From Bacteroidales bacterium (GTDB lineage Bacteria; Bacteroidota; Bacteroidia; Bacteroidales; UBA932), in the NCBI GenBank assembly GCA_024398105.1, contig JAKSJP010000002.1, positions 83,681-147,680 of the forward strand: DNA of 64,000 nucleotides. The letters run 5' to 3'. The position numbers were made by a program, and so were the translations under genes. The first letter of the stretch is position 1. The number at the start of each line of letters is the position of its first letter. Under the pieces are notes generated by a model. That model saw only the letters and a list, made by a program, of their open reading frames with translations, was not told the origin of the DNA and did no database searches. Shown here one piece after another: positions 1 to 64,000 of the stretch.

Positions 1-2309
1 AGGTCACTGACTCATTCTGGGGCCAGAGGCTCAAGGCTTCCCGCGAAGTCACCATTCCGCTCGCCTTCAGCAAGTGCGAGGAGGAAGGACGTTACGCCAA
101 CTTCACCAAGGCAGCCCAGCAGATGCACGCTGACCACAACCTCGGATTCGAGGTGAAGGGGTACTCTTTCGACGACACTGATGTCTACAAGACCATCGAG
201 GGAGCAAGCTACGTTCTCCAGACCTACCCAGACAAGAAGCTCGAGGCATACATCGACAGCGTCCTTGCAGTTGTTGCTGCCGCACAGGAACCTGACGGAT
301 ATCTCTACACTGCACGTACCATGAACCCGGAGCACCCGCACGAGTGGGCGGGTTCCAAGAGATGGGAGCAGGTCGAGGACCTCAGCCATGAGTTCTACAA
401 CCTCGGGCATATGGTCGAGGGCGCATGTGCGCACTACGTCGCGACAGGAAAACGCAACTTCCTTGACATCGCAATGAGATACGCCGACTGCGTCATCCGC
501 GAGGTCGGCGACGGTCCAGACCAGGTCGTACGCGTCCCTGGACACCAGATCGCAGAGATGGCTCTCGCGAAGCTCTACACACTCACAGGTGAGAAGAAAT
601 ACCTCGACATGGCGAAGTTCTTCCTCGACAAGAGAGGAACCACTTATCTCCAGCAGGAGTACAGCCAGTCACACAAGCCTGTCCTCGAGCAGGACGAGGC
701 CGTAGGACACGCAGTGCGTGCCGCATATATGTACTCAGGAATGGCTGACGTGGCCGCACTCACAGGAGACCAGGGCTATATCGACGCGATCGACCGCATC
801 TGGGACAACATCGTCTCAAAGAAACTCTACATCACTGGAGGTATCGGTGCGACCAACAACGGTGAGGCGTTTGGAGAGAACTACGAACTTCCTAACATGT
901 CTGCCTATTGCGAGACATGCGCCGCGATCGGCAACGTGTATGTGAACTACCGCATGTTCCTCCTCCACGGCGACGCAAAGTATTTCGACGTGCTTGAGAG
1001 GTCTCTCTACAACGGACTTCTCTCAGGTGTCTCACTTGAGGGCGACGGATTCTTCTATCCTAACCCGCTCGAGTCTGTTGGACAGCACGAGAGGAAGGCA
1101 TGGTTCGGCTGCGCATGCTGTCCTTCGAACATCTGCCGCTTCATCCCTTCAGTCCCTGGATACATCTATGCAGTGAAGGACAGCGACCTCTACGTCAACC
1201 TCTACATGTCCAACACCATGAACCAGAAGATCGGTGGCAAGGACGTGCAGCTCAGCCAGCAGACCAACTATCCATGGGACGGCGACGTGACCCTTACGGT
1301 CGACAAGACCGCTGCAAAGAATTTCTCTGTCAAGCTACGCATACCTGGATGGGTACGTGGACAGGTCGTCCCTAGCGACCTCTACACATATGCAGACGGC
1401 AAGAAGCTCGGATACAAGGTGCTCGTGAACGGCGAGGAGGTATCTTCAGAGATCGAGAACGGATATTTCACCATCAGGCGCAGCTGGAAGAAGGGTGACG
1501 TCATCTCACTCCACCTTGACATGGAGCCACGCATCGTGAAGGCTCATCCTGAGGTAAAGGCAGACGAGGGCCGTATCGCCATCGAGAAGGGTCCTGTAGT
1601 ATACTGCGCGGAGTGGCCTGACAACGACTTCTCAGTACGCAGCGTGCTCATGTCAAAGAACCCTCAGCTCTCAGTCGTACGTCGCAGCGACCTTCTCCAC
1701 GGCATCGACCAGATCAAGGCCGACGCACAGACCATCGCCTTCAACAAGGAAGGCAAGCTCGAGGTAAAGGACGTGACACTTACCATGATCCCGTATTATG
1801 CGTGGTGCCATCGCGGATCCGGAGAGATGACCGTATGGCTCCCGCAGGACCTTCGCGTCACCAGGCCTGTGATGCCTGAGACCATAGCGTCTACCAGCAA
1901 GGTATCTTTCTCTAAGAGAGGTAATTCAGCCATCTCCCTCAACGACAGGGTCACACCATCCAACCCTGAGGACCGTTCAGCTTCATTCTTCTACTGGTGG
2001 CCTGAGGAGCAGGCAAGCACAGAGTGGATAAGCTACGAGTTCAAGGAGCCTGTGACAGTGTCAAGCACAAGCGCATGGTGGTACGATGACCAGCCTTGGG
2101 GAGACTGCAGGCTTCCGGAGTTCTGGAAGGCATACTACAAGGATGCCTCAGGAAACTGGGTGCCCGTGAAGACCGACGACGTATACACCATCAGGAAGGG
2201 CGTCGCAAACAAGGTCGAGTTCGCTCCGGTCAAGACGACTGCGATGAAGATCGAGATCGGCCAGAGGAAGGACTACTCATGCGGTCTTTTCGAGTGGGAA
2301 ATCAACTAG
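1..2309 (+). CDS. GH127 beta-L-arabinofuranosidase, 5' end outside the window
   Basis: The frame is open from base 3, so the true start lies upstream; about 768 residues are visible. It begins with a typical GH127 N-terminal motif (DSFWGQR, then TIPLAF). The metal/nucleophile site of the family is present: E-T-C inside YCETCAAIGN (nt 906-935) and the CC pair of CACCPSN (nt 1116-1121), matching the Glu, Cys and Cys-Cys zinc set of the characterised enzyme HypBA1, where a Cys is the nucleophile. After the barrel and beta domains there is a C-terminal beta-rich, galactose-binding-like module of roughly 110 residues. The family removes beta-L-arabinofuranose, from plant glycoproteins or pectin side chains. 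It lies 62 bp ahead of a SusC gene on the same strand, which supports a role in glycan use. The signal peptide cannot be seen. Confidence 0.9.
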   Translation, partial: VTDSFWGQRLKASREVTIPLAFSKCEEEGRYANFTKAAQQMHADHNLGFEVKGYSFDDTDVYKTIEGASYVLQTYPDKKLEAYIDSVLAVVAAAQEPDGYLYTARTMNPEHPHEWAGSKRWEQVEDLSHEFYNLGHMVEGACAHYVATGKRNFLDIAMRYADCVIREVGDGPDQVVRVPGHQIAEMALAKLYTLTGEKKYLDMAKFFLDKRGTTYLQQEYSQSHKPVLEQDEAVGHAVRAAYMYSGMADVAALTGDQGYIDAIDRIWDNIVSKKLYITGGIGATNNGEAFGENYELPNMSAYCETCAAIGNVYVNYRMFLLHGDAKYFDVLERSLYNGLLSGVSLEGDGFFYPNPLESVGQHERKAWFGCACCPSNICRFIPSVPGYIYAVKDSDLYVNLYMSNTMNQKIGGKDVQLSQQTNYPWDGDVTLTVDKTAAKNFSVKLRIPGWVRGQVVPSDLYTYADGKKLGYKVLVNGEEVSSEIENGYFTIRRSWKKGDVISLHLDMEPRIVKAHPEVKADEGRIAIEKGPVVYCAEWPDNDFSVRSVLMSKNPQLSVVRRSDLLHGIDQIKADAQTIAFNKEGKLEVKDVTLTMIPYYAWCHRGSGEMTVWLPQDLRVTRPVMPETIASTSKVSFSKRGNSAISLNDRVTPSNPEDRSASFFYWWPEEQASTEWISYEFKEPVTVSSTSAWWYDDQPWGDCRLPEFWKAYYKDASGNWVPVKTDDVYTIRKGVANKVEFAPVKTTAMKIEIGQRKDYSCGLFEWEIN

Positions 2310-2371
2310 ACTATCATCTCCATATGGAGAACAGTTTTCATCTATTATAAATTAACATTACTACTTATTTC

Positions 2372-5371
2372 ATGAAGAGAACAAATGCTATTCCGGCCTT
2401 CATCATGAAGGCTGCGGCTTGCCTCATCATCGCGACCGGCGCTGCGTTCAGCATGTCAGCTGCAGACGCGGACGCTCTTGCGGAGGCACAGCAGAGCAAG
2501 GTTACTGTGAAAGGTGTTGTCAAGGATTCTGCAGGAGAGCCTATCATCGGCGCCAGCGTATTCGAGAAAGGCGTCACCTCCAACGGTACCATCACTGACT
2601 TTGATGGTAACTTCACTATCAGTGTGAACAGCGGAGCTACCCTTGTAGTGTCAAGCATCGGCTACGTTACTGTAGAGGTAAACGCAGACAATGCTGCCAG
2701 CATCGTTCTTGAAGAGGACTCTGAGCTTCTCCAGGACGTAGTCGTCATCGGTTATGGTACCCAGAAGAAAGGTGACGTCACATCAGCCATCACCAGTGTG
2801 AAGTCAGACGACTTCATCAAGGGCGATATCAAGGACGCAGGTGACCTCATCAAGGGTAAGGTTGCCGGTCTTTCCATCACCAACAACTCAGGTGACCCTA
2901 ACGCGACCTCAAGCATCCGACTCAGAGGTGTCATCTCCCTCACAGGTACAAACACCCCACTCGTACTCATCGACGGCCTCGAGGGTGACCTCGACACAGT
3001 GGCTCCTGAAGACATCGAGTCAATCGACGTCCTCAAGGATGCATCCGCTGCCGCTATCTATGGTACCCGTGGTGCTGCCGGTGTCATCATCATCACCACC
3101 AAGGGCGGAAAGCGCAATGAGACAGTCAGCGTCAACTACGCTGGCTATGTATCAGCTTCTGCATTCGGAAAGACCCTCGACATGATGACCGCAGAGGACA
3201 TCAGGGCCGGAAAGACCAACTTCAGGGACCTCGGCTACGAGACAGACTGGCTCAAGGAGATCTCACGTACCGCATTCACACACAACCACAATGTTGCGAT
3301 CAGCGGCGGCAACAAGAGCACCTCATACAGCGCAGACTTCACATATCGTGACCAGCAGGGTGTCATCAAGAACACTTACGGAAACGACATGCGTTTCAAC
3401 GCATCCCTTTCACACTGGTTCTTCAACGACATGCTCAAGCTCTCTTTCAACGTACAGAAGAGATGGCATGAGAACGGCCCAGTAGACGCTGCAGGCTCAC
3501 AGGTTTACCGTCAGGCCATCATCCGCAACCCTACTGCTCCAGTGAAGAACGAGGACGGCAGCTGGTACGAGGACTACACCCTCAACTACTACCAGAACCC
3601 TGTCTCTATCCTTTACGAGACAAAGGGCGGCAGCAAGTCTGAGAGCACCCGACTCACCGGTAACCTCACATTCGAGCCGATCCAGGGATGGCAGACCAAC
3701 CTCATGCTCAGCACCAACCGTTCAAGCAGCAATACGGACAAGTATAACACATCCGCTTCCTACGGACAGGTGATGAACGGTACCACAGGTTATGCCTACA
3801 TCGGCCACAGCTACTCGAAGACAGACAACCTCGAGCTCACTTCCACCTACAAGCACAGCTGGGGTGACCATCGTCTCGAAGGCGTAGTCGGCTACAGCTA
3901 CCAGTACAGCTACTACGACTATTCAAACATGAGCAATACCAACTTCATGTCTGACTACTTCCTCTGGCACAACATCGGCCTCGGCGAGTACCTCAAGGAC
4001 GGAAAGGGTACCATGAACAGCCATGCCGAGGACAGCAAGCTCATCGGCTTCATCGGCCGTGTAAGCTATGGCTATGGCAACAGATACAACGCTCTTGTCA
4101 GCGTACGTCGCGAGGGTAGCTCACGCTTCGGAGACAACCACAAGTGGGGTACGTTCCCTTCAGTATCTCTCGGTTGGACACTCAGCAACGAAAGCTTCAT
4201 GGAGAATGCCACATGGCTTGACAACCTCAAGCTCCGCGCCGGCTTCGGTGTGACCGGTGTCATCCCTACATCAAGCTACCTTTCCAAGACTATCTGGACA
4301 CTCGGCGGAGACTACTTCTACGACGAAGGCGAGTGGAAGCAGGGTCTCGTCGTATCATCTAACCCTAACCCGGACCTCCAGTGGGAGAAGAGTGCTGAGT
4401 TCAACCTAGGTATCGACTGGGCAGTCCTCAATAACAGACTCAGCGGTACAATCGACATCTACAACAAGCAGACCTCCGGCATGCTCTGGAACTTCACCGT
4501 TCCTGTTCCACCAAACCTCTATCCTACAACTCTCGCAAACGTAGGCAAGATGGAGAACAAGGGTATCGAGATCGCAATCAACGCAGTACCTGTAGAGACA
4601 AAGGACTTCACATGGAAGACCACCGCTACCTTCGCATTCAACGCGAACAAGCTCGTGAGCCTTTCAAACGACCTCTATGAGACATCCAACTACCAGGACA
4701 TCGCTTACCTCGGAGAGCCTATCTCCCTCCCTACCCAGCGTATGGAGGTCGGCGCACCTCTTGGACAGTGGTTCGGTCTCAAGGCCGTAGGCGTCTCTGA
4801 CAACGGTCTCTGGCTCATCGAGCATCCTGAGACAAAGGAAGTCGTAGAGCTCACCGACGGTATGCTTACCGACAAGACATGGCACCAGTACCTTGGTAAC
4901 GCCATCCCTAAGATGAACTTCGGTTGGAACCATACCTTCAACTACAGGAACTTCGACCTCGCTCTCCAGTTCTCCGGCCAGTTCGGTGCGAAGATCCTCA
5001 ACGAGGCGCGTGCATACTACGAGAACAACGCCGTCTCTTACAACCGTCTCAAGTCAGCATCTGACAAGCAGTTCGGCCAGAACGTCCTCTCTGTTGCACA
5101 GAAGCAGACCTTCACAAGCTACCATCTCGAGAGCGGCAACTACCTCAAGCTCGCCAACGTAACCTTCGGCTACAACGTTCCTGTAAAGGCCAATGCCTAC
5201 ATCAAGGGTGTACGTGTATATGCTTCAGCAGGCAACCTCTTCACAATCACCAAGTACAGCGGACTTGACCCTGAGATGACAAACTCAGACCCTCAGTACT
5301 CAGGTATCGACTCACGTGACAAGTACCCTTCAATCCGTACTTTCACCGCAGGTGTAAACATCAACTTCTAA
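2372..5371 (+). CDS. SusC/RagA-family TonB-dependent outer-membrane receptor
   Basis: This 999-residue protein imports oligosaccharides across the outer membrane with a SusD partner. It has a signal peptide (about residues 1-32), a carboxypeptidase-regulatory-like beta domain (about 43-115) starting VTVKGVVKDSAGEP, the SusC-type box DVVVIGYGTQKKGDV, a plug with the usual VLKDASAAAIYGTRGAAGVI signature, and a long barrel ending in Phe (GVNINF). The SusD gene follows after 12 bp. No clear TAnnTTTG box is seen in the 62 bp upstream, so it is probably cotranscribed with the GH127 gene. The substrate is not readable from the sequence; the GH127 neighbour suggests an arabinose-containing glycan. 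Confidence 0.95.
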   Translation: MKRTNAIPAFIMKAAACLIIATGAAFSMSAADADALAEAQQSKVTVKGVVKDSAGEPIIGASVFEKGVTSNGTITDFDGNFTISVNSGATLVVSSIGYVTVEVNADNAASIVLEEDSELLQDVVVIGYGTQKKGDVTSAITSVKSDDFIKGDIKDAGDLIKGKVAGLSITNNSGDPNATSSIRLRGVISLTGTNTPLVLIDGLEGDLDTVAPEDIESIDVLKDASAAAIYGTRGAAGVIIITTKGGKRNETVSVNYAGYVSASAFGKTLDMMTAEDIRAGKTNFRDLGYETDWLKEISRTAFTHNHNVAISGGNKSTSYSADFTYRDQQGVIKNTYGNDMRFNASLSHWFFNDMLKLSFNVQKRWHENGPVDAAGSQVYRQAIIRNPTAPVKNEDGSWYEDYTLNYYQNPVSILYETKGGSKSESTRLTGNLTFEPIQGWQTNLMLSTNRSSSNTDKYNTSASYGQVMNGTTGYAYIGHSYSKTDNLELTSTYKHSWGDHRLEGVVGYSYQYSYYDYSNMSNTNFMSDYFLWHNIGLGEYLKDGKGTMNSHAEDSKLIGFIGRVSYGYGNRYNALVSVRREGSSRFGDNHKWGTFPSVSLGWTLSNESFMENATWLDNLKLRAGFGVTGVIPTSSYLSKTIWTLGGDYFYDEGEWKQGLVVSSNPNPDLQWEKSAEFNLGIDWAVLNNRLSGTIDIYNKQTSGMLWNFTVPVPPNLYPTTLANVGKMENKGIEIAINAVPVETKDFTWKTTATFAFNANKLVSLSNDLYETSNYQDIAYLGEPISLPTQRMEVGAPLGQWFGLKAVGVSDNGLWLIEHPETKEVVELTDGMLTDKTWHQYLGNAIPKMNFGWNHTFNYRNFDLALQFSGQFGAKILNEARAYYENNAVSYNRLKSASDKQFGQNVLSVAQKQTFTSYHLESGNYLKLANVTFGYNVPVKANAYIKGVRVYASAGNLFTITKYSGLDPEMTNSDPQYSGIDSRDKYPSIRTFTAGVNINF

Positions 5372-5383
5372 ACGATTGTTCAC

Positions 5384-7033
5384 ATGAAGTCAATTATCAA
5401 CAAAATCATAATCGCAGGTATGGCTGCCGCAGTCAGCTACAGCTGTACCAACCTTGACGAGACCCTCTACTCAAACATCTCTTCAGAGACACATGAGTTC
5501 ACAGAGCAGGAGCTCGCAGCCACAATCGCACCTGTATACAGCAAGCTCCGTGACGTATGCTGGGGATGGTTCGGTTCATTCGACCTCAATGACATGAGCT
5601 CAGACGTATGGGGCGTCCCGAACCGTATCGGTATCGGCTGGGGTGACCTCTACATTCCTTTCCACAAGCATCAGTTCAACAGTGAGCTCGGTTTCATCGA
5701 GGTATCATGGGATGAGAACTACGGTGGAATCAACGCCTGCAACAAGGCTCTTGCAAACGAAGCCATCGCTAACAACAAGGCAACAGCAGCACAGATCCGC
5801 GCATTCCGCGTGCTCTACTACTATAACCTCTTCAGCGCATTCCGCAACATTCCTCTCGACCTTTCATTCGACCATGAGGACGGATGGCTTCCTGAGCAGT
5901 CAAAGTCAGAGGATACATTCAACTGGATGGTGACAGAGCTCCAGGAGATCGCAGACGACTGTCCTGAGGATGCAGAGCTCGGAAAGATGAGCAAGTATGC
6001 AGCACACATGATCCTCGCAAAGCTTTACCTCAACCACAACGCATGGTTCAAGGACGACAGCGACAAGTCATGGTACCAGAAGGCCCTCGATGAGATCGAC
6101 ATAGTCATCTCAGGTCCTTTCTCACTCGCTCCGACCTACGACGCTAACTTCAAGCAGAGCATCGCAGGCAACAAGGAGATCATCTTCGGTCTTCCTTTCG
6201 AGGAGAAATATGCAGGCGGCAACTACTATGCAAACCTCTGGCACCACACCGCGATCCGTCAGCGCTGGGGATTCTCAGGCTGGGCTACAAACGGCGGTAT
6301 CGTATTCCCTCAGTTCCTCGACATCTACGAGAAGGGTGACAAGCGTTTCGACCTCACATGGACAGGCGGTCCTCAGTTCGCAGCTGACGGCTCTCCTATC
6401 ATGGTAGACGGCAAGCAGGCTGAGTACACCAGAGAGATCCGCTCTATCGACAACCCAGGCTGCTACCCATTCGAGGGCTACGCACTCATCAAGTATGAGA
6501 TCGTATCAGGTCCAAGAGGCACATCATACGATGACGTAGCTTACTTCCGTCTTGCAGAGGCTTACTACATCAAGGCCGAGTGTCTCCTCCGTCTGAACAA
6601 GAACCTCGACGAGGCTGCCGAGCTCGTGACCGCAGTACGCCAGAGAGCATTCAGCAACCCAGAGGATGCAAAGATCACAGCCGAGCAGCTCATGGGTGGT
6701 TCAAGATATGACTACGGCCACAGGGAGAACACAGCCGAGGTGAATCAGCCAGACAACTGGATCATCACACATGAAGGTGGCGCTGACATCGAGCTCGGAG
6801 GTCTCCTCGACGAGTACGCAATCGAGTTCGTAGCAGAGCAGCATCGTCGTGACTGTCTCATCCGCTTCAACATCAAGGGCAGCGACATGAACGTATACTG
6901 CGGCAAGTCATGGTTCTGCAAGGATGCAGAGCCTGATCGCCACAGCGACATCTTCCCTATCCCTAAGTTCGCGATGGACGGTAACCCTAAGCTCAAGCAG
7001 AACCCTGGTTACGACGGCGTTCCTGTACAGTAA
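5384..7033 (+). CDS. SusD/RagB-family starch-binding-like outer-membrane lipoprotein
   Basis: This 549-residue lipoprotein caps the SusC channel and binds the glycan at the cell surface. The start gives a short lipoprotein signal with the lipidated Cys at residue 21 (VSYSCTN). The body has the TPR-like helical segments of the family (LRAFRVLYYYNLF-type helix near 145, the FRLAEAYYIKAECLLRLNK helix near 385) and the C-terminal EFVAEQHRRDCLIRF stretch that matches the family's usual E-RR-L-R motif. It starts 12 bp after the SusC stop, so the two form one unit. Two hairpins follow directly, so the locus ends here. Confidence 0.94.
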   Translation: MKSIINKIIIAGMAAAVSYSCTNLDETLYSNISSETHEFTEQELAATIAPVYSKLRDVCWGWFGSFDLNDMSSDVWGVPNRIGIGWGDLYIPFHKHQFNSELGFIEVSWDENYGGINACNKALANEAIANNKATAAQIRAFRVLYYYNLFSAFRNIPLDLSFDHEDGWLPEQSKSEDTFNWMVTELQEIADDCPEDAELGKMSKYAAHMILAKLYLNHNAWFKDDSDKSWYQKALDEIDIVISGPFSLAPTYDANFKQSIAGNKEIIFGLPFEEKYAGGNYYANLWHHTAIRQRWGFSGWATNGGIVFPQFLDIYEKGDKRFDLTWTGGPQFAADGSPIMVDGKQAEYTREIRSIDNPGCYPFEGYALIKYEIVSGPRGTSYDDVAYFRLAEAYYIKAECLLRLNKNLDEAAELVTAVRQRAFSNPEDAKITAEQLMGGSRYDYGHRENTAEVNQPDNWIITHEGGADIELGGLLDEYAIEFVAEQHRRDCLIRFNIKGSDMNVYCGKSWFCKDAEPDRHSDIFPIPKFAMDGNPKLKQNPGYDGVPVQ

Positions 7034-7041
7034 TCCAACTT

Positions 7042-7068
7042 AAGCCAGAGTGCCCAACGCTCTGGCTT
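7042..7068 (+). terminator. hairpin after susD (first of two)
   Basis: Perfect 9-bp stem, AAGCCAGAG (7042-7050) with CTCTGGCTT (7060-7068) and a 9-nt loop, starting 9 bp after the SusD stop. There is no long T run, so it may only support the stronger hairpin downstream. Confidence 0.55.
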
Positions 7069-7080
7069 TCAATACAATAG

Positions 7081-7119
7081 CAAAAGTCCTGTAGGTCGAA
7101 TCGACCTACAGGACTTTTG
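7081..7119. terminator. strong bidirectional terminator between susD and folD
   Basis: A near-perfect 19-bp palindrome: CAAAAGTCCTGTAGGTCGA pairs with TCGACCTACAGGACTTTTG around one unpaired base. The A-rich and T-rich edges of the stem give a U tract in both directions, fitting a shared terminator for the converging susD and folD genes. Its core CCTGTAGGT recurs in the hairpin at 48629-48665. Confidence 0.85.
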
Positions 7120-7152
7120 TTAAAGCAATATGTATCAAGCACTTAAGCGCTC

Positions 7153-8007
7153 TTAACGGGCATTCATCTTCTTTTCAAAGCACTCGATGGTGTTCTCCAT
7201 CAGGCAGGTGATGGTCATTGGGCCGACGCCGCCAGGGACTGGAGTGATGACAGAAGCCTTTGGCTCGATTGCTTCGAAATCCACGTCTCCGCAGAGCTTT
7301 CCTGTCTCAGGGATGCGGTTCACACCTACGTCAATGACCACTGCACCAGGGGCTACCATGTCCTCGGTCACGAACTTCGCCTTTCCGATTGCGACCACAA
7401 GGATCTCGGCCTGACGGGTGATCTCGGCCATATTCTGTGTCCTTGAGTGGCAGATCGTGACTGTCGCGTTGCGGTCGAGAAGGAGCTTGGCTACAGGGAG
7501 GCCTACGATCTGGCTGCGGCCGATGACGACAGCTCTCTTGCCGCTGATCTCGATGCCTGCCTCGTCGAGCATCCTGATGATGCCCTTAGGGGTACATGCC
7601 ACGGTACATGGCTGCTTCATCCAGAGTGCAGCTACGTTGAGAGGGTGGAAACCGTCGACGTCCTTGGACTTGTCGATCGCCGCGATTATGCGGTCCTCGT
7701 TGATATGCTTAGGAAGAGGAAGCTGGACAAGGATTCCGTCTACGCTATCGTCTGCGTTGAGCTCGGCGATGAGAGCGAGGAGTTCTTCCTCTGAAATTGT
7801 TGCGGGGCGGAGGATGGTGGTGTTCCTGATTCCTACCACCTCACATGCCTTGCCTTTGCCCTTCACGTATGACTGGCTGGCAGGATCTTCTCCGACAAGG
7901 ATTACAACCAGATGCGGCACTCTGCCGTACTTCTGGGGGAATGTTGCGACCTTTTCGGCCATCTCAGCCTTCATTCTGGCTGACAAGTCTTTTCCGCTGA
8001 TGATCAT
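7153..8007 (-). CDS. folD: bifunctional methylenetetrahydrofolate dehydrogenase/cyclohydrolase
   Basis: This 284-residue cytoplasmic enzyme interconverts 5,10-methylene- and 10-formyl-tetrahydrofolate, supplying one-carbon units. The family blocks are all present: SYVKGKGKACE with the catalytic Lys, DGILVQLPLPKHI for the substrate site, GRSQIVGLPVAKLL for the nucleotide-binding loop, DVGVNRI, and the C-terminal TPVPGGVGPMTI. Length is normal for FolD. It is transcribed away from cysS; a TAnnTTTG box lies about 52 bp upstream of its ATG. The strong palindrome on its 3' side separates it from the converging SusD gene. Confidence 0.97.
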   Translation of the reverse strand: MIISGKDLSARMKAEMAEKVATFPQKYGRVPHLVVILVGEDPASQSYVKGKGKACEVVGIRNTTILRPATISEEELLALIAELNADDSVDGILVQLPLPKHINEDRIIAAIDKSKDVDGFHPLNVAALWMKQPCTVACTPKGIIRMLDEAGIEISGKRAVVIGRSQIVGLPVAKLLLDRNATVTICHSRTQNMAEITRQAEILVVAIGKAKFVTEDMVAPGAVVIDVGVNRIPETGKLCGDVDFEAIEPKASVITPVPGGVGPMTITCLMENTIECFEKKMNAR

Positions 8008-8058
8008 ATCTTATCTGTCTGTTTGTTCTCAAAAAGGACATCGTAGATGTCAGATGGG

Positions 8059-8066
8059 CAAATATA
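8059..8066 (-). promoter_or_regulatory. -7 box for folD
   Basis: TATATTTG on the minus strand, an exact match to the Bacteroidota TAnnTTTG -7 element, about 52 bp before the folD ATG. It lies only 14 bp from the opposing cysS box, so the two promoters share one short divergent region. Confidence 0.6.
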
Positions 8067-8080
8067 ACACAAAAAATACG

Positions 8081-8088
8081 TATATTCG
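8081..8088 (+). promoter_or_regulatory. -7-like box for cysS
   Basis: TATATTCG on the plus strand, one base from TAnnTTTG and 21 bp before the chosen cysS ATG. It implies a very short leader. Confidence 0.45.
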
Positions 8089-8109
8089 CAAGATTAAGAT
8101 ACATTGACC

Positions 8110-9684
8110 ATGAGAGATCTTTTCCTCACAAATACCCTTTCAAGAACAAAGGAACTTTTCAAGCCTGTAAACCCCGGCCATGTCGGAATGTACGTCTGCG
8201 GTCCGACCGTCTATGGCGACGCACATCTTGGACATGCAAGGCCAGGTGTGACATATGACGTCCTCCAGAGGCTTCTCAAGCACCTTGGCTACAAGGTGCG
8301 CTACGTCCGTAACATCACAGATGTAGGCCATCTCGAGCACGATGCTGACGAGGGAGAGGACAAGATCGCAAAGAAGGCAAGGCTCGAGCAGCTCGAACCT
8401 ATGGAGGTCGTGCAGACCTACACATTCAGGTACCATGAGGCCATGCGCCTCCTCAACGTGGCGCCTCCTTCGATCGAGCCTAGGGCTTCAGGCCATATCA
8501 TCGAGCAGATCGGGACCGTACAGACCATCCTCGACGCAGGCTATGCCTACGAAAGCAACGGCAGCATCTATTTCGATGTAGAGAAATACAACAAGGACCA
8601 CCGCTATGGCATCCTTTCAGGACGCAACCTCGACGACACCCTCGAGGGCACAAGAGCGCTTGACGGACAGGGCGACAAGAAGGCTCCTTACGACTTCGCT
8701 CTCTGGAAGAAGGCGGAGCCTCAGCATATCATGAAATGGCCATCACCATGGGGAGAAGGCTTCCCAGGCTGGCATCTCGAGTGCTCAGTGATGGGAGAGA
8801 AGTACCTCGGACACGAGTTCGACATCCATGGTGGCGGAATGGACCTCATGTTCCCTCACCACGAGTGCGAGATCGCCCAGAACGTGGCTTCAAGGGGAAC
8901 CCAGGGCGTACATTACTGGGTCCACAACAACATGATCACAATCAACGGACAGAAGATGGGCAAGTCGCTCGGCAACTTCATCACCCTGCCTCAGCTCTTT
9001 GCAGGCGACCACGCAAAGCTCGAACAGGCATACTCGCCGATGACCATCCGCTTCTTCATCCTCCAGGCCCACTACCGCAGCACCCTCGACTTCTCGAATG
9101 AGGCTCTCCAGGCCGCAGAGAAGGGTCTCAAGAGGATCATGCTCGCATACAAGGACCTCTGCAACCTGGCCGCAGCAGCCGGCGTGAAGCCTGAGATCAA
9201 GGGCACCGAAGGCAACCCTGCAGCAGCCATGGTCTATGGTGAGTTCATCGACGACCTCGCAGCCGACAAGTGCCCTGAGGGCACATCAGCAGAGATCAGC
9301 GCTCTCTACGACAAGATCTACGAGAACCTCTGCGACGACATGAACACCCCTATGGCACTCTCTCAGTTCTTCGAGGCAGTGCGCATCATCAACTCAGCCA
9401 AGGACGGCAGCATCAAGCTTGGCGCTGCTGACTACAGGACCCTCATCACTCTCTTCGACGACATCATCTTCGGTGTCATGGCTCTCCGCGACGAAAGTGC
9501 CGCAGCCGCTGCTGACGGCGGAAAGGACATCGTCGGAGGTCTTATGTCCATGGTACTCGAAGGCAGGGCCGCTGCAAAGGCAGCGAAGGACTGGGCCAGA
9601 AGCGACGCCATACGTGACCAGCTCAAGGCCCTTGGCATCAGCGTCAAGGACGGCAAGAACGGTGCTGAGTGGACAATCGAGTAG
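8110..9684 (+). CDS. cysS: cysteinyl-tRNA synthetase
   Basis: This class I synthetase charges tRNA-Cys. I use the ATG at 8110 rather than the in-frame TTG two codons earlier; this gives 524 residues. It shows the HIGH motif as HLGH (39-42), KMSKS as KMGKS (282-286), and the zinc set Cys30, Cys225, His250 and Glu254, equivalent to the E. coli ligands. The protein is somewhat longer than the E. coli enzyme; the extra length appears to lie in the helical region before the DDMNTP motif. It is separated from the exonuclease gene by 11 bp and the two are probably cotranscribed. Confidence 0.97.
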
Positions 9685-9695
9685 GACAGGGTACC

Positions 9696-10445
9696 ATGAA
9701 ACTGATATCTTGGAACGTAAACGGACTTAGAGCCTGCAACGGAAAGGGTTTCCAGGACTATTTCAAGGCTCTTGACGCAGATTTCTTCTGCATCCAGGAG
9801 ACCAAGATGCAAGGCGGCCAGCTCGACCTCGAGTTCGATGGCTACGAGTCATACTGGGACTACGCCGAGAAGAAAGGCTACTCCGGTACAGCGATCTATA
9901 CAAAGCACCATCCGCTCAGCGTAAGCTATGGCCTCGGGGTCGACGAGCATGACCATGAAGGCCGTGCAGTGACCCTCGAGATGGAGGATTTCTATCTCGT
10001 CTGCGTCTATGTACCTAATTCGCAGGACGGACTCCGCAGGCTTGAATACAGGATGCGCTGGGAGGACGACTTCCGTGCATACGTCACCCGTCTCGCCACG
10101 AAGAAAGGCGTGATAATCTGTGGCGACATGAACGTCGCCCACAACGAGATCGACCTCAAGAACCCTGCGACCAACCATATGAGCGCCGGCTTCTCAGACG
10201 AGGAGAGGGCGAAGATGACCGAGCTTCTCGGAGCTGGTTTCGTCGACACATGGAGATTCCAGCATCCGGACGAAGTGAAGTACTCATGGTGGTCATACAG
10301 GATGAGGGCACGCGAGAGGAACGTGGGCTGGCGTATCGACTACTTCCTCGTCTCCGAGAATCTCAAGGAAAGGATCGCAGGCACCGAGATCCACAACGAC
10401 ATCGAAGGTTCAGACCACTGTCCTGTGGAACTTGTAATGGAATAA
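9696..10445 (+). CDS. xth: exodeoxyribonuclease III family AP endonuclease
   Basis: This 249-residue enzyme cleaves DNA at abasic sites and degrades 3' ends in base-excision repair. The start at 9696 gives the standard N-terminus MKLISWNVNGLRA; an upstream in-frame start would add nine residues that the family lacks. Metal and catalytic motifs are intact: SWNVNG, FCIQETK, YSGTAIYTK, VCVYVPN, ICGDMNVAHNEIDL, YSWWSYR, RIDYFLVS and the terminal SDHCPV with the catalytic Asp-His. It follows cysS by 11 bp and is followed by a terminator-like hairpin. The symbol exoA is also used for this family. Confidence 0.95.
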   Translation: MKLISWNVNGLRACNGKGFQDYFKALDADFFCIQETKMQGGQLDLEFDGYESYWDYAEKKGYSGTAIYTKHHPLSVSYGLGVDEHDHEGRAVTLEMEDFYLVCVYVPNSQDGLRRLEYRMRWEDDFRAYVTRLATKKGVIICGDMNVAHNEIDLKNPATNHMSAGFSDEERAKMTELLGAGFVDTWRFQHPDEVKYSWWSYRMRARERNVGWRIDYFLVSENLKERIAGTEIHNDIEGSDHCPVELVME

Positions 10446-10449
10446 GAAT

Positions 10450-10477
10450 GAAGCCGGCCCATTGATGGGCCGGCTTC
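10450..10477. terminator. GC-rich terminator hairpin between converging genes
   Basis: Perfect 11-bp stem GAAGCCGGCCC / GGGCCGGCTTC with a 6-nt loop, followed on the plus strand by TTCATTT. It sits between the ends of the exonuclease gene and the converging gene at 10500 and can serve both. Confidence 0.8.
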
Positions 10478-10499
10478 TTCATTTGCATCAAGGCAGGAA

Positions 10500-11738
10500 C
10501 TACGCTCCGAGACATCTGTTGATATGACCGGCATGGTGGCCGAGAAGGAGGACATGGTGGTTGCCAAGTGGCTCTGTCAGCATATAGTCCTTGAGACCTT
10601 CCGCCTTTACCACGACCTGTGTGCGGCAGAGATTGCCCTCATACTGATTGTTGACCAGCTCGACATCCCTCACGACATAATGAGTCAGGTCTGAACCGAT
10701 CTTGAACAGGGTCGCAGGGCCTGATGGAAGCTCACCATGGACAGCGACTCCTATAGAAGACTCGAAATGGGTGTCATAGACATATCTGTCGACCATATTC
10801 AGAGGAACCGTGCAGTGGGCGAAAAGAAGCTTGTCGCCGCTGGCCTGCGAGAGATTGACCTGGAAGCCAGGCTGGCCTGTCACCGCCTGAGCGACAGCCA
10901 TGGTCAGCAAAGCTGGGACGTCGCCCTCACATGTGCCTGTGATGCCCTCGGAATTAAGGATCGCAAGTGCCATGCAGCCGGTGTTGCTGATTGCCGTAAG
11001 AAGATCGAAGCAGCGTATGGTAAGACCGTCCAGAGAGTACTTCGCGACGATTCTCCTGAGTGCGCTGTAGACCATCAGAGCGTCGTTGAAGCTCTTTTCT
11101 GAGATAGGCTTTCCGAACTTAGGATCGTTCATAGGATTGAGTGCCGGAAGCGGTTCCATGATGCCCTTGCCGTACTCCTCTAGAAGCTCTTCCATAGGGA
11201 TGTCGACGATCTCGACAGCAAGCATCTTCATTGCCCTGGCATAGTCCACATTGCTGCTGATAAGCCAGTCCGACGGCTTTCCTACCACTCCGAGCTTCTT
11301 GCCCTTGAGCATGTCCGTATCTGAGAGCGGAATGCGCTGAGTATACCTGAATTCATCCGATCCGCCTGCGAGAGCGGCAACGATCATAGCTGGGTCACCA
11401 TGTACGATCTCACCCTCGATCTTGTTCTGGCACAGGTACGAGAGGATCTCCATCGACGCAGCGAGAGAGTTGCTCTTGCCGCTTGTAAGAAGCCTTACCT
11501 TCTTTCCTCCAGGGATGACCGGAGTACCATCCTTGCAGAAGACAGACTTGAAGATGCCCTCCGTACCGCCTGTACGCACATAGATTACGTCGTCGCCCTG
11601 ACCATAGTCAGAGAAATCTGCATCCTTATAGCAGAAAGGTTCTCCGAGGACAGCCTCGATATCCTTGATGAATTTCTCCTGACGGGCAACCATACCCATT
11701 TCCCCGTGGAGATCAGAAGTCAATGTATAAAGGTTCAT
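10500..11738 (-). CDS. L-fucose/L-arabinose isomerase-like protein (COG2407 type)
   Basis: This 412-residue cytoplasmic protein resembles the fucose-isomerase-like family. Visible family features are the N-terminal Rossmann-like half with the LLTSGKSNSLAASMEILSYL and LGVVGKPSDWL segments, and the C-terminal half with CFDLLTAISNTGCMALAILN, the GTCEGDVPALLTM metal-site-like block and FAHCTVPLN. In this family the conserved Glu-Asp and His act in metal binding. The actual sugar substrate is unknown; a role in arabinose or fucose interconversion would suit the arabinose-rich surroundings but is inference. It starts 2 bp after the stop of the YbhN-like gene and is probably its operon partner. Confidence 0.72.
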   Translation of the reverse strand: MNLYTLTSDLHGEMGMVARQEKFIKDIEAVLGEPFCYKDADFSDYGQGDDVIYVRTGGTEGIFKSVFCKDGTPVIPGGKKVRLLTSGKSNSLAASMEILSYLCQNKIEGEIVHGDPAMIVAALAGGSDEFRYTQRIPLSDTDMLKGKKLGVVGKPSDWLISSNVDYARAMKMLAVEIVDIPMEELLEEYGKGIMEPLPALNPMNDPKFGKPISEKSFNDALMVYSALRRIVAKYSLDGLTIRCFDLLTAISNTGCMALAILNSEGITGTCEGDVPALLTMAVAQAVTGQPGFQVNLSQASGDKLLFAHCTVPLNMVDRYVYDTHFESSIGVAVHGELPSGPATLFKIGSDLTHYVVRDVELVNNQYEGNLCRTQVVVKAEGLKDYMLTEPLGNHHVLLLGHHAGHINRCLGA

Positions 11739-11740
11739 AT

Positions 11741-12790
11741 CTATAGTATTTGTTTCTTGAATGTTTCACTGAAATAGCCCCAGAGACCGCATACCATCTG
11801 CATAAGGGCCTGGCTTTCATGCGAAAGAGTCGCGAAGACGATGCCGACCGGCATAGGGATGCCGTAGACAGAAAGCAAGGCAAGAGATACGAGGTAATGG
11901 TAGGCCCCGAAACCTCCAGGGACCGGGACGAGCGAGCTGACCGAGCCGACCGTCATAAGGAAAAGAGCGTCGACGAGGCCCATCGATCCGAGTGCGGACA
12001 CGACAGACGGGTCCATGGTACCTGCCCCGTCGCCTATGCCCTGCACCGCCCATATTATCGATGCGGCGGTCATCCAGTAGCAGGCCCAGATTCCTACAGT
12101 AAGGACGATGAACATCCATCCTGATTCCATATGGAGGCAGGAGACGACACCTTCCCATATTCCCCTGACAATCTTCCAGATGCGCCCGAAAAGGCCGACG
12201 CGTTCCCTGAGAGCCCATACAAGGCAGAGGCCCAGGGATGCGGCAGCTGCCATGGACACGAGCAGCCATGGGACGCTCATCGAGCCGAGCGCCTGACCGA
12301 TGACGTTCTCCTTGAAGAAGCCGCCGAAGCGCTTCCAGGTCGAGGCGAGCACCAGACAGAGGCACAGCAGCATGGTCAATGTATCCCATGCGCGTTCCAG
12401 GACCACAGTGCCTATCACCTTGTCGTACGAGGCCCTGCGGTGGCCGTCCGGACCTTTCTCAGAGGCCTTGGTGATGAAGCCGCAGCGGACGAATTCTCCG
12501 GCGCGCGGAAGGACCAGGTTGGCCAGGTAGCCGATATTGACGGAATTGAAGCAGACCCTGCGGCTGATGGACGGGTCGACAGGGCCCAGGAGCATGCGCC
12601 ACCTGATTGCCCTGAGCCAGAAGGACAGCACTCCGACTGCCATCGAGAGGACCACGAAGCCCCATCGGCAGCTCTCGAGCGCAGACGTGAAGTCAGCCCA
12701 CCTTACGTTCCTGAAACAGGCGTAGAGCAGGATGACGGCGACTGCCGCAGATACGGAGTATCTCAGTATGTTCTTCAGTTTGTCCGGCAT
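11741..12790 (-). CDS. YbhN/UPF0104-type flippase-like integral membrane protein
   Basis: This protein of 349 residues belongs to the lysylphosphatidylglycerol-synthase transmembrane-region family, with about eight hydrophobic helices and no catalytic soluble domain. Characteristic parts are the RAIRWRMLL segment near residue 70, the VNIGYLANLVLPRAGEFVR segment near 100, and the VPGGFGAYHYLV motif near the end. I chose the ATG at 12790 over an upstream start at 12832 because the latter would run through the opposing promoter. Relatives are proposed to move or modify lipids in the inner membrane; the ligand here is unknown. Confidence 0.8.
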   Translation of the reverse strand: MPDKLKNILRYSVSAAVAVILLYACFRNVRWADFTSALESCRWGFVVLSMAVGVLSFWLRAIRWRMLLGPVDPSISRRVCFNSVNIGYLANLVLPRAGEFVRCGFITKASEKGPDGHRRASYDKVIGTVVLERAWDTLTMLLCLCLVLASTWKRFGGFFKENVIGQALGSMSVPWLLVSMAAAASLGLCLVWALRERVGLFGRIWKIVRGIWEGVVSCLHMESGWMFIVLTVGIWACYWMTAASIIWAVQGIGDGAGTMDPSVVSALGSMGLVDALFLMTVGSVSSLVPVPGGFGAYHYLVSLALLSVYGIPMPVGIVFATLSHESQALMQMVCGLWGYFSETFKKQIL

Positions 12791-12816
12791 TTGGGCAAAG
12801 TTAGGAAAATTTATAC

Positions 12817-12824
12817 TAACTTTG
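12817..12824 (+). promoter_or_regulatory. -7 box for the PfkB kinase operon
   Basis: TAACTTTG, an exact TAnnTTTG match, 22 bp before the ATG at 12847. A TTG at 12791-12793 lies 23 bp upstream and could be the -33 element. Confidence 0.6.
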
Positions 12825-12846
12825 TAATTCAACCTTTGTTACGGAG

Positions 12847-13842
12847 ATGAAGTCAATTTTGGGAATCGGCAACGCACTGACAGACATCCTGGCAGTACTT
12901 CCGGACGACACTTTGCTTGAAAGATACCACCTTCCTAAGGGCAGCATGCAGCATGTCGACATGGAGACAGGCGACAAGATCTGGGATGCCCTCAAGGAGT
13001 ATGGTGTAAAATACGTTCCAGGCGGATCTGCAGCCAACACTGTGACCTGCACATCGATCTTCGGGATGCCTTCGGGCTATATCGGGAAGATCGGAAACGA
13101 CGAGCTTGGACACCTCTTCAAGAGCACCATGGAGCAGTATGGAGTAAAGACCACCATGCTCTACGGCACAAAGTCTTCCGGCCGATGCATGGCATTCATC
13201 ACAGAGGCCAACGCAGAGAGGACATTCGCCGACTACATGGGCGCAGCGCTCGAGATGAAGCCTGAGGACCTCAGGCCTGAGTACTTCCAGGGCTACGACT
13301 ACTTCCACCTCGAGGGTTACCTCGTACAGGACCAGGAGCTCATCAGCAGAGCCGCGCAGCTGGCCAAGGAAGCAGGGTGCATAGTCTCGATCGACATGGC
13401 TTCATACAATGTCGTAGAGTCGAATGACGCATTCCTCCACAACCTCGTCGACAACTATGTCGACATCGTCTTTGCAAACGAGACCGAGGCGCGTGCATTC
13501 ACCCATATGGAACCGCGCGAGGCGATCAATGAGATCGCAAAGCACTGCGACATCGCAGTAGTGAAGGTCGGAAAGGACGGCTCGATGGTCCAGAGGGGCG
13601 ACGAGTTCCACTTCATCGAGGCTTGTCCGGCAAAGCCTGTCGACGCGACAGGAGCAGGCGACACCTATGCGGCCGGCTTCATGTACGGTCTTGCGCAGGA
13701 CCTCCCGCTCGATGTCTGCGCACAGATAGGTTCTACCATCGCAGCCAAGGTCGTCGAGGTCATCGGCACAAAGATCGACGTTCCGAGATGGAGGGAGGCA
13801 AAAATTGAGATCAACAAGTTGATCGCAGCTAACACTAAGTAG
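12847..13842 (+). CDS. PfkB-family sugar/nucleoside kinase, probably adenosine-kinase-like
   Basis: This 331-residue cytoplasmic kinase phosphorylates a sugar or nucleoside with ATP. It shows the N-terminal GIGNALTDI motif, the substrate-site GGSAANTV near 60, the lid region, and the C-terminal anion-hole/catalytic motif DATGAGDTYAAGF with the catalytic Asp. Length and the order of motifs match the adenosine-kinase branch of PfkB that is common in Bacteroidota, but ribokinase-like specificity cannot be excluded. Its stop codon is directly followed by the ATG of the next gene at 13843, so three genes (12847-15351) appear to form one operon under the box at 12817. Confidence 0.88.
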   Translation: MKSILGIGNALTDILAVLPDDTLLERYHLPKGSMQHVDMETGDKIWDALKEYGVKYVPGGSAANTVTCTSIFGMPSGYIGKIGNDELGHLFKSTMEQYGVKTTMLYGTKSSGRCMAFITEANAERTFADYMGAALEMKPEDLRPEYFQGYDYFHLEGYLVQDQELISRAAQLAKEAGCIVSIDMASYNVVESNDAFLHNLVDNYVDIVFANETEARAFTHMEPREAINEIAKHCDIAVVKVGKDGSMVQRGDEFHFIEACPAKPVDATGAGDTYAAGFMYGLAQDLPLDVCAQIGSTIAAKVVEVIGTKIDVPRWREAKIEINKLIAANTK

Positions 13843-14391
13843 ATGAATTTAATAGAGAGCATAAAGGATTTCATGAGGCGAAGGGCGTTGAAGAAGAACG
13901 CCAGCACCGTACCCACGAAGATCAAGGCACTGTCGCTCATCAGGACGGCTGTGACCGTAATCGACGTGGAGGACACCTCCTTCGATGCCTGCAAGGAATC
14001 AATACTCGCGTTCTACCGCGAGCATAAGATCAAGGGAGAGATCTTCTTCTTTGATTTCCGCAAGATCACAAGCGAGGAAAGGCTCATCACCAGTATCACC
14101 AACACAGTCCTCAAGAAGGACATCAACTGGTATGGCAGGCCATCTGCCGAGAAGATGAAGTACATCGACAACCTCAATCCTGACATGTTCATCTCCCTCA
14201 TCAAGGGCACCGACTTCCCTATCGAGTACATGGCAAAATACTGCCGCGCAAGCTTCAAGGTAGGCAGGACCCAGCTCCCAGGCAACGTCTACGACCTCGT
14301 AGTCTCAGACCCTAAGAGCAAGGACTACTCAGAAGCCGAGGTATTCGAGGGCATCAAGAAATACATCAAGGTAGTCACCGAGAACAATTAG
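13843..14391 (+). CDS. conserved Bacteroidota protein of unknown function (DUF6913-like)
   Basis: This 182-residue soluble protein has a basic helical N-terminus (SIKDFMRRRALKKN) and then alternating beta and alpha segments such as AVTVIDVEDTSF, GEIFFFDFRKI and PDMFISLIKG. The size and pattern fit the small Bacteroidota family I know as DUF6913; that name is from memory and unchecked. It has no signal peptide, membrane helix or known catalytic motif. It begins right after the kinase stop codon and ends 6 bp before the DUF368 gene, so translation of the three is probably coupled. Confidence 0.6.
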   Translation: MNLIESIKDFMRRRALKKNASTVPTKIKALSLIRTAVTVIDVEDTSFDACKESILAFYREHKIKGEIFFFDFRKITSEERLITSITNTVLKKDINWYGRPSAEKMKYIDNLNPDMFISLIKGTDFPIEYMAKYCRASFKVGRTQLPGNVYDLVVSDPKSKDYSEAEVFEGIKKYIKVVTENN

Positions 14392-14397
14392 TCACAA

Positions 14398-15351
14398 ATG
14401 AGTTTGATAAAAGACATCATCGTAGCGCTCAAGGGTTTCGGCATGGGCGCTGCTAATGTAATACCTGGAGTGTCAGGAGGTACCATAGCCCTCCTTACAG
14501 GCATATTCGGACGCATCATCGAGTGTCTCAATTCCCTCATGGAGATCGAGACATGGAAGCTCATCCTCAAAGGACAGTGGAAGGAATTCTGGAAGAAGGT
14601 CGACGGACGTTTCCTCGTCGCACTCTTCATCGGAGTCGTAGCCAGCATCTTCTCCCTTGCAAGGCTGATGGAGTACGTCCTCAACTACTACCCTGTCCAG
14701 ACATGGGCATTCTTCTTCGGAATGATCGCAGCGTCAGGAGTAGTCATGCTGATGGGCATCAAGGGTTGGAAAGCTGTCGACGTCCTCTGGGCGGTCCTCG
14801 GTCTCGTGCTGGGCGTGCTTATCTGCACCCTCTCCCCTACCACCACCCCTGACGACCTCTGGTTCATCGCAATCATCGGAGCGATCGCTATCTGCACGAT
14901 GATCCTTCCCGGTGTATCCGGAAGCTTCATCCTTCTGATATTCGGCAAGTACGAATACATAATGAACGCCGTCAACGAGATGAACATCCCTGTCCTGATC
15001 GCCCTGGTGATAGGCTGCGGTGTGGGAATCCTCGCCTTCTCGAAGTTCCTCCACTGGCTCCTCGCCCGTTTCGAGAGGCAGACCATGCTCGTTCTTCTCG
15101 GCTTCGTCATCGGTTCGCTGGTAAGGGTATGGCCATGGAGTGATCCGTCCGCCATCATCAAGGCCCAGCTTCTTCAGCAAGGTGCTGAGAAAGAGGCAGC
15201 AAGAGAGGCAGTCGCAGCTCTCGTGGAATCAGGGCAGAATCTCGAGCCGCTCATCACCGATGTCCATTACCTCGGAGCGGTCCTCTTCGCATTCGTCGGC
15301 ATCGCAGTTGTCGGAGCACTTGAGTATTTCGGCAACAAGAAGGAGGCATAA
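14398..15351 (+). CDS. DUF368 membrane protein, polyprenyl-phosphate transporter type
   Basis: This 317-residue inner-membrane protein has about eight to nine hydrophobic helices. The family signature is clear: FGMGAANVIPGVSGGTIALL near residue 17 and the second, repeated form MILPGVSGSFILLIFGKYEY near 165. This duplication of a PGVSG motif is diagnostic of DUF368. Members, named PopT, have been reported to recycle undecaprenyl phosphate across the membrane for cell-wall synthesis. It closes the three-gene unit begun by the PfkB kinase; the tRNA promoter follows within 4 bp and no separate terminator is seen. Confidence 0.9.
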   Translation: MSLIKDIIVALKGFGMGAANVIPGVSGGTIALLTGIFGRIIECLNSLMEIETWKLILKGQWKEFWKKVDGRFLVALFIGVVASIFSLARLMEYVLNYYPVQTWAFFFGMIAASGVVMLMGIKGWKAVDVLWAVLGLVLGVLICTLSPTTTPDDLWFIAIIGAIAICTMILPGVSGSFILLIFGKYEYIMNAVNEMNIPVLIALVIGCGVGILAFSKFLHWLLARFERQTMLVLLGFVIGSLVRVWPWSDPSAIIKAQLLQQGAEKEAAREAVAALVESGQNLEPLITDVHYLGAVLFAFVGIAVVGALEYFGNKKEA

Positions 15352-15354
15352 TAT

Positions 15355-15384
15355 TTTGAAATATCGGAATATTTCGTATATTTG
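15355..15384 (+). promoter_or_regulatory. promoter of tRNA-Arg
   Basis: TTTG (15355-15358), an 18-bp spacer, then TATATTTG (15377-15384): both elements of the Bacteroidota promoter consensus, 54 bp before the mature tRNA start. It starts just after the DUF368 stop codon. Confidence 0.7.
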
Positions 15385-15438
15385 CAGTCCATTTCAGTAA
15401 GCCAGCGTCGGGAAACCGACCTGCATGAGATGAGGGAC

Positions 15439-15512
15439 GGTTCCGTAGCTCAGCTGGATAGAGCAACAGATTTCTAATCTGTGGGTCTAGGGTTCGAATC
15501 CCTACGGAATCA
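15439..15512 (+). tRNA. tRNA-Arg (anticodon UCU)
   Basis: A complete 74-nt cloverleaf. The acceptor stem GGTTCCG pairs with CGGAATC (one G-U pair), the D stem is GCTC/GAGC, the anticodon stem ACAGA/TCTGT encloses loop TTTCTAA with anticodon TCT, the variable loop is five bases and the T stem TAGGG/CCCTA encloses TTCGAAT. The discriminator is A and CCA is not encoded. It reads AGA codons. Confidence 0.97.
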
Positions 15513-15519
15513 CTCAAGC

Positions 15520-15550
15520 AAGCCTGTCGAGAATTCGACAGGCTTTTTTC
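15520..15550 (+). terminator. terminator after tRNA-Arg
   Basis: Perfect 11-bp stem AAGCCTGTCGA / TCGACAGGCTT with loop GAAT, followed by further Ts (TTTTC). It starts 8 bp after the tRNA and fits an intrinsic terminator. Confidence 0.85.
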
Positions 15551-15768
15551 GTGATTCCGTAGGCGTCAAGAGCTTGTCTCTTGTAAGCAAGGAATCATGG
15601 AAAAAGCCGTTGCGAGCATAGCTCGCAGGCTTGCTTGAGTGAATGTGCCCTCGCAGGGCCAGGGAAAAGGCTCGCGCAGCGAGGCTAATTCCTACGGTCC
15701 TGCGGCAACCTCAGGACTCCTGCCTGTCTTCACTACTCCACTCTCCTTCCCTCCTCCCCTAATCCTCT
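15551..15768. other. gene-free, hairpin-rich stretch after tRNA-Arg
   Basis: No gene is seen here. The stretch opens with GTGATTCCGTAGG (15551-15563), the exact inverse of the tRNA 3' end (15501-15513). It carries small hairpins TGCGAGC/GCTCGCA (15611-15627), GCCCT/AGGGC (15647-15659) and CTCGC/GCGAG (15671-15683), and CAGGCTTGCTTGAGTG (15626-15641), the inverse of 15511-15526. It ends in a pyrimidine-rich run before the first 91-bp repeat. Confidence 0.6.
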
Positions 15769-15859
15769 CCCACCTACCTCACTTTTCGCCCATTCTGACA
15801 TAGGTGGGAGTTTAAAACACCCACCTACTCCAGAAATCAGCAAAAATGACATAGGTGGG
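15769..15859. repeat. 91-bp palindromic repeat, copy 1
   Basis: Four alternating 8-base arms, CCCACCTA at 15769 and 15820 and TAGGTGGG at 15801 and 15852, can form two successive hairpins. Copy 2 at 16946-17036 has the same length and the same arm offsets (0, 32, 51, 83), with about 12 base differences by eye. The form resembles paired REP-like intergenic elements. Confidence 0.85.
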
Positions 15860-15914
15860 TCACCAACGAATAGTACTTTTCGCTATCTTCGTCGTCCTAT
15901 TAGAAAAGATCAAT

Positions 15915-16463
15915 ATGAAAAACAAGACACGAATACTCACATTTGCCATGAAGGCGGCTCTGACAGTTGCCATGGTCATGACATCAGCCTCGGCATATGC
16001 TCAGAGGAGAGAAAAGAACGTATATTCGAACCACTCGATCTCAGCGCAGCTCATCGGACTCGAATACAGCTACGAGCAATGCCTCGGTGGCAACTGGTCG
16101 CTCATCGGAAGAGCAGGTCTGGCACCTGTGGGTGCCGAAATCAACTATGACCTTGAGTCCTCTTCATATAACGTGTATCTGCTCCCGGCAGTCACCCTCG
16201 AGCCGAGAATCTACACCAGCATGAGACGGCGTATCGAAATGGGCAGGGACACCTATAACAATGCCGCCGATTTCGTGGCGTTCCGTTCACAGGTCTTCAT
16301 GACCGGCGACGGCGTCAACCTCGGTTTCACACCGATGTACGGAATCAGACGCAGTTCAGGAATCCACTGGATGCACGAGTTCACCTTCGGTGCGAGGGTC
16401 AACATCGGCGAATACAGCGGACTCACTCCTCACCTCCAGTACAGGATCGGATTTACATTCTAA
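15915..16463 (+). CDS. secreted small outer-membrane beta-barrel-like protein, unknown function
   Basis: This protein of 182 residues starts at the ATG giving a clear signal peptide (MKNKTRILTFAMKAALTVA, cleavage near SAYAQ at residue 30). The mature part has alternating hydrophobic and polar strands and ends in LQYRIGFTF, with the terminal Phe typical of Bacteroidota outer-membrane barrels. I do not recognise a named family. It lies 55 bp after repeat copy 1 and 7 bp before a second secreted-protein gene, so the two form a small unit bracketed by the two 91-bp repeats. No TAnnTTTG box is obvious upstream. Confidence 0.72.
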   Translation: MKNKTRILTFAMKAALTVAMVMTSASAYAQRREKNVYSNHSISAQLIGLEYSYEQCLGGNWSLIGRAGLAPVGAEINYDLESSSYNVYLLPAVTLEPRIYTSMRRRIEMGRDTYNNAADFVAFRSQVFMTGDGVNLGFTPMYGIRRSSGIHWMHEFTFGARVNIGEYSGLTPHLQYRIGFTF

Positions 16464-16470
16464 GAACATC

Positions 16471-16902
16471 ATGAAGACTAATGCACTTATTCTTTCCATC
16501 CTCCTGCTCCTCCCGATCATGGGAACGAGAGCGGCGGCCCAGACTGTGACTGTATCGGCCGACGAGACGAAGATATACCACTATGAGAACGCGACTACCA
16601 GCACGGAGGGCCAGCGATACGAGATCGTTCGACTGCCCGACACCGGAAGACCCGCGTTCAGGCTTGACAAGGTCACAGGCCAGGTCTGGTATCTGATGGT
16701 GGGTTCCATCAATAAATACCAGGTCCTGGAGCACGATCCCTCAGAGCTTGACATCGCTGAAGATGGACAGATCAACTACCAGTTGCTTGTAGACAGTGCG
16801 ACCCATGCAGTCCTGCTGAACCTCAACACTGGAATCATGTGGGAATACTACACCGCGTTGCTGGCAAAGAACGAGAGGTTCAAGCTGATGGAAGAGCGAT
16901 AG
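16471..16902 (+). CDS. small secreted protein of unknown function
   Basis: This 143-residue protein has a signal peptide (residues 1 to about 24, ending RAAAQ) and a mature region rich in beta segments, such as YEIVRLPDTGRPAFRLDKV followed by a WYLMVGS segment. The latter half, ending in TGIMWEYYTALLAKNERF, looks like a short beta-propeller or lipocalin-like fragment, but I cannot assign a family. I prefer the ATG at 16471 over one at 16390, which lacks a signal and overlaps the previous gene. It is probably cotranscribed with that gene. Its stop is followed at once by short tandem repeats and repeat copy 2. Confidence 0.7.
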   Translation: MKTNALILSILLLLPIMGTRAAAQTVTVSADETKIYHYENATTSTEGQRYEIVRLPDTGRPAFRLDKVTGQVWYLMVGSINKYQVLEHDPSELDIAEDGQINYQLLVDSATHAVLLNLNTGIMWEYYTALLAKNERFKLMEER

Positions 16903-16945
16903 CGACCCATCGACCCATCGACCCTATCCCACCTAACCCACCTAA

Positions 16946-17036
16946 CCCACCTACCTCACTTTTCACCTAATCTGACATAGGTGGGAGTAAAAAACTCCCA
17001 CCTATTCCATTTTTCAGCAAAAATGACGTAGGTGGG
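16946..17036. repeat. 91-bp palindromic repeat, copy 2
   Basis: Same architecture as copy 1: CCCACCTA at 16946 and 16997, TAGGTGGG at 16978 and 17029. It is preceded by two further tandem CCCACCTAA units (16928-16945) and about two and a half CGACCCAT units (16903-16924), and followed by another partial arm at 17047. The gene-free stretch 16903-17141 holds these repeats and no visible gene. Confidence 0.85.
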
Positions 17037-17054
17037 AACATATGCGTAGGTGGA

Positions 17055-17088
17055 AATGTCCGTAGAGTGGGAATGTCCGTAGAGTGGA
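17055..17088. repeat. 17-bp tandem duplication
   Basis: AATGTCCGTAGAGTGGG at 17055-17071 is repeated with one change at 17072-17088, directly after repeat copy 2. Confidence 0.7.
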
Positions 17089-17141
17089 TGTGAAGAGGCG
17101 GGATGGAAGGCAGGAAAGCCCTGCCTGCCCGCCTGCTAAAC

Positions 17142-19064
17142 CTATATCTTCTTTCCCCAGTAGGTCTTGTCCTTGCCGTGGGCTCCGTAGACGATAGTCT
17201 GGGTGCGTGGGGTGGCCTCCCAATCGCATTCGCGAGAGAGGTAAAGGGTCACGCCGTTCGAGGTAGTGACAGTGTTCTTCGCAGCGTCAAAGGTCCATGT
17301 CGCCCCGCTCCACGGTCCACCGCTGATCTTTCCGTCAGCAGTGAAGGACATCGTGACAGAGGTCCTCTGCTCAGCATACTTATAAGAGAGGTCGATGTGC
17401 TCCCATGTTCCTACGATATCCTCCTTCCTGATCTCGTTCTGAGGGACCGCGCCATAGCGCTCAGGAAGTACGATAGGCCAACCTGTCTCAGTCCAGATGA
17501 TCCTGCGGATCTGGCCAAGCATGACCGCGTTCGGAGCAGCGCCGCCGGCATTGTCAGGGAAACGGCCCTGGGATGCGAAGAACCAGTTGTCATTGCCGTC
17601 GTCAAATACGGCGCAGTGGCTGATTCCGACCCAGCCGGAACCCTTGCTGAACCTGTATGGATGGGTCTCTATAGGATATGCCTGGACAAGGTCGATAGCA
17701 GATGAGCCATTGATGTCGACATATGGTCCATCCACATTCTTCGAGCGGACTACTCTTGTATTATAGGCTACAGAAAGCTCATCATACGCGATGAAGAGAT
17801 AGTAATAGCCATCATGGTACACTACCTCAGGGCCTTCCGAACCCTGCCAGCGTCCGCCACGGGTCTCGATCTGCTTTCCATAAGGAGCGATCTCATCGGC
17901 CGTTCCCCAAGGATTCGGCAGTTCGGCGAGGGTCTTGCCTGTCTCCGGATTGAGCTGCACTGCAGCGATTCCGCTGTGCCAGCTGCCATAGATCAGCCAA
18001 TGCTCGCCCTCTGGAGTGACGATATACGAAGGATCGATAGCGTTGAACTTGAAATAGCCGTCCCAGTCAGTCGGCGAGCTTCTTTTCCAGTTCTTTCCAA
18101 GGTCTGAAGACGAGCAGATGACGAATCCCTTGTCCTCCCACTTGTTGCTTGCGGGATCAGCGGTCTCCATCATTCCGATGTAGGCTCTCTCGGTCCAGGT
18201 TCCGTCAAAGGCTGTGGAAACAGGCTTGCCGTTGCCGATGTAGTTGTCCATAATGACAGAATAATACATCCTGTAGACGGTCTTGCCACCCACGGTCACC
18301 TTGCGTGCCGTAGGGGCCCAGAAGGCGTTCTGAGGCTGTGTGACAGCCGGAAGGCCAAGCGCCGTGCGGTATTCATTGCACTTGGCAAGTACCCACGAAG
18401 GGGTTGAATTCAAGGTCGCACCGAGATACTCCCAGTCGATCAGGTTCTTCGAACGGCGTCCATGAAGATGGCCGTGGCCCTCATGCGCATTTCCGAACGA
18501 AGCGTCCGTCTGATACATGTAGTAATAGCCGTCATCGGCGAGCATCACTGTAGGATCATGGACATTTGCGAGGTTCCATTCAGCACGATGGCTCCAGTCC
18601 GAGATCGACCTGTAGTCATCGGCATACTTTGGTGCTATATAATCATCAAGGTCAGAAGATGCCGCAGTCTCGAACTTTGTCTGTTCTGAATAGCTTGTCG
18701 AGCCTGCCATTATATAAGCTCTTACGTAATAAGTAGTACCTGCCTTGAGTCCAGATAGGCTTGCCTTGAAATCAGAGCCGGTACATGCCACGTTATAGGC
18801 GGAGATGGTAGGATTCTCCTTCTCGCTATACACGAAGCCTTTCTTGGTGATCTTGTCAGCCGACATTGTCGTCGTCGATGACACGGTCACGCTTTTAGGC
18901 TGGATATCGCTCACCACTGGAGCTGTAATCTCAGTCTTGACAGGCTCGACAGGCTTTTCTTCTCCACCTGGTTTGTTTTCCGGATCCGCATTACCTCCAC
19001 ATGCGACAGCCAGGACGGCTGCCGCAAGGAAGGTTGACATGTTTAAGAGCTTGTTGAAATCCAT
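17142..19064 (-). CDS. GH43 lipoprotein, probable endo-arabinanase
   Basis: This 640-residue surface lipoprotein has its lipidated Cys at 22 (LAVACGG). Residues about 43-135 form an Ig/fibronectin-like domain (ITAPVVSDIQPKSVTV through SYSEQTKFE). The five-bladed GH43 catalytic domain follows, with the acid triad Asp170 (VHDPTVM), Asp344 (AIDPSYI) and Glu410 (GSEGPEVV). A C-terminal lipocalin-like beta domain ends the protein (IVGTWEHIDLSYKYAEQRTS). The layout with a C-terminal beta domain resembles Bacteroides endo-1,5-alpha-L-arabinanases. It starts 12 bp after the SusD stop and is the last gene of the unit 25763-17142. Exact subfamily and endo or exo action are not proven. Confidence 0.85.
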   Translation of the reverse strand: MDFNKLLNMSTFLAAAVLAVACGGNADPENKPGGEEKPVEPVKTEITAPVVSDIQPKSVTVSSTTTMSADKITKKGFVYSEKENPTISAYNVACTGSDFKASLSGLKAGTTYYVRAYIMAGSTSYSEQTKFETAASSDLDDYIAPKYADDYRSISDWSHRAEWNLANVHDPTVMLADDGYYYMYQTDASFGNAHEGHGHLHGRRSKNLIDWEYLGATLNSTPSWVLAKCNEYRTALGLPAVTQPQNAFWAPTARKVTVGGKTVYRMYYSVIMDNYIGNGKPVSTAFDGTWTERAYIGMMETADPASNKWEDKGFVICSSSDLGKNWKRSSPTDWDGYFKFNAIDPSYIVTPEGEHWLIYGSWHSGIAAVQLNPETGKTLAELPNPWGTADEIAPYGKQIETRGGRWQGSEGPEVVYHDGYYYLFIAYDELSVAYNTRVVRSKNVDGPYVDINGSSAIDLVQAYPIETHPYRFSKGSGWVGISHCAVFDDGNDNWFFASQGRFPDNAGGAAPNAVMLGQIRRIIWTETGWPIVLPERYGAVPQNEIRKEDIVGTWEHIDLSYKYAEQRTSVTMSFTADGKISGGPWSGATWTFDAAKNTVTTSNGVTLYLSRECDWEATPRTQTIVYGAHGKDKTYWGKKI

Positions 19065-19076
19065 ATCGGGAAAATG

Positions 19077-20834
19077 TTACTTCACAACTGGGTGCACGTT
19101 CCACTTTGCGAGGAATTCCTCGGCGTTGTCGTGGTTGTCGTTCGCAGAGTTGCCGGTAAGTTTAGGGTTTGCGTTGAGAGTTCCCTGGAATATCGGGAAG
19201 TACTCGTGGCCTGGCTTGAAATACTTGTAGGAATAGTCCTTTGCAGTATCGACGGTAAGCTCCTCTGAGCTTGCCTCCGGCTGGAGAAGATAAGCACTAT
19301 GCTGGCTGATCTGGTCAAGACGCTCCTGATTGTAGAAGAAGCCCCAGCGGATGAGGTCGATGCCACGGCCGTTCTCACAACCGAACTCCTTTGGACGCTC
19401 AACGTTCGCGATCTGCTCGAAGAGAGCATCTGCTGTAGTGAAGTCAGAGCTCTTGAGGTCAGGAAGTGCCACACGGCGACGTACCTCGTTGATCCAGCCG
19501 AGAGCGAGATCTGAAGGACCGTGAAGCTCGTTCTCGCACTCTGCAGCACGGAGAAGCACGTCACTGTAGCGCATGAGTCGGAGGTTCACACCGCACTTGA
19601 GGCCTGTCACGATATCCTTGTAGATGTTGTTGCGTGCATTGGTATTCTTTGCGATCACAAGACCACCGTTAGCTGCGTTGGTAACAGGAGATGCAGAGAT
19701 CTCTTCTGTGTAGATGACATTGCAGCGTGGGTCACCCTTAGGGTATGCAGCAGTCTTCGCACCTGTATAGCTGTTGTACTCAGACTCGTATGAAGCGATG
19801 GTCCAATAGAGTCTTGGGTCGAGGGTACCGTCGGTACATCTCTCAGCCTTGAAAAGGTTGTAGAGCCATGGTGACGCCGCAAGGTCGCCCCAGCTGCCGT
19901 TTGCTGCAGGGCCGCAGTTGCTTTCCACTGCATGTCCCTGAGAAGCATTCCTGGAGATGTTGACAGGAGTCCACTCGTCGTCGGTACCGCCCTTGCCATA
20001 GTCCATGAACTGTACCTCGAAGAGGCTCTCGGAATTGTTCTCGAACTCAACGCCCTCCTTGAAGTTCATACCGTAGTCCGGCATGAGCTCGTAGTGGCCG
20101 TACTTGCCATCGATGATGTCGGTGAGGACATCAAGGGCCTCAGCATACTTATGACGGAACATATATGAGCGCGCAAGATAACCTGCCGCCGCGCCACATG
20201 TCGCACGGCCTGTAGCCCACTCACCGCCCTTGTCACGGCTTGGAAGGAGTGTCATCGCCTCGGCGAGATCCGCGTCGATGAGGTCGAACACCTCGTCCTG
20301 CTCTACGTTTGCAGAGAACATGGTCTCGAGTGAAGAGTACTGGCTGTAGTCAGTGAAGAGAGGGACTCTCTGGTAGTAGGTGGCAAGCTCATAGTAAGCG
20401 AGTGACCTGAGGAAGAGGGCCTGGCCCTTGATCTGATTGTATGCCTCGCTGCCTGGCTTCACAGCTGTCTCGACCTTGAGGAGGACGTAGTTACAGCGGT
20501 TCACCACATGGAAGCAGTCACGCCAGATCCACTGGCAGCCGATCTCATCGGTATTGGCGACATTGAGGTTGTCATATGGAAGGTACCATACCTGGCCTGG
20601 ATTGTAGACCTCGTCACCACGTACAGCGTCCATTGTATAGCCGACACGTGCGAAGGTTCCTTCAAGACGGATTCGGTTGTAGCATGAGATGATGGCCTCC
20701 TTGAGGTCAGACTCGCTGTTGCCGAAGTCGTATGTTGTCTGGTTGTTAGGGTTCTTGACGTCAAGCGCACCGCTGCATGAAGCCATGCCGAGAGCGATAG
20801 TCGCTGCCCCGAGAATATTTATGATCTTTTTCAT
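19077..20834 (-). CDS. SusD/RagB-family outer-membrane lipoprotein
   Basis: This protein of 585 residues acts as the surface cap for the neighbouring SusC. I chose the start at 20834, which gives the standard lipoprotein signal MKKIINILGAATIALGMASC with the lipidated Cys at 20; an ATG at 20852 would add six residues. The body has the helical repeats of the family (GQALFLRSLAYYELATYYQR, MRYSDVLLRAAECENEL) and the C-terminal RPKEFGCENGRGIDLIRWG block. It follows the SusC gene by a few tens of bases and precedes the GH43 gene by 12 bp, so it belongs to the second polysaccharide locus. Confidence 0.93.
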   Translation of the reverse strand: MKKIINILGAATIALGMASCSGALDVKNPNNQTTYDFGNSESDLKEAIISCYNRIRLEGTFARVGYTMDAVRGDEVYNPGQVWYLPYDNLNVANTDEIGCQWIWRDCFHVVNRCNYVLLKVETAVKPGSEAYNQIKGQALFLRSLAYYELATYYQRVPLFTDYSQYSSLETMFSANVEQDEVFDLIDADLAEAMTLLPSRDKGGEWATGRATCGAAAGYLARSYMFRHKYAEALDVLTDIIDGKYGHYELMPDYGMNFKEGVEFENNSESLFEVQFMDYGKGGTDDEWTPVNISRNASQGHAVESNCGPAANGSWGDLAASPWLYNLFKAERCTDGTLDPRLYWTIASYESEYNSYTGAKTAAYPKGDPRCNVIYTEEISASPVTNAANGGLVIAKNTNARNNIYKDIVTGLKCGVNLRLMRYSDVLLRAAECENELHGPSDLALGWINEVRRRVALPDLKSSDFTTADALFEQIANVERPKEFGCENGRGIDLIRWGFFYNQERLDQISQHSAYLLQPEASSEELTVDTAKDYSYKYFKPGHEYFPIFQGTLNANPKLTGNSANDNHDNAEEFLAKWNVHPVVK

Positions 20835-20861
20835 ATTCATTATCCTGTTCAAGATTCAACT

Positions 20862-23800
20862 TTAGAATGAAAGCTTAGCTCCGAGCATGAATGTCATTGG
20901 AGTAGGGTATGAACAGTAGTTGTAGCCTGGAGTGAATGTACCGCCGGCGAAGTCAATGTTGTAACCCTTGTAAGCTGTGAGAGTGTAGAGGTTCTGGGCT
21001 GTAAGGTATACACGTACACCTGAGATGAGACCCTTGAACCAGTCATCCTTGAAGTTGTAGCCGATCTCGACATTGGAGATCTTCCAATATGCGCCATTCT
21101 GGAGGAATCGTGCGCTGAAGAGGTCGTTTGAGATAGAACCTGTGCTTGCGTATGCTACTCGCGGAGTAGTCGTGCTGTGGTTCTCAGGAGTCCAGGCTCC
21201 CATGAGCTCGGTGCTCTTGTTTGCAAGGCCGTATGATCCGCGGAGAGCCATGTCGACATAGTCAAGTACCTTGAAGCCGGCTGCACCGAAGGTAGAGACG
21301 TTGATGTCGAAGTTCTTGTACTCGAGACGGAAACCGAGACCGAAGTTGACCTTAGGCATACCGCTTGCGAGGAAATCCTGGTCAGAGTCAGTGATCTGTC
21401 CGTCGCCGTTCACGTCGATATATCTTACGTCACCTGGCTGAGCGCCGTTCTGGTTGACGAACTTGCCTTCCTTGTTGAAGTTGTTGTCGATCTCGTCCTG
21501 AGACTGGAAGATGCCGTCGAACACATAGCCATAGAAGCGGCCTACCTCCTGACCTACGACTGTACGGCAGAAACCGTCTGTACGGCCTTCACCTGAGACG
21601 CCGAGTGAGGTCACCTTGTTCTGAGGGATGGTGAGGTTACCGGTGATGTCATACTTGAGCTCGTTGTCATAGTTATGGAAACCGGCTGAAAGCTCGAAGC
21701 CTGAATTGACCATGGTAGCCGCATTCATGGTGACGCTGCCGTTTGTCGCGCCTGCCTCTGCAGGGACTGCCACGCTGTAGAGGAGGTCCTCAGATACAGA
21801 TCTGTAGTAGTCTGCGTTGATCTCGAGCTTGCCACCGAACATTGCGTAGTCCACACCGACGTCGAGAGTCTTCTTCTTCTCCCAGCGGATAGCTGTGTTG
21901 ACATAGTTAGAGACTGCAGAGCCTGTCACCTTGTTGCCACCGAAGCTGTATGAGTAGTCGCCACGTGCCATTGTGTCCATGTACTGATATTCACCGATGT
22001 TCTCGTTACCGAGGATACCGTAGCTGGCACGGAGCTTAAGAAGGCTTACAGTGTGAGGATCAACCTTGAAGAAGTTCTCCTTGTCGATTCTCCAACCTGC
22101 AGAGAATGAAGGGAACCAGTCCCAACGGTCGTCTGAAGAAAGACGGCTTGAACCATCACGACGTACGGTTGCCTGGAGAAGGTACCTGCTGTCATAGTCG
22201 TAGTTGAGACGGCCGATGTAGGAAGCAAGGACGTGCTCGCTCTCGTAGCTGCCTGCGTTTCTGGTCTCACCGTTGCCTACCTGGAGGTAGTATGGCTCAG
22301 GCATGTTGATACCTGTACCTGTGAGATTGTGGTAGTACTCACGCTCGAAGGTCTGGCCTACGACTGCGTTGATGTGGTGGTTGCCGACCTTTCCGTCGTA
22401 TGTGAGATAATTCTCGACGAGACCGTCAGTGTATGTACGGTAACCCTCAGAGAGAGTCTCATTTGTCTTGGAAAGGTAGTTTGTAGTACTCTGGATGAAA
22501 GCAGGGATGAATGTGAAATCCTTTGCGAAAGTCCTGCTGTATGAGACGTTGAGGTTGTAAGAGAGGCTGTGGTTCTCCACACTCTTGCCGAACATTCCGA
22601 AGAGGTCGACATTAGCTGAACCTGTTGCCACTATACGGTCTACCACATTGTTTCTCTCAAGGAGATTGTTGGTAAGGAGAGGGTTGGTCATACGGAGGTC
22701 ACCATGGACATAGTCAAGGTATGTACCGTAGCCGTAAGAGTCGTATGAGTAAGCAGATGCTGCACCGAGGATGCCGTCAAGGCACCATGTGCTCTCGTCG
22801 TATGCCTTCACTGTAGGAGGCATGAGGAGGGCTGAAGCCATCACAGGATACTGCTGGCCATAGAGACCCTGGACATACTCATTTGCATTTGAGAGACCCA
22901 TGTTGTCCTGCTTGCTGTGGCTATATGTAACGCCTGTGCGGAGCTTGATGAACTTTACGTCCATGGTATTGTTCACACGTGCAGTGAAACGGTCATAGTT
23001 CGGACCGGCGCCCTCAAGTGTACCTCTCTGGCTGAAATAGTCGAGAGCGACGTTGTATGTGCTTGCGTCGCCGCCACCCGAAAGGTTGACATTATGGTTC
23101 TGACGCACACCGATCTTGAACATCTCATCATACCAGTTGGTATTGACCTGCTTTGGATCGATATAGTTCTCGCTGCCTACGATATATCCGCTTGGAGCGT
23201 CCATGTTGCTGTTGCCATAGGCCTGACGGATATGCTCTCCATACTGAGCTGAATCCATCACGTCGTATACGCCGCTCTTGATCTTGTCGATACCTGCATA
23301 GCCTGAGTAGTCTACTCTCATGCCCTGGTTCTTCTTTCCGCTCTTGGTGGTGATGATGATCACACCGTTGGCAGCACGTGAACCGTAGATAGCGGCAGCA
23401 GACGCGTCCTTGAGGACCTGGATGGTCTCGATATCGTTTGGTGAGAAGTCACGGATAGAGGTACCCATAGGGACACCGTCGATGACATAGAGAGGGCTGG
23501 TGTCACCGAAGCTGCCCAGACCACGGATGCGGACTGCAGGGTTTGCACCTGGCTGACCGTCTGATGTGATCTGCACACCGGCAACCTTACCCTCGAGCAT
23601 TGTCGAGATGTTGCTGTTTGAGATCTTCTTCATCTGGTCTGCGTCTACGATAGATACAGAACCGGTAAGGTCGACCTTCTTCTGCGAACCGTAACCTACG
23701 ACTACGATCTGGTCAAGGAGTGTGGACTCCGGTGTGAGATTGATCACGCCGAGGTCTGTACGGCCGTTCACTGCGATCTCCACAACCTCGAAACCGATAG

Positions 23801-24059
23801 AGGAAATCTGGATTGTAGCGTCTGCAGGGACCTGGAGAGAGAACTTACCGTCGATGTCGGTAGTTGTTCCAGTAGTTGTACCAGGGACGATGACACCCAC
23901 GCCGATAGCCGGCTCACCGAACTCGTCGAGTACGGTACCTGTAACGGTCACCTTGTCCTGCTGCATTGCCTCGAAAGCAGCTGCATCAGCTGTGAAGCTT
24001 GCCATAGGGGCAGCTGCAAGCAATGCGCATACGAGTGATTTTGCAATTATATTTTTCAT
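20862..24059 (-). CDS. SusC/RagA-family TonB-dependent outer-membrane receptor
   Basis: This 1065-residue transporter moves glycan fragments into the periplasm using TonB energy. It shows a signal peptide (about 1-26), a carboxypeptidase-regulatory-like domain (about 37-110, VTVTGTVLDEFGEPAIGVGV), the box LDQIVVVGYGSQKKVDLTGS, a plug with VRIRGLGSF and the VLKDASAAAIYGSRAANGVI signature, and a barrel ending MLGAKLSF. It lies 18 bp after the surface lipoprotein gene and just ahead of its SusD partner. The arabinanase-like GH43 in the same unit suggests arabinan as substrate. Confidence 0.95.
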   Translation of the reverse strand: MKNIIAKSLVCALLAAAPMASFTADAAAFEAMQQDKVTVTGTVLDEFGEPAIGVGVIVPGTTTGTTTDIDGKFSLQVPADATIQISSIGFEVVEIAVNGRTDLGVINLTPESTLLDQIVVVGYGSQKKVDLTGSVSIVDADQMKKISNSNISTMLEGKVAGVQITSDGQPGANPAVRIRGLGSFGDTSPLYVIDGVPMGTSIRDFSPNDIETIQVLKDASAAAIYGSRAANGVIIITTKSGKKNQGMRVDYSGYAGIDKIKSGVYDVMDSAQYGEHIRQAYGNSNMDAPSGYIVGSENYIDPKQVNTNWYDEMFKIGVRQNHNVNLSGGGDASTYNVALDYFSQRGTLEGAGPNYDRFTARVNNTMDVKFIKLRTGVTYSHSKQDNMGLSNANEYVQGLYGQQYPVMASALLMPPTVKAYDESTWCLDGILGAASAYSYDSYGYGTYLDYVHGDLRMTNPLLTNNLLERNNVVDRIVATGSANVDLFGMFGKSVENHSLSYNLNVSYSRTFAKDFTFIPAFIQSTTNYLSKTNETLSEGYRTYTDGLVENYLTYDGKVGNHHINAVVGQTFEREYYHNLTGTGINMPEPYYLQVGNGETRNAGSYESEHVLASYIGRLNYDYDSRYLLQATVRRDGSSRLSSDDRWDWFPSFSAGWRIDKENFFKVDPHTVSLLKLRASYGILGNENIGEYQYMDTMARGDYSYSFGGNKVTGSAVSNYVNTAIRWEKKKTLDVGVDYAMFGGKLEINADYYRSVSEDLLYSVAVPAEAGATNGSVTMNAATMVNSGFELSAGFHNYDNELKYDITGNLTIPQNKVTSLGVSGEGRTDGFCRTVVGQEVGRFYGYVFDGIFQSQDEIDNNFNKEGKFVNQNGAQPGDVRYIDVNGDGQITDSDQDFLASGMPKVNFGLGFRLEYKNFDINVSTFGAAGFKVLDYVDMALRGSYGLANKSTELMGAWTPENHSTTTPRVAYASTGSISNDLFSARFLQNGAYWKISNVEIGYNFKDDWFKGLISGVRVYLTAQNLYTLTAYKGYNIDFAGGTFTPGYNYCSYPTPMTFMLGAKLSF

Positions 24060-24077
24060 GATATTGATGCCTTTATA

Positions 24078-25763
24078 TTATTCGTAGAGTACAAGGTAAG
24101 ACTCCTCTGTCACGAGTGCCATCTGGAGATCGTCACTGTTTACTGTCATCACATAGCTCTGGAAATGCTCCTCGCCATCTGCATACTTCACGTCGTATCT
24201 GACAGCAGCGGTACCGTCTCCGTTGTTGGTCACGGTGATGTCGACCATAGACATGTTGAGGCTGCTCTTGAAGGAATCCCAGTTCCAGTTTGACTCAGCC
24301 TGTGCAGCGTCATATCCGCCGCCCCAGCCGAAGTGGTCCATACGTACTACGCCATACTCCTCGAGAGCAGCATTGCGGAGAATTGTACATGGGCTGTGGT
24401 AATTCTCGAGATTGTCAGAGTAAAGCATCATCTTAAGGGTCTTGCTCTCGCCTGCTGCGATGACATAGTCCTCTGAGAATGTGCTCCACCAGCCGTTTGT
24501 GAAGTCAGGGCTTCCTACAGCTGATGTACCCTTGATGACCTCGACCTCGCAAGTGGTCTCGATAGTAGAGGTTGAACCCTGGTAAGAGATCTTTACGGTC
24601 TGGTTTCCAGCCTCTGCAGGAACTTCACCGAACACGAGGTTCTCGTTGCTGATGACACCCTCTGAGCCGTCTGCGTAGGTTGCAGTCACCTCGACGCCCT
24701 CCGCATTGAAGCGTACCGGAGCGTCATATACATAGTATGTAGTATAAGAAGGAGCCTTTGACACCTCAAGTGCAGTAACTGCATTTACCACCTCAAGTGT
24801 ATAGTAGCCATTGACAGGCTTGCATGAATTGCCCTGCTTTGTGACAGCGTATGAATATACGATTGTCTTCACTCCGACCGTAGTGAGGTCTGGTACTGTG
24901 AATGTCACAGCATCGATGTCGACCTGAGCGCTTGTACCGTCCTCATAAGTGACTGTAGCGACTGCGTTGCCGATAGCGTCCTCATCACCGATCTCAAGAA
25001 GGGTAGGATATCCTGTGACTACGATTCCGGTAGGATTCTGGTCAGGAATCTCCTCGATCTTGGTAGGAATGAGATATGCCTTCTTCATCTCGAACCAGCT
25101 CGCGTCAGTGGTGATGTTGATGAAGAATGGAGAAGCAGAGAAGCCTTCCTGCTGGTAGGTCTCGGTGATCTTGAAGTCATAGCCTTCTTTCTCAGCGACT
25201 GCTGTCATGACAACGAGACCCTGGGTTGAATGGTCAACCTCCACGGTCACGTACGCGTTATCCATAAAGTTGTCCTTGAAGTCATCCCAGTCTGCGAGCT
25301 TGCCCTCCTCGAAATAGTCGATAGAGAGGACACCTGGCCATGAGAATGCGTAGCCGTCTGCTCTTACCACGAAGTATTCCTGGTATGAGCTGTCGTCGTC
25401 TGTACCGTTACCTGCGACGTTTGTACATACTACGTTCCAGTTGTTCCAGTTCGAACCCTTGGAACTGTGATTGACGAACTCGAAGTGAAGAAGCTTTCCT
25501 GTCGGGACTTCGAAATGCTGAGAATGGTCAGCCCACCAGCCTGAAGAGAAATCTTCTGATCCGACGATTGCCTTTGTGATGTCGACGACGGTTGTGTCGC
25601 CATGGCTCTGAGCATTCTTCTCTGCTGCTATCGCATCGATCCTTTCCTGGAGATCTGCAGGTGCATTGACCTGGAACATATCTATCTCAGAACATCCGAT
25701 AAATGCCGACGCCGCAAAAAAGAGTGCAGAGAATGCACCAAGCACCTTTGTAGACGTTTTCAT
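24078..25763 (-). CDS. surface lipoprotein with Ig-like domains, likely glycan-binding protein
   Basis: This 561-residue lipoprotein has its lipidated Cys at 24 (AFIGCSE). Two regions of similar type, about residues 70-200 and 435-545, each contain a TDFTNGWW or SEDFSSGWW-like opening and SWNW/WDDFK features, suggesting a duplicated beta-sandwich carbohydrate-binding module. Between them lie two bacterial Ig-like domains (YPTLLEIGDEDAIGNAV near 260 and APVRFNAEGVEVTATYADG near 350). As the first gene of the unit it probably acts as the surface glycan-binding partner of SusCD, but no ligand can be read out. A TATCTTTG box lies about 75 bp upstream. Confidence 0.75.
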   Translation of the reverse strand: MKTSTKVLGAFSALFFAASAFIGCSEIDMFQVNAPADLQERIDAIAAEKNAQSHGDTTVVDITKAIVGSEDFSSGWWADHSQHFEVPTGKLLHFEFVNHSSKGSNWNNWNVVCTNVAGNGTDDDSSYQEYFVVRADGYAFSWPGVLSIDYFEEGKLADWDDFKDNFMDNAYVTVEVDHSTQGLVVMTAVAEKEGYDFKITETYQQEGFSASPFFINITTDASWFEMKKAYLIPTKIEEIPDQNPTGIVVTGYPTLLEIGDEDAIGNAVATVTYEDGTSAQVDIDAVTFTVPDLTTVGVKTIVYSYAVTKQGNSCKPVNGYYTLEVVNAVTALEVSKAPSYTTYYVYDAPVRFNAEGVEVTATYADGSEGVISNENLVFGEVPAEAGNQTVKISYQGSTSTIETTCEVEVIKGTSAVGSPDFTNGWWSTFSEDYVIAAGESKTLKMMLYSDNLENYHSPCTILRNAALEEYGVVRMDHFGWGGGYDAAQAESNWNWDSFKSSLNMSMVDITVTNNGDGTAAVRYDVKYADGEEHFQSYVMTVNSDDLQMALVTEESYLVLYE

Positions 25764-25838
25764 TTTGTGATTGAGTTAATATTGGTTAAAAGTGTTGTCT
25801 TGTGTGTACTTTTTTCAGTGGTTACAGTAACACAGATG

Positions 25839-25846
25839 CAAAGATA
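25839..25846 (-). promoter_or_regulatory. -7 box of the second polysaccharide locus
   Basis: TATCTTTG on the minus strand, an exact TAnnTTTG match, gives a leader of about 70 bases before the lipoprotein ATG at 25763. It lies between the regulator gene and the locus, where a regulated promoter would be expected. Confidence 0.6.
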
Positions 25847-25894
25847 TGTACGAAAAACGCCTGTCGCAGTTTGATTTTAGACCTATTGGGTGGA

Positions 25895-28870
25895 TTATTG
25901 TGCACCGATTTTCCCGAAGGAGCTTGGAGTCATGCCGACTTCCTTCAGGAAACACCTCGCGAAATACTTCGGATCATTGAACCCGGCCTCATATGCGATT
26001 TCCGAGATAGTCTTGTCGCCATGGTTGTTCATCAGCATCTCCTTCGCGATCGAAAGCCTGTAGTTTCGGATGAACTGACCGATGGACTGACCGAGGCTTT
26101 CCTGCATCTTCTTGTTCAGAAGAGTCTTGCTCATGCCGATTTCCTCGCAGAAAGTCGGAACGTCGAATTCCGGATCCTTATAATGCTCACGCACCACATC
26201 GATAGCCTTCTTGGCAAACTTGTCCTCTGCCGCATGGCTTTCCTGAAGCATCCTGTGTGCCGCCAGTTCCTCATTCTGGCGAAGAAGGACCATGTTCTGA
26301 CGGGACAGTTCCTCCGCCTTTTGCTCCACGAGCTTTTTCTGAGTCTTGATCTCCGCCGTCCTTTCCTCTACGATCCGCTCAAGTTTCTCTTTCTGACGGA
26401 GGAGATTCCTCAGCCTGAGATCGTGGATCAGCATCAGGACTGCACTCACGACAAGAAGCAGTAACATATAGAACCACCATGAGTGGTAGAAATATGGTCT
26501 GACCCTCAGCGGAAGAGAAAGCAGACCCTCATCGGTTCCCTCACAGTCGACCGCCCTGACTTTAAGGACATAATGTCCTTTCCTGAGAGAATTGAATGCT
26601 ACGAAATTCCTCTTTTCAGGAATGTCCGTCCATTCCTTGTCCTGTCCCTCGAGCAGGTAGCTGTAACGCACGGAAGAGTTCCCCTTGAGAGAAAGGTCGG
26701 AGAAACTGATCGTAACGGACTTGTCCCTCTCGTGAAGGTCAAGCCTTGTAAGATATGGATTATTGTCCCTCCTGCTACCTACCATGATCTCTGTGATGAC
26801 CGGCCTTGGAGCCGCTGCGGAAAGCATATTCGTCGTCGGATCGATCACGCTGAGGCCTCCCGTACTGCCGAAATAGAGCAGGCCGTCCCGTCCTCTGAGC
26901 CCGGCATTCCAATAGAACTGGTTTGACACAAGTCCGTCCGCCTCCTTATAGGTAGTGAACATTCCGGTAGCAGGATTGAAGCGAGAAAGGCCGTTCTCAG
27001 TCGAGATCCACAGATTGCCTGACTGGTCCTCGAGAATATATTTCACAGAATCATTGGCAAGTCCGTCTGACGTGCTGTAGTTCACGAAACTCATCGCTCT
27101 CCCTTCCTCGACAAGCTTGTAGAAACCGTTTCCTGTACTTCCTACCCATATGGTCCCATCCTCGCCCTGTGCAATACAAGAGACCTTCTCCAGAGTACCT
27201 GACGCAGGATCGTCCAGCTTATTGCGCATATGTTTCACCGGAAAGACCTTCTTACCTGACACGACCGAGCTCTGTTTCAGGTCATAGACCTGCAATCCGG
27301 TCTGTCCTCCTATCCAGAGCCGTCCCCGCCTGTCAATCAGCGAGCCTATACATCCGAAGGACTGGTCATAGTCTGAATGATACGATTCCCCGGTATCGGG
27401 GTCAAAGTAAAACACACCTCCATTGCAGCCTACCCACATCAGATTGTTGTACGGGTCATATTCCATCGCTCCAATGAAGCTCAGATCCTCACCGGTCTCG
27501 CTGCAGGTCCTTATGTTCATGGCAACACGCATCGGGTCTTTCCCGTCAAGGACGTCGATTCCACCGCCCCAGCTTCCTACCCACATACGTCCCTGACCGT
27601 CACTGCAGAATTCACTGACAGAATTGTGGCTCAGGCCTCCGTCTGCGACCGTGAAACGTCTGAAGCCTGACCAAGCGTCTGACAGACAACTGATTCCACT
27701 TTCTACAGTTCCTACCCAGATACAGCCCTGAGCATCCTGATAGACAGCATTCACATTGTTTGGAGCGATCGAGCCCGGGACATTCCTCTGATGGACATAA
27801 TTGTTGATGTCCAGCTGCTTCGGCCGGATCTGAATGATGCCTGCATTCTCGCTGCCTATCCATATATTCCTGCCATGGACTTCCATGCAGTTGATGAAAT
27901 TACTGTTAAGAAGGCTCGGCGAGCCAGGGGTATAGATGATCCTCTCGAAGTCATCCTCAATCGGATTATAGACATTCAGACCAAGCAACGACGCCACAAG
28001 AATCTGATTATCAGATGTCAGCGCGATACATGTAAGATAATTCTGCGAAAGCGACGCAGGATCCCCGTCGTCGTGCATATAATGCTTGCCTACTCTGCCA
28101 GTGACATCATAGCGGTACACGCCTGCCGAAGTTGATATCCATACCTCATTGTCCTTTATCACGAAATCCGAGATATATGTACTCCTTCCACAATCAAGAT
28201 TCTCAAGTATCCTCTTCGCCCCGACCGTGCCATCCTGAGCGGCACTCAACCTGAAGACCTGGCCATGGATTCCGATCCATACGCTTCCGTTTCTCTCGAC
28301 GTCCTTTACCGTGACCGAATTTGAGAGTATCCTCTCATCCCTATATATATTACACGAAAGGACATCACCGACCTCGTCAAAGGCGATCCTGACCACATTC
28401 TCACCGATGACGGCCCAGATACAGCCGTCAGTTGACCTGGTGAGATATGACACATTTGCCGTCACGAGGTCCTGCGGGACCTTGTCCAGAATATCGCAGT
28501 TTGAGAAATCCTGAATACTGATGACATCCAGGCCGCCTTCAGAGCCGACCCAGATGCGCCTGAATGCATCTTCCTCAATATTATGCACGAAATTATTCCT
28601 GATCCTTGGCTGCCTGTTCGTCGAGATAGTGACAAAGCCATAGCCATCATACCTGCAGAGACCTCCTCCGGCCGTCGCCGCCCAGAGGAAGCCGGCATCA
28701 TCAATGAGGATGTCATCGACATAACTGTTCGGCAGTCCATCTTCCGGAGTGATGAACCTTGCAAGTCGTCCTGATCCAAAGTCCTGCGCGTCGCAGACAT
28801 TGCAGAGCACGCTGAATGTCAGGCTAAGGAGTGTAATAAGTGTGGTTATTTTCGATATCGTGGTTTTCAT
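25895..28870 (-). CDS. propeller-sensor membrane regulator with AraC DNA-binding domain, no kinase
   Basis: This protein of 991 residues looks like the outer parts of a hybrid two-component system. A signal peptide is followed by many Reg_prop-type beta-propeller repeats (for example DDAGFLWAATAGGGLCRYDG), a Y_Y_Y domain (SFSDLSLKGNSSVRYSYLLE), one membrane helix (about 798-818), a coiled coil (about 820-880) and an AraC-type helix-turn-helix (about 885-985, SEIAYEAGFNDPKYFARCF). No histidine-kinase H box, ATPase domain or receiver domain is present between helix and HTH; classic Bacteroides hybrids of 1300-1400 residues have all three. Start at 28870 gives the best signal peptide. Its place next to the arabinan-type locus suggests it controls that locus in response to a periplasmic ligand. 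Confidence 0.88.
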   Translation of the reverse strand: MKTTISKITTLITLLSLTFSVLCNVCDAQDFGSGRLARFITPEDGLPNSYVDDILIDDAGFLWAATAGGGLCRYDGYGFVTISTNRQPRIRNNFVHNIEEDAFRRIWVGSEGGLDVISIQDFSNCDILDKVPQDLVTANVSYLTRSTDGCIWAVIGENVVRIAFDEVGDVLSCNIYRDERILSNSVTVKDVERNGSVWIGIHGQVFRLSAAQDGTVGAKRILENLDCGRSTYISDFVIKDNEVWISTSAGVYRYDVTGRVGKHYMHDDGDPASLSQNYLTCIALTSDNQILVASLLGLNVYNPIEDDFERIIYTPGSPSLLNSNFINCMEVHGRNIWIGSENAGIIQIRPKQLDINNYVHQRNVPGSIAPNNVNAVYQDAQGCIWVGTVESGISCLSDAWSGFRRFTVADGGLSHNSVSEFCSDGQGRMWVGSWGGGIDVLDGKDPMRVAMNIRTCSETGEDLSFIGAMEYDPYNNLMWVGCNGGVFYFDPDTGESYHSDYDQSFGCIGSLIDRRGRLWIGGQTGLQVYDLKQSSVVSGKKVFPVKHMRNKLDDPASGTLEKVSCIAQGEDGTIWVGSTGNGFYKLVEEGRAMSFVNYSTSDGLANDSVKYILEDQSGNLWISTENGLSRFNPATGMFTTYKEADGLVSNQFYWNAGLRGRDGLLYFGSTGGLSVIDPTTNMLSAAAPRPVITEIMVGSRRDNNPYLTRLDLHERDKSVTISFSDLSLKGNSSVRYSYLLEGQDKEWTDIPEKRNFVAFNSLRKGHYVLKVRAVDCEGTDEGLLSLPLRVRPYFYHSWWFYMLLLLVVSAVLMLIHDLRLRNLLRQKEKLERIVEERTAEIKTQKKLVEQKAEELSRQNMVLLRQNEELAAHRMLQESHAAEDKFAKKAIDVVREHYKDPEFDVPTFCEEIGMSKTLLNKKMQESLGQSIGQFIRNYRLSIAKEMLMNNHGDKTISEIAYEAGFNDPKYFARCFLKEVGMTPSSFGKIGAQ

Positions 28871-28887
28871 TTGTCCACCTTTTGCTA

Positions 28888-28895
28888 CAAAGTTA
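28888..28895 (-). promoter_or_regulatory. -7 box of the regulator gene
   Basis: TAACTTTG on the minus strand, 17 bp before the chosen ATG at 28870. This also argues against the upstream in-frame start at 28909, which would lie outside the transcript. Confidence 0.55.
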
Positions 28896-29017
28896 GACAT
28901 AAGTAGCAAAAATCGAAGGAATTCCTCCGATTCTCAAGAATCCCACCTGAAGCACCACGTTCCCCGTTTCATCGCCGAAATTCGGCGTTTCAACTAGAAA
29001 GGGCCTGAGACAGAAGG

Positions 29018-29045
29018 TTTGATGGGAAATTATTGCATACCTTTG
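29018..29045 (+). promoter_or_regulatory. promoter of the DUF4249 gene
   Basis: TTTG (29018-29021), 16-bp spacer, TACCTTTG (29038-29045): a good fit to the Bacteroidota pattern with a slightly short spacer, 51 bp before the ATG at 29097. Confidence 0.55.
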
Positions 29046-29096
29046 CATTGTCCTAAAAAACTAACAATAATAAGCCTCTGACCGAGGTCTTGACTT

Positions 29097-29984
29097 ATGA
29101 AAAAAACTATTCTTCTTTTTATTGCCGCATTGGCTTTCTGTGCATGCGAGCGTGATTTCGATGTAAAAGACCAGATGAGTGACGGAGTCGTCCGTATTTC
29201 CTTCGCACCGTCAAACGACCATGACTCAACCTTCTTCTACGTACAGGCGACTTCTCCGGTAAAGAACGGCTATAAGGCTGCGAAGACCGCCGGTGAGAGC
29301 GTGAGTGCTACTGTCAATGGCCAGGCCATCACCCTTGAAAAGGCTCCTCAGAGAAGCAGCAAGGACGGCTGCCAGGCCTACTGGACCGACTATAAGTTCC
29401 GCAGCGGAGACGAGATCATGGTAGAAGCCTCCATCCCTGGAATCGAGCCTGTCTACTCTTCGACTACAGTTCCAGCCTCATTCCCTGAGGTAAGATGGGA
29501 CTGCCGCGCAGAAGACGGACAGATCTGCTTCGACATCGAGCACGGAGACACCCCGTCAGCATCCGGTTATTACGGAGTAGCTGTGATGGCACAGAGCAGC
29601 GATGGCTCGACATCTTATTGCACCCCTGAAGCAAGTGAGGGCCTGCACATTTTCCAGCCAGAGAGAATCAACGAGAACTGGCTGCAGGCAGAGTGCTGCA
29701 GCAAAGTCCTTGCCTGGAAAGACCTTCCAGGTAAGTCATCAAAGACTTGCAGACAGCTGATCAAGGTACTCAAGGCCGACGATGCCATCCGCTACAGGCT
29801 TATATTCTACAGCTTCGACGAAAACAGTTTCAATCACCTCAGGGCCCAGGAGAACATCCTCAACGACAAGTTCGCCATCCCTGGACTGGCACCAGTATCC
29901 TTCGCATTCACCAATGTCAGGAACGGAGCAGGTATCTGCGGTTCATATATCACCAGCGAAACCGACTGGTTCTTCATAAAATAA
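29097..29984 (+). CDS. DUF4249-type lipoprotein
   Basis: This 295-residue lipoprotein has its lipidated Cys at 17 (FCACERD). It is mostly beta strands, with an early segment resembling the DUF4249 start (VRISFAPSNDHDSTFFYVQA), an Ig-like stretch (SATVNGQAITLEK, EIMVEASIPGIEPVYSSTTV) and a C-terminal part ending in SYITSETDWFFIK. DUF4249 proteins of Bacteroidota are usually encoded next to a TonB-dependent receptor, as here, and are thought to be its surface partner; their ligands are unknown. A promoter box lies 51 bp upstream, while the receptor behind it also has its own box. Confidence 0.78.
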   Translation: MKKTILLFIAALAFCACERDFDVKDQMSDGVVRISFAPSNDHDSTFFYVQATSPVKNGYKAAKTAGESVSATVNGQAITLEKAPQRSSKDGCQAYWTDYKFRSGDEIMVEASIPGIEPVYSSTTVPASFPEVRWDCRAEDGQICFDIEHGDTPSASGYYGVAVMAQSSDGSTSYCTPEASEGLHIFQPERINENWLQAECCSKVLAWKDLPGKSSKTCRQLIKVLKADDAIRYRLIFYSFDENSFNHLRAQENILNDKFAIPGLAPVSFAFTNVRNGAGICGSYITSETDWFFIK

Positions 29985-30006
29985 GACCACAATAAGAAAA
30001 AAATGC

Positions 30007-30014
30007 TATATTTG
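30007..30014 (+). promoter_or_regulatory. -7 box before the TonB receptor gene
   Basis: TATATTTG lies 27 bp before the ATG at 30042. It suggests a second, receptor-specific promoter in the 57-bp gap after the DUF4249 gene. Confidence 0.5.
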
Positions 30015-30041
30015 CGAGACTGACTCTTGTATCTTGTAAAT

Positions 30042-32267
30042 ATGGCAAACAGACTACCGTCCACGGCAGCACTGCTATTGCTTGCTATCTTAATATCTTT
30101 CAGTAATGCGTATGCCCAGCCAGCGGCGTATGCAGAAGGTGACTATGACATTGTCCTCGACTCTCTCGACGCATCCAGGATCTCCACTGACAGACATAAG
30201 ACAGCAGCCCGTTCCCAGACCGGGCTTACAAGACTCGACTCCAGAAAGATCAACAACGGATTCGCACTTTTCAATTCCCCTGACGTCATAAAGACCATCC
30301 AGCGCCTTCCAGGAGTCGCATCCGGGACTGAACTTCTTTCGGGGCTCTATGTCCATGGAGGCACCGGCAGCGACAACCTGTATCTCCTCGATGGAATGCC
30401 GCTATATTCGGCAAGCCACCTGATCGGCCTTTTCTCATCATTCAACCCGGACGTCATAGAGAACGTGGATTTCTACAAGAGCGGATTCCCTGCAAGATAT
30501 GGAGGCAGGCTCTCGTCCGTCGTGGACGTCAGCACCAGGGAAGGCGGCATGTACGAGTGGCATGGAAACGTATCCATAGGTCTGATAGACGGCCGCTTCC
30601 AGATCGACGGTCCGATAGTCAAAGGCAGGACATCGGTCAATTTCGGGATGAGAAGAGCCTGGCAGAACCTGCTGACCACTCCGATACTGGCATTGCTCAA
30701 CAAGAAGACGTTCAGTAAAAGCGGCGAGTCCGTGCGCGCACACTACGGCTTCTGGGACATGAACTTCAGCCTCACACAGAAGTTATCCGACAACGACAGA
30801 TTGAAACTGAGCGCCTTCTCCGGCATGGACGACATGGACGGCGGATTCGAATTCCTTTACAGCGAATACGACAAGGAGACCAGGAAGACCACCTACTACG
30901 ACGGTCGCATGCGCCAGAAGCTCGGTCTTGACCTCGGATGGGGTTCGACTACCGCAGGCCTGACCTGGGACCATGTCATCTCCGACCACGCGTCCGTCAA
31001 GACCCGTGCGTTCTACGCCCGCAGCGACAACAAGATCGGTCTGGAGATAGGCAAATGGTCATGGAAAAAGAAAGCCGAGGATCCTGACGACCTCAGCTGG
31101 GCGGCAGTCTTCCAGACGGAGGACAACGGATCCGTTGTCCAGGACTATTGCCTGAGGGCCGACTTCGACTGGATACTCTCCGGCAGCCATCACCTACGTT
31201 TCGGAGCGTCAGCGCAGCACCATATCTATTCCCCAGTGAGAAGAGCCAAGGAATGGATGGAGAACAAAGACACTGAGAAACTAGACTATGACATCGACTC
31301 CGGTCATATCTACAAGGGAGAGGAGATAGACATCTATGTCGAGGACGAGATCCGGATAGGTAAGAGGATCACTGCGGCCCCTGGCATCAGATATTCGGCA
31401 TTCCTTGTCGGCAGCAAGGCGTACCATTCTCCCGAGCCACGTCTGGCATTAAGATACGACATCCTGAGGAATCTGGCGTTCAAGATGTCCTATACACAGA
31501 TGAGCCAGTATGTCCATATGGTCAAGACCCTCTTCATCGAGCTCCCTACCTCAAGCTGGCTGCCATGTACCGAAGAGATGAAGCCTATGCATTCAAGGCA
31601 GATTGCCGGAGGCCTCTATTCAAAGTTGCCAGGAGGTTTCCATTTTGAGATGGAGGGATTCTGGAAGACTATGGACAATCTCTACGAATACTCGGGCGGC
31701 TTCGCCCTCTACCCTCCTATCGAGCAGTGGGAATCATCCTTCACAGCTGGCAAGGGACGTTCATACGGCACTGAGCTGGGCCTGGGATGGATGACAGACA
31801 GGACCGACATCAGCCTCGCCTATACTCTATCGTGGTCGCAGAGATACTTCCCGGAGCTGTACTATGACTGGTACTTCGACAAGAACGACTACCGCAACAT
31901 GCTCAATATCAACGTCTCACATAAATTCGGAGATGCATTCGACATCTATTGCGGATGGACCTACCATACAGGAAGCCGAATCACTTTCGCCGAGCAGGCG
32001 ATTGAGGGCTATGACGGCGACATCTACACTGAGCCGAACAACCTCAGGATGCCCGCCTACCACAGGCTCGACATCGGCATGAACTTCAGACAGAGGACCA
32101 GAAGAGGCAACGAAAGCATCTGGAACCTGAGCATCTACAACGCCTACTGCAGGATCAATCCTATCTATGCCGAGATCAGGATAAACGAAGAGACAGGGGA
32201 CCCCGTAGGAAAATCCTACGGAATAATCCCTGTCATTCCTACAATCAGCTATACTTTCAGGTTCTGA
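30042..32267 (+). CDS. TonB-dependent receptor without carboxypeptidase-like domain
   Basis: This 741-residue outer-membrane receptor starts at the ATG giving the signal peptide ending NAYAQ (about residue 26). The plug is typical of the DUF4249-linked class: IKTIQRLPGVASGTELLSG, then LYVHGGTGSDNLYLLDGMP and FPARYGGRLSSVVDV. The barrel ends IPTISYTFRF. Unlike many Bacteroidota receptors of this class, which begin with a carboxypeptidase-regulatory beta domain, this one goes from the signal peptide to the plug after about 50 residues. It pairs with the lipoprotein at 29097. The ligand is unknown and need not be a sugar. Confidence 0.88.
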   Translation: MANRLPSTAALLLLAILISFSNAYAQPAAYAEGDYDIVLDSLDASRISTDRHKTAARSQTGLTRLDSRKINNGFALFNSPDVIKTIQRLPGVASGTELLSGLYVHGGTGSDNLYLLDGMPLYSASHLIGLFSSFNPDVIENVDFYKSGFPARYGGRLSSVVDVSTREGGMYEWHGNVSIGLIDGRFQIDGPIVKGRTSVNFGMRRAWQNLLTTPILALLNKKTFSKSGESVRAHYGFWDMNFSLTQKLSDNDRLKLSAFSGMDDMDGGFEFLYSEYDKETRKTTYYDGRMRQKLGLDLGWGSTTAGLTWDHVISDHASVKTRAFYARSDNKIGLEIGKWSWKKKAEDPDDLSWAAVFQTEDNGSVVQDYCLRADFDWILSGSHHLRFGASAQHHIYSPVRRAKEWMENKDTEKLDYDIDSGHIYKGEEIDIYVEDEIRIGKRITAAPGIRYSAFLVGSKAYHSPEPRLALRYDILRNLAFKMSYTQMSQYVHMVKTLFIELPTSSWLPCTEEMKPMHSRQIAGGLYSKLPGGFHFEMEGFWKTMDNLYEYSGGFALYPPIEQWESSFTAGKGRSYGTELGLGWMTDRTDISLAYTLSWSQRYFPELYYDWYFDKNDYRNMLNINVSHKFGDAFDIYCGWTYHTGSRITFAEQAIEGYDGDIYTEPNNLRMPAYHRLDIGMNFRQRTRRGNESIWNLSIYNAYCRINPIYAEIRINEETGDPVGKSYGIIPVIPTISYTFRF

Positions 32268-32342
32268 GCAAAGATTGCTTCACAGAATCATCTCTGATTG
32301 ATTTTTTGCTTATCTTTACATATAACCAAAAAGTCAAAGACC

Positions 32343-33905
32343 ATGGCAGAACTCGAAACCAGAATCCAGAAGGATATCATGGCGGCTATGAAGGCAAAGG
32401 ACACCGTCCGCCTCAACGCCGTACGTTCAATCAAGACAGCTGTTCTCGTAGCAAAGACCGCAGAAGGTGCTAAGGAGCTCGAGGACGCTGATATCATCAA
32501 GATCATAGGAAAGCTCGCGAAACAGCGCAAGGAAGCTGCCGAGCAGTATGTCGCAGCCGGTCGTCAGGAACTCGCTGACAACGAGATGGCCGAGGCTGCT
32601 GTCCTTGACGAGTATCTTCCAAAGATGCTGAGCGAGGAAGAGACAGAGGCCAAGCTCAAGGAAATCATCGCACAGGTAGGCGCGAAGGCGCCGTCTGACA
32701 TGGGTAAGGTGATGGGTGTAGCAACCAGGCAGCTCGCAGGCCTGGCAGAAGGAAAGACCATCTCGATGCTCGTGAAGAAGATCCTCTCGTCACTTGCCAT
32801 GATGCTTGTCCTTGTCATGACAGGCGTAGGTGCAGTCGCTCAGACAAAGTACTTCAAGACCCCTTCACCGGAGGGATGGGTACGTACCTCATCGACCCAG
32901 CGCCAGTCCGAGTACCCTAAGGTCAACGCAAAAGGCGAATACTGGTTCCGTTTCAAGGCTCCTGAGACAGCGAAGGACGTCAAGGTCAACTTCTGCAGCC
33001 AGGACTTCCCTGCCCAGCTCGACAAGGAAGGCTACTGGAACGTCATCACAAAGTCTCCGAAGGTAGGATTCAACCTATACTATATAGTAATCGACGGTGT
33101 ACGCTACGCTGACCCAGGCGCAGAGCTCGTATACTGCAACGGATGGACAGCCTATATGGAAGTCCCTTCAGCAGAGGATTCTTACTACCAGATGAAGAAC
33201 GTGCCTCATGGAGAGGTCCGCGAGCACTGGTTCTGGTCTGACGTCGCACACGAGTGGCGCAGAGCATATGTGTACACCCCTGCAGAGTACGAGACAAACC
33301 CTGACAAGCGCTATCCTGTCCTCTATCTCCAGCACGGCGCAGGAGAGATGGAGTTCGAGTGGACACATTCCGGATTCGCAGCCATCATCGCCGACAATAT
33401 GATCGCAGAAGGCACAGTAGAGCCTATGATCATCGTCATGAACAACGACTTCGTATACCGTCCAGGTGACAGGAGAGGCCGTCTCGCAATGGCAGACACA
33501 TGGTCAGAGAACTTCAACGACATGTTCATCAAGGAATCCATCCCTGACATCGACAAGAGCTACAGGACCATCGCCGATCCTCAGCACAGGGCCATGGCTG
33601 GTCTCTCCCTTGGTGGGATGCTCACAAATAACGTAGGTCTCGGAAACAGCAGCATGTTCGCATACTACGGAATCTTCAGCGGCGGAGTCGCTTCTGAGCC
33701 TGAGAAGATCGACAAGAACACCGTGAAGTTCATCTTCGAGACCTGCGGAGAGCTCGAGTATCCTGAGAGGATCGCCGAGAACGTCAAGCTTCTCAACAGC
33801 ATGGGAATCAAGGCCGCCACCTACGTTTCGCCGAACACCGCACACGAGTGGCAGACCTGGCGCCGCAGCCTCCACGAGTTCCTCCCACTTATCTTCAAGG
33901 ACTAA
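32343..33905 (+). CDS. in-frame fusion of YqeY/GatB-like protein and secreted CE1 esterase
   Basis: One open frame of 520 residues holds two unrelated parts. Residues 1-148 are a complete YqeY-type domain (start MAELETRIQKDIMAAMKAKD, end LAEGKTISMLVKKIL), normally a free cytoplasmic protein of about 150 residues with a role near tRNA amidation. Residues 142-167 read as a Sec signal peptide starting at an internal ATG (32766; MLVKKILSSLAMMLVLVMTG, cleavage near GAVAQ). The rest is a CE1 feruloyl/acetyl-xylan esterase: an N-terminal CBM48-like domain, [12 protein letters not shown], the nucleophile Ser422 in AGLSLGG, and the His in TAHEWQTWR. The esterase resembles the one at 59691-60800. It may be made as a fusion or from the internal ATG; the sequence cannot decide. 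Confidence 0.85.
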   Translation: MAELETRIQKDIMAAMKAKDTVRLNAVRSIKTAVLVAKTAEGAKELEDADIIKIIGKLAKQRKEAAEQYVAAGRQELADNEMAEAAVLDEYLPKMLSEEETEAKLKEIIAQVGAKAPSDMGKVMGVATRQLAGLAEGKTISMLVKKILSSLAMMLVLVMTGVGAVAQTKYFKTPSPEGWVRTSSTQRQSEYPKVNAKGEYWFRFKAPETAKDVKVNFCSQDFPAQLDKEGYWNVITKSPKVGFNLYYIVIDGVRYADPGAELVYCNGWTAYMEVPSAEDSYYQMKNVPHGEVREHWFWSDVAHEWRRAYVYTPAEYETNPDKRYPVLYLQHGAGEMEFEWTHSGFAAIIADNMIAEGTVEPMIIVMNNDFVYRPGDRRGRLAMADTWSENFNDMFIKESIPDIDKSYRTIADPQHRAMAGLSLGGMLTNNVGLGNSSMFAYYGIFSGGVASEPEKIDKNTVKFIFETCGELEYPERIAENVKLLNSMGIKAATYVSPNTAHEWQTWRRSLHEFLPLIFKD

Positions 33906-33915
33906 TTCCTCGAGA

Positions 33916-34938
33916 ATGGCAACCAAGGCCGTCATCGCAATAGACTCATTCAAGGGGCATCTGACTGCACAGGAGGCAGCAGATGCCGCTTCTGTAATGA
34001 TACGTACCCGCTTCCCCGGAATCGAGACCGACATAATCCCCTCTTCAGACGGAGGCGAGGGCTTCAGCGGGATAGTGACAGAGGCCCTTGGAGGCAGGAT
34101 GGTCGAGACCATGGTACATGACCCCCTGGGTCGTACCATAAAGGCAAGGTACGGACTGTGCGGGGGTACGGCTGTGATCGAATGCGCGGCCGCCAGCGGC
34201 CTGACTCTGCTGGCTCCTGACGAGCTCGACCCGATGTCTGCCAGCAGCCAGGGCACAGGCGAACTGATCGTCGACGCGGTCAGGCGTGGATCGAGGGAGA
34301 TCTATGTCGGACTCGGAGGAAGTGCCACGGTCGACGGAGGACTCGGGATCCTCAGGGCGCTCGCACAGGCGGAAGACGCCAAGAGCGAAGGTACCATGGA
34401 CCCGGAGGAAATGGAGATCGGAACGATCATCGAAAAGGCTGTCAAGTTCTCTTCCGGATGCCGGTTCACGGCCATCTGCGACGTTGAGGCAACCTTCTGC
34501 GGGCCAAGCGGTGCCGCGGCAGTATACGGACCTCAGAAAGGTGCTGCGCCGGAGCAGGTGCCTGTACTGGACGACAGACTCCGGACCCTGGCCGAAGAAT
34601 ATGTCAAAGTACTCGGAAGAGATGTCCTGACGCAGAAAGGGACGGGAGCGGCAGGAGGAATGTCCGGCGCAATCTGGGCTGTCCTTGGCGGAGAACTGAA
34701 GCCTGGAGCAGACGCAGTGCTTGACATACTTCAGTTCGAGAAACATCTGGAAGGGGCAGGGATTGTCATCACCGGTGAAGGAAAGCTTGACGCGCAGACC
34801 TTCCAGGGAAAGCTCCCTTTCACAGTTGCGCGTCGATCAAAGTCATACAATCCCGACATACGGGTGATTGCATACGTAGGTATTTCTGATTACCCTGAGG
34901 CCATCCCGCCCTTCGACGAGCTGATCTGCAGAGGATAG
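33916..34938 (+). CDS. glycerate kinase, apparently C-terminally short
   Basis: This 340-residue cytoplasmic enzyme phosphorylates glycerate using ATP. The GlxK/GarK-type motifs are there: IDSFKGHLTAQEAADA near the start, SSDGGEGF, the VECAAASGL-like IECAAASGLTLL, GLGGSATVDGGLGIL, FCGPSGAAAVYGPQKGA, and GAAGGMSGAIWAVLG with ITGEGKLDAQT. E. coli GarK has about 380 residues; here the frame stops after GISDYPEAIPPFDELICRG, lacking the last helices of about 40 residues. The stop lies 3 bp from the end of the converging gene. It follows the esterase fusion by 10 bp and is likely cotranscribed. Activity is plausible but unproven. Confidence 0.85.
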   Translation: MATKAVIAIDSFKGHLTAQEAADAASVMIRTRFPGIETDIIPSSDGGEGFSGIVTEALGGRMVETMVHDPLGRTIKARYGLCGGTAVIECAAASGLTLLAPDELDPMSASSQGTGELIVDAVRRGSREIYVGLGGSATVDGGLGILRALAQAEDAKSEGTMDPEEMEIGTIIEKAVKFSSGCRFTAICDVEATFCGPSGAAAVYGPQKGAAPEQVPVLDDRLRTLAEEYVKVLGRDVLTQKGTGAAGGMSGAIWAVLGGELKPGADAVLDILQFEKHLEGAGIVITGEGKLDAQTFQGKLPFTVARRSKSYNPDIRVIAYVGISDYPEAIPPFDELICRG

Positions 34939-34941
34939 GTC

Positions 34942-35601
34942 CTATCTGGCTTCTTCCTTGTCGTTAAGGAATGGGAAAGCCTCGCCCTTCACAAGCCATG
35001 AGAAGCCGAAAAGGTGGAGAAGCAGGATCTCGAGGATCATCACAGTATAGCCAGGGGCTCCGACGAGACGGGCTGCGACGAAGCAGATCTCCAGCACGAT
35101 CATTCCTATGCCGCAGATGCGGTAGATCGTATTGCGGAGCTTCTTTCTGTCCGTCATGACAGCACCGGACTTGGTGAAGAGGAAGATGCTGTTGAGCGCG
35201 ATGAGAAGGAAGAACATCGCAGCGCAGAGAGTATGGATGATGTGGGAGATTTCCATAGGAATCTGGAAGAATCCCACAGGCGTACCCGATGCCAGCCAGC
35301 TCACCTTGCATGGGAACAGCACGATACCCAGGCCGAAGAGGCCGCTGAGGGAGGTGACGAGATTGTCCATGTCGTTATAGCCGATGTATGCGATAAGCAC
35401 GATGCAGGCAGGGACAAGCACTCCGACCAGAGCCGGGCTCTGGTAGTAGGTACATGATATGCTCCACCACCATTCGCTGCTTGGGCGCTCCGCGATTCCG
35501 GCGGAGAAGAGAGCGATCCATGGGAGAATTACGCCAAGAAGTCCACAGACATTCCTGATCTTCAGATACATTCGGGTTTCTTTCGATGTGACGGTAGGCA
35601 T
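34942..35601 (-). CDS. polytopic membrane protein of unknown function
   Basis: This 219-residue protein has about six hydrophobic helices, with no signal peptide or enzymatic motif. Recognisable but unnamed features are WWWSISCTYYQSPAL near residue 45, YIGYNDMDNLVTSLSGLFGL near 73 and the following LFPC segment. Similar small membrane proteins with a S-TYY motif and a GYD-D motif occur as hypothetical proteins in Bacteroidota and Firmicutes. It is the last gene of the long minus-strand array, 17 bp after the alcohol dehydrogenase. A start at residue 11 (MYLKIRN) is also possible. Confidence 0.65.
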   Translation of the reverse strand: MPTVTSKETRMYLKIRNVCGLLGVILPWIALFSAGIAERPSSEWWWSISCTYYQSPALVGVLVPACIVLIAYIGYNDMDNLVTSLSGLFGLGIVLFPCKVSWLASGTPVGFFQIPMEISHIIHTLCAAMFFLLIALNSIFLFTKSGAVMTDRKKLRNTIYRICGIGMIVLEICFVAARLVGAPGYTVMILEILLLHLFGFSWLVKGEAFPFLNDKEEAR

Positions 35602-35618
35602 AGTACTTATATTTTGGT

Positions 35619-36803
35619 TTATCTGTTTGCTGCTCTGTATATCTCAAGCACGTCAGCGCTTGTAAGCTCCTTGAAGACACCTACTGTATGGGTATCTCCG
35701 TCGGTGCACATCTGGGCCATTTTCTGCATCTCTTCTTCCGTTGCTGGACGGCCGATGAGTTCAGGAATTGAGACAGGCATTCCGATTGCATGGAAGAAGC
35801 GCTCAGTGGCCTCGATTCCTGCAAGCGCTGTAGCCTCCGGATCCCTGAAATCGACAGGGACGTCCATTACGTTGACAGCGTAGCGTGCGAAACGTGTAGG
35901 GCGGAGCTTATATACGTAACGTGCCCAGCTGCCCCATACTGCAGCGAGACCTGCACCATGTGAAACGTCGAACATACCGCTGAGCTCATGCTCGATCATA
36001 TGTGTGGCCCAGTCTCCTGAGGTTCCGCAACCAGTGAGGTCATTGTGAGCAAGAGAGCCGGTCCACATAAGCTGTGTACGAGCCTCATAGTCTTCAGGAT
36101 TGCTGAGTGCAACGAAAGCCTGCTGCTTCGCTGTACGGAGCACCGCCTCGGAGATCGCAGAAGTGATCTCCATGTCATCCTCATGGGAGAAGTAGCGCTC
36201 CATGGTATGCATCATCATATCGGTGACACCGCATGCTGTCTGGTATGCAGGGAGAGTGAATGTCCTCTCTGGGTTCATGATCGCAAACTTGCAGCGGAAC
36301 TCGTCGATGCAGTAGTCCTTCTTGATGTTACCTTCGTCATTCGTGATGACGCTGCCGTTGCTCATCTCGCTGCCTGCTGCAGGGATGGTGAGAACGCATG
36401 AAGTAGGAAGGCACTCTGTGTTGAAAGCCTTGCGTGTATAGAAATCCCATACGTCGCCTTCGTAAGGGACTCCGATGGAGATGGCCTTCATAGAATCGAT
36501 CACTGAACCTCCACCGACCGCGAGAAGGAAGTCAACACCTTCCTTACGGCAGAGCTCGATACCCTTGCGCACGAGAGAAACGCGCGGATTAGGCACGACG
36601 CCTCCGAGCTTGACGTATGCGATACCCTCAGCCTCAAGCTGGGCACATACCTTGTCAAGGAGACCTGAGCGGACAGCCGACTGGCCGCCATAATGGACGA
36701 GGACCTTGGTACCGCCGTACTTGCGCACGAGCTTACCGATCTTTTCCTCTGAATTCTTTCCGAATACCACCTCTGTCGGTGCGTAATAAGTAAAATCTGT
36801 CAT
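35619..36803 (-). CDS. iron-containing alcohol dehydrogenase (YqhD/butanol-dehydrogenase type)
   Basis: This 394-residue cytoplasmic enzyme reduces aldehydes with NAD(P)H. The nucleotide-binding region shows LLAVGGGSVIDSMKAIS, and the iron ligands are in VTDMMMHTMERYF (Asp, His), HMIEHELSGMFDVSHGAGLAAV (two His, quoted here only as landmarks HMIEHE and SHGAGLA). The N-terminal APTEVVFGKNSEEKI is typical. Specificity, probably small aldehydes made during fermentation or stress, is inferred from the family. It lies 8 bp after the small 73-residue gene and 17 bp before the membrane protein on the same strand. Confidence 0.92.
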   Translation of the reverse strand: MTDFTYYAPTEVVFGKNSEEKIGKLVRKYGGTKVLVHYGGQSAVRSGLLDKVCAQLEAEGIAYVKLGGVVPNPRVSLVRKGIELCRKEGVDFLLAVGGGSVIDSMKAISIGVPYEGDVWDFYTRKAFNTECLPTSCVLTIPAAGSEMSNGSVITNDEGNIKKDYCIDEFRCKFAIMNPERTFTLPAYQTACGVTDMMMHTMERYFSHEDDMEITSAISEAVLRTAKQQAFVALSNPEDYEARTQLMWTGSLAHNDLTGCGTSGDWATHMIEHELSGMFDVSHGAGLAAVWGSWARYVYKLRPTRFARYAVNVMDVPVDFRDPEATALAGIEATERFFHAIGMPVSIPELIGRPATEEEMQKMAQMCTDGDTHTVGVFKELTSADVLEIYRAANR

Positions 36804-36811
36804 GCGAGAAA

Positions 36812-37033
36812 TTATAATTTGTTTCTGATATCTCTGATGATTCCGAGGAGCAGTCCTCGCACATCAAACATAGGGGTGATATTTCCGATTGCGTTGCTTA
36901 CAAGGTTGGCCGGGGTGTAGAACTCCTTGGCATCGTCGAACCTTCTTGCCATGGAATTCTTCTTGATGGCAAGGTCTCTGCGGACACGGCTCTGAGCCGC
37001 CTCCAGCTCCTTCATTGACTTAATCCTGTTCAT
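36812..37033 (-). CDS. small basic protein of unknown function
   Basis: This 73-residue protein (start MNRIKSMKELEAAQSRVRRD) has a charged helical N-terminal half and a mildly hydrophobic C-terminus (FDVRGLLLGIIRDIRNKL). It overlaps the end of the holin-like gene by 14 bp, so it is almost surely translated with it. The trio YtxH-like, holin-like and small basic protein recalls the yqjD-yqjE-yqjK arrangement of enterobacteria, by position rather than by any sequence match I can show. Confidence 0.65.
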   Translation of the reverse strand: MNRIKSMKELEAAQSRVRRDLAIKKNSMARRFDDAKEFYTPANLVSNAIGNITPMFDVRGLLLGIIRDIRNKL

Positions 37034-37376
37034 CTTCCGGGAAAAATATATTGACGAACATCTCTATGAAACTGTCCGTGAAGAGTTTCTTTCTCTGTGC
37101 GAACAGTATAATGAAAGCCACCAGGAAGATACCTGATGCGATCAGGGCGCCTATGGCGTAGTTGCCGGTCAGATGTCCTATGACAAGGACGAACGCGACC
37201 GTAAGGGTGATGATCAGCAACCCAAGTACAAAAAGAAGCACAAGCGTCGAAAGGACTCTTGCGATGGACACAGAAAGTCCCTTGGTAGCCTTAAGCTTTA
37301 TATCGTCAGTCTTGAGATCCACGTAGTCGCGGATATCACCGACAAGGTCTTCGATAGGTTTCTTGAAATCCACCAT
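37020..37376 (-). CDS. YqjE/phage-holin-3-6-type membrane protein
   Basis: This 118-residue protein has a charged N-terminus (LVGDIRDYVDLKTDDIKLKA), two adjacent hydrophobic helices (about 38-90) and an acidic tail. This arrangement fits the holin-3-6/YqjE family, common in chromosomes and not necessarily related to phage. Some members are linked to envelope stress or membrane association. It begins 2 bp after the stop of the YtxH-like gene and overlaps the following 73-residue gene by 14 bp. Confidence 0.75.
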   Translation of the reverse strand: MVDFKKPIEDLVGDIRDYVDLKTDDIKLKATKGLSVSIARVLSTLVLLFVLGLLIITLTVAFVLVIGHLTGNYAIGALIASGIFLVAFIILFAQRKKLFTDSFIEMFVNIFFPEDEQD

Positions 37377-37378
37377 TA

Positions 37379-37540
37379 CTACTCCTTTGTTTCATTTTCC
37401 GCCTCGACGCGCCCTTCTGACAGAGCGGCCTCAGCCTTGTCAAGGATAGCGGCAAGCTTTTCCTTGTCGGACTTGAGATATGCAACGACGGCAGCACCTA
37501 CCGCCGCTCCTGCGAGGAAATCAAGGAATCTCTTTGCCAT
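37379..37540 (-). CDS. 53-residue YtxH-like small membrane protein
   Basis: A short gene reads MAKRFLDFLAGAAVGAAVVA, then YLKSDKEKLAAILDKAEAAL and an acidic tail, 53 residues in all. The glycine/alanine-rich membrane segment followed by a charged amphipathic helix is the pattern of YtxH/GvpP-like proteins. The gene fits exactly between its neighbours: 2 bp to the holin-like start and 3 bp from the preceding YiiX-like stop. This tight packing supports it being real despite its size. Confidence 0.78.
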   Translation of the reverse strand: MAKRFLDFLAGAAVGAAVVAYLKSDKEKLAAILDKAEAALSEGRVEAENETKE

Positions 37541-37543
37541 GGC

Positions 37544-38233
37544 TTACAGAACGGTTATATCTATACCCTCGACTGTCTCGAGGCAATCCTCCTTGGACAT
37601 GGCCTGAGGATTGGTTCCCGGCTTGTCCTGAGGGATCTCGGATTCGATCATTGCAAAAAGCTGCTGCCAGTAGAGAGGGAATTCTCCGTTCTCGTCCTTG
37701 AAATTCATAGGAGCATTATGGAAAATCCTCTTGCCGGAAGCATCGAGATATGAGGTCTCGACCAGTTCTGAGCAATAGTATGCGTCGTCTCCTGCGTTGA
37801 AGTACACGTCGTAAGGAGCGCCGCAGAAAGACTTGGCGGTCTCGACCCACTGCTGAGCGAGCGAGTTGTCCTTGACTCTCTTGATGATGAACTCAGGATA
37901 ATCCCCTGTCTTCAGAGTAAAGTCGCTGAGGAATACCGAGAGCGGATGACGGTCCACGCCATGCTTGATGGTCGCGTCGATGATCCAGGTCGTGTCATTC
38001 GCCACCTCGACGATCGCCACGTGGATCATATTCAGTTCCTCACCTCCGGTCGCAGCCACGATCGCATTGTCCATCGTTGTATCATCCTTGTTGTCAAGGC
38101 TGTAGTCCATAGGAAGGCCGACGAACACAAGGTCGCCGGTACGGAGTTCCGGAACTTCCGGAGCATTGAGGCAAGAGACAGCCGCTGCAGCTGCCATGAG
38201 AATTGCCGCGATATGTAGGAATCTTCTTACCAT
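37544..38233 (-). CDS. YiiX/YebB-type permuted papain-like lipoprotein
   Basis: This 229-residue protein has a lipoprotein signal with Cys at 21 (AAVSCLN). The NlpC/P60-related permuted papain fold is indicated by LRTGDLVFVGLP at residue 30, the catalytic His71 in NMIHVAIVE and the catalytic Cys154 in YYCSELVE, in the His-before-Cys order of this permuted group. Members are thought to hydrolyse amide or ester bonds in the envelope; the substrate is unknown. It is 13 bp from the preceding secreted-protein gene and 3 bp from the YtxH-like gene. Confidence 0.85.
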   Translation of the reverse strand: MVRRFLHIAAILMAAAAAVSCLNAPEVPELRTGDLVFVGLPMDYSLDNKDDTTMDNAIVAATGGEELNMIHVAIVEVANDTTWIIDATIKHGVDRHPLSVFLSDFTLKTGDYPEFIIKRVKDNSLAQQWVETAKSFCGAPYDVYFNAGDDAYYCSELVETSYLDASGKRIFHNAPMNFKDENGEFPLYWQQLFAMIESEIPQDKPGTNPQAMSKEDCLETVEGIDITVL

Positions 38234-38246
38234 GGTCGGTTATATC

Positions 38247-39230
38247 TTAGAGAATTGCCATAGTCTGGAGTGAATTCCAGAGCTTTGTGATGACTTTTGC
38301 GAACTCGTCAGACGGGAAGCTGACAGTCACTTCCTGCGAAGTGGTCTGGACGGAGATCCTGGCCACTCCGTCCATCATCATCTTGATCTGCTCATTTGTA
38401 GGATAGCAGATGACACGTCCGGCTACGAGGTCCTTCTCCTGGCGGAGATTGATCGTCTCCCCTGACTTGGTGATGACCTTCACTGCCGAAGTGAAAGGAA
38501 CTGTATAGCCGTCGATATAGATGTTGAGGTCTATGCTCTCGATATTGCTTGGAGCATAGTAGAGATAGACAAGCGCCACAGAGACCTTGTCACCCGCAGG
38601 CAAGGTATTGGTCTCGACAAGCCGGCTTCCGGACTGGTCCTGGAGCGACTTGAGATTGCTTCCGAGCTCCTCCTTGGGTGCAGGTGCCGACTTGATCGTA
38701 TCATAAAGCTTCGAGATAGCAGCGCCAAGCTCATTGTTCTTATACGCAACCTTGATGACACCGTCTGCCGACCATCTCTTGGTCACGTCTATGCTTGCGA
38801 TGCCTGATGTCAGCTTCTTCATGTCCGCCTCCTCGAGGTAGTACTCGCCATAGTTCAGGAACACGGTGTTGCCTGAGGAGTTCTTCACGCCCTTTGGAGC
38901 CACGAGGTTCGGAGAATCCGAATTGTTCTTGAGTACGAGGTTACGGCCGTCGTTGAGCACTATGGTCATGGGAGCATTCTTAGGCATCTTCCAGGCAACA
39001 GCATCCTCGAACTCCATCCTCAGCATATAGACAGGCTGGCCGTCCGTGAAAAGGACCTTGGTGAGCTTGACATGGACAGGAGTATCCTTCGGGCCGGATG
39101 TGACACGTATCCTCTCGGTTCCTGAATAGACGAGGTTGTTCTTCTTGTAGTTATGTTTCAGAAGGTTCTGAGCCGAGGCATTGCCTATGAGCATCAGCAG
39201 CATTGCTGCGACAGTTAGAATCTTTTTCAT
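38247..39230 (-). CDS. secreted protein with duplicated beta-rich domain, unknown function
   Basis: This 327-residue protein has a signal peptide ending NASAQ (about residue 21). Two halves look related: both carry an amyloid-like beta run (VKLTKVLFTDGQPVYMLRME and VALVYLYYAPSNIESIDLN), a piece describing a nucleation strand (APMTIVLNDGRNLVLKN and SAVKVITKSGETINLRQ), and a closing helix (FVKVITKLWNSL-like ends LGAAISKLYDTI and FAKVITKLWNSL). I know no named family. It overlaps the 149-residue upstream gene by 4 bp (ATGA), so the two are translationally coupled. Confidence 0.72.
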   Translation of the reverse strand: MKKILTVAAMLLMLIGNASAQNLLKHNYKKNNLVYSGTERIRVTSGPKDTPVHVKLTKVLFTDGQPVYMLRMEFEDAVAWKMPKNAPMTIVLNDGRNLVLKNNSDSPNLVAPKGVKNSSGNTVFLNYGEYYLEEADMKKLTSGIASIDVTKRWSADGVIKVAYKNNELGAAISKLYDTIKSAPAPKEELGSNLKSLQDQSGSRLVETNTLPAGDKVSVALVYLYYAPSNIESIDLNIYIDGYTVPFTSAVKVITKSGETINLRQEKDLVAGRVICYPTNEQIKMMMDGVARISVQTTSQEVTVSFPSDEFAKVITKLWNSLQTMAIL

Positions 39231-39676
39231 TTCACTTTCTTTGTTAGATCTTCAGCCTCTGCTTTTCCAAAAGCCTTGCCACTATATACGACGACCGCCC
39301 CAGCCGCTGCAAGAGAGAGGAGCGCACCGACTATGTTGACAACCGGAGGCTGAGGCACGAGGACCTTGCTCCCAAGCCAGAAAGCAAGGAGAAGGCACAG
39401 GATCATCACGGCATCACCTATGCGGCTTGGCTTGGAGCCTGCCTTGTAGCTGAGCCTGTATCCTCCTTCTTCAGCCTCGACATACACTGACAGATACTTT
39501 GTACGCAGGGTGTCAGAGTAGTCAAGCCAGATCTCTGTCTCGCCCGCCTGGGCTATATTCTTCGCTGTCTGGGCGCCTGTGTCCCAGAGATTGTGGACAA
39601 AAGTCTCGATATCCTTGTCAGACGCGACAGAATGGGTCGCGACACTCTTGAGGTTGATTGATGAGTCAAATTCCAT
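39227..39676 (-). CDS. 149-residue membrane protein of unknown function
   Basis: The N-terminal half (SDKDIETFVHNLWDTGAQTA, then ETEIWLDYSDTLRTKYLSVY) is soluble and beta-rich; the C-terminal half has two hydrophobic helices (about 87-107 and 112-132) and a short charged tail. It has no cleavable signal. It starts 12 bp after the atpG stop and its stop overlaps the start of the following secreted-protein gene. Location directly behind atpG is notable, but nothing in the sequence ties it to ATP synthase. Confidence 0.7.
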   Translation of the reverse strand: MEFDSSINLKSVATHSVASDKDIETFVHNLWDTGAQTAKNIAQAGETEIWLDYSDTLRTKYLSVYVEAEEGGYRLSYKAGSKPSRIGDAVMILCLLLAFWLGSKVLVPQPPVVNIVGALLSLAAAGAVVVYSGKAFGKAEAEDLTKKVK

Positions 39677-39688
39677 ATTATGGCAATG

Positions 39689-40549
39689 TTATACGGATGA
39701 GCCGCTGACAATGTCAAGTATTTCGTTTGTGATCTTCTGCTGTCTGCCCTTGTTATACTCCAGTGTAAGATCCTGGAGGAGCTGGTTGCCGTTGTCCGTA
39801 GCGGTCTGCATTGCCACGGTCCTGGCCGCATGCTCGGCCGCGATGGTATCCAGGAGGACAGTGTATATCTTGAGGCGTATGACCTTAGGAAGGAGTTCCT
39901 CGAGAAGTTCCTGCTTTCCCGGTTCGACCAGGAATTTCTCCTCATCCACCTGAGCGACGCCTTCCTGCGATTCAAGCGAGAGAGGAAGATAGGTCTCGCG
40001 GATGACTGTCTGCGAGGCCGTAGACTTGAAATGGTTGTATACGAACTCCACCCTGTCGAACTTTCCGGTGAGGAATCCCTGGAGGAGATCCTCTCCCAGC
40101 TGCGAGGCTGCAGCATATGAAGGTCTGGATGAAAGCTCGTAATAGTCTGCCGGTGAAGGATATCCGGCCTTGCGCATGGCATCGGCCATCCTTCGTCCCA
40201 CCGAGAAGACGGTGATCTCGGTACCGGCCTCCCTGTATTGGGCGACTGTCTTGTTCGCCTCCCTTATCGCATTCGAGTTGAATGCGCCGCAGAGCGACGA
40301 GTTTGAGGCGAAGCAGACAAGAGCGACCTTCTTCACCTCGCGGACATCAGTGTAGGCTCCGGCAGCGGACACGGTTCCGAGGAGGCTGCCCAAGATTTCC
40401 CTCAGGCGGCTCTCGTAAGGTACCATGTTCCCGATGGCATTCTGCGCCTTGTGAAGCTTAGCAGATGCGACCATCTTCATCGCAGAAGTGATCTTAAGGG
40501 TGCTCTTGACCGAATCGATCCTTCCCTTTATTTCCTTCAATGATGCCAT
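39689..40549 (-). CDS. atpG: ATP synthase F1 gamma subunit
   Basis: This 286-residue subunit is the central rotor shaft of F1. The N-terminus (KEIKGRIDSVKSTLKITSAM, then KMVASAKL) and C-terminus (RTVAMQTATDNGNQLLQDL, then EYNKGRQQKITNEI) are the conserved coiled-coil parts that contact alpha and beta. It lies 33 bp after atpA and is the last recognised gene of the synthase operon. Confidence 0.97.
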   Translation of the reverse strand: MASLKEIKGRIDSVKSTLKITSAMKMVASAKLHKAQNAIGNMVPYESRLREILGSLLGTVSAAGAYTDVREVKKVALVCFASNSSLCGAFNSNAIREANKTVAQYREAGTEITVFSVGRRMADAMRKAGYPSPADYYELSSRPSYAAASQLGEDLLQGFLTGKFDRVEFVYNHFKSTASQTVIRETYLPLSLESQEGVAQVDEEKFLVEPGKQELLEELLPKVIRLKIYTVLLDTIAAEHAARTVAMQTATDNGNQLLQDLTLEYNKGRQQKITNEILDIVSGSSV

Positions 40550-40582
40550 ATTCCGTTACTGTCTTATTCTGACTTTTTCCTT

Positions 40583-42175
40583 TTACTCAGCCTGAGCGTA
40601 GGCTGAAGCCGTTTCTGCTGCGACCTTCTCGATCACCGCTGTGAGAGTCTCGTCATACTTGCCCTTGGCAAGGGTCTCGAGGACGTCCTGGTGCTCTGCG
40701 CGCATCCTTGAGAGGAAGTCTGTCTGGAAGTCACGCACTGAGGTGAGAGGAACGTCCTTCATCAGGGCATGTGTGCCGCAATAAAGGATCGCGATCTGCT
40801 CTCCTACAGGCATAGGACTGTACTGAGGCTGGATGAGAAGCTGGTTGTTCTTACGGCCCTTGTCGATTGCCATTGCGGTAACCTTGTCCATCTCAGAAGA
40901 GAACTTCGAGAATGACTCGAGCTCGTTGTACTGAGCCTGGTCGATCTTGAGGGTTCCGGCAACCTTCTTCATGCTCTTGACCTGCGCGCTGCCGCCGACT
41001 CGGGACACTGAGATACCCACGTTGATGGCAGGGCGGAATCCCTGGTTGAAGAGCGAGCTCTCAAGATAGATCTGACCGTCGGTGATGGAGATCACATTGG
41101 TAGGGATATATGCAGAGACGTCACCCGCCTGGGTCTCGATGATAGGGAGCGCGGTGAGTGAACCGCCAGCCTTCACCTTGCCCTTGAGCGACTCCGGAAG
41201 GTCGTTCATCTTCTCAGCGACCTCCTGCTGGCCGATGATCTTGGCGGCTCTCTCAAGAAGTCTTGAATGGAGGTAGAACACATCTCCAGGATAAGCCTCA
41301 CGACCGGAAGGACGGCGGAGGATGAGCGACACCTCACGGTAGGCCACAGCTTGCTTCGAAAGGTCATCGTAGACCACGAGAGCGTGTCTTCCGGTATCTC
41401 TGAAATACTCTCCGATAGCAGCACCTGCGAACGGTGCGTAGTACTGGAGAGCAGCAGGGTCAGCTGCAGTTGCCGCAACGACTATGGTATAGTCCATGGC
41501 ACCCTTCGCGCGGAGGGTCTCGACTATATTGGCCACAGTGGAACCCTTCTGACCTACTGCGACATAGATACAGTAGACAGGGTTGCCCTTGAGGTACTCT
41601 GAGCGCTGGCTGATGATCGTATCGATCGCGATCGCGGTCTTGCCTGTCTGGCGGTCGCCGATGATGAGCTCTCGCTGACCTCTACCGATAGGGATCATGG
41701 CATCGATGGCCTTGAGACCTGTCTGCAGAGGCTCGTTCACAGGCTGGCGGTAGATTACGCCAGGAGCCTTCCTTTCGAGAGGCATCTCGGTGAGGTCACC
41801 TGTGACAGGACCCATTCCGTCAAGCGGATTTCCGAGAGGATCCACGACACGGCCCACCATGGACTCGCCGACATTTATGGAGGCGATCCTCCTGGTCCTC
41901 TTTACGGACATTCCTTCCTTGACGAGGTCGGTCGGACCGAGAAGCACGGCACCGACGTTGTCTTCCTCAAGGTTCATGGTTACCGCCATGATACCGTTCT
42001 CGAATTCGAGGAGCTCGCCGGCTTCGGCGTTGATGAGTCCGTAGATACGGGCTACACCGTCACTGACCTCGAGGACAGTGCCGACCTCTTCGAATCTTGC
42101 AGTGATATCGATGGACCTGAGCTGGCCCAGCAGCATGTCCGATATTTCACTTGGCCTTATATGGTTATGCGACAT
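40583..42175 (-). CDS. atpA: ATP synthase F1 alpha subunit
   Basis: This 530-residue non-catalytic F1 subunit binds nucleotide through the P-loop [15 protein letters not shown], preceded by the conserved [20 protein letters not shown] (split over this loop) and followed by [12 protein letters not shown]. The N-terminal stator-contact segment, [14 protein letters not shown], is intact and the C-terminal helical domain is complete. It starts 2 bp after atpH ends, a tight spacing that suggests coupled translation. Confidence 0.98.
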
Positions 42176-42177
42176 AA

Positions 42178-42732
42178 CTAGATTATTCTCTTATTTTTCT
42201 GTATAAACTGACGCCTCAGCGTGTCGAGCTGACCCGCGACGCTGGCGTCGAACCTGACGTCATCCACTGTGAATATGAAGCCTCCTATGAGCTCCGGATC
42301 CACAGACGACTCGATGAGGACTTCACAGCCGGTCTTCTCCTTCACCATCGCGGTGAGAGCCTTCTCGAGATTCTCAGAAGGCACAGTCGAGACCAGCTTC
42401 GCACGGAGTATGCCCTTCGAGCGGAAGTACATTCCCGTGAAACTGTGGAAGATCTGTCTGAACAGCTTTGCACGGCCGTTCTCAAGCACCAGGCGTATGA
42501 ACTTTTCCAGCGAAGGATGCATCTCGCCGCCGAGAGAGGTCCTGAGAAGACTGACCTTCTCTTCGTCGTCCACCCCTGCCGGGCTCTCGATGAGCGCACG
42601 CAGCTGGAGCAGGTCATCAAGGCCTTTAGCCAGAGTCATCACCTGACGGCACAGGATATCCCCGTCAGAGATCTCTCCGACATACTTGAGGAGCGCCCTG
42701 GCGTATCTTGTCGATATGACTCCCTGATTCAT
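42178..42732 (-). CDS. atpH: ATP synthase F1 delta subunit
   Basis: This 184-residue subunit links F1 to the peripheral stalk. The N-terminal helical part begins [15 protein letters not shown] and the C-terminal part carries [20 protein letters not shown] and the [20 protein letters not shown] strand typical of OSCP/delta. Length is normal. It sits 6 bp after atpF and 2 bp before atpA. Confidence 0.95.
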
Positions 42733-42738
42733 CTTGCG

Positions 42739-43254
42739 TCAGCTGTTTGTGCGTTCTGTCTTATCTGAGGACATCTCCTCGATAAGGCGGTCGATATACT
42801 GCGACTGTGCTGCGTCACCTTCGAGATCCTTGCGGATCACTTTCTCGGCGATGCGCATGGAAAGTTCTGCGACCTCGCTGCGTACTGCACGGAGCGCGCT
42901 CTCCCTCTCGGCTGCGATCTCTTCCTTTGTCCTGGCTATGATCTTGTCAGCCTCGGCCTGAGCGTCGGCCTTTGCCTGCTGGATAAGCTGTGCACCCGTT
43001 GCAGATGCTTCCTTGAGCATGTCGTTCCTTTCCTTGCGCGCCTCTTCAAGAAGACGCTGCTGTTCCTTTGCCAGATCCTGCATACGCTGCTCGGCCTCCT
43101 TCGCCTGGCTGATGGCCTTGCTGATACGGTCAGCCCTGTCATCGACCATGCCCGTGATCATCGGGAAGCCGAATTTTGCAAGTATGAAGAAGACGATGCC
43201 GAAAATCAGCGTCATCCATACCAGCAAACCGAAATCTGGAGTAATGAGTGACAT
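42739..43254 (-). CDS. atpF: ATP synthase Fo b subunit
   Basis: This 171-residue subunit forms the peripheral stalk. I place the start at 43254 (MSLITPDFGLLVWMTLIFG); an earlier in-frame start would overlap atpE. One N-terminal membrane helix is followed by a long, charged coiled coil (SKAISQAKEAEQRMQDLAKE onward) and the C-terminal EKVIRKDLEGD region. It begins 5 bp after the atpE stop. Confidence 0.95.
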   Translation of the reverse strand: MSLITPDFGLLVWMTLIFGIVFFILAKFGFPMITGMVDDRADRISKAISQAKEAEQRMQDLAKEQQRLLEEARKERNDMLKEASATGAQLIQQAKADAQAEADKIIARTKEEIAAERESALRAVRSEVAELSMRIAEKVIRKDLEGDAAQSQYIDRLIEEMSSDKTERTNS

Positions 43255-43259
43255 CCTGC

Positions 43260-43514
43260 CTAGCTGTTGATACCGATGAGGCAGACAAGGATTGCGAAGA
43301 GACATGCGCCCTCGACAAGAGCGCCGATGATGATCGCTGTCATACGATAGTGACCAGCCTGCTCAGGCTGACGAGCGCCTGCCTCGACAGCAGCCTGACC
43401 GATCTTGCCGATTCCAATACCTGCTGCGAGAGCTGCGATACCCGCACCGATTGCTGCGCCGAACTTTCCGAAAGAAGCTCCTGCTGCTGCCTGAAGTAAC
43501 ATTGAAAGTAACAT
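43260..43514 (-). CDS. atpE: ATP synthase Fo c subunit
   Basis: This 84-residue hairpin of two membrane helices forms the rotor ring. The polar loop ARQPEQ and the essential carboxylate Glu68 (GALVEGACLF) are present. Gln40 in helix 1 (GIGKIGQAA) matches one sodium ligand of sodium-type rings, but the residue after Glu68 is Gly rather than Ser or Thr, so proton coupling seems more likely. That reading is inference. Confidence 0.96.
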   Translation of the reverse strand: MLLSMLLQAAAGASFGKFGAAIGAGIAALAAGIGIGKIGQAAVEAGARQPEQAGHYRMTAIIIGALVEGACLFAILVCLIGINS

Positions 43515-43538
43515 AATGCTATAATGAATTTAAAATTG

Positions 43539-44576
43539 TTATTCTGATTCCGGCTCCTGTCGCGACAGTCCGATGAACACGGCAGAGAGCATTGTGAATA
43601 CGTATGCCTGAAGGAACGCCACGAGGAACTCGAGGACGTCCATGAACACTCCGAAGAGCACTGCGATGACGGTCATTCCGGCGTTCATCGCAAAGCCGAG
43701 CCTTGCCGTCAGGAAGATCACGGCGACCACGCCGAGTATCATCACGTGTCCCGCGAGGATATTGGCGAAAAGCCTGATCATCAGCGAGAACGGCTTGGTG
43801 AACATACCGATGATCTCGATCAGCGGCATGAGAGGGAAAGCCTTGAGGAACATAGGGACCTCAGGCCAGAATATATCCTTGTAATAATGCTTGTTTCCGA
43901 AGAGGTTGACCGCAAGAAAAGTGAAGATGGCGAGACAGAGCGTCACGGCGATGTTGCCCGTCACGTTCGCTCCGCCCGGGAAGAACGGGATGATTCCCAT
44001 CAGGTTGTTGATGAAGATGAAGAAGAATGCCGTCAGCAGGTATGGCGAATAACGCCTGTAGTCCTTTCCTATGCATTCCTTGATGATATCATCCTGGACC
44101 ATGGTTATTATCATCTCGATGACCCCGGCGAATCCGGTCGGAACCTCCTCGCGGGCGTCATGCCTCCTATACCACCTTGCGACGGTGAGTATCACGATCA
44201 GCAGGACCATGCTGTTGACCATCAGTCCAAGGACGTTCTTGGTGATCGAGATGTCAAGAGGCTTCACAGAAGAGCCATCCTGCTGTCTCTCAACTATCTT
44301 TCCCGCATGCTTCTCTCCGTCAGGAGCAATGTAGAAGCCATCGTGCTCGCCTTCCTCGAGCTTCTCAGAAGAGAACACGTGCCATCCGGAAGTCTTGCTG
44401 TGGACGATGACAGGAAGAGGGATGGTCACATGGTGTCCGTTGACTGTCGTGATGTGCCATTCATACGAATCTCCTACATGACCGAAGAGATATTCGTTCA
44501 TGTCAAGATCCTCCGCCCTTGCCGAAAGCGGCAGGAGCATAAGGAATGACAGCAATATGAATCTCAGTTTCCTCAT
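43539..44576 (-). CDS. atpB: ATP synthase Fo a subunit with secreted-type N-terminal extension
   Basis: This 345-residue subunit forms the ion half-channels beside the c ring. The essential Arg is Arg268 in PFSLMIRLFANILAGH. Residues 1-20 look like a cleavable signal peptide (LLPLSARAED) and about 21-110 form a periplasmic beta-rich extension before the first helix, as in other Bacteroidota AtpB proteins. No atpI gene is present: the start overlaps the atpC stop by 4 bp (ATGA), so these two are coupled. Confidence 0.96.
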   Translation of the reverse strand: MRKLRFILLSFLMLLPLSARAEDLDMNEYLFGHVGDSYEWHITTVNGHHVTIPLPVIVHSKTSGWHVFSSEKLEEGEHDGFYIAPDGEKHAGKIVERQQDGSSVKPLDISITKNVLGLMVNSMVLLIVILTVARWYRRHDAREEVPTGFAGVIEMIITMVQDDIIKECIGKDYRRYSPYLLTAFFFIFINNLMGIIPFFPGGANVTGNIAVTLCLAIFTFLAVNLFGNKHYYKDIFWPEVPMFLKAFPLMPLIEIIGMFTKPFSLMIRLFANILAGHVMILGVVAVIFLTARLGFAMNAGMTVIAVLFGVFMDVLEFLVAFLQAYVFTMLSAVFIGLSRQEPESE

Positions 44577-44818
44577 ATCTCGACGCAGACCGAAACCACA
44601 TTGTCCAGCACCTCGACGAAACCGCTTCTGATCGCGATCTCGCTCGCCTTGCCTTCGGACACGTACCTGACGTTGCCATTGGTGAGCGACGACAGCAAGG
44701 CAGCATGGTCCTTGAGTACCTGGAACGAGCCCATGGTACCCGGAAGGGTGACGTTGTCAACCATCTCGTCGACCAGGACGGACTCGGGTGTGATTATGTT
44801 CAGCCTGATATCTTTCAT
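44573..44818 (-). CDS. atpC: ATP synthase F1 epsilon subunit, short form
   Basis: This 81-residue form contains only the N-terminal beta-sandwich (ITPESVLVDEMVDNVTLPGT, MGSFQVLKDHAALLSSLTNG). The C-terminal two-helix inhibitory arm of longer epsilon subunits is missing, as is usual in Bacteroidota. The ATG at 44818 is preferred to a TTG at 44833. Absence of the arm suggests that epsilon-type inhibition of ATP hydrolysis is not used. Confidence 0.93.
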   Translation of the reverse strand: MKDIRLNIITPESVLVDEMVDNVTLPGTMGSFQVLKDHAALLSSLTNGNVRYVSEGKASEIAIRSGFVEVLDNVVSVCVEI

Positions 44819-44833
44819 TATTGATTCTGACAA

Positions 44834-46363
<1,530 letters not shown>

Positions 46364-46392
46364 TCAATTTCTATTAAAGGCTTTCACCGGTT

Positions 46393-46400
46393 CAAATTTA
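46393..46400 (-). promoter_or_regulatory. -7 box of the ATP synthase operon
   Basis: TAAATTTG on the minus strand, an exact TAnnTTTG match, 35 bp before the atpD ATG. A run of TTTG-like units lies upstream (46404-46419 region). Confidence 0.6.
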
Positions 46401-46517
46401 GCAAAGCCAAACAAACAAATATACCTTTTTTTAATCAATATAGTTCATTATTTCCTCAAAAGTCAATACATGTAGGACATTCCGACAATCCTTGCTCGTA
46501 AATTGCCGATTATTTCG

Positions 46518-46524
46518 TATCTTG
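46518..46524 (+). promoter_or_regulatory. possible -7-like box for the GH51 gene
   Basis: TATCTTG on the plus strand, one T short of TAnnTTTG and 46 bp before the ATG at 46571. It is the best candidate in the region 46358-46570, which otherwise holds only the divergent promoters. Confidence 0.35.
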
Positions 46525-46570
46525 CGTAACTTTCCGACAAATCGGACTATTAACAACTAATACCATATCA

Positions 46571-48604
46571 ATGAAAAAGATTCTACTTTCAGCAGCAGCA
46601 ATCATGGCTGCGACCTGTGCATTCGCACAGAAGCCTCTCACACCTCCTGCAGGTGGAAAGCAGATCAGCGACGAGCTCATCGGTATCTTCTTCGAGGATA
46701 TCAGCATGTCAGCCGACGGTGGTCTCAACGCAGAGCTCGTGCAGAACGGCTCATTCGAGTACAACCCTAACGAAAGGAACGGATGGGGTCCTGCTACAGA
46801 GTGGACCATCCAGCGTCCAGGCCACTCACTCGGTTTCGTGGAGATCAGGATGGACAAGCCTATCCACGAGAACAACCCTACATACCTCCGCCTCAACGTA
46901 GAGCGCGTAGGCCATTACTATGACTACAACGGATGGACAGGATTCGGTCTTCTCAACAACGGTTGGGACGGTATGACCGTAAAGGCCGGCGAAAAGTACG
47001 ATTTCTCTCTCTTCGCACGTAATGTAGGTGACAACAAGGGCAAGAAGGTACGTATCGTCCTCACAGCCCCTGTAACAGTAAGGAACACAGCCGTGACCGG
47101 CCAGCAGGGCGAGGAAGGCGTACGCCGCATGGGTCCAAGGATGCCAGAGGTCATCGCAGAGTCAGAGATCACCATCAACGAGGAGCAGTGGAGCAAGTAC
47201 GAGACAGTCCTCACTCCTAGCAAGGACTGCCCAAATGCAAGTCTCCAGATCCTTGTCCTCAACACAGGTTCAGTAGACTTCGACATGATCTCACTCGTTC
47301 CTCAGGACACATATATGGGACATGGTATCCGCAAGGACCTCGCTCAGGCCCTCGCAGACCTCAAGCCTAAGTTCATGCGCTTCGTCGGCGGTTGCGTCGT
47401 ACACGGTGGCGGTGACGGTTTCTGGGACACATACCGCTGGAAGACCACTGTAGGTCCAAAGGAGACACGCCGCGGCATCAAGAACACATGGGGATACCAT
47501 CAGTCAATGAACATCGGTTACTACGAGTACTTCCAGCTCTGCGAAGACCTCGGCATGCAGCCGCTCCCAATCCTCCCTTGCGGTGTGAACTGCCAGGGCG
47601 CCAACGGTGGCTGGAGCATGAGGGACCAGGCTCAGGACTGGGTTCCTATGGAAGAGATGGACGAGTGGGTTGACGAGGCCCTCGACCTCATCGAGTGGGC
47701 AAACGGCGACGTTACCACCAAGTGGGGCAAGGTACGTGCTGAGGCAGGTCACCCAGAGCCATTCAACCTCAAGTACCTCGGAATCGGTAACGAGGAGAGA
47801 ATCTCTCCAGAGTTCGAGGAGCGCTTCGAATACATGTACAACAAGATCACAGCAGCTCACCCTGAGATTGTGATCGTCGGTACAGATGGCCCTGGTTCAC
47901 ATCCTGGCGGACGTGACTACGAGGCTGGATGGAAGCTCGCTGACAAGCTCCAGATCCCTATCCTGGACGAGCACTACTACGAGCCACGCAAGTTCTTCGA
48001 GGAGCAGCGCCAGTATGACAACTATGACCGCAACCGCACCACCAAGGTATACCTCGGCGAGTACGCTGCAAAGGACAAGAAGATGGCTGATGCTCTCGCA
48101 GAGGCTCTCTACCTCCTCCACGTCGAGCGCAACGCTGATGTAGTCGTAATGACTTCATACGCACCTCTCTTCGCACGCAAGGGTACCAACAACTGGAACC
48201 CAGACCTCATCTACTTCGACAACGAGCGTCCTTACCTCACCTGCAGCTACTATGTACAGCAGATGTTCGGCCACTCAGCAGGTCAGTACTACTACGGTGA
48301 CTGCGTGACAATCGAGGACAAGACCAACCTCCAGGAGCAGTCAGTAGTCCTCAACGTCAAGGACCGCGAGCTCTACGTGAAGTTCTGCAACGCCAGCGAC
48401 CAGACCAAGAAGATCAACATCGACCTCTCTCGCTTCAAGGGCATCAAGGAAGCTGTCGTAACAACCCTCCACGGCCAGCCAGACCAGGAGAACAACTTCG
48501 AACAGCAGCCTATCGCTCCAGTCAAGGAAACCGTCAAGATGTCTGCAAAGACCTCTGTCGACCTCGCACCTTACACATTCCAGATGTACACAATCAAGCT
48601 CTAA
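46571..48604 (+). CDS. GH51 alpha-L-arabinofuranosidase, secreted
   Basis: This 677-residue enzyme cleaves terminal alpha-L-arabinofuranose from arabinan or arabinoxylan. It has a signal peptide ending CAFAQ (about 20), a CBM4_9-like beta-sandwich inside the N-terminal part (about 60-240), and a TIM barrel with the acid/base Glu408 (LGIGNEER) and the nucleophile Glu467 (LDEHYY). The C-terminal beta domain ends YTFQMYTIKL. It is a single gene with strong terminators after it; its nearest relative in the window is the second half of the fusion at 49571-52612. Confidence 0.94.
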   Translation: MKKILLSAAAIMAATCAFAQKPLTPPAGGKQISDELIGIFFEDISMSADGGLNAELVQNGSFEYNPNERNGWGPATEWTIQRPGHSLGFVEIRMDKPIHENNPTYLRLNVERVGHYYDYNGWTGFGLLNNGWDGMTVKAGEKYDFSLFARNVGDNKGKKVRIVLTAPVTVRNTAVTGQQGEEGVRRMGPRMPEVIAESEITINEEQWSKYETVLTPSKDCPNASLQILVLNTGSVDFDMISLVPQDTYMGHGIRKDLAQALADLKPKFMRFVGGCVVHGGGDGFWDTYRWKTTVGPKETRRGIKNTWGYHQSMNIGYYEYFQLCEDLGMQPLPILPCGVNCQGANGGWSMRDQAQDWVPMEEMDEWVDEALDLIEWANGDVTTKWGKVRAEAGHPEPFNLKYLGIGNEERISPEFEERFEYMYNKITAAHPEIVIVGTDGPGSHPGGRDYEAGWKLADKLQIPILDEHYYEPRKFFEEQRQYDNYDRNRTTKVYLGEYAAKDKKMADALAEALYLLHVERNADVVVMTSYAPLFARKGTNNWNPDLIYFDNERPYLTCSYYVQQMFGHSAGQYYYGDCVTIEDKTNLQEQSVVLNVKDRELYVKFCNASDQTKKINIDLSRFKGIKEAVVTTLHGQPDQENNFEQQPIAPVKETVKMSAKTSVDLAPYTFQMYTIKL

Positions 48605-48628
48605 AGCTCTGATACATAACTCATTAAG

Positions 48629-48665
48629 CAAAACCCTGTAGGTCAGTTTCACCTACAGGGTTTTG
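48629..48665. terminator. strong hairpin after the GH51 gene
   Basis: Perfect 15-bp stem CAAAACCCTGTAGGT / ACCTACAGGGTTTTG with loop CAGTTTC, starting 25 bp after the stop. The core CCTGTAGGT is the same as in the terminator at 7081-7119. Confidence 0.85.
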
Positions 48666-48693
48666 TTTATCTCGCTGTCAGCCAGCTACTTAA

Positions 48694-48732
48694 GCATTTC
48701 CCTATAGGTGAATCCGCACTACAGGGAAATGC
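48694..48732. terminator. second hairpin, after the thioesterase gene
   Basis: A 10-bp perfect stem GCATTTCCCT / AGGGAAATGC around a loop that again contains CTATAGGT and CTACAG remnants. It ends 8 bp from the stop of the thioesterase gene on the minus strand and may serve that gene. Confidence 0.65.
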
Positions 48733-48739
48733 GTAAGTA

Positions 48740-49558
48740 TCAGCGGATCAGATGCTTGCCGAAGTCTGGACGAGGGGTCGTGCGCTGACGGGCGGTGATG
48801 TGGAGGCGGCAGACCTCGTCGCCGGCGGAGTTGGTCTCGGACACGAGGAAGGCGGCGGTGCCGGGCTCGGACGCCTGGTCCGGTACCATGATCCTGGCGG
48901 TGAGGGTGTCACCGATATAGGTCTGGCGGAGGAAACGGACGGCGATGTCCTCGACATCCCAGTCTGCATCCAGATCGACAGGGATCGACTGGAGCGCGAA
49001 ATTGATGTAGCTGCGGTTGCCGACATGACGGTTGAAGTCCATGTCGCTGAAAGTCATGAGCTTGCTGATTTCCTTGACCATGGTACCGTACTTCGGGAGC
49101 AGTACCTTCTTGTGCAACGTCGCAGGTGTGCCGTCGACCGGGGAGAGGTCGAAGGTGCATATCGAGTCGATAGGGGTCGGCCTTCCCGTCTCGGCATTGA
49201 CCGGCGACCAGGTTCCGCTGCCTTTGGCGAACACGGCTCCGTCCCTGTCGAGGAGACGGTAGTCGAAGATCAGCTTCAACGCAGTGACCTCGGACAGGAG
49301 GACCTCGACGGTGACTTCATCGCCCCAATACGGAAAGTCCCCTGTCACCGTCATGGTATGGTCAGGGACAACCCACAGGAATCCGAGCGGGAGCACATCA
49401 TAAGCCCCGACGAACCTGTCGGAGAAGAATTTCGCCACGGCATCCTGGAAGTAGCCGAAAGCGGCGAATGTCGAGAGCCTGTAGTCCGGTTGCATGTCGT
49501 TGAGCGACACGACGAACCTGCTGACTATCGTCTCGTGCAGTCTGAAAGTCCTATACAT
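48740..49558 (-). CDS. acyl-ACP thioesterase (FatA/FatB type)
   Basis: This 272-residue cytoplasmic enzyme releases fatty acids from acyl carrier protein. Two hotdog domains are visible: the first from the N-terminus to about 130 (YFQDAVAKFFSDRF, LGFLWVVPDHTMTV), the second beginning at FSDMDFNRHVGNRSYINFAL, where the Asp-Asn-His pattern is the family's active-site block. It may supply fatty acids for lipid A, phospholipid or export. It lies 12 bp after the CE6-GH51 gene on the same strand; the functional link, if any, is not evident. Confidence 0.9.
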   Translation of the reverse strand: MYRTFRLHETIVSRFVVSLNDMQPDYRLSTFAAFGYFQDAVAKFFSDRFVGAYDVLPLGFLWVVPDHTMTVTGDFPYWGDEVTVEVLLSEVTALKLIFDYRLLDRDGAVFAKGSGTWSPVNAETGRPTPIDSICTFDLSPVDGTPATLHKKVLLPKYGTMVKEISKLMTFSDMDFNRHVGNRSYINFALQSIPVDLDADWDVEDIAVRFLRQTYIGDTLTARIMVPDQASEPGTAAFLVSETNSAGDEVCRLHITARQRTTPRPDFGKHLIR

Positions 49559-49570
49559 TAACCTATAATA

Positions 49571-52500
49571 TTACTTGACAGGTACCATCCTGATGATACC
49601 TACTGAATTCTCAGGCATGGTGAAAGTGAAGTTCTTCTTCACCTTGCCCACCTTCATGGTATGAGGCACGACAGCCTCAAGGTAGCTGATCTGCCTGCGG
49701 AATGCAGGGAAACCTCTCGGGATGCCCTGGGTGTTGCCAGGTCCTGCCTGAGGCCTTCTTGGAGCAAAGTCAGGATGGCTTGAGTAGTAGTTCACGTCCT
49801 TCTGGTTCTTGACCTCGGTATTATGTGACGAGATGAACTCGATCTCGACGTCGTAGACAGTCTTGTTTCCGGTCGCGACGGTGATGACCTTGTCCAAGGC
49901 CTCCGCATTGACGAACTTGACATAGATCTCGCCTGTCTTCGAGTCCATGGTAGGTGAAGTGTAGACCTTCTCGTCGACTGCCGCGCCGTCCATCACGTCA
50001 GACATCTCGAAGGCCTTGTCTCCAGCCTCTGAGAACAGTTTCTGGTAATAGTAGTTGGTAGACCTCCAGAGGCCGCGGTTGTCGAACCAGATAAGGTTAG
50101 AAGTCCACTTGTTGTAGCCCTTCTTGCAGAAGAGAGGTGCATACGCCGCCATGACTACCATATCCGAGTTCCTCTCGAGGCCTGTCCAGTAGGCAGCCTC
50201 CGCGAGGGTCGAAGAATAAGCGTTGTTGGTACGGTTGTTGGCGAACTCTCCCACGAACACGCGTGTAGGCCTGCTCCTGTCGTAGGTATTGTTCTCTCCG
50301 CCACGTACCTTTGCGACATTGTAGCGGTCGCGGTTAGAGTAGAACCAGTCGTCACCCTTATAATAATGCTCGTCGACGATAGTGTCAGGGTACTTCGCAT
50401 CGATCTGGGCATAGTTGTCATTGAATTCACGACCTGCGTCAGATGCACCTGCAGAAGATACGATCACGATCTCAGGATACTTCTCCTTGATCGCCTTGTA
50501 CATGATATCGAAACGCTCCCAGAACTCTGCACCTCTGTTCTCGTTACCGATTCCGAGGTACTTGAGGTTGAAAGGTTCAGGATGGCCCATCTGAGCCCTG
50601 ACTGCGCCCCATTCGGTATCGACGCCACCGTTGCAGAACTCGATCAGGTCGAGAGCGTCCTTGACGTAGATATCATGGAAGTACTGTCTCTCCTGGGCTG
50701 TTCCCAGCGGAGCGATGTACTTATGTCCCGCGAACTGGCAGGTCACACCGTTGTTGAGGACAGGGAGCGGAGTCGCACCGAGAGCTTCCGCCATGAGGAA
50801 ATACTCATAGAATCCGATGTACTGTGAGGTCCAGTAGCCCCAGTGGTTCCTGAAGCCGAGCCTGTTCTCCTTAGGACCGATGGAATTCTTCCAGAAGACC
50901 TGGCCGAAATAGGTGCTTCCCTCAGAAGCACATCCACCAGGGAATCTCATGAACTTAGGGTGGAGGTCAGCGAGAGCCTGCATCATATCCTTTCTGAAAG
51001 GACCGATCTTACCGTCCATCCAGAGCTCTGAAGCCTCAGGTACGAGGGTAACGAAGTCAAGATAGAATACGCCCTTGCTGTCTGCTACGATCGAGAGACG
51101 CACATCAGCGGTCTTTGTAGCCTTGAGCGTTCCGGTATACTGTCTCCAGTCATTTGCGAGAGAGGAAATCGTGACCACGTTCGAGAGGACATTCCCGTCT
51201 GCATCCTCGAGGAAGACCTTCACTGAGCCCTTGTATGACTCGCCCTGGAGATAGAGTCCAAGGTCGTAGCTTACACCTTCCTTGGCTGCGATCGAAGGCA
51301 CCTGGGTATTGTTGGAATAGAATGCATCCCTGCTTCTGACAGACTCAGAGATACCATAGCCATTGGCGGCGATACCGTAGCCCTCGCCTGCCTCGCTGAT
51401 GTCGAAGCGTACGCAGAACTGCCTGTAACGGAGTTCATCGTCATATTCATCTGAAGGATTCCAGTTGTAATATCTCTTGAGATCCTTCACGAGAGGCTTG
51501 TCAGAAACAAGCCTTGCGGTTCCGGCTGCACCTTCCTTGCTGAGCACCGTCCATCCGAAGAAGGTAGTGTCTGACTGCGAGAACTCCTTTGGATCAGGGG
51601 CCTCAGGGACGTCGTACGCCTGGAATGAATTGTTCTGGATAAGCTGGGCACAGAGACCTCCGTCGAGAGAGTTGTTGATGTCCTCGAAGAAGATACCGCT
51701 CAGAAGAGGACTGATGTCGATGCCCTTCCTGGCTGTATTGAGTGTAAGCTGTCTGGTCTGAGGCTTCTTGAAGCCCTGGAGCTGAAGCATCTTCTCAGCA
51801 TACCTATATCCGAGAAGGCGCATTCCCTCTGTGCTGAAATGGAACTGGTCACCTGTAGACTCGCAGCCGAGTGCAGAGATGATATACGAGTTAGGAAGAG
51901 TCTCAGGAAGGTGAGGGAGGATCTCCTGGTTGAAAGCAGAGCATACTCCGTCCACCTCGGCATACTTGAGCTCACCGGCAAGGAGAGGAACATCCTTAGG
52001 ATTGAGACCAAGGTCCTTGCAGAGATCATGGTAGATCTTAGCGACCTTCTTCGGCCAGTCAGGATCGGTAGAGTTGGACTCGCCCTGGTGGAGGAGCATA
52101 CCCTTGATGACACCGTCCTTCTGGGCGATCTTCGCCATCTCGACAAGCCTCTGGTAAGGAGAACCGCCGTACTGCTTGACGATATCCTTCATCCAGTCTC
52201 TCTCGGAGTCGATGTATTCCTTATAGTCAGTCTTGTCCCAGAGTTCGATCTTAGCTCCTGCTACGGACACGTTGATGACTCCGACCTTGTAGTCAGCAGG
52301 CATCTCCTCTACCATCTTGCGGCCGAAGAAATCGACAGGTCCGAGATTGTTGCCCTCACGGCAGATAGGAGGTGTGGCATTGTACCAGTTTCCCATCTTC
52401 CTGTCGAACTTCGGCATGTCTACAGCCGCGACGAACTGGAAGCGAGGGTTGTCATAGTCCTTGTCCTGCTCTGCAGGAACTGCACCTGCCTCCATGTTCG

Positions 52501-52612
52501 ACTGTCCGAAACAGAGGTAGATATAGAATTTTGGATCAGGTTTCGAAGCTGCCGACACGACGGCCTGGAATGACAGGACCATGGCAGCAATCAGCAAAAG
52601 TGTTCTACGCAT
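49571..52612 (-). CDS. two-enzyme fusion: CE6-type acetyl esterase and GH51 arabinofuranosidase
   Basis: This 1013-residue secreted protein starts with a signal peptide (about 1-21). Residues 25-280 are an SGNH esterase of the CE6/sialate-acetylesterase type: the nucleophile Ser38 in GQSNM, the oxyanion block LLHQGESN near 174 and the Asp255/His258 pair in GDQFHFS. Residues about 290-1013 are a GH51 enzyme with an internal CBM4_9-like part, acid/base Glu691 (LGIGNEN) and nucleophile Glu748 (VDEHYY). One protein could thus remove acetyl groups and arabinose side chains from the same xylan. It follows the repeat-lipoprotein gene by 47 bp that consist mostly of an 11-bp tandem repeat. Confidence 0.92.
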   Translation of the reverse strand: MRRTLLLIAAMVLSFQAVVSAASKPDPKFYIYLCFGQSNMEAGAVPAEQDKDYDNPRFQFVAAVDMPKFDRKMGNWYNATPPICREGNNLGPVDFFGRKMVEEMPADYKVGVINVSVAGAKIELWDKTDYKEYIDSERDWMKDIVKQYGGSPYQRLVEMAKIAQKDGVIKGMLLHQGESNSTDPDWPKKVAKIYHDLCKDLGLNPKDVPLLAGELKYAEVDGVCSAFNQEILPHLPETLPNSYIISALGCESTGDQFHFSTEGMRLLGYRYAEKMLQLQGFKKPQTRQLTLNTARKGIDISPLLSGIFFEDINNSLDGGLCAQLIQNNSFQAYDVPEAPDPKEFSQSDTTFFGWTVLSKEGAAGTARLVSDKPLVKDLKRYYNWNPSDEYDDELRYRQFCVRFDISEAGEGYGIAANGYGISESVRSRDAFYSNNTQVPSIAAKEGVSYDLGLYLQGESYKGSVKVFLEDADGNVLSNVVTISSLANDWRQYTGTLKATKTADVRLSIVADSKGVFYLDFVTLVPEASELWMDGKIGPFRKDMMQALADLHPKFMRFPGGCASEGSTYFGQVFWKNSIGPKENRLGFRNHWGYWTSQYIGFYEYFLMAEALGATPLPVLNNGVTCQFAGHKYIAPLGTAQERQYFHDIYVKDALDLIEFCNGGVDTEWGAVRAQMGHPEPFNLKYLGIGNENRGAEFWERFDIMYKAIKEKYPEIVIVSSAGASDAGREFNDNYAQIDAKYPDTIVDEHYYKGDDWFYSNRDRYNVAKVRGGENNTYDRSRPTRVFVGEFANNRTNNAYSSTLAEAAYWTGLERNSDMVVMAAYAPLFCKKGYNKWTSNLIWFDNRGLWRSTNYYYQKLFSEAGDKAFEMSDVMDGAAVDEKVYTSPTMDSKTGEIYVKFVNAEALDKVITVATGNKTVYDVEIEFISSHNTEVKNQKDVNYYSSHPDFAPRRPQAGPGNTQGIPRGFPAFRRQISYLEAVVPHTMKVGKVKKNFTFTMPENSVGIIRMVPVK

Positions 52613-52626
52613 GTGAGTTGTTTTTT

Positions 52627-52659
52627 CTGTTTATTTTCTGTTTATTTTCTGTTTATTTT
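52627..52659. repeat. three perfect 11-bp tandem repeats in a leader
   Basis: CTGTTTATTTT is repeated at 52627, 52638 and 52649 (minus-strand unit AAAATAAACAG). The array fills most of the 47-bp gap before the CE6-GH51 ATG and ends exactly at the stop of the upstream gene. Confidence 0.9.
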
Positions 52660-54471
52660 CTATTCATGTTCAATAACTGTCCACCCTTCAGGAATTCCGG
52701 CCTGTGTGGCCGACCAGACTGCGTCTGGATTCCTCACGAAGGTTCCTTCTGACGACGTACCGTCAAGCCATTTGTCAAGACAGATCCTGATATTCTGTTG
52801 TTGGTTCTCCATAGTGAACATCGCCTCGACGTAGTCAAGTGAACTGCAGCCATAGAACATCAGCCTATAACTATCCATCTGAAGTCTAAGAGCAGGAAGA
52901 TAAGGAGACCTGCGAAGGCTCTTGCATACATAGAACATTGCTTCATAACAGCTGACTGCAAGTGACTCAGCAGGCAGCTCAGGAGCCGTTCCCAGGCTTG
53001 TACAGCCAGAGAACATAGAGCTATAGCAGCCTGGCGCCAATGTCCGGGCAGGAAGTTCCGGCGCAGATGTCATGGCACAAGAAGAGAACATGCCAGAATA
53101 ACAATAATCAGCCAACTTACGAGCGGGCAGTTCCGGTGCATTAACAAGACTTGTGCAACCACTGAACATACCACTATAACAGTGTGCGGCCATCTCTTCA
53201 GCGGGCAGTTCCGGTGCACGTACCAGACTCTTGCATCCGTAGAACATGCTACTATAGCATGACTTTGCCAGAAGTATTGCGGGAAGATCAGGAGCATTGG
53301 TAAGAGACTCGCATTCACTGTACATCATCGAATAGCATCCCTCGGCCATAGAAATTGATGGAAGATACGGAGCACTGACCAGGCTGCTGCACCCCCAGAA
53401 CATATACCTGCAGCACTCCCTCCCCAGATTCACCGCAGAAAGATCCGGCACGTAGACAAGATTCCTGCACAACGCGAACATCATCTCATAACTCCTCACC
53501 CCTAACGTCTTGGCAGTAAGTTCAGGAGCAGACACCAGACCATCGCAATACATAAACAACTGACAAAAGCCATAGTCCGATACCTTCTCCTGCTTCTGAG
53601 TCTTATCCACAAGGGACATTATGTTTCCAGAAGAATCGACACTTCCTTCAATATCGAAGTAATAATAACTTGACTCGTTCCTGCTGAACTTGTCATTCTC
53701 TTCCATCACTGTACGGAATGAAACACTTTCTCCTTCTGCAAGTTTGATGTAATTGCCTATAGAATATACCTCCCATGCTCCTCCGGACAGGCTATACTGG
53801 AAGTCCAAGGCATAAGGTGTTCCATACTCGCACAAGGCAACGGTGGAAGGAGAAGATGCCGTGAAAGTAAGAGGTTGTCCCGTCACCGTGACGACACAGA
53901 AATCAGACCCATCCCCAACCGATGCGGTAATCCTGGCTTCTCCAGAAGAAACGGCCTTGACGTTACCTTCTTCGTCGACTGTGGCGACTTTACTGTCTGA
54001 ACTCTTCCAGACTACATGCTTATCTTCTGCGTCCTTTGGGAAAACATCTGCCTTGAGAGTATATTCTTCTCCTGGATACAGGAGTACTTCATCTACATCC
54101 AGGAGGAGTACCTGGACTGTGACGGGATCTTTTCCGACTTTGACAGAACATACGGCCGTCTTACCTCCGTCATCAGTTGTCACGGTGACAGTTGCTTTTC
54201 CTTCTGAGACAGCAGTAAGTTTTCCTCCGTCGACAAGCACAACCGACGGGTCACTTGACGCCCAAGACACTTTCTTGTCTGTCGCATCTACCGGTATGAC
54301 AAAAGCCTCCAGGACGGATGTCTCGCCTACCTCCATCTCAACAGAGATATTACTGAGACGTACATCTGACACGCTGATCGGGATCTGAGGTTTCTCCCCC
54401 ACCGGTTCAGGTTTGCATGAGAAGACAAACGCCAGACAGCAAAAAAGCAGTATTGCTCTGAGTTCTTTCAT
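52660..54471 (-). CDS. Ig-like and 26-residue-repeat surface lipoprotein (paralog 3)
   Basis: This 603-residue lipoprotein has its lipidated Cys near 19 (AFVFSCKPE). Two Big_2-type Ig domains follow (about 32-112 and 115-200; SWASSDPSVVLVDGG, VWKSSDSKVATVDEEGN), then a linking beta domain, and from about 305 some nine repeats of 26 residues with the pattern SLVNAPELPARKLADYCYSG then MFSGCT. One unit is a residue short (CAMTSAPELP). A cap closes the protein: WLDGTSSEGTFVRNPDAVW then AGIPEGWTVIE. The repeats resemble BspA-type or MF-C repeats of gut Bacteroidota surface proteins. Function, perhaps adhesion or glycan binding, is unknown. Confidence 0.8.
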   Translation of the reverse strand: MKELRAILLFCCLAFVFSCKPEPVGEKPQIPISVSDVRLSNISVEMEVGETSVLEAFVIPVDATDKKVSWASSDPSVVLVDGGKLTAVSEGKATVTVTTDDGGKTAVCSVKVGKDPVTVQVLLLDVDEVLLYPGEEYTLKADVFPKDAEDKHVVWKSSDSKVATVDEEGNVKAVSSGEARITASVGDGSDFCVVTVTGQPLTFTASSPSTVALCEYGTPYALDFQYSLSGGAWEVYSIGNYIKLAEGESVSFRTVMEENDKFSRNESSYYYFDIEGSVDSSGNIMSLVDKTQKQEKVSDYGFCQLFMYCDGLVSAPELTAKTLGVRSYEMMFALCRNLVYVPDLSAVNLGRECCRYMFWGCSSLVSAPYLPSISMAEGCYSMMYSECESLTNAPDLPAILLAKSCYSSMFYGCKSLVRAPELPAEEMAAHCYSGMFSGCTSLVNAPELPARKLADYCYSGMFSSCAMTSAPELPARTLAPGCYSSMFSGCTSLGTAPELPAESLAVSCYEAMFYVCKSLRRSPYLPALRLQMDSYRLMFYGCSSLDYVEAMFTMENQQQNIRICLDKWLDGTSSEGTFVRNPDAVWSATQAGIPEGWTVIEHE

Positions 54472-54479
54472 ATTGTATG

Positions 54480-56279
54480 CTATTTTTCATCCAGATCTTC
54501 AATAACCGTCCAACCTTCAGGAATTTCTACCTGTTCCCGAGTCCATGTCGCATCCGGATCCTTCACGAAGGTCCCTTCTGATGCTACACCTTCCATCCAG
54601 TATGAAAATGCATATGGAGTATAAATATCCGTCGCGGTCTTGAAAGAGGCCTTGATATAATTCAACTCCTTGCAACCATAAAACATACTGTAATAACAAA
54701 TTCCAGCGAGTCTCTCTGCAGGGAGGGACTGGCATCTCTTCAGGCTCGTACAGTCCCTGAACATATTGATAAAGCACCCCTCCTCCAGATTGACAGTGTA
54801 TATGCGAGGTGTTTCTTCGAGGCTGGTACATCCATAGAACATTTCCTCACAAGAACGGATGGAAGCTGTTGTTGCACGTATGTCGCCAGCTGACACAAGC
54901 CCGACACAACCGAAGAACATCTGTTTGTAGCAGTCATACTCCATCTTTGGTGCAGGGAGGTCCGGAGACTTGGTAAGACCCGCACAGTATTCGAACATCC
55001 TTTCGTAGCATAGAGGTGCAAGTTCAAGAGCAGGCAATACCGGTGCTATCTCCAGAGATTCGCATTGAGAGAACATTAATGAATAGCAAGCGTATCCTAG
55101 TTCCTTCGCTGGAAGCTCTGGTGCCTTGACAAGGCTTTTACACCTGCTGAACATTCCAAAATAGCCATAGTTCCCGACATGGGAAGCAGGGAGTTCCGGA
55201 GCATCCTGTAAACTGGTGCACTCACTGAACATTCCCGCGTAGCTGCTTTCCTCGACATATAATGCCGGAAGTTCCGGAGCCTGGACGAGATCCGTACAGC
55301 CTGAGAAAAGGCGGCTATAGCAGCCATAGGCCAGATTATCAGCAGGAAGATCAGGAGCTGTGACCAATCGAGTACATCCTTCGAACAGACGGGTGAAGCA
55401 ACTTCTGGTAAGATAATCCATTTCCTGATAGAAATCCAGCAAAGACATTATGTTTCCGGAGGCATATATCTGACCTGTCATCTCAAAGTGATACCAGCTC
55501 CCTTCATCCAAACTGAACATGCCATCGGTTTTACCTGACGCTCTGAACGAGACACTCTCTCCATCGGATAAAGAGACGCCACTCCCGATAGTATAGGCCT
55601 CCCATGTTCCTCCATCCTTCTTGAACTGCAGATCGATTTTATATGGGCTTCCGCTCTTGGTCAATCTGACGGAAGACTCTCCGGAAGCCGTAAATGTGAG
55701 TGGCTGTCCGACGACGGTCACCTTGCAAGAAGCCTCCTTCCCGTTAGAAGTCGCTGTGACAACCGCAGTTCCTGACGAGACAGCAGTAATCAGACCATCC
55801 TCGACGATAGCGACACTCTCATCGGAACTGCTCCAGACAACAGTCTTATCTACAGCGTCATCCGGATATAGAGTAACCATCAATCGCCTCTCTTCACCCG
55901 GATACAAGGTCACCGCATTGATGTCCAGACTGACATACTTCACGGTTATGACCTTCGGTTTGACTGACACAGCACAGCTTGCCGTCTTTCCGCCATCTTC
56001 AGTCTTTACGGTGACAGTGGCGAATCCCTCTGCAACAGCCGTAACGACTCCATCCGACACGGTCACCATGTCCGTATTTGACGATGTCCATGTCAGATTC
56101 TGATTATCAGCATTGTACGGAGACACCTCCGCTTTCAGAGCCACGGACTCACCTTCCGTCATGGACAAGGAAGTTGCATTCAGTGTTACCGATGTCACAC
56201 TTACCTCCACTACTTCTGGCTTACATGAGACAGCAAGAAGCAAGACATGAACCAACACGAGTAGTCTATATACTTTCAT
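54480..56279 (-). CDS. Ig-like and 26-residue-repeat surface lipoprotein (paralog 2)
   Basis: This protein of 599 residues starts at 56279 so that the lipoprotein signal is standard (MKVYRLLVLVHVLLLAVSC). Its plan matches the two neighbours: two Big_2 domains (LTWTSSNTDMVTVSDG, VWSSSDESVAIVEDG), a linking domain, then nine 26-residue repeats such as SLVKAPELPAKELGYACYSL then MFSQCE, and the cap WMEGVASEGTFVKDPDATW then EIPEGWTVIE. The repeats differ from those of the other two copies at most variable positions. It is 8 bp from the next gene and 10 bp from the one before, so the three form one unit. Confidence 0.8.
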   Translation of the reverse strand: MKVYRLLVLVHVLLLAVSCKPEVVEVSVTSVTLNATSLSMTEGESVALKAEVSPYNADNQNLTWTSSNTDMVTVSDGVVTAVAEGFATVTVKTEDGGKTASCAVSVKPKVITVKYVSLDINAVTLYPGEERRLMVTLYPDDAVDKTVVWSSSDESVAIVEDGLITAVSSGTAVVTATSNGKEASCKVTVVGQPLTFTASGESSVRLTKSGSPYKIDLQFKKDGGTWEAYTIGSGVSLSDGESVSFRASGKTDGMFSLDEGSWYHFEMTGQIYASGNIMSLLDFYQEMDYLTRSCFTRLFEGCTRLVTAPDLPADNLAYGCYSRLFSGCTDLVQAPELPALYVEESSYAGMFSECTSLQDAPELPASHVGNYGYFGMFSRCKSLVKAPELPAKELGYACYSLMFSQCESLEIAPVLPALELAPLCYERMFEYCAGLTKSPDLPAPKMEYDCYKQMFFGCVGLVSAGDIRATTASIRSCEEMFYGCTSLEETPRIYTVNLEEGCFINMFRDCTSLKRCQSLPAERLAGICYYSMFYGCKELNYIKASFKTATDIYTPYAFSYWMEGVASEGTFVKDPDATWTREQVEIPEGWTVIEDLDEK

Positions 56280-56289
56280 AAACGACGGA

Positions 56290-57915
56290 TTATTCGCTGT
56301 CAACAATTTTCCAACCCTCAGGGATTCCAAGATCCTCAGCAGTCCATGCAGCTTCAGAGTTCTTTACGAAGACTCCTTCTGATGCGGTACCCTCCAGCCA
56401 TCCATAGATAGAATCATCTTCCTTACTTGTAAAAAGAGCCTTGACATATTTCAATTTCGAGCAGTTCTTAAACATATAGGCATAACAGCCTAAACTCTCC
56501 CAAGTCAGATTGGTAGACGGCAGATCCGGAGCCACTTCAAGGCTTGTACAACCAGAGAACATCTCATAGCAGCAGAAATCATACAGGACAGATGGTGGCA
56601 ATGAAGGCACATCTGTCAGAGATGTACAATCCTTGAACATTGCCATGTAGCAGGACGAAGGACAAACGACAGCTGGAAGACTCGGCGCGGAGCGGAGACT
56701 GCTGCATCCTGCGAACATATAGGCATAACACTCGTATGTAATCTTAGTCGACGGCAACTGAGGAGCTGTTTCCAGGCTTGTACAACCAGAGAACATAAGG
56801 ACATAGCAGGACAAGGACAAATCCTCTGCGGGGAGTTCCGGTGCCGACTTCAGGCTTGTACAGCCCTCGAACATTCCAGAGTAACATTCTGTACCCAGGG
56901 CAGTAGCCGGAAGCTTCGGAGCTGACTCCAGATTCTCACAACCGAGAAAAATTCTCCTATAGCCAAAATCTTTCACAGTCGTTGCAGGGAGTTCAGGAGC
57001 AGAGACAAGGCTTGTACAGTTTCTGAACAAGTACGAAAAGCCGTTGGACGGAACATCTGTCCTCTTCATGGTTTCATCGAGCAGGGACATTATGTTTCCA
57101 CTAGCGTGAATCTTTCCTGTCATGACAAAGTGGTTCTCACGCATACCTGCGTTCGAACCGTTCGCGATAAAGTAGACCTTCTCCCCATCAGACAGGTTAA
57201 TAGTCTGGCGGGGAAGATAGTCTTTCCACTTCACGCCGTCATTGCTGTATCTGAGATTCACTTCGTCCGAGCCATCTGCCAGCCTGATGGACGACGCTCC
57301 TTCCGAGACGAAAGTCAACGGGATTGGGATCACGGTAACCTTACATTGTCCAACCGCACCGGTGGCATATGCCGAAATCACAACCACGCCTTCTGAGATC
57401 GCAACCATATGCCCATTCTCATCGACTGTTGCGATACTCTCGTCAGAACTGCTCCATGTAATCGGAAGATTCTCTGCGTACCAAGGGCCTATGCTGGATC
57501 TGAAAGTGTATTCACACCCTTTGCAGACCATCATATCCGACTGATCTAACGAAACATATCCAGCCTTGACATCCTTAGGATAGACTGTGACATCGCAGTA
57601 TGCTTTCTTTCCCCCGTCGTCAGACTTCGCAGTAATCACGGCGCGTCCCATTGACATCGCCGTGACAATTCCGTCCTCCACGCTTGCCACTGACAAGTTG
57701 TCTGAGGTCCAGAGAACTTTCCTGTTGTCTGCATTCTCCGGAGAAACCTCCGCATGCAGAGACATTGACTCACCCTCGGTCAGAGTCAGAGAGCCGGGAG
57801 TCAACGATATTGCAGTCACAGCGACTACAGCAGGCGTATCAGGTCTGCATGCCAGCACCATGACCACAGCACATAGCAATGAGAAAAATCTGACGATTAT
57901 CTGTTTCACATTCAT
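56290..57915 (-). CDS. Ig-like and 26-residue-repeat surface lipoprotein (paralog 1)
   Basis: This 541-residue protein is the first and shortest of three tandem relatives. The lipidated Cys is near 23 (VMVLACRPD). Two Big_2 domains (VLWTSDNLSVASVEDG, TWSSSDESIATVDENG) and the linking domain (KIHASGNIMSLLDE) lead to seven 26-residue repeats, for example SLKSAPELPAEDLSLSCYVL then MFSGCT; the last has a three-residue insertion (TWESLGCY). The cap is WLEGTASEGVFVKNSEAAW then LGIPEGWKIVD. No clear TAnnTTTG box is seen in the 65 bp upstream, so transcription may come from the GH43 gene. Confidence 0.8.
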   Translation of the reverse strand: MNVKQIIVRFFSLLCAVVMVLACRPDTPAVVAVTAISLTPGSLTLTEGESMSLHAEVSPENADNRKVLWTSDNLSVASVEDGIVTAMSMGRAVITAKSDDGGKKAYCDVTVYPKDVKAGYVSLDQSDMMVCKGCEYTFRSSIGPWYAENLPITWSSSDESIATVDENGHMVAISEGVVVISAYATGAVGQCKVTVIPIPLTFVSEGASSIRLADGSDEVNLRYSNDGVKWKDYLPRQTINLSDGEKVYFIANGSNAGMRENHFVMTGKIHASGNIMSLLDETMKRTDVPSNGFSYLFRNCTSLVSAPELPATTVKDFGYRRIFLGCENLESAPKLPATALGTECYSGMFEGCTSLKSAPELPAEDLSLSCYVLMFSGCTSLETAPQLPSTKITYECYAYMFAGCSSLRSAPSLPAVVCPSSCYMAMFKDCTSLTDVPSLPPSVLYDFCCYEMFSGCTSLEVAPDLPSTNLTWESLGCYAYMFKNCSKLKYVKALFTSKEDDSIYGWLEGTASEGVFVKNSEAAWTAEDLGIPEGWKIVDSE

Positions 57916-57980
57916 ATCCCGTTATTTCATATACATCGCCTAAATTCAACAAAAAACTTTGTCCAGGGCCCAAGCAGTTT

Positions 57981-59669
57981 CTACTGGATGAGCAGATATC
58001 CTCCGTTATTGCGCTTGATCTGAGCGATTGAGAAGAAACCTGCCTTGGCACCTATCCACTTGCCTTCCCTTGCCTTGAAGGTGACGCCAGTGCTTTTCCA
58101 CTTCTTTCCGTCCTCGCTGTACTCGAAGCTGCAGATGCAGTCGGGAGCCTTCCTGCCTGTGCTGTTCCCTTCCGAGAAAGAGACCCTCACATATACATCG
58201 AAGCATGCCCTTCTCTCGACCGGAGCCCAAGGATGGCTTGCCGCCATGTCGATGGAAGACTGAGATACGGTTCCCTTGAGAGGATGCTCAAAAAGAATCT
58301 CCTCTTCCCCACCTGCCTCCGCATTGACGCAGCGACGCTGCTGAAGGGTGATTTCCTTGCCGTCGTAGACCATCTCAAGTGTGGCATAGTCGATGCCCAT
58401 TACGGTAAGACCGGCACGGTCTCCCTTCGCTGAAGGACAGAAATGAAGTTTCGCCTGAAGGCAGCTTCCCGGTCCGGCGACCTTCTCAAGGATTATGTTA
58501 GGAGAATCCCAGAGATTTCGCCATCCGTCCTGTACCTTGAGGCAGTTCAGACGCAGCGAGCCCTCTGCAGGATTTGTCATATACCAGTTGAACTGCGGTG
58601 CAGCCTGCCACTGCCAGTTCAAAGGGATCTCGACTCCATTAAAATCCGTAGCCATTGCCAGCGCACTGACTCCATGGTCCTTTGCCGAAGCATCGGCTTT
58701 CACCGGCTTTTTGCCAAGCTGCGGAATGGGAAGGCTTGTCTCAGGCTGACCACATCCGTCGCCGTCGGGGTCGTTTCCGATGACGCACCAGTCGTCCTTC
58801 CAGACGAGCTTCTGGAGATGCACCACTCTTCCCCATGCACCTTTGTCCTCGAAATGCATGAACCAGCTGTTGCCGTCCGTATCATCGATCCACCCACCCT
58901 GATGCGGGCCATGGACTCCGGAAGTGCCCTCATCAAGGACATTTCGCCATTCGTATGGTCCCCAGACATTGCGCGAGCGCATCACGAGCTGCCAACCGGT
59001 AGCCACGCCTCCGGCAGGAGCCATGATATAGTACCAGCCGTTTCTCTTATATGCCTTGGCACCCTCGACAGTCGTGTTCCCTGTTTCCAGACCGTTGAAC
59101 ACCATCACCGTACTGCTGATCACTTTGGTGCAGTCACTCGAAAGTTCACAGGCACTGAGAACACTGTTGTATCCGACACGGCTGCCCGCCCAGGCGTGGA
59201 AAAGATAGACTCTCCCGTCATCGTCCCATAACGGGCAGGTGTCGATAATACCTTTTGCTTCAAGCACAAGCACAGGCTTGCTCCATTCGCCACGCGGATC
59301 AGTCGTATTCACCTGAAAGATGCCTCGGCCAGGGTCGCCCCAGAAGATCCAGAATCTACCATCATGGTACCTTAATGAAGGGGCAAACACTCCGCCTCCA
59401 TGCTCCGGCGCATCCGGTCTGGCCTCCCCGGGAAGACGGCAGTCGTCGATGCCATGCGGGAGAGCTGCTCCGACTATTTCCCAGTTCACAAGATCGGTGG
59501 AATGCAGGATCTGCAGTCCAGGTACGCAGTTGAACGAGCTGGACGTCATCCAGTATTCGCCGTCCACCGCAATAACGTCAGGATCGGAGTAATCCGACGG
59601 AATCACCGGATTCACAATCTTGTTGGCTGGGAGCAATGAGACCAGCAGAGTCAGTATGGTAGCTAGCAT
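57981..59669 (-). CDS. GH43 family xylosidase/arabinofuranosidase, secreted
   Basis: This 562-residue enzyme acts on xylan or arabinan side chains. A short signal peptide (MLATILTLLVSLLPANK) precedes the five-bladed propeller, with the acid triad Asp29 (YSDPDV), Asp143 (GIIDTCPLW) and Glu202 (TVEGAKAY). From about 340 a beta-sandwich C-terminal domain follows (NWQWQAAPQFNWYMTN to the end GGYLLIQ), typical of beta-xylosidase-like GH43 members with a GH43_C2-type module. It is 21 bp after the CE1 esterase gene. Exact specificity is uncertain. Confidence 0.9.
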   Translation of the reverse strand: MLATILTLLVSLLPANKIVNPVIPSDYSDPDVIAVDGEYWMTSSSFNCVPGLQILHSTDLVNWEIVGAALPHGIDDCRLPGEARPDAPEHGGGVFAPSLRYHDGRFWIFWGDPGRGIFQVNTTDPRGEWSKPVLVLEAKGIIDTCPLWDDDGRVYLFHAWAGSRVGYNSVLSACELSSDCTKVISSTVMVFNGLETGNTTVEGAKAYKRNGWYYIMAPAGGVATGWQLVMRSRNVWGPYEWRNVLDEGTSGVHGPHQGGWIDDTDGNSWFMHFEDKGAWGRVVHLQKLVWKDDWCVIGNDPDGDGCGQPETSLPIPQLGKKPVKADASAKDHGVSALAMATDFNGVEIPLNWQWQAAPQFNWYMTNPAEGSLRLNCLKVQDGWRNLWDSPNIILEKVAGPGSCLQAKLHFCPSAKGDRAGLTVMGIDYATLEMVYDGKEITLQQRRCVNAEAGGEEEILFEHPLKGTVSQSSIDMAASHPWAPVERRACFDVYVRVSFSEGNSTGRKAPDCICSFEYSEDGKKWKSTGVTFKAREGKWIGAKAGFFSIAQIKRNNGGYLLIQ

Positions 59670-59690
59670 ATGCTATGCTGTATTTTAATA

Positions 59691-60815
<1,125 letters not shown>

Positions 60816-60838
60816 TTAGTATTATTATGTTGAATGTC

Positions 60839-60846
60839 CAAATTTA
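60839..60846 (-). promoter_or_regulatory. -7 box of the CE1/GH43 group
   Basis: TAAATTTG on the minus strand, 38 bp before the CE1 ATG. It touches an inverted repeat GGACATT / AATGTCC (60809-60815 and 60833-60839) that spans the expected transcription start. Confidence 0.6.
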
Positions 60847-60911
60847 CAAAAATATCTTTGTCCTGTAAAGTCCTTATGGTATGTGCAGAGTGGGCAGGCC
60901 GATACCTGCGG

Positions 60912-62591
60912 CTAAGACACCGCCCTTGACCTCAGGACCTCCGCGCAGTCCTCGAACGAAGCGTAGACATTGCTTTCAGGAACCAGTCCAGGGACAAGCC
61001 TTGTGTTACGCAGCATGGTCATAGGTTGCTGAGGGACCGCAGTGAGCATCACTTCGACACCGCTGGCTGTGAGGTCACGGATGACGTCTTCCATCGCATA
61101 GAGGCCTGACTGGTCGACATAGGCACATCTTTTCATACGGATTATGACAGTCCTGGTTCCCTCCGGAACAGAGTTCAGCATGTTCTTGAAACCAGTCACA
61201 TAGCCGAAGAAGAGCGGACCGCGCAGCCTGGCTACGAATATTCCCTGAGGAATCTCTCCCTCATCCTCCCATGGAGACTCTGCGTCGCTGGACTTCATCG
61301 ATGAGATGTCGCTGGAAGCCTCGACTATGTCTCCCATGTTCTTCATGAACACCACGCAAGCCACTACCATACCGATAGCCACAGCGGTGAGAAGGTCGAC
61401 GAATACGGTCACGAGGAATACGATCATCAAGACGACCGCGTCGGCACGAGGCACCTTCACAAGGTCCTTGAATCCCCTGAAATCTATGATTCCCCAGCCT
61501 ACTGTTATGAGGATTCCTGCGAGCACTGAAAGCGGAACATACTTGACGAGGCTTCCGAGACCGAGAAGAATCGACAGGAGCATCAATGAGTGGATCATTC
61601 CGGAGATCTTGTTACGACCGCCTGAACGCACGTTGACGACAGTACGCATAGTGGCTCCAGCTCCTGCGATTCCGCAGAAAAGGCCTGCTACTGCGTTTCC
61701 GATTCCCTGACCTATCAGTTCCTGGTTGCTGTCGTGCTTTGTCTTGGTTATATTGTCAGCGACGACAGAAGTGAGCAGGGTATCGATAGAGCCCAGGCAT
61801 GAAAGTGTAAGTCCAGGGATGACAGAAGCTTCGATCACGGTCTTCCAGTCTATGCCCCCAAGAGAGATGCCTTCCTTGAAGAATATAGGCATAGGTACGC
61901 CTGACGGTATCGAGCCGATCATCAGTTTCTCGTCAAGATCAAGGTAAAGGGATATAACAGTCATCACGACAAGGGCCACCAGCGTAGAAGGGATCTTCTT
62001 AGTGACTTTAGGGAAAAGCTGGATTATGGCAACTGTTCCGAGGCCGAGAGCGACAGGGACCAATGAGACTCCGGACGCCACAGCCTTAGGGAATCCTGCG
62101 ACCATGTCTACCACAAGCACCGGTGACTTCATTCCCATCAATGGATAAAGCTGCTGCAGGATGATGATTACTCCGATTCCGCTCATGAATCCGGAAAGCA
62201 CCGGACTTGGGATATAACGGACGTACTTTCCTATCTTCATCACACCGAAGAGGATCTGGAAAAGGCCGCAGAACATTCCTGCGAGGGACATCGAGACAAG
62301 GACCGTCGAGAGGCTTCCCGAAGACGCCCATGCCGCGCTGACCAGAGAAGCAGTGATGACTGTCATAGGTCCGGTCGGACCGCTGATCTGAGAATGTGTA
62401 CCGCCGAAAAGTGATGCGAAGAAACCGAGCATGGTCGCTCCGACTAGTCCCGCAAGGGCTCCGATCGAAGTAGCCGAAGGATCATCGATTCCTCCGAATG
62501 CCTGAATGCCGAATGCAAGTGCGAGTGGCAGTGCCACGATACCGGCAGTTATACCACCGAACAGGTCTCCTTTGAAGTTTGATGTTTTCAT
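60912..62591 (-). CDS. SulP-family anion transporter with STAS domain
   Basis: This protein of 559 residues is an inner-membrane anion carrier (sulfate, bicarbonate or similar). I use the ATG at 62591, which lies after the promoter box. Many hydrophobic helices occupy residues 1-410; family landmarks are GITAGIVALPLALAFG near the start, GPTGPMTV near 75 and LGSIDTLLTSVVADNITKT near 270. A cytoplasmic STAS domain follows (about 440-550; VIIRMKRCAYVDQSGLYAM). No carbonic-anhydrase or sulfate-metabolism gene lies nearby to fix the substrate. Confidence 0.92.
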   Translation of the reverse strand: MKTSNFKGDLFGGITAGIVALPLALAFGIQAFGGIDDPSATSIGALAGLVGATMLGFFASLFGGTHSQISGPTGPMTVITASLVSAAWASSGSLSTVLVSMSLAGMFCGLFQILFGVMKIGKYVRYIPSPVLSGFMSGIGVIIILQQLYPLMGMKSPVLVVDMVAGFPKAVASGVSLVPVALGLGTVAIIQLFPKVTKKIPSTLVALVVMTVISLYLDLDEKLMIGSIPSGVPMPIFFKEGISLGGIDWKTVIEASVIPGLTLSCLGSIDTLLTSVVADNITKTKHDSNQELIGQGIGNAVAGLFCGIAGAGATMRTVVNVRSGGRNKISGMIHSLMLLSILLGLGSLVKYVPLSVLAGILITVGWGIIDFRGFKDLVKVPRADAVVLMIVFLVTVFVDLLTAVAIGMVVACVVFMKNMGDIVEASSDISSMKSSDAESPWEDEGEIPQGIFVARLRGPLFFGYVTGFKNMLNSVPEGTRTVIIRMKRCAYVDQSGLYAMEDVIRDLTASGVEVMLTAVPQQPMTMLRNTRLVPGLVPESNVYASFEDCAEVLRSRAVS

Positions 62592-62603
62592 AATCTGACG
62601 ATG

Positions 62604-62611
62604 CAAATATA
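62604..62611 (-). promoter_or_regulatory. -7 box of the SulP gene
   Basis: TATATTTG on the minus strand, an exact consensus match, 12 bp before the chosen ATG, implying a very short leader. Confidence 0.55.
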
Positions 62612-62811
62612 CTGCATCGTAAGTTATTTTTCAGCAATCGGCTATGGTTTGTTACGATACCCATAATCGGCCTTCCCTCGTATCTTATTATCTCCGAGCA
62701 CCGGCGGCTCTCCTCCGGAGACCTTCCGCGCTTCGCGCTCCATCCTGTCTCTCGCTCCGCTCGAGCCACCCGCTCACGAGGCCGCGGGCGGCCACGGGTC
62801 CCGGAGGAGAC

Positions 62812-62966
62812 GGCCGGCGCTTGTATCTGAGAGGCATGAGCTCCCGCGCTCATGGGAAGCGGGAGGGGCCCGCCGGAGACAAGTCACGCCCGCGTGACGC
62901 AGGAAACGGTGGGAGGGTACGGAGCGAACAAAGTGAGCGGAGCCCTCTCAGATGCAAGCGTCGGCC
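62812..62966 (+). ncRNA. candidate structured RNA or GC-rich repeat element
   Basis: The gene-free stretch 62612-63044 is visibly more GC-rich than the genes around it. Its core is closed by 22-base arms (62812-62833 and 62945-62966) that pair without a gap; the two non-Watson-Crick positions are G-U pairs if the plus strand is transcribed and A-C mismatches on the minus strand. Inside lie hairpins GTCACGC/GCGTGAC (62883-62898) and CTCCCGC/GCGGGAG (62841-62865). I do not recognise RNase P, tmRNA, SRP or a riboswitch. A non-transcribed repeat element remains possible. Confidence 0.4.
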
Positions 62967-62996
62967 TTCCCTGAGGTGTTCCGACAACAAAAAAAA

Positions 62997-63020
62997 GAGG
63001 CCGACCAGATGGTCGGCCTC
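62997..63020 (-). terminator. intrinsic terminator of the GGGtGRT gene
   Basis: On the minus strand a perfect 10-bp stem (GAGGCCGACC / GGTCGGCCTC, 4-nt loop) is followed by eight Ts, 24 bp after the stop codon at 63045. Confidence 0.9.
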
Positions 63021-63044
63021 GTCATATCTGAAAGTAATCAGGAA

Positions 63045-64000
63045 TTACTTTGAGAGAGCCTGAGAAACTGCAACTGCGACAGCAACTGAGCAACCTACCA
63101 TAGGGTTGTTACCCATGCCGAGGAAGCCCATCATCTCGACGTGTGCAGGAACTGAAGATGAACCTGCGAACTGAGCGTCAGAGTGCATACGACCGAGGGT
63201 ATCTGTCATACCGTATGAAGCTGGACCTGCAGCCATGTTGTCTGGGTGAAGTGTACGGCCGGTACCACCACCTGATGCAACTGAGAAGTAAGGCTTGCCT
63301 GCGAGCACGCGCTCCTTCTTGTATGTACCTGCTACAGGGTGCTGGAAACGGGTAGGGTTGGTAGAGTTACCGGTGATGGAAACGTCTACACCCTCCTTCC
63401 ACATGATCTTCACGCCCTCACGTACATCGTCAGCGCCGTAGCAGCGAACGCCACCACGTACACCCTCTGAGTAACGTGTCTCGCTGATGATCTCATAGTC
63501 ACCAGTGTAGTAGTCGAACTGTGTCTGGACGTATGTGAAACCGTTGATACGTGAGATGATCTTCGCAGCGTCCTTTCCGAGACCGTTGAGGATGACGCGA
63601 AGTGGCTTCTGACGTACCTTGTTTGCCATCTCAGCGATCTTGATAGCGCCTTCAGCAGCAGCGTAAGACTCGTGACCAGCGAGGAAAGCGAAGCACTCGG
63701 TCTCCTCACGGAGAAGACGAGCTGCGAGGTTTCCGTGGCCGAGACCTACCTTACGGTCGTCAGCTACTGATCCAGGGATACAGAATGCCTGGAGACCCTC
63801 ACCGATAGCCTCAGCAGCATCAGCAGCTACTGTGCAACCCTTCTTGATAGCGATTGCAGCACCTACTACGTAAGCCCACTTTGCATTCTCGAAGCAGATC
63901 TTCTGTGTATCCTCACAGATCTGGTAAGGATTGATGCCCTTCTCTTCGCAGATAGCCTTAGCCTCTTCGATGTCCTTGATACCATATTTGTTGAGAGCTG
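63045..64000 (-). CDS. GGGtGRT-family protein, 5' end outside the window
   Basis: The frame is open to the window edge, so about 318 C-terminal residues are visible (…ALNKYGIKDIEEAKAICEEK at the edge). The name-giving motif is present in SVASGGGTGRTLHPDNMAA, followed by YGMTDTLGRMHSDAQF and a C-terminal MGFLGMGNNPMVGCSVAVAV. An internal Met (MANKVRQKPL, 63629) is not the start, since conserved-looking sequence continues upstream. The family is widespread in gut anaerobes and has no established function that I know. Several Cys residues occur upstream (AICEEKG, QICEDTQKICF, KKGCTVAAD). Confidence 0.85.
   Translation of the reverse strand, partial: ALNKYGIKDIEEAKAICEEKGINPYQICEDTQKICFENAKWAYVVGAAIAIKKGCTVAADAAEAIGEGLQAFCIPGSVADDRKVGLGHGNLAARLLREETECFAFLAGHESYAAAEGAIKIAEMANKVRQKPLRVILNGLGKDAAKIISRINGFTYVQTQFDYYTGDYEIISETRYSEGVRGGVRCYGADDVREGVKIMWKEGVDVSITGNSTNPTRFQHPVAGTYKKERVLAGKPYFSVASGGGTGRTLHPDNMAAGPASYGMTDTLGRMHSDAQFAGSSSVPAHVEMMGFLGMGNNPMVGCSVAVAVAVSQALSK

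Follow-up and report, generated by a model that had tools for sequence, protein, structure and literature searches.

Gene fusions are common, but when a cytoplasmic domain shares codons with a complete secreted protein joined behind it, one would expect damage to either export or the first domain. The window analyzed here, a stretch of 64,000 nucleotides from the genome of an uncultured gut bacterium of the Bacteroidales, holds an open frame of this kind and raises the question of whether the fusion is real, how it arose, and what is made from it. The two protein families involved are ordinary, YqeY being widespread, and it is their arrangement that is unusual. The features of the locus are as follows.

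30027..32267, + strand: TonB-dependent receptor (Plug; Pfam), upstream neighbour
32268..32342, + strand: leader from the TonB-receptor gene to the yqeY start, with A at -3, -6, -12 and -13 before ATG 32343
32343..33905, + strand: fused open frame, 520 aa plus stop (open frame reading and Pfam)
32343..32786, + strand: YqeY domain, residues 1-148 (PF09424 at 6-148)
32766..32840, + strand: shared YqeY tail and Sec-type signal peptide, residues 142-166 (by eye and hydropathy)
32766..32768, + strand: in-frame ATG (M142), candidate internal start (sequence)
32772..32774, + strand: GTG (V144), possible inner start and likely point of the join (the unfused relatives compared have GTA or GTC)
32841..33902, + strand: predicted mature esterase, residues 167-520 (Pfam and solved-structure matches)
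33258..33797, + strand: PF00756 esterase match, residues 306-485 (Pfam, 1.7e-13)
inside 33258..33797, + strand: esterase nucleophile S422 (GLSLGG), within the PF00756 match
33843-33845, + strand: esterase H501 (TAHEW), beyond the PF00756 match
33916..34938, + strand: glycerate kinase (PF02595; Pfam), downstream neighbour, 10 nt past the fusion stop

The frame is uninterrupted from ATG 32343 to TAA 33905, and an alternative upstream start, TTG, would open it from 32298. Its N-terminal part matches the YqeY profile over residues 6-148 (PF09424, 1.4e-42), scoring 145.6 bits against a cut-off of 27 and aligning profile positions 2-143 of 143, the last position included; among solved chains, 8xjg matches at residues 7-146 and 1ng6 at residues 5-148. 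The C-terminal part scores 51.4 bits against a cut-off of 22 for PF00756, with the GxSxG nucleophile and catalytic histidine present. Both S422 and H501 are kept in all 12 esterase rows compared, and the CGELEYP region, inspected in a search for the catalytic acid, varies among the 12. Solved CE1-type esterases match inside residues 168-519 at 5.1e-78 to 2.7e-73, namely 6mou at 174-519 (5.1e-78), the ferulic acid esterase 6rzo at 180-519 (8.6e-77), and 7b5v, a CE1 enzyme with an N-terminal carbohydrate-binding module, at 168-519 (2.7e-73). The matches to 6mou, 6mot and 7b5v begin at residues 168-187, ahead of the PF00756 match, and these entries are labelled as either an isoamylase-N-domain protein or a CE1 enzyme with an N-terminal carbohydrate-binding module; judged by sequence, the N-terminal part of the mature esterase is related to esterases with such an accessory (carbohydrate-binding or isoamylase-N-type) domain. 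The claim of the first-pass annotation that a YqeY domain runs without a stop into a signal peptide and an esterase is borne out by this single frame.

Elsewhere in the window, the regions 2372-7033, 17142-28909 and 46571-52612 carry a SusC/SusD-type pair, another TonB receptor, a GH43, one protein that combines regulator-propeller, Y_Y_Y and AraC-type domains, and a pair of arabinofuranosidases, of which one has a SASA acetylesterase domain attached; together they look like arabinoxylan-use loci. Related CE1-type esterases give 19 more match rows in the source genome, about 14 open frames as grouped, with one such frame in the window (59691-60800, - strand), a family expansion. A sigma-70 and terminator scan gave nothing useful.

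The junction and a second fusion

The inter-domain sequence of the fusion, ISMLVKKILSSLAMMLVLVMTGVGAVAQT, holds neither a stop nor a linker between the YqeY domain and the signal peptide. The YqeY match ends in the KKIL codons, which at the same time form the charged start of the hydrophobic stretch, as had been proposed for the last YqeY helix. By eye and by hydropathy, the stretch has the features of a Sec and signal peptidase I substrate (a KK n-region, a core mean of 2.68 and an AVA|Q site), and a signal peptidase I-type cut after A166 (AVA|QT) is likely. The best 12-residue Kyte-Doolittle mean, 2.68, is also that of the stand-alone esterase orthologue L009, against 0.85-1.07 in unfused YqeY tails (n=3). 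Counted from ATG 32343 the signal is internal, and it becomes N-terminal only with a start at 32766 or 32772.

An apparent fusion could also be produced by assembly, through the collapse of two separate genes over a short repeat. The source assembly is indeed a draft (2,429,203 bases in 48 contigs, 91.76% complete, 0.19% contaminated), the fusion is known from one genome of the species, and a collapse would likewise show microhomology at the join. However, the junction DNA is present once in the 2.43 Mb, the assembly has a single YqeY match, the fused one, and the junction is well within contig C12, at about 116,400, while the repeat shared at the join is probably about 8-15 bp, shorter than the usual assembly k-mers. 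The strongest argument against an artefact, which we consider very improbable, is a second case of the same architecture in another assembly, with neighbours common to an unfused genome.

This second fusion belongs to another species of the genus (genome G024, assembly 58% complete, frame L118:4794-6194). Here, YqeY passes at the same VKK(I/L)L codons into a lipobox signal (LTS|C), followed by a different exported protein, the frame reading YqeY...ISALVKKLLASFAILFALTSC. The exported part is without a confident Pfam family; its remote homologues, 22-31% identical, are stand-alone proteins, with lipoprotein-type starts such as MKTRQMLALASAFLFSIVALTSC in seven of the eight homologue N-termini. 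Upstream of this yqeY are a MutS2-type gene (MutS_V plus Smr) and a mannose-1-phosphate guanylyltransferase-type gene, and downstream of the fusion a ClpB-type gene (all by Pfam). Genome G690 provides the empty site: its YqeY, 94% identical to that of G024, ends with a stop, its yqeY has the same flanks (nucleotidyltransferase gene 88% and ClpB-type gene 96% identical), and about 975 bp in G024 stand where G690 has 19 bp (blastn blocks aligning, in segment coordinates, L118 1-118 with L224 of G690 1-118 and L118 1094-1728 with L224 138-776). A contig start lies about 5.6-5.8 kb upstream of yqeY in seven assemblies of the genus (G024:C22, G265:C51, G651:C100, G645:C49, G263:C2, G159:C14 and G705:C33), as if a repeat were shared there.

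A tree of 91 YqeY proteins pairs the genome of the window fusion (G000) with G236 (98/87) and G024 with G265 (83/88), and places G024 in a 40-row clade (97/90) with G000 outside it. Given this supported branch between the two YqeY clades, the fusions are most likely independent events. The YqeY branch lengths are 0.13 for G000 and 0.15 for its sister G236; that of G024 is 0.051, longer than the 0.021 of its sister. Because each half is complete and an independent second case shares the codons of the join, the arrangement is not put down to chance, and the sequences very probably represent a genuine gene fusion through shared codons, seen twice. The first-pass annotation had advised looking for the junction in related genomes, and held that relatives all carrying two separate genes would speak against it. 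The same join was recovered in G024, as an independent fusion, while the other relatives checked do have separate genes; its interpretation is overall partly supported.

The wider distribution of YqeY frames was surveyed at three levels. YqeY was found in 123 of 250 genomes of the genus, with five open frames longer than 250 aa, and a long C-terminal extension was present in two of the 123, G000 and G024, in a test that could miss short extensions at that end and in which the matches of at least two others, G206 and G244, do not cover the C-terminal part. The remaining 127 genomes, including 34 of the 98 with at least 90% completeness and at most 5% contamination, had no YqeY match. A profile built from the N-terminal parts of both fusions matched 211 of 400 genus genomes, a set overlapping the first, and among the matches listed only G024 and G000 reach the profile end without a stop. 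PF09424 was matched in 115 of 149 genomes of the order (308 of 393 with the two-fusion profile, in overlapping sets) and in 165 of 168 genomes of the phylum, and no further C-terminal fusion was seen among the matches listed for either. Other long YqeY frames were set aside: those of G176, G189 and G179 (264-309 aa), of G283, G344, G531 and G562, and of G572, G570, G227, G644 and G648 have their extra length upstream and a stop right behind the YqeY tail, and frames with a stop inside the YqeY match (e.g. G259, G198, G802) were not counted as fusions. Among the retrieved papers that name YqeY, no such fusion shows in the titles or abstract openings.

Origin of the fusion

The closest esterases are L009 from Candidatus Cryptobacteroides caccocaballi (82% identical), L010 (78%) and that of G001 (73%), and all three are separate genes with their own N-terminal signal peptides, e.g. 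MKKTITLLALAFAFVASASAQ and MKRIIAPIAAALLLLAANASAQ. G001 has a stand-alone yqeY as well as its stand-alone esterase, and the unfused YqeY relatives examined stop at or a few codons past a VKKLL/VRKLL-type end. An old yqeY-esterase operon finds no support as the origin, as the nearest esterases and the near yqeY genes have other neighbours: the L009 esterase is located after an aspartokinase-homoserine dehydrogenase gene, that of L010 after a PP-loop (tilS-like) gene, as is that of G001 by translation, and the yqeY genes near that of G000 in the tree have different neighbours. The yqeY of another Bacteroidales genome (L074:1616-3015) lies close to an esterase gene but is unfused: through ATGA it overlaps the start (MKKIL...) of that gene, which is shorter and different.

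An empty site for the G000 fusion was not found in six stretches around relatives of the TonB receptor from five genomes, nor in the glycerate-kinase stretch of G140, which has other neighbours; all were without yqeY and without this esterase. In the window a DUF4249 gene precedes the TonB receptor (29097-32267), while in the six stretches (G234, G012, G214, G105 and G140) the receptor relative comes first and the DUF4249 gene follows, an order that suggests a local rearrangement adjoining the fusion.

The codons at the join offer a view of how the two genes met. Both fusions carry GTG-AAG-AAG at the V-K-K codons, while, among the relatives compared, the unfused ones near G024 have GTA or GTC at the valine codon and G236 has GTC-CGC-AAG. 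Among 80 other distinct YqeY tails, 12 have GTG at the valine codon and two have GTG-AAG-AAG, counts that were made post hoc on two cases and carry weak statistics. An in-frame ATG lies two or five codons upstream of the valine in both fusions, and a methionine falls within residues 137-144 in six of the 80 other tails. The ATG of G024 is common to the unfused G265, G612, G613 and G651, and is thus probably older than the fusion. A start at GTG 32772 would yield MKKILSSLAMMLVLVMTGVGAVA|Q. The stretch V144-Q167 of G000 spans 24 residues, compared with 21-22 counted from the MKK/MKR/MKN start in L009, L010, L011 and G001, or 24 if L009 is counted from its first ATG, a spacing that fits V144 as a former start codon. 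This fits less well in G024, where the valine is 17 residues from the lipobox cysteine (22 from the upstream methionine) and homologues of the exported part have 23 residues from start to cysteine in five cases and 20 in two.

On these observations, an incoming secreted CE1-type esterase gene, with a signal peptide probably starting ATG-AAG-AAG-ATC-CTC, may have been joined by recombination to a yqeY 3′ end coding V-K/R-K-L-L. A cross-over between the GTN-AAG-AAG of yqeY and the incoming ATG-AAG-AAG start would give GTG-AAG-AAG, and is its likely origin, while the KKIL tail of G000 probably came with the esterase, replacing an RKLL such as that of G236. A join on few shared bases would leave the last YqeY helix normal and the esterase signal peptide intact. 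The yqeY end codons, conserved as GTN-AAG-AAG-CTN-CTN, resemble a typical signal-peptide start and n-region, ATG-AAG-AAG-CTN-CTN, and the occurrence of two independent joins at a single codon suggests that this likeness between helix end and signal start can create in-frame fusions. More tentatively, the yqeY 3′ end could be a landing site where recombination repeatedly adds secreted-protein genes, with GTG left as a possible inner start. If so, one gene would give rise to both a cytoplasmic protein and an exported one, with the same codons serving as a domain end and an export tag, and other genes with KKLL-type helix ends may be open to this route as well.

Translation starts and predicted products

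The first-pass annotation had pointed to an internal ATG at 32766, which is present in frame, and had offered two product models, a membrane-inserted fusion and nested starts, both of which fit the sequence. Translation initiation in Flavobacterium johnsoniae benefits from adenines at -3, -6, -12 and -13 (PMC6847099). With this Flavobacterium pattern applied to the present host, ATG 32343 has four of the four adenines, ATG 32766 three (T at -3) and GTG 32772 two (C at -3), and the two inner starts of G024 have one each. In the window, a score of at least 3 is reached by 9 of 205 internal in-frame ATGs and by 6 of 30 presumed gene starts, and ATG 32766 outscores 196 of the 205. The unpaired probability at the inner start is 0.55, compared with 0.54 at 31 presumed starts and 0.43 at internal ATG/GTG codons (sd 0.08, n=120), while the AT content of the 20 nt upstream is 0.50, compared with 0.66 and 0.45, respectively; the inner starts are without the usual AT-rich leader. 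Taken together, adenine scores and AT content favour the outer start at 32343; an inner start is possible for G000, and G024 shows no evident one.

These values bear on whether two proteins arise from nested genes, where the fusion made from the long frame would be little exported and the working esterase would come from ATG 32766 or GTG 32772. The adenine score of ATG 32766, the start-like unpaired probability and the presence of GTG in both fusions agree with this; however, the base at -3 is unfavourable at both inner codons, the upstream AT content is low, neither inner start of G024 scores well, its ATG is also found in unfused genomes, and the adenines of G000 fall in ordinary YqeY codons and need not be selected. 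We regard nested genes as possible though doubtful, and as compatible with the explanation preferred here.

That explanation, which we consider probable, is a real fusion made by recombination at shared bases, translated in full and then divided by signal peptidase, with inner starts perhaps in use as well. Ribosomes would start at 32343 and YqeY would fold in the cytoplasm, after which the internal signal would insert N-in/C-out through Sec with KK on the inner side. Signal peptidase I would then cut after A166; the esterase would be set free into the envelope or out of the cell, and YqeY would keep a membrane tail, while some plain pre-esterase may arise from ATG 32766 or GTG 32772. The released esterase would act on plant-cell-wall esters, a role that fits the window genes for GH43, arabinofuranosidases and SusC/SusD-type proteins. 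As for the tailed YqeY, two studies give some background: as the tail of GatB in yeast mitochondria, YqeY is needed for tRNA amidotransferase activity and was placed on the tRNA by a docking model (PMC4027206), and in Halalkalibacterium, yqeY is listed as of function unknown and was deleted (PMC11445130). Because YqeY is often not found in the genus, a membrane-tailed form may be tolerated.

The same frequent absence, which extends to near-complete genomes, means that YqeY may be dispensable and lends something to a neutral or decaying accident, in which the fusion exists and only one half still matters. This reading overlaps in structure with the preferred one, but the frames of both halves are intact, the catalytic serine and histidine are kept across the compared esterases, and the YqeY branch length of G000 is ordinary; we hold it to be unlikely. 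The fusion makes it testable how bacteria handle a signal peptide preceded by a folded domain, and whether the inner protein is rescued by alternative starts. Gene callers might label such a gene after only one of its halves, so that others may be missed.

Comparison with known systems places the novelty in the arrangement. The N-terminal part is like the YqeY family (PF09424; 1ng6, 8xjg) in its whole-profile match and its sequence match to solved chains, but the relatives seen are stand-alone proteins of about 148 residues, while here an export signal and an enzyme come after. The remainder is like CE1-type esterases with an N-terminal accessory domain (6mou, 6mot, 6rzo, 7b5v) by sequence within residues 168-519, although the orthologues L009-L013 and that of G001 have no domain ahead of the signal peptide. 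The G024 fusion is like that of G000 in being joined at the same YqeY codons, with GTG-AAG-AAG and no linker before the signal peptide, and differs in its lipobox (signal peptidase II type) and its unrelated exported protein. In the possibility that a shorter product starts within a longer frame, the locus resembles the in-frame nested gene of phage Ms6 lysA (PMC3111421) and the N-terminal proteoform pairs of Salmonella (PMC11005335). According to their abstracts, both of those systems yield a shorter form of one and the same protein; at the present locus the shorter product would instead be another protein, located in a different compartment.
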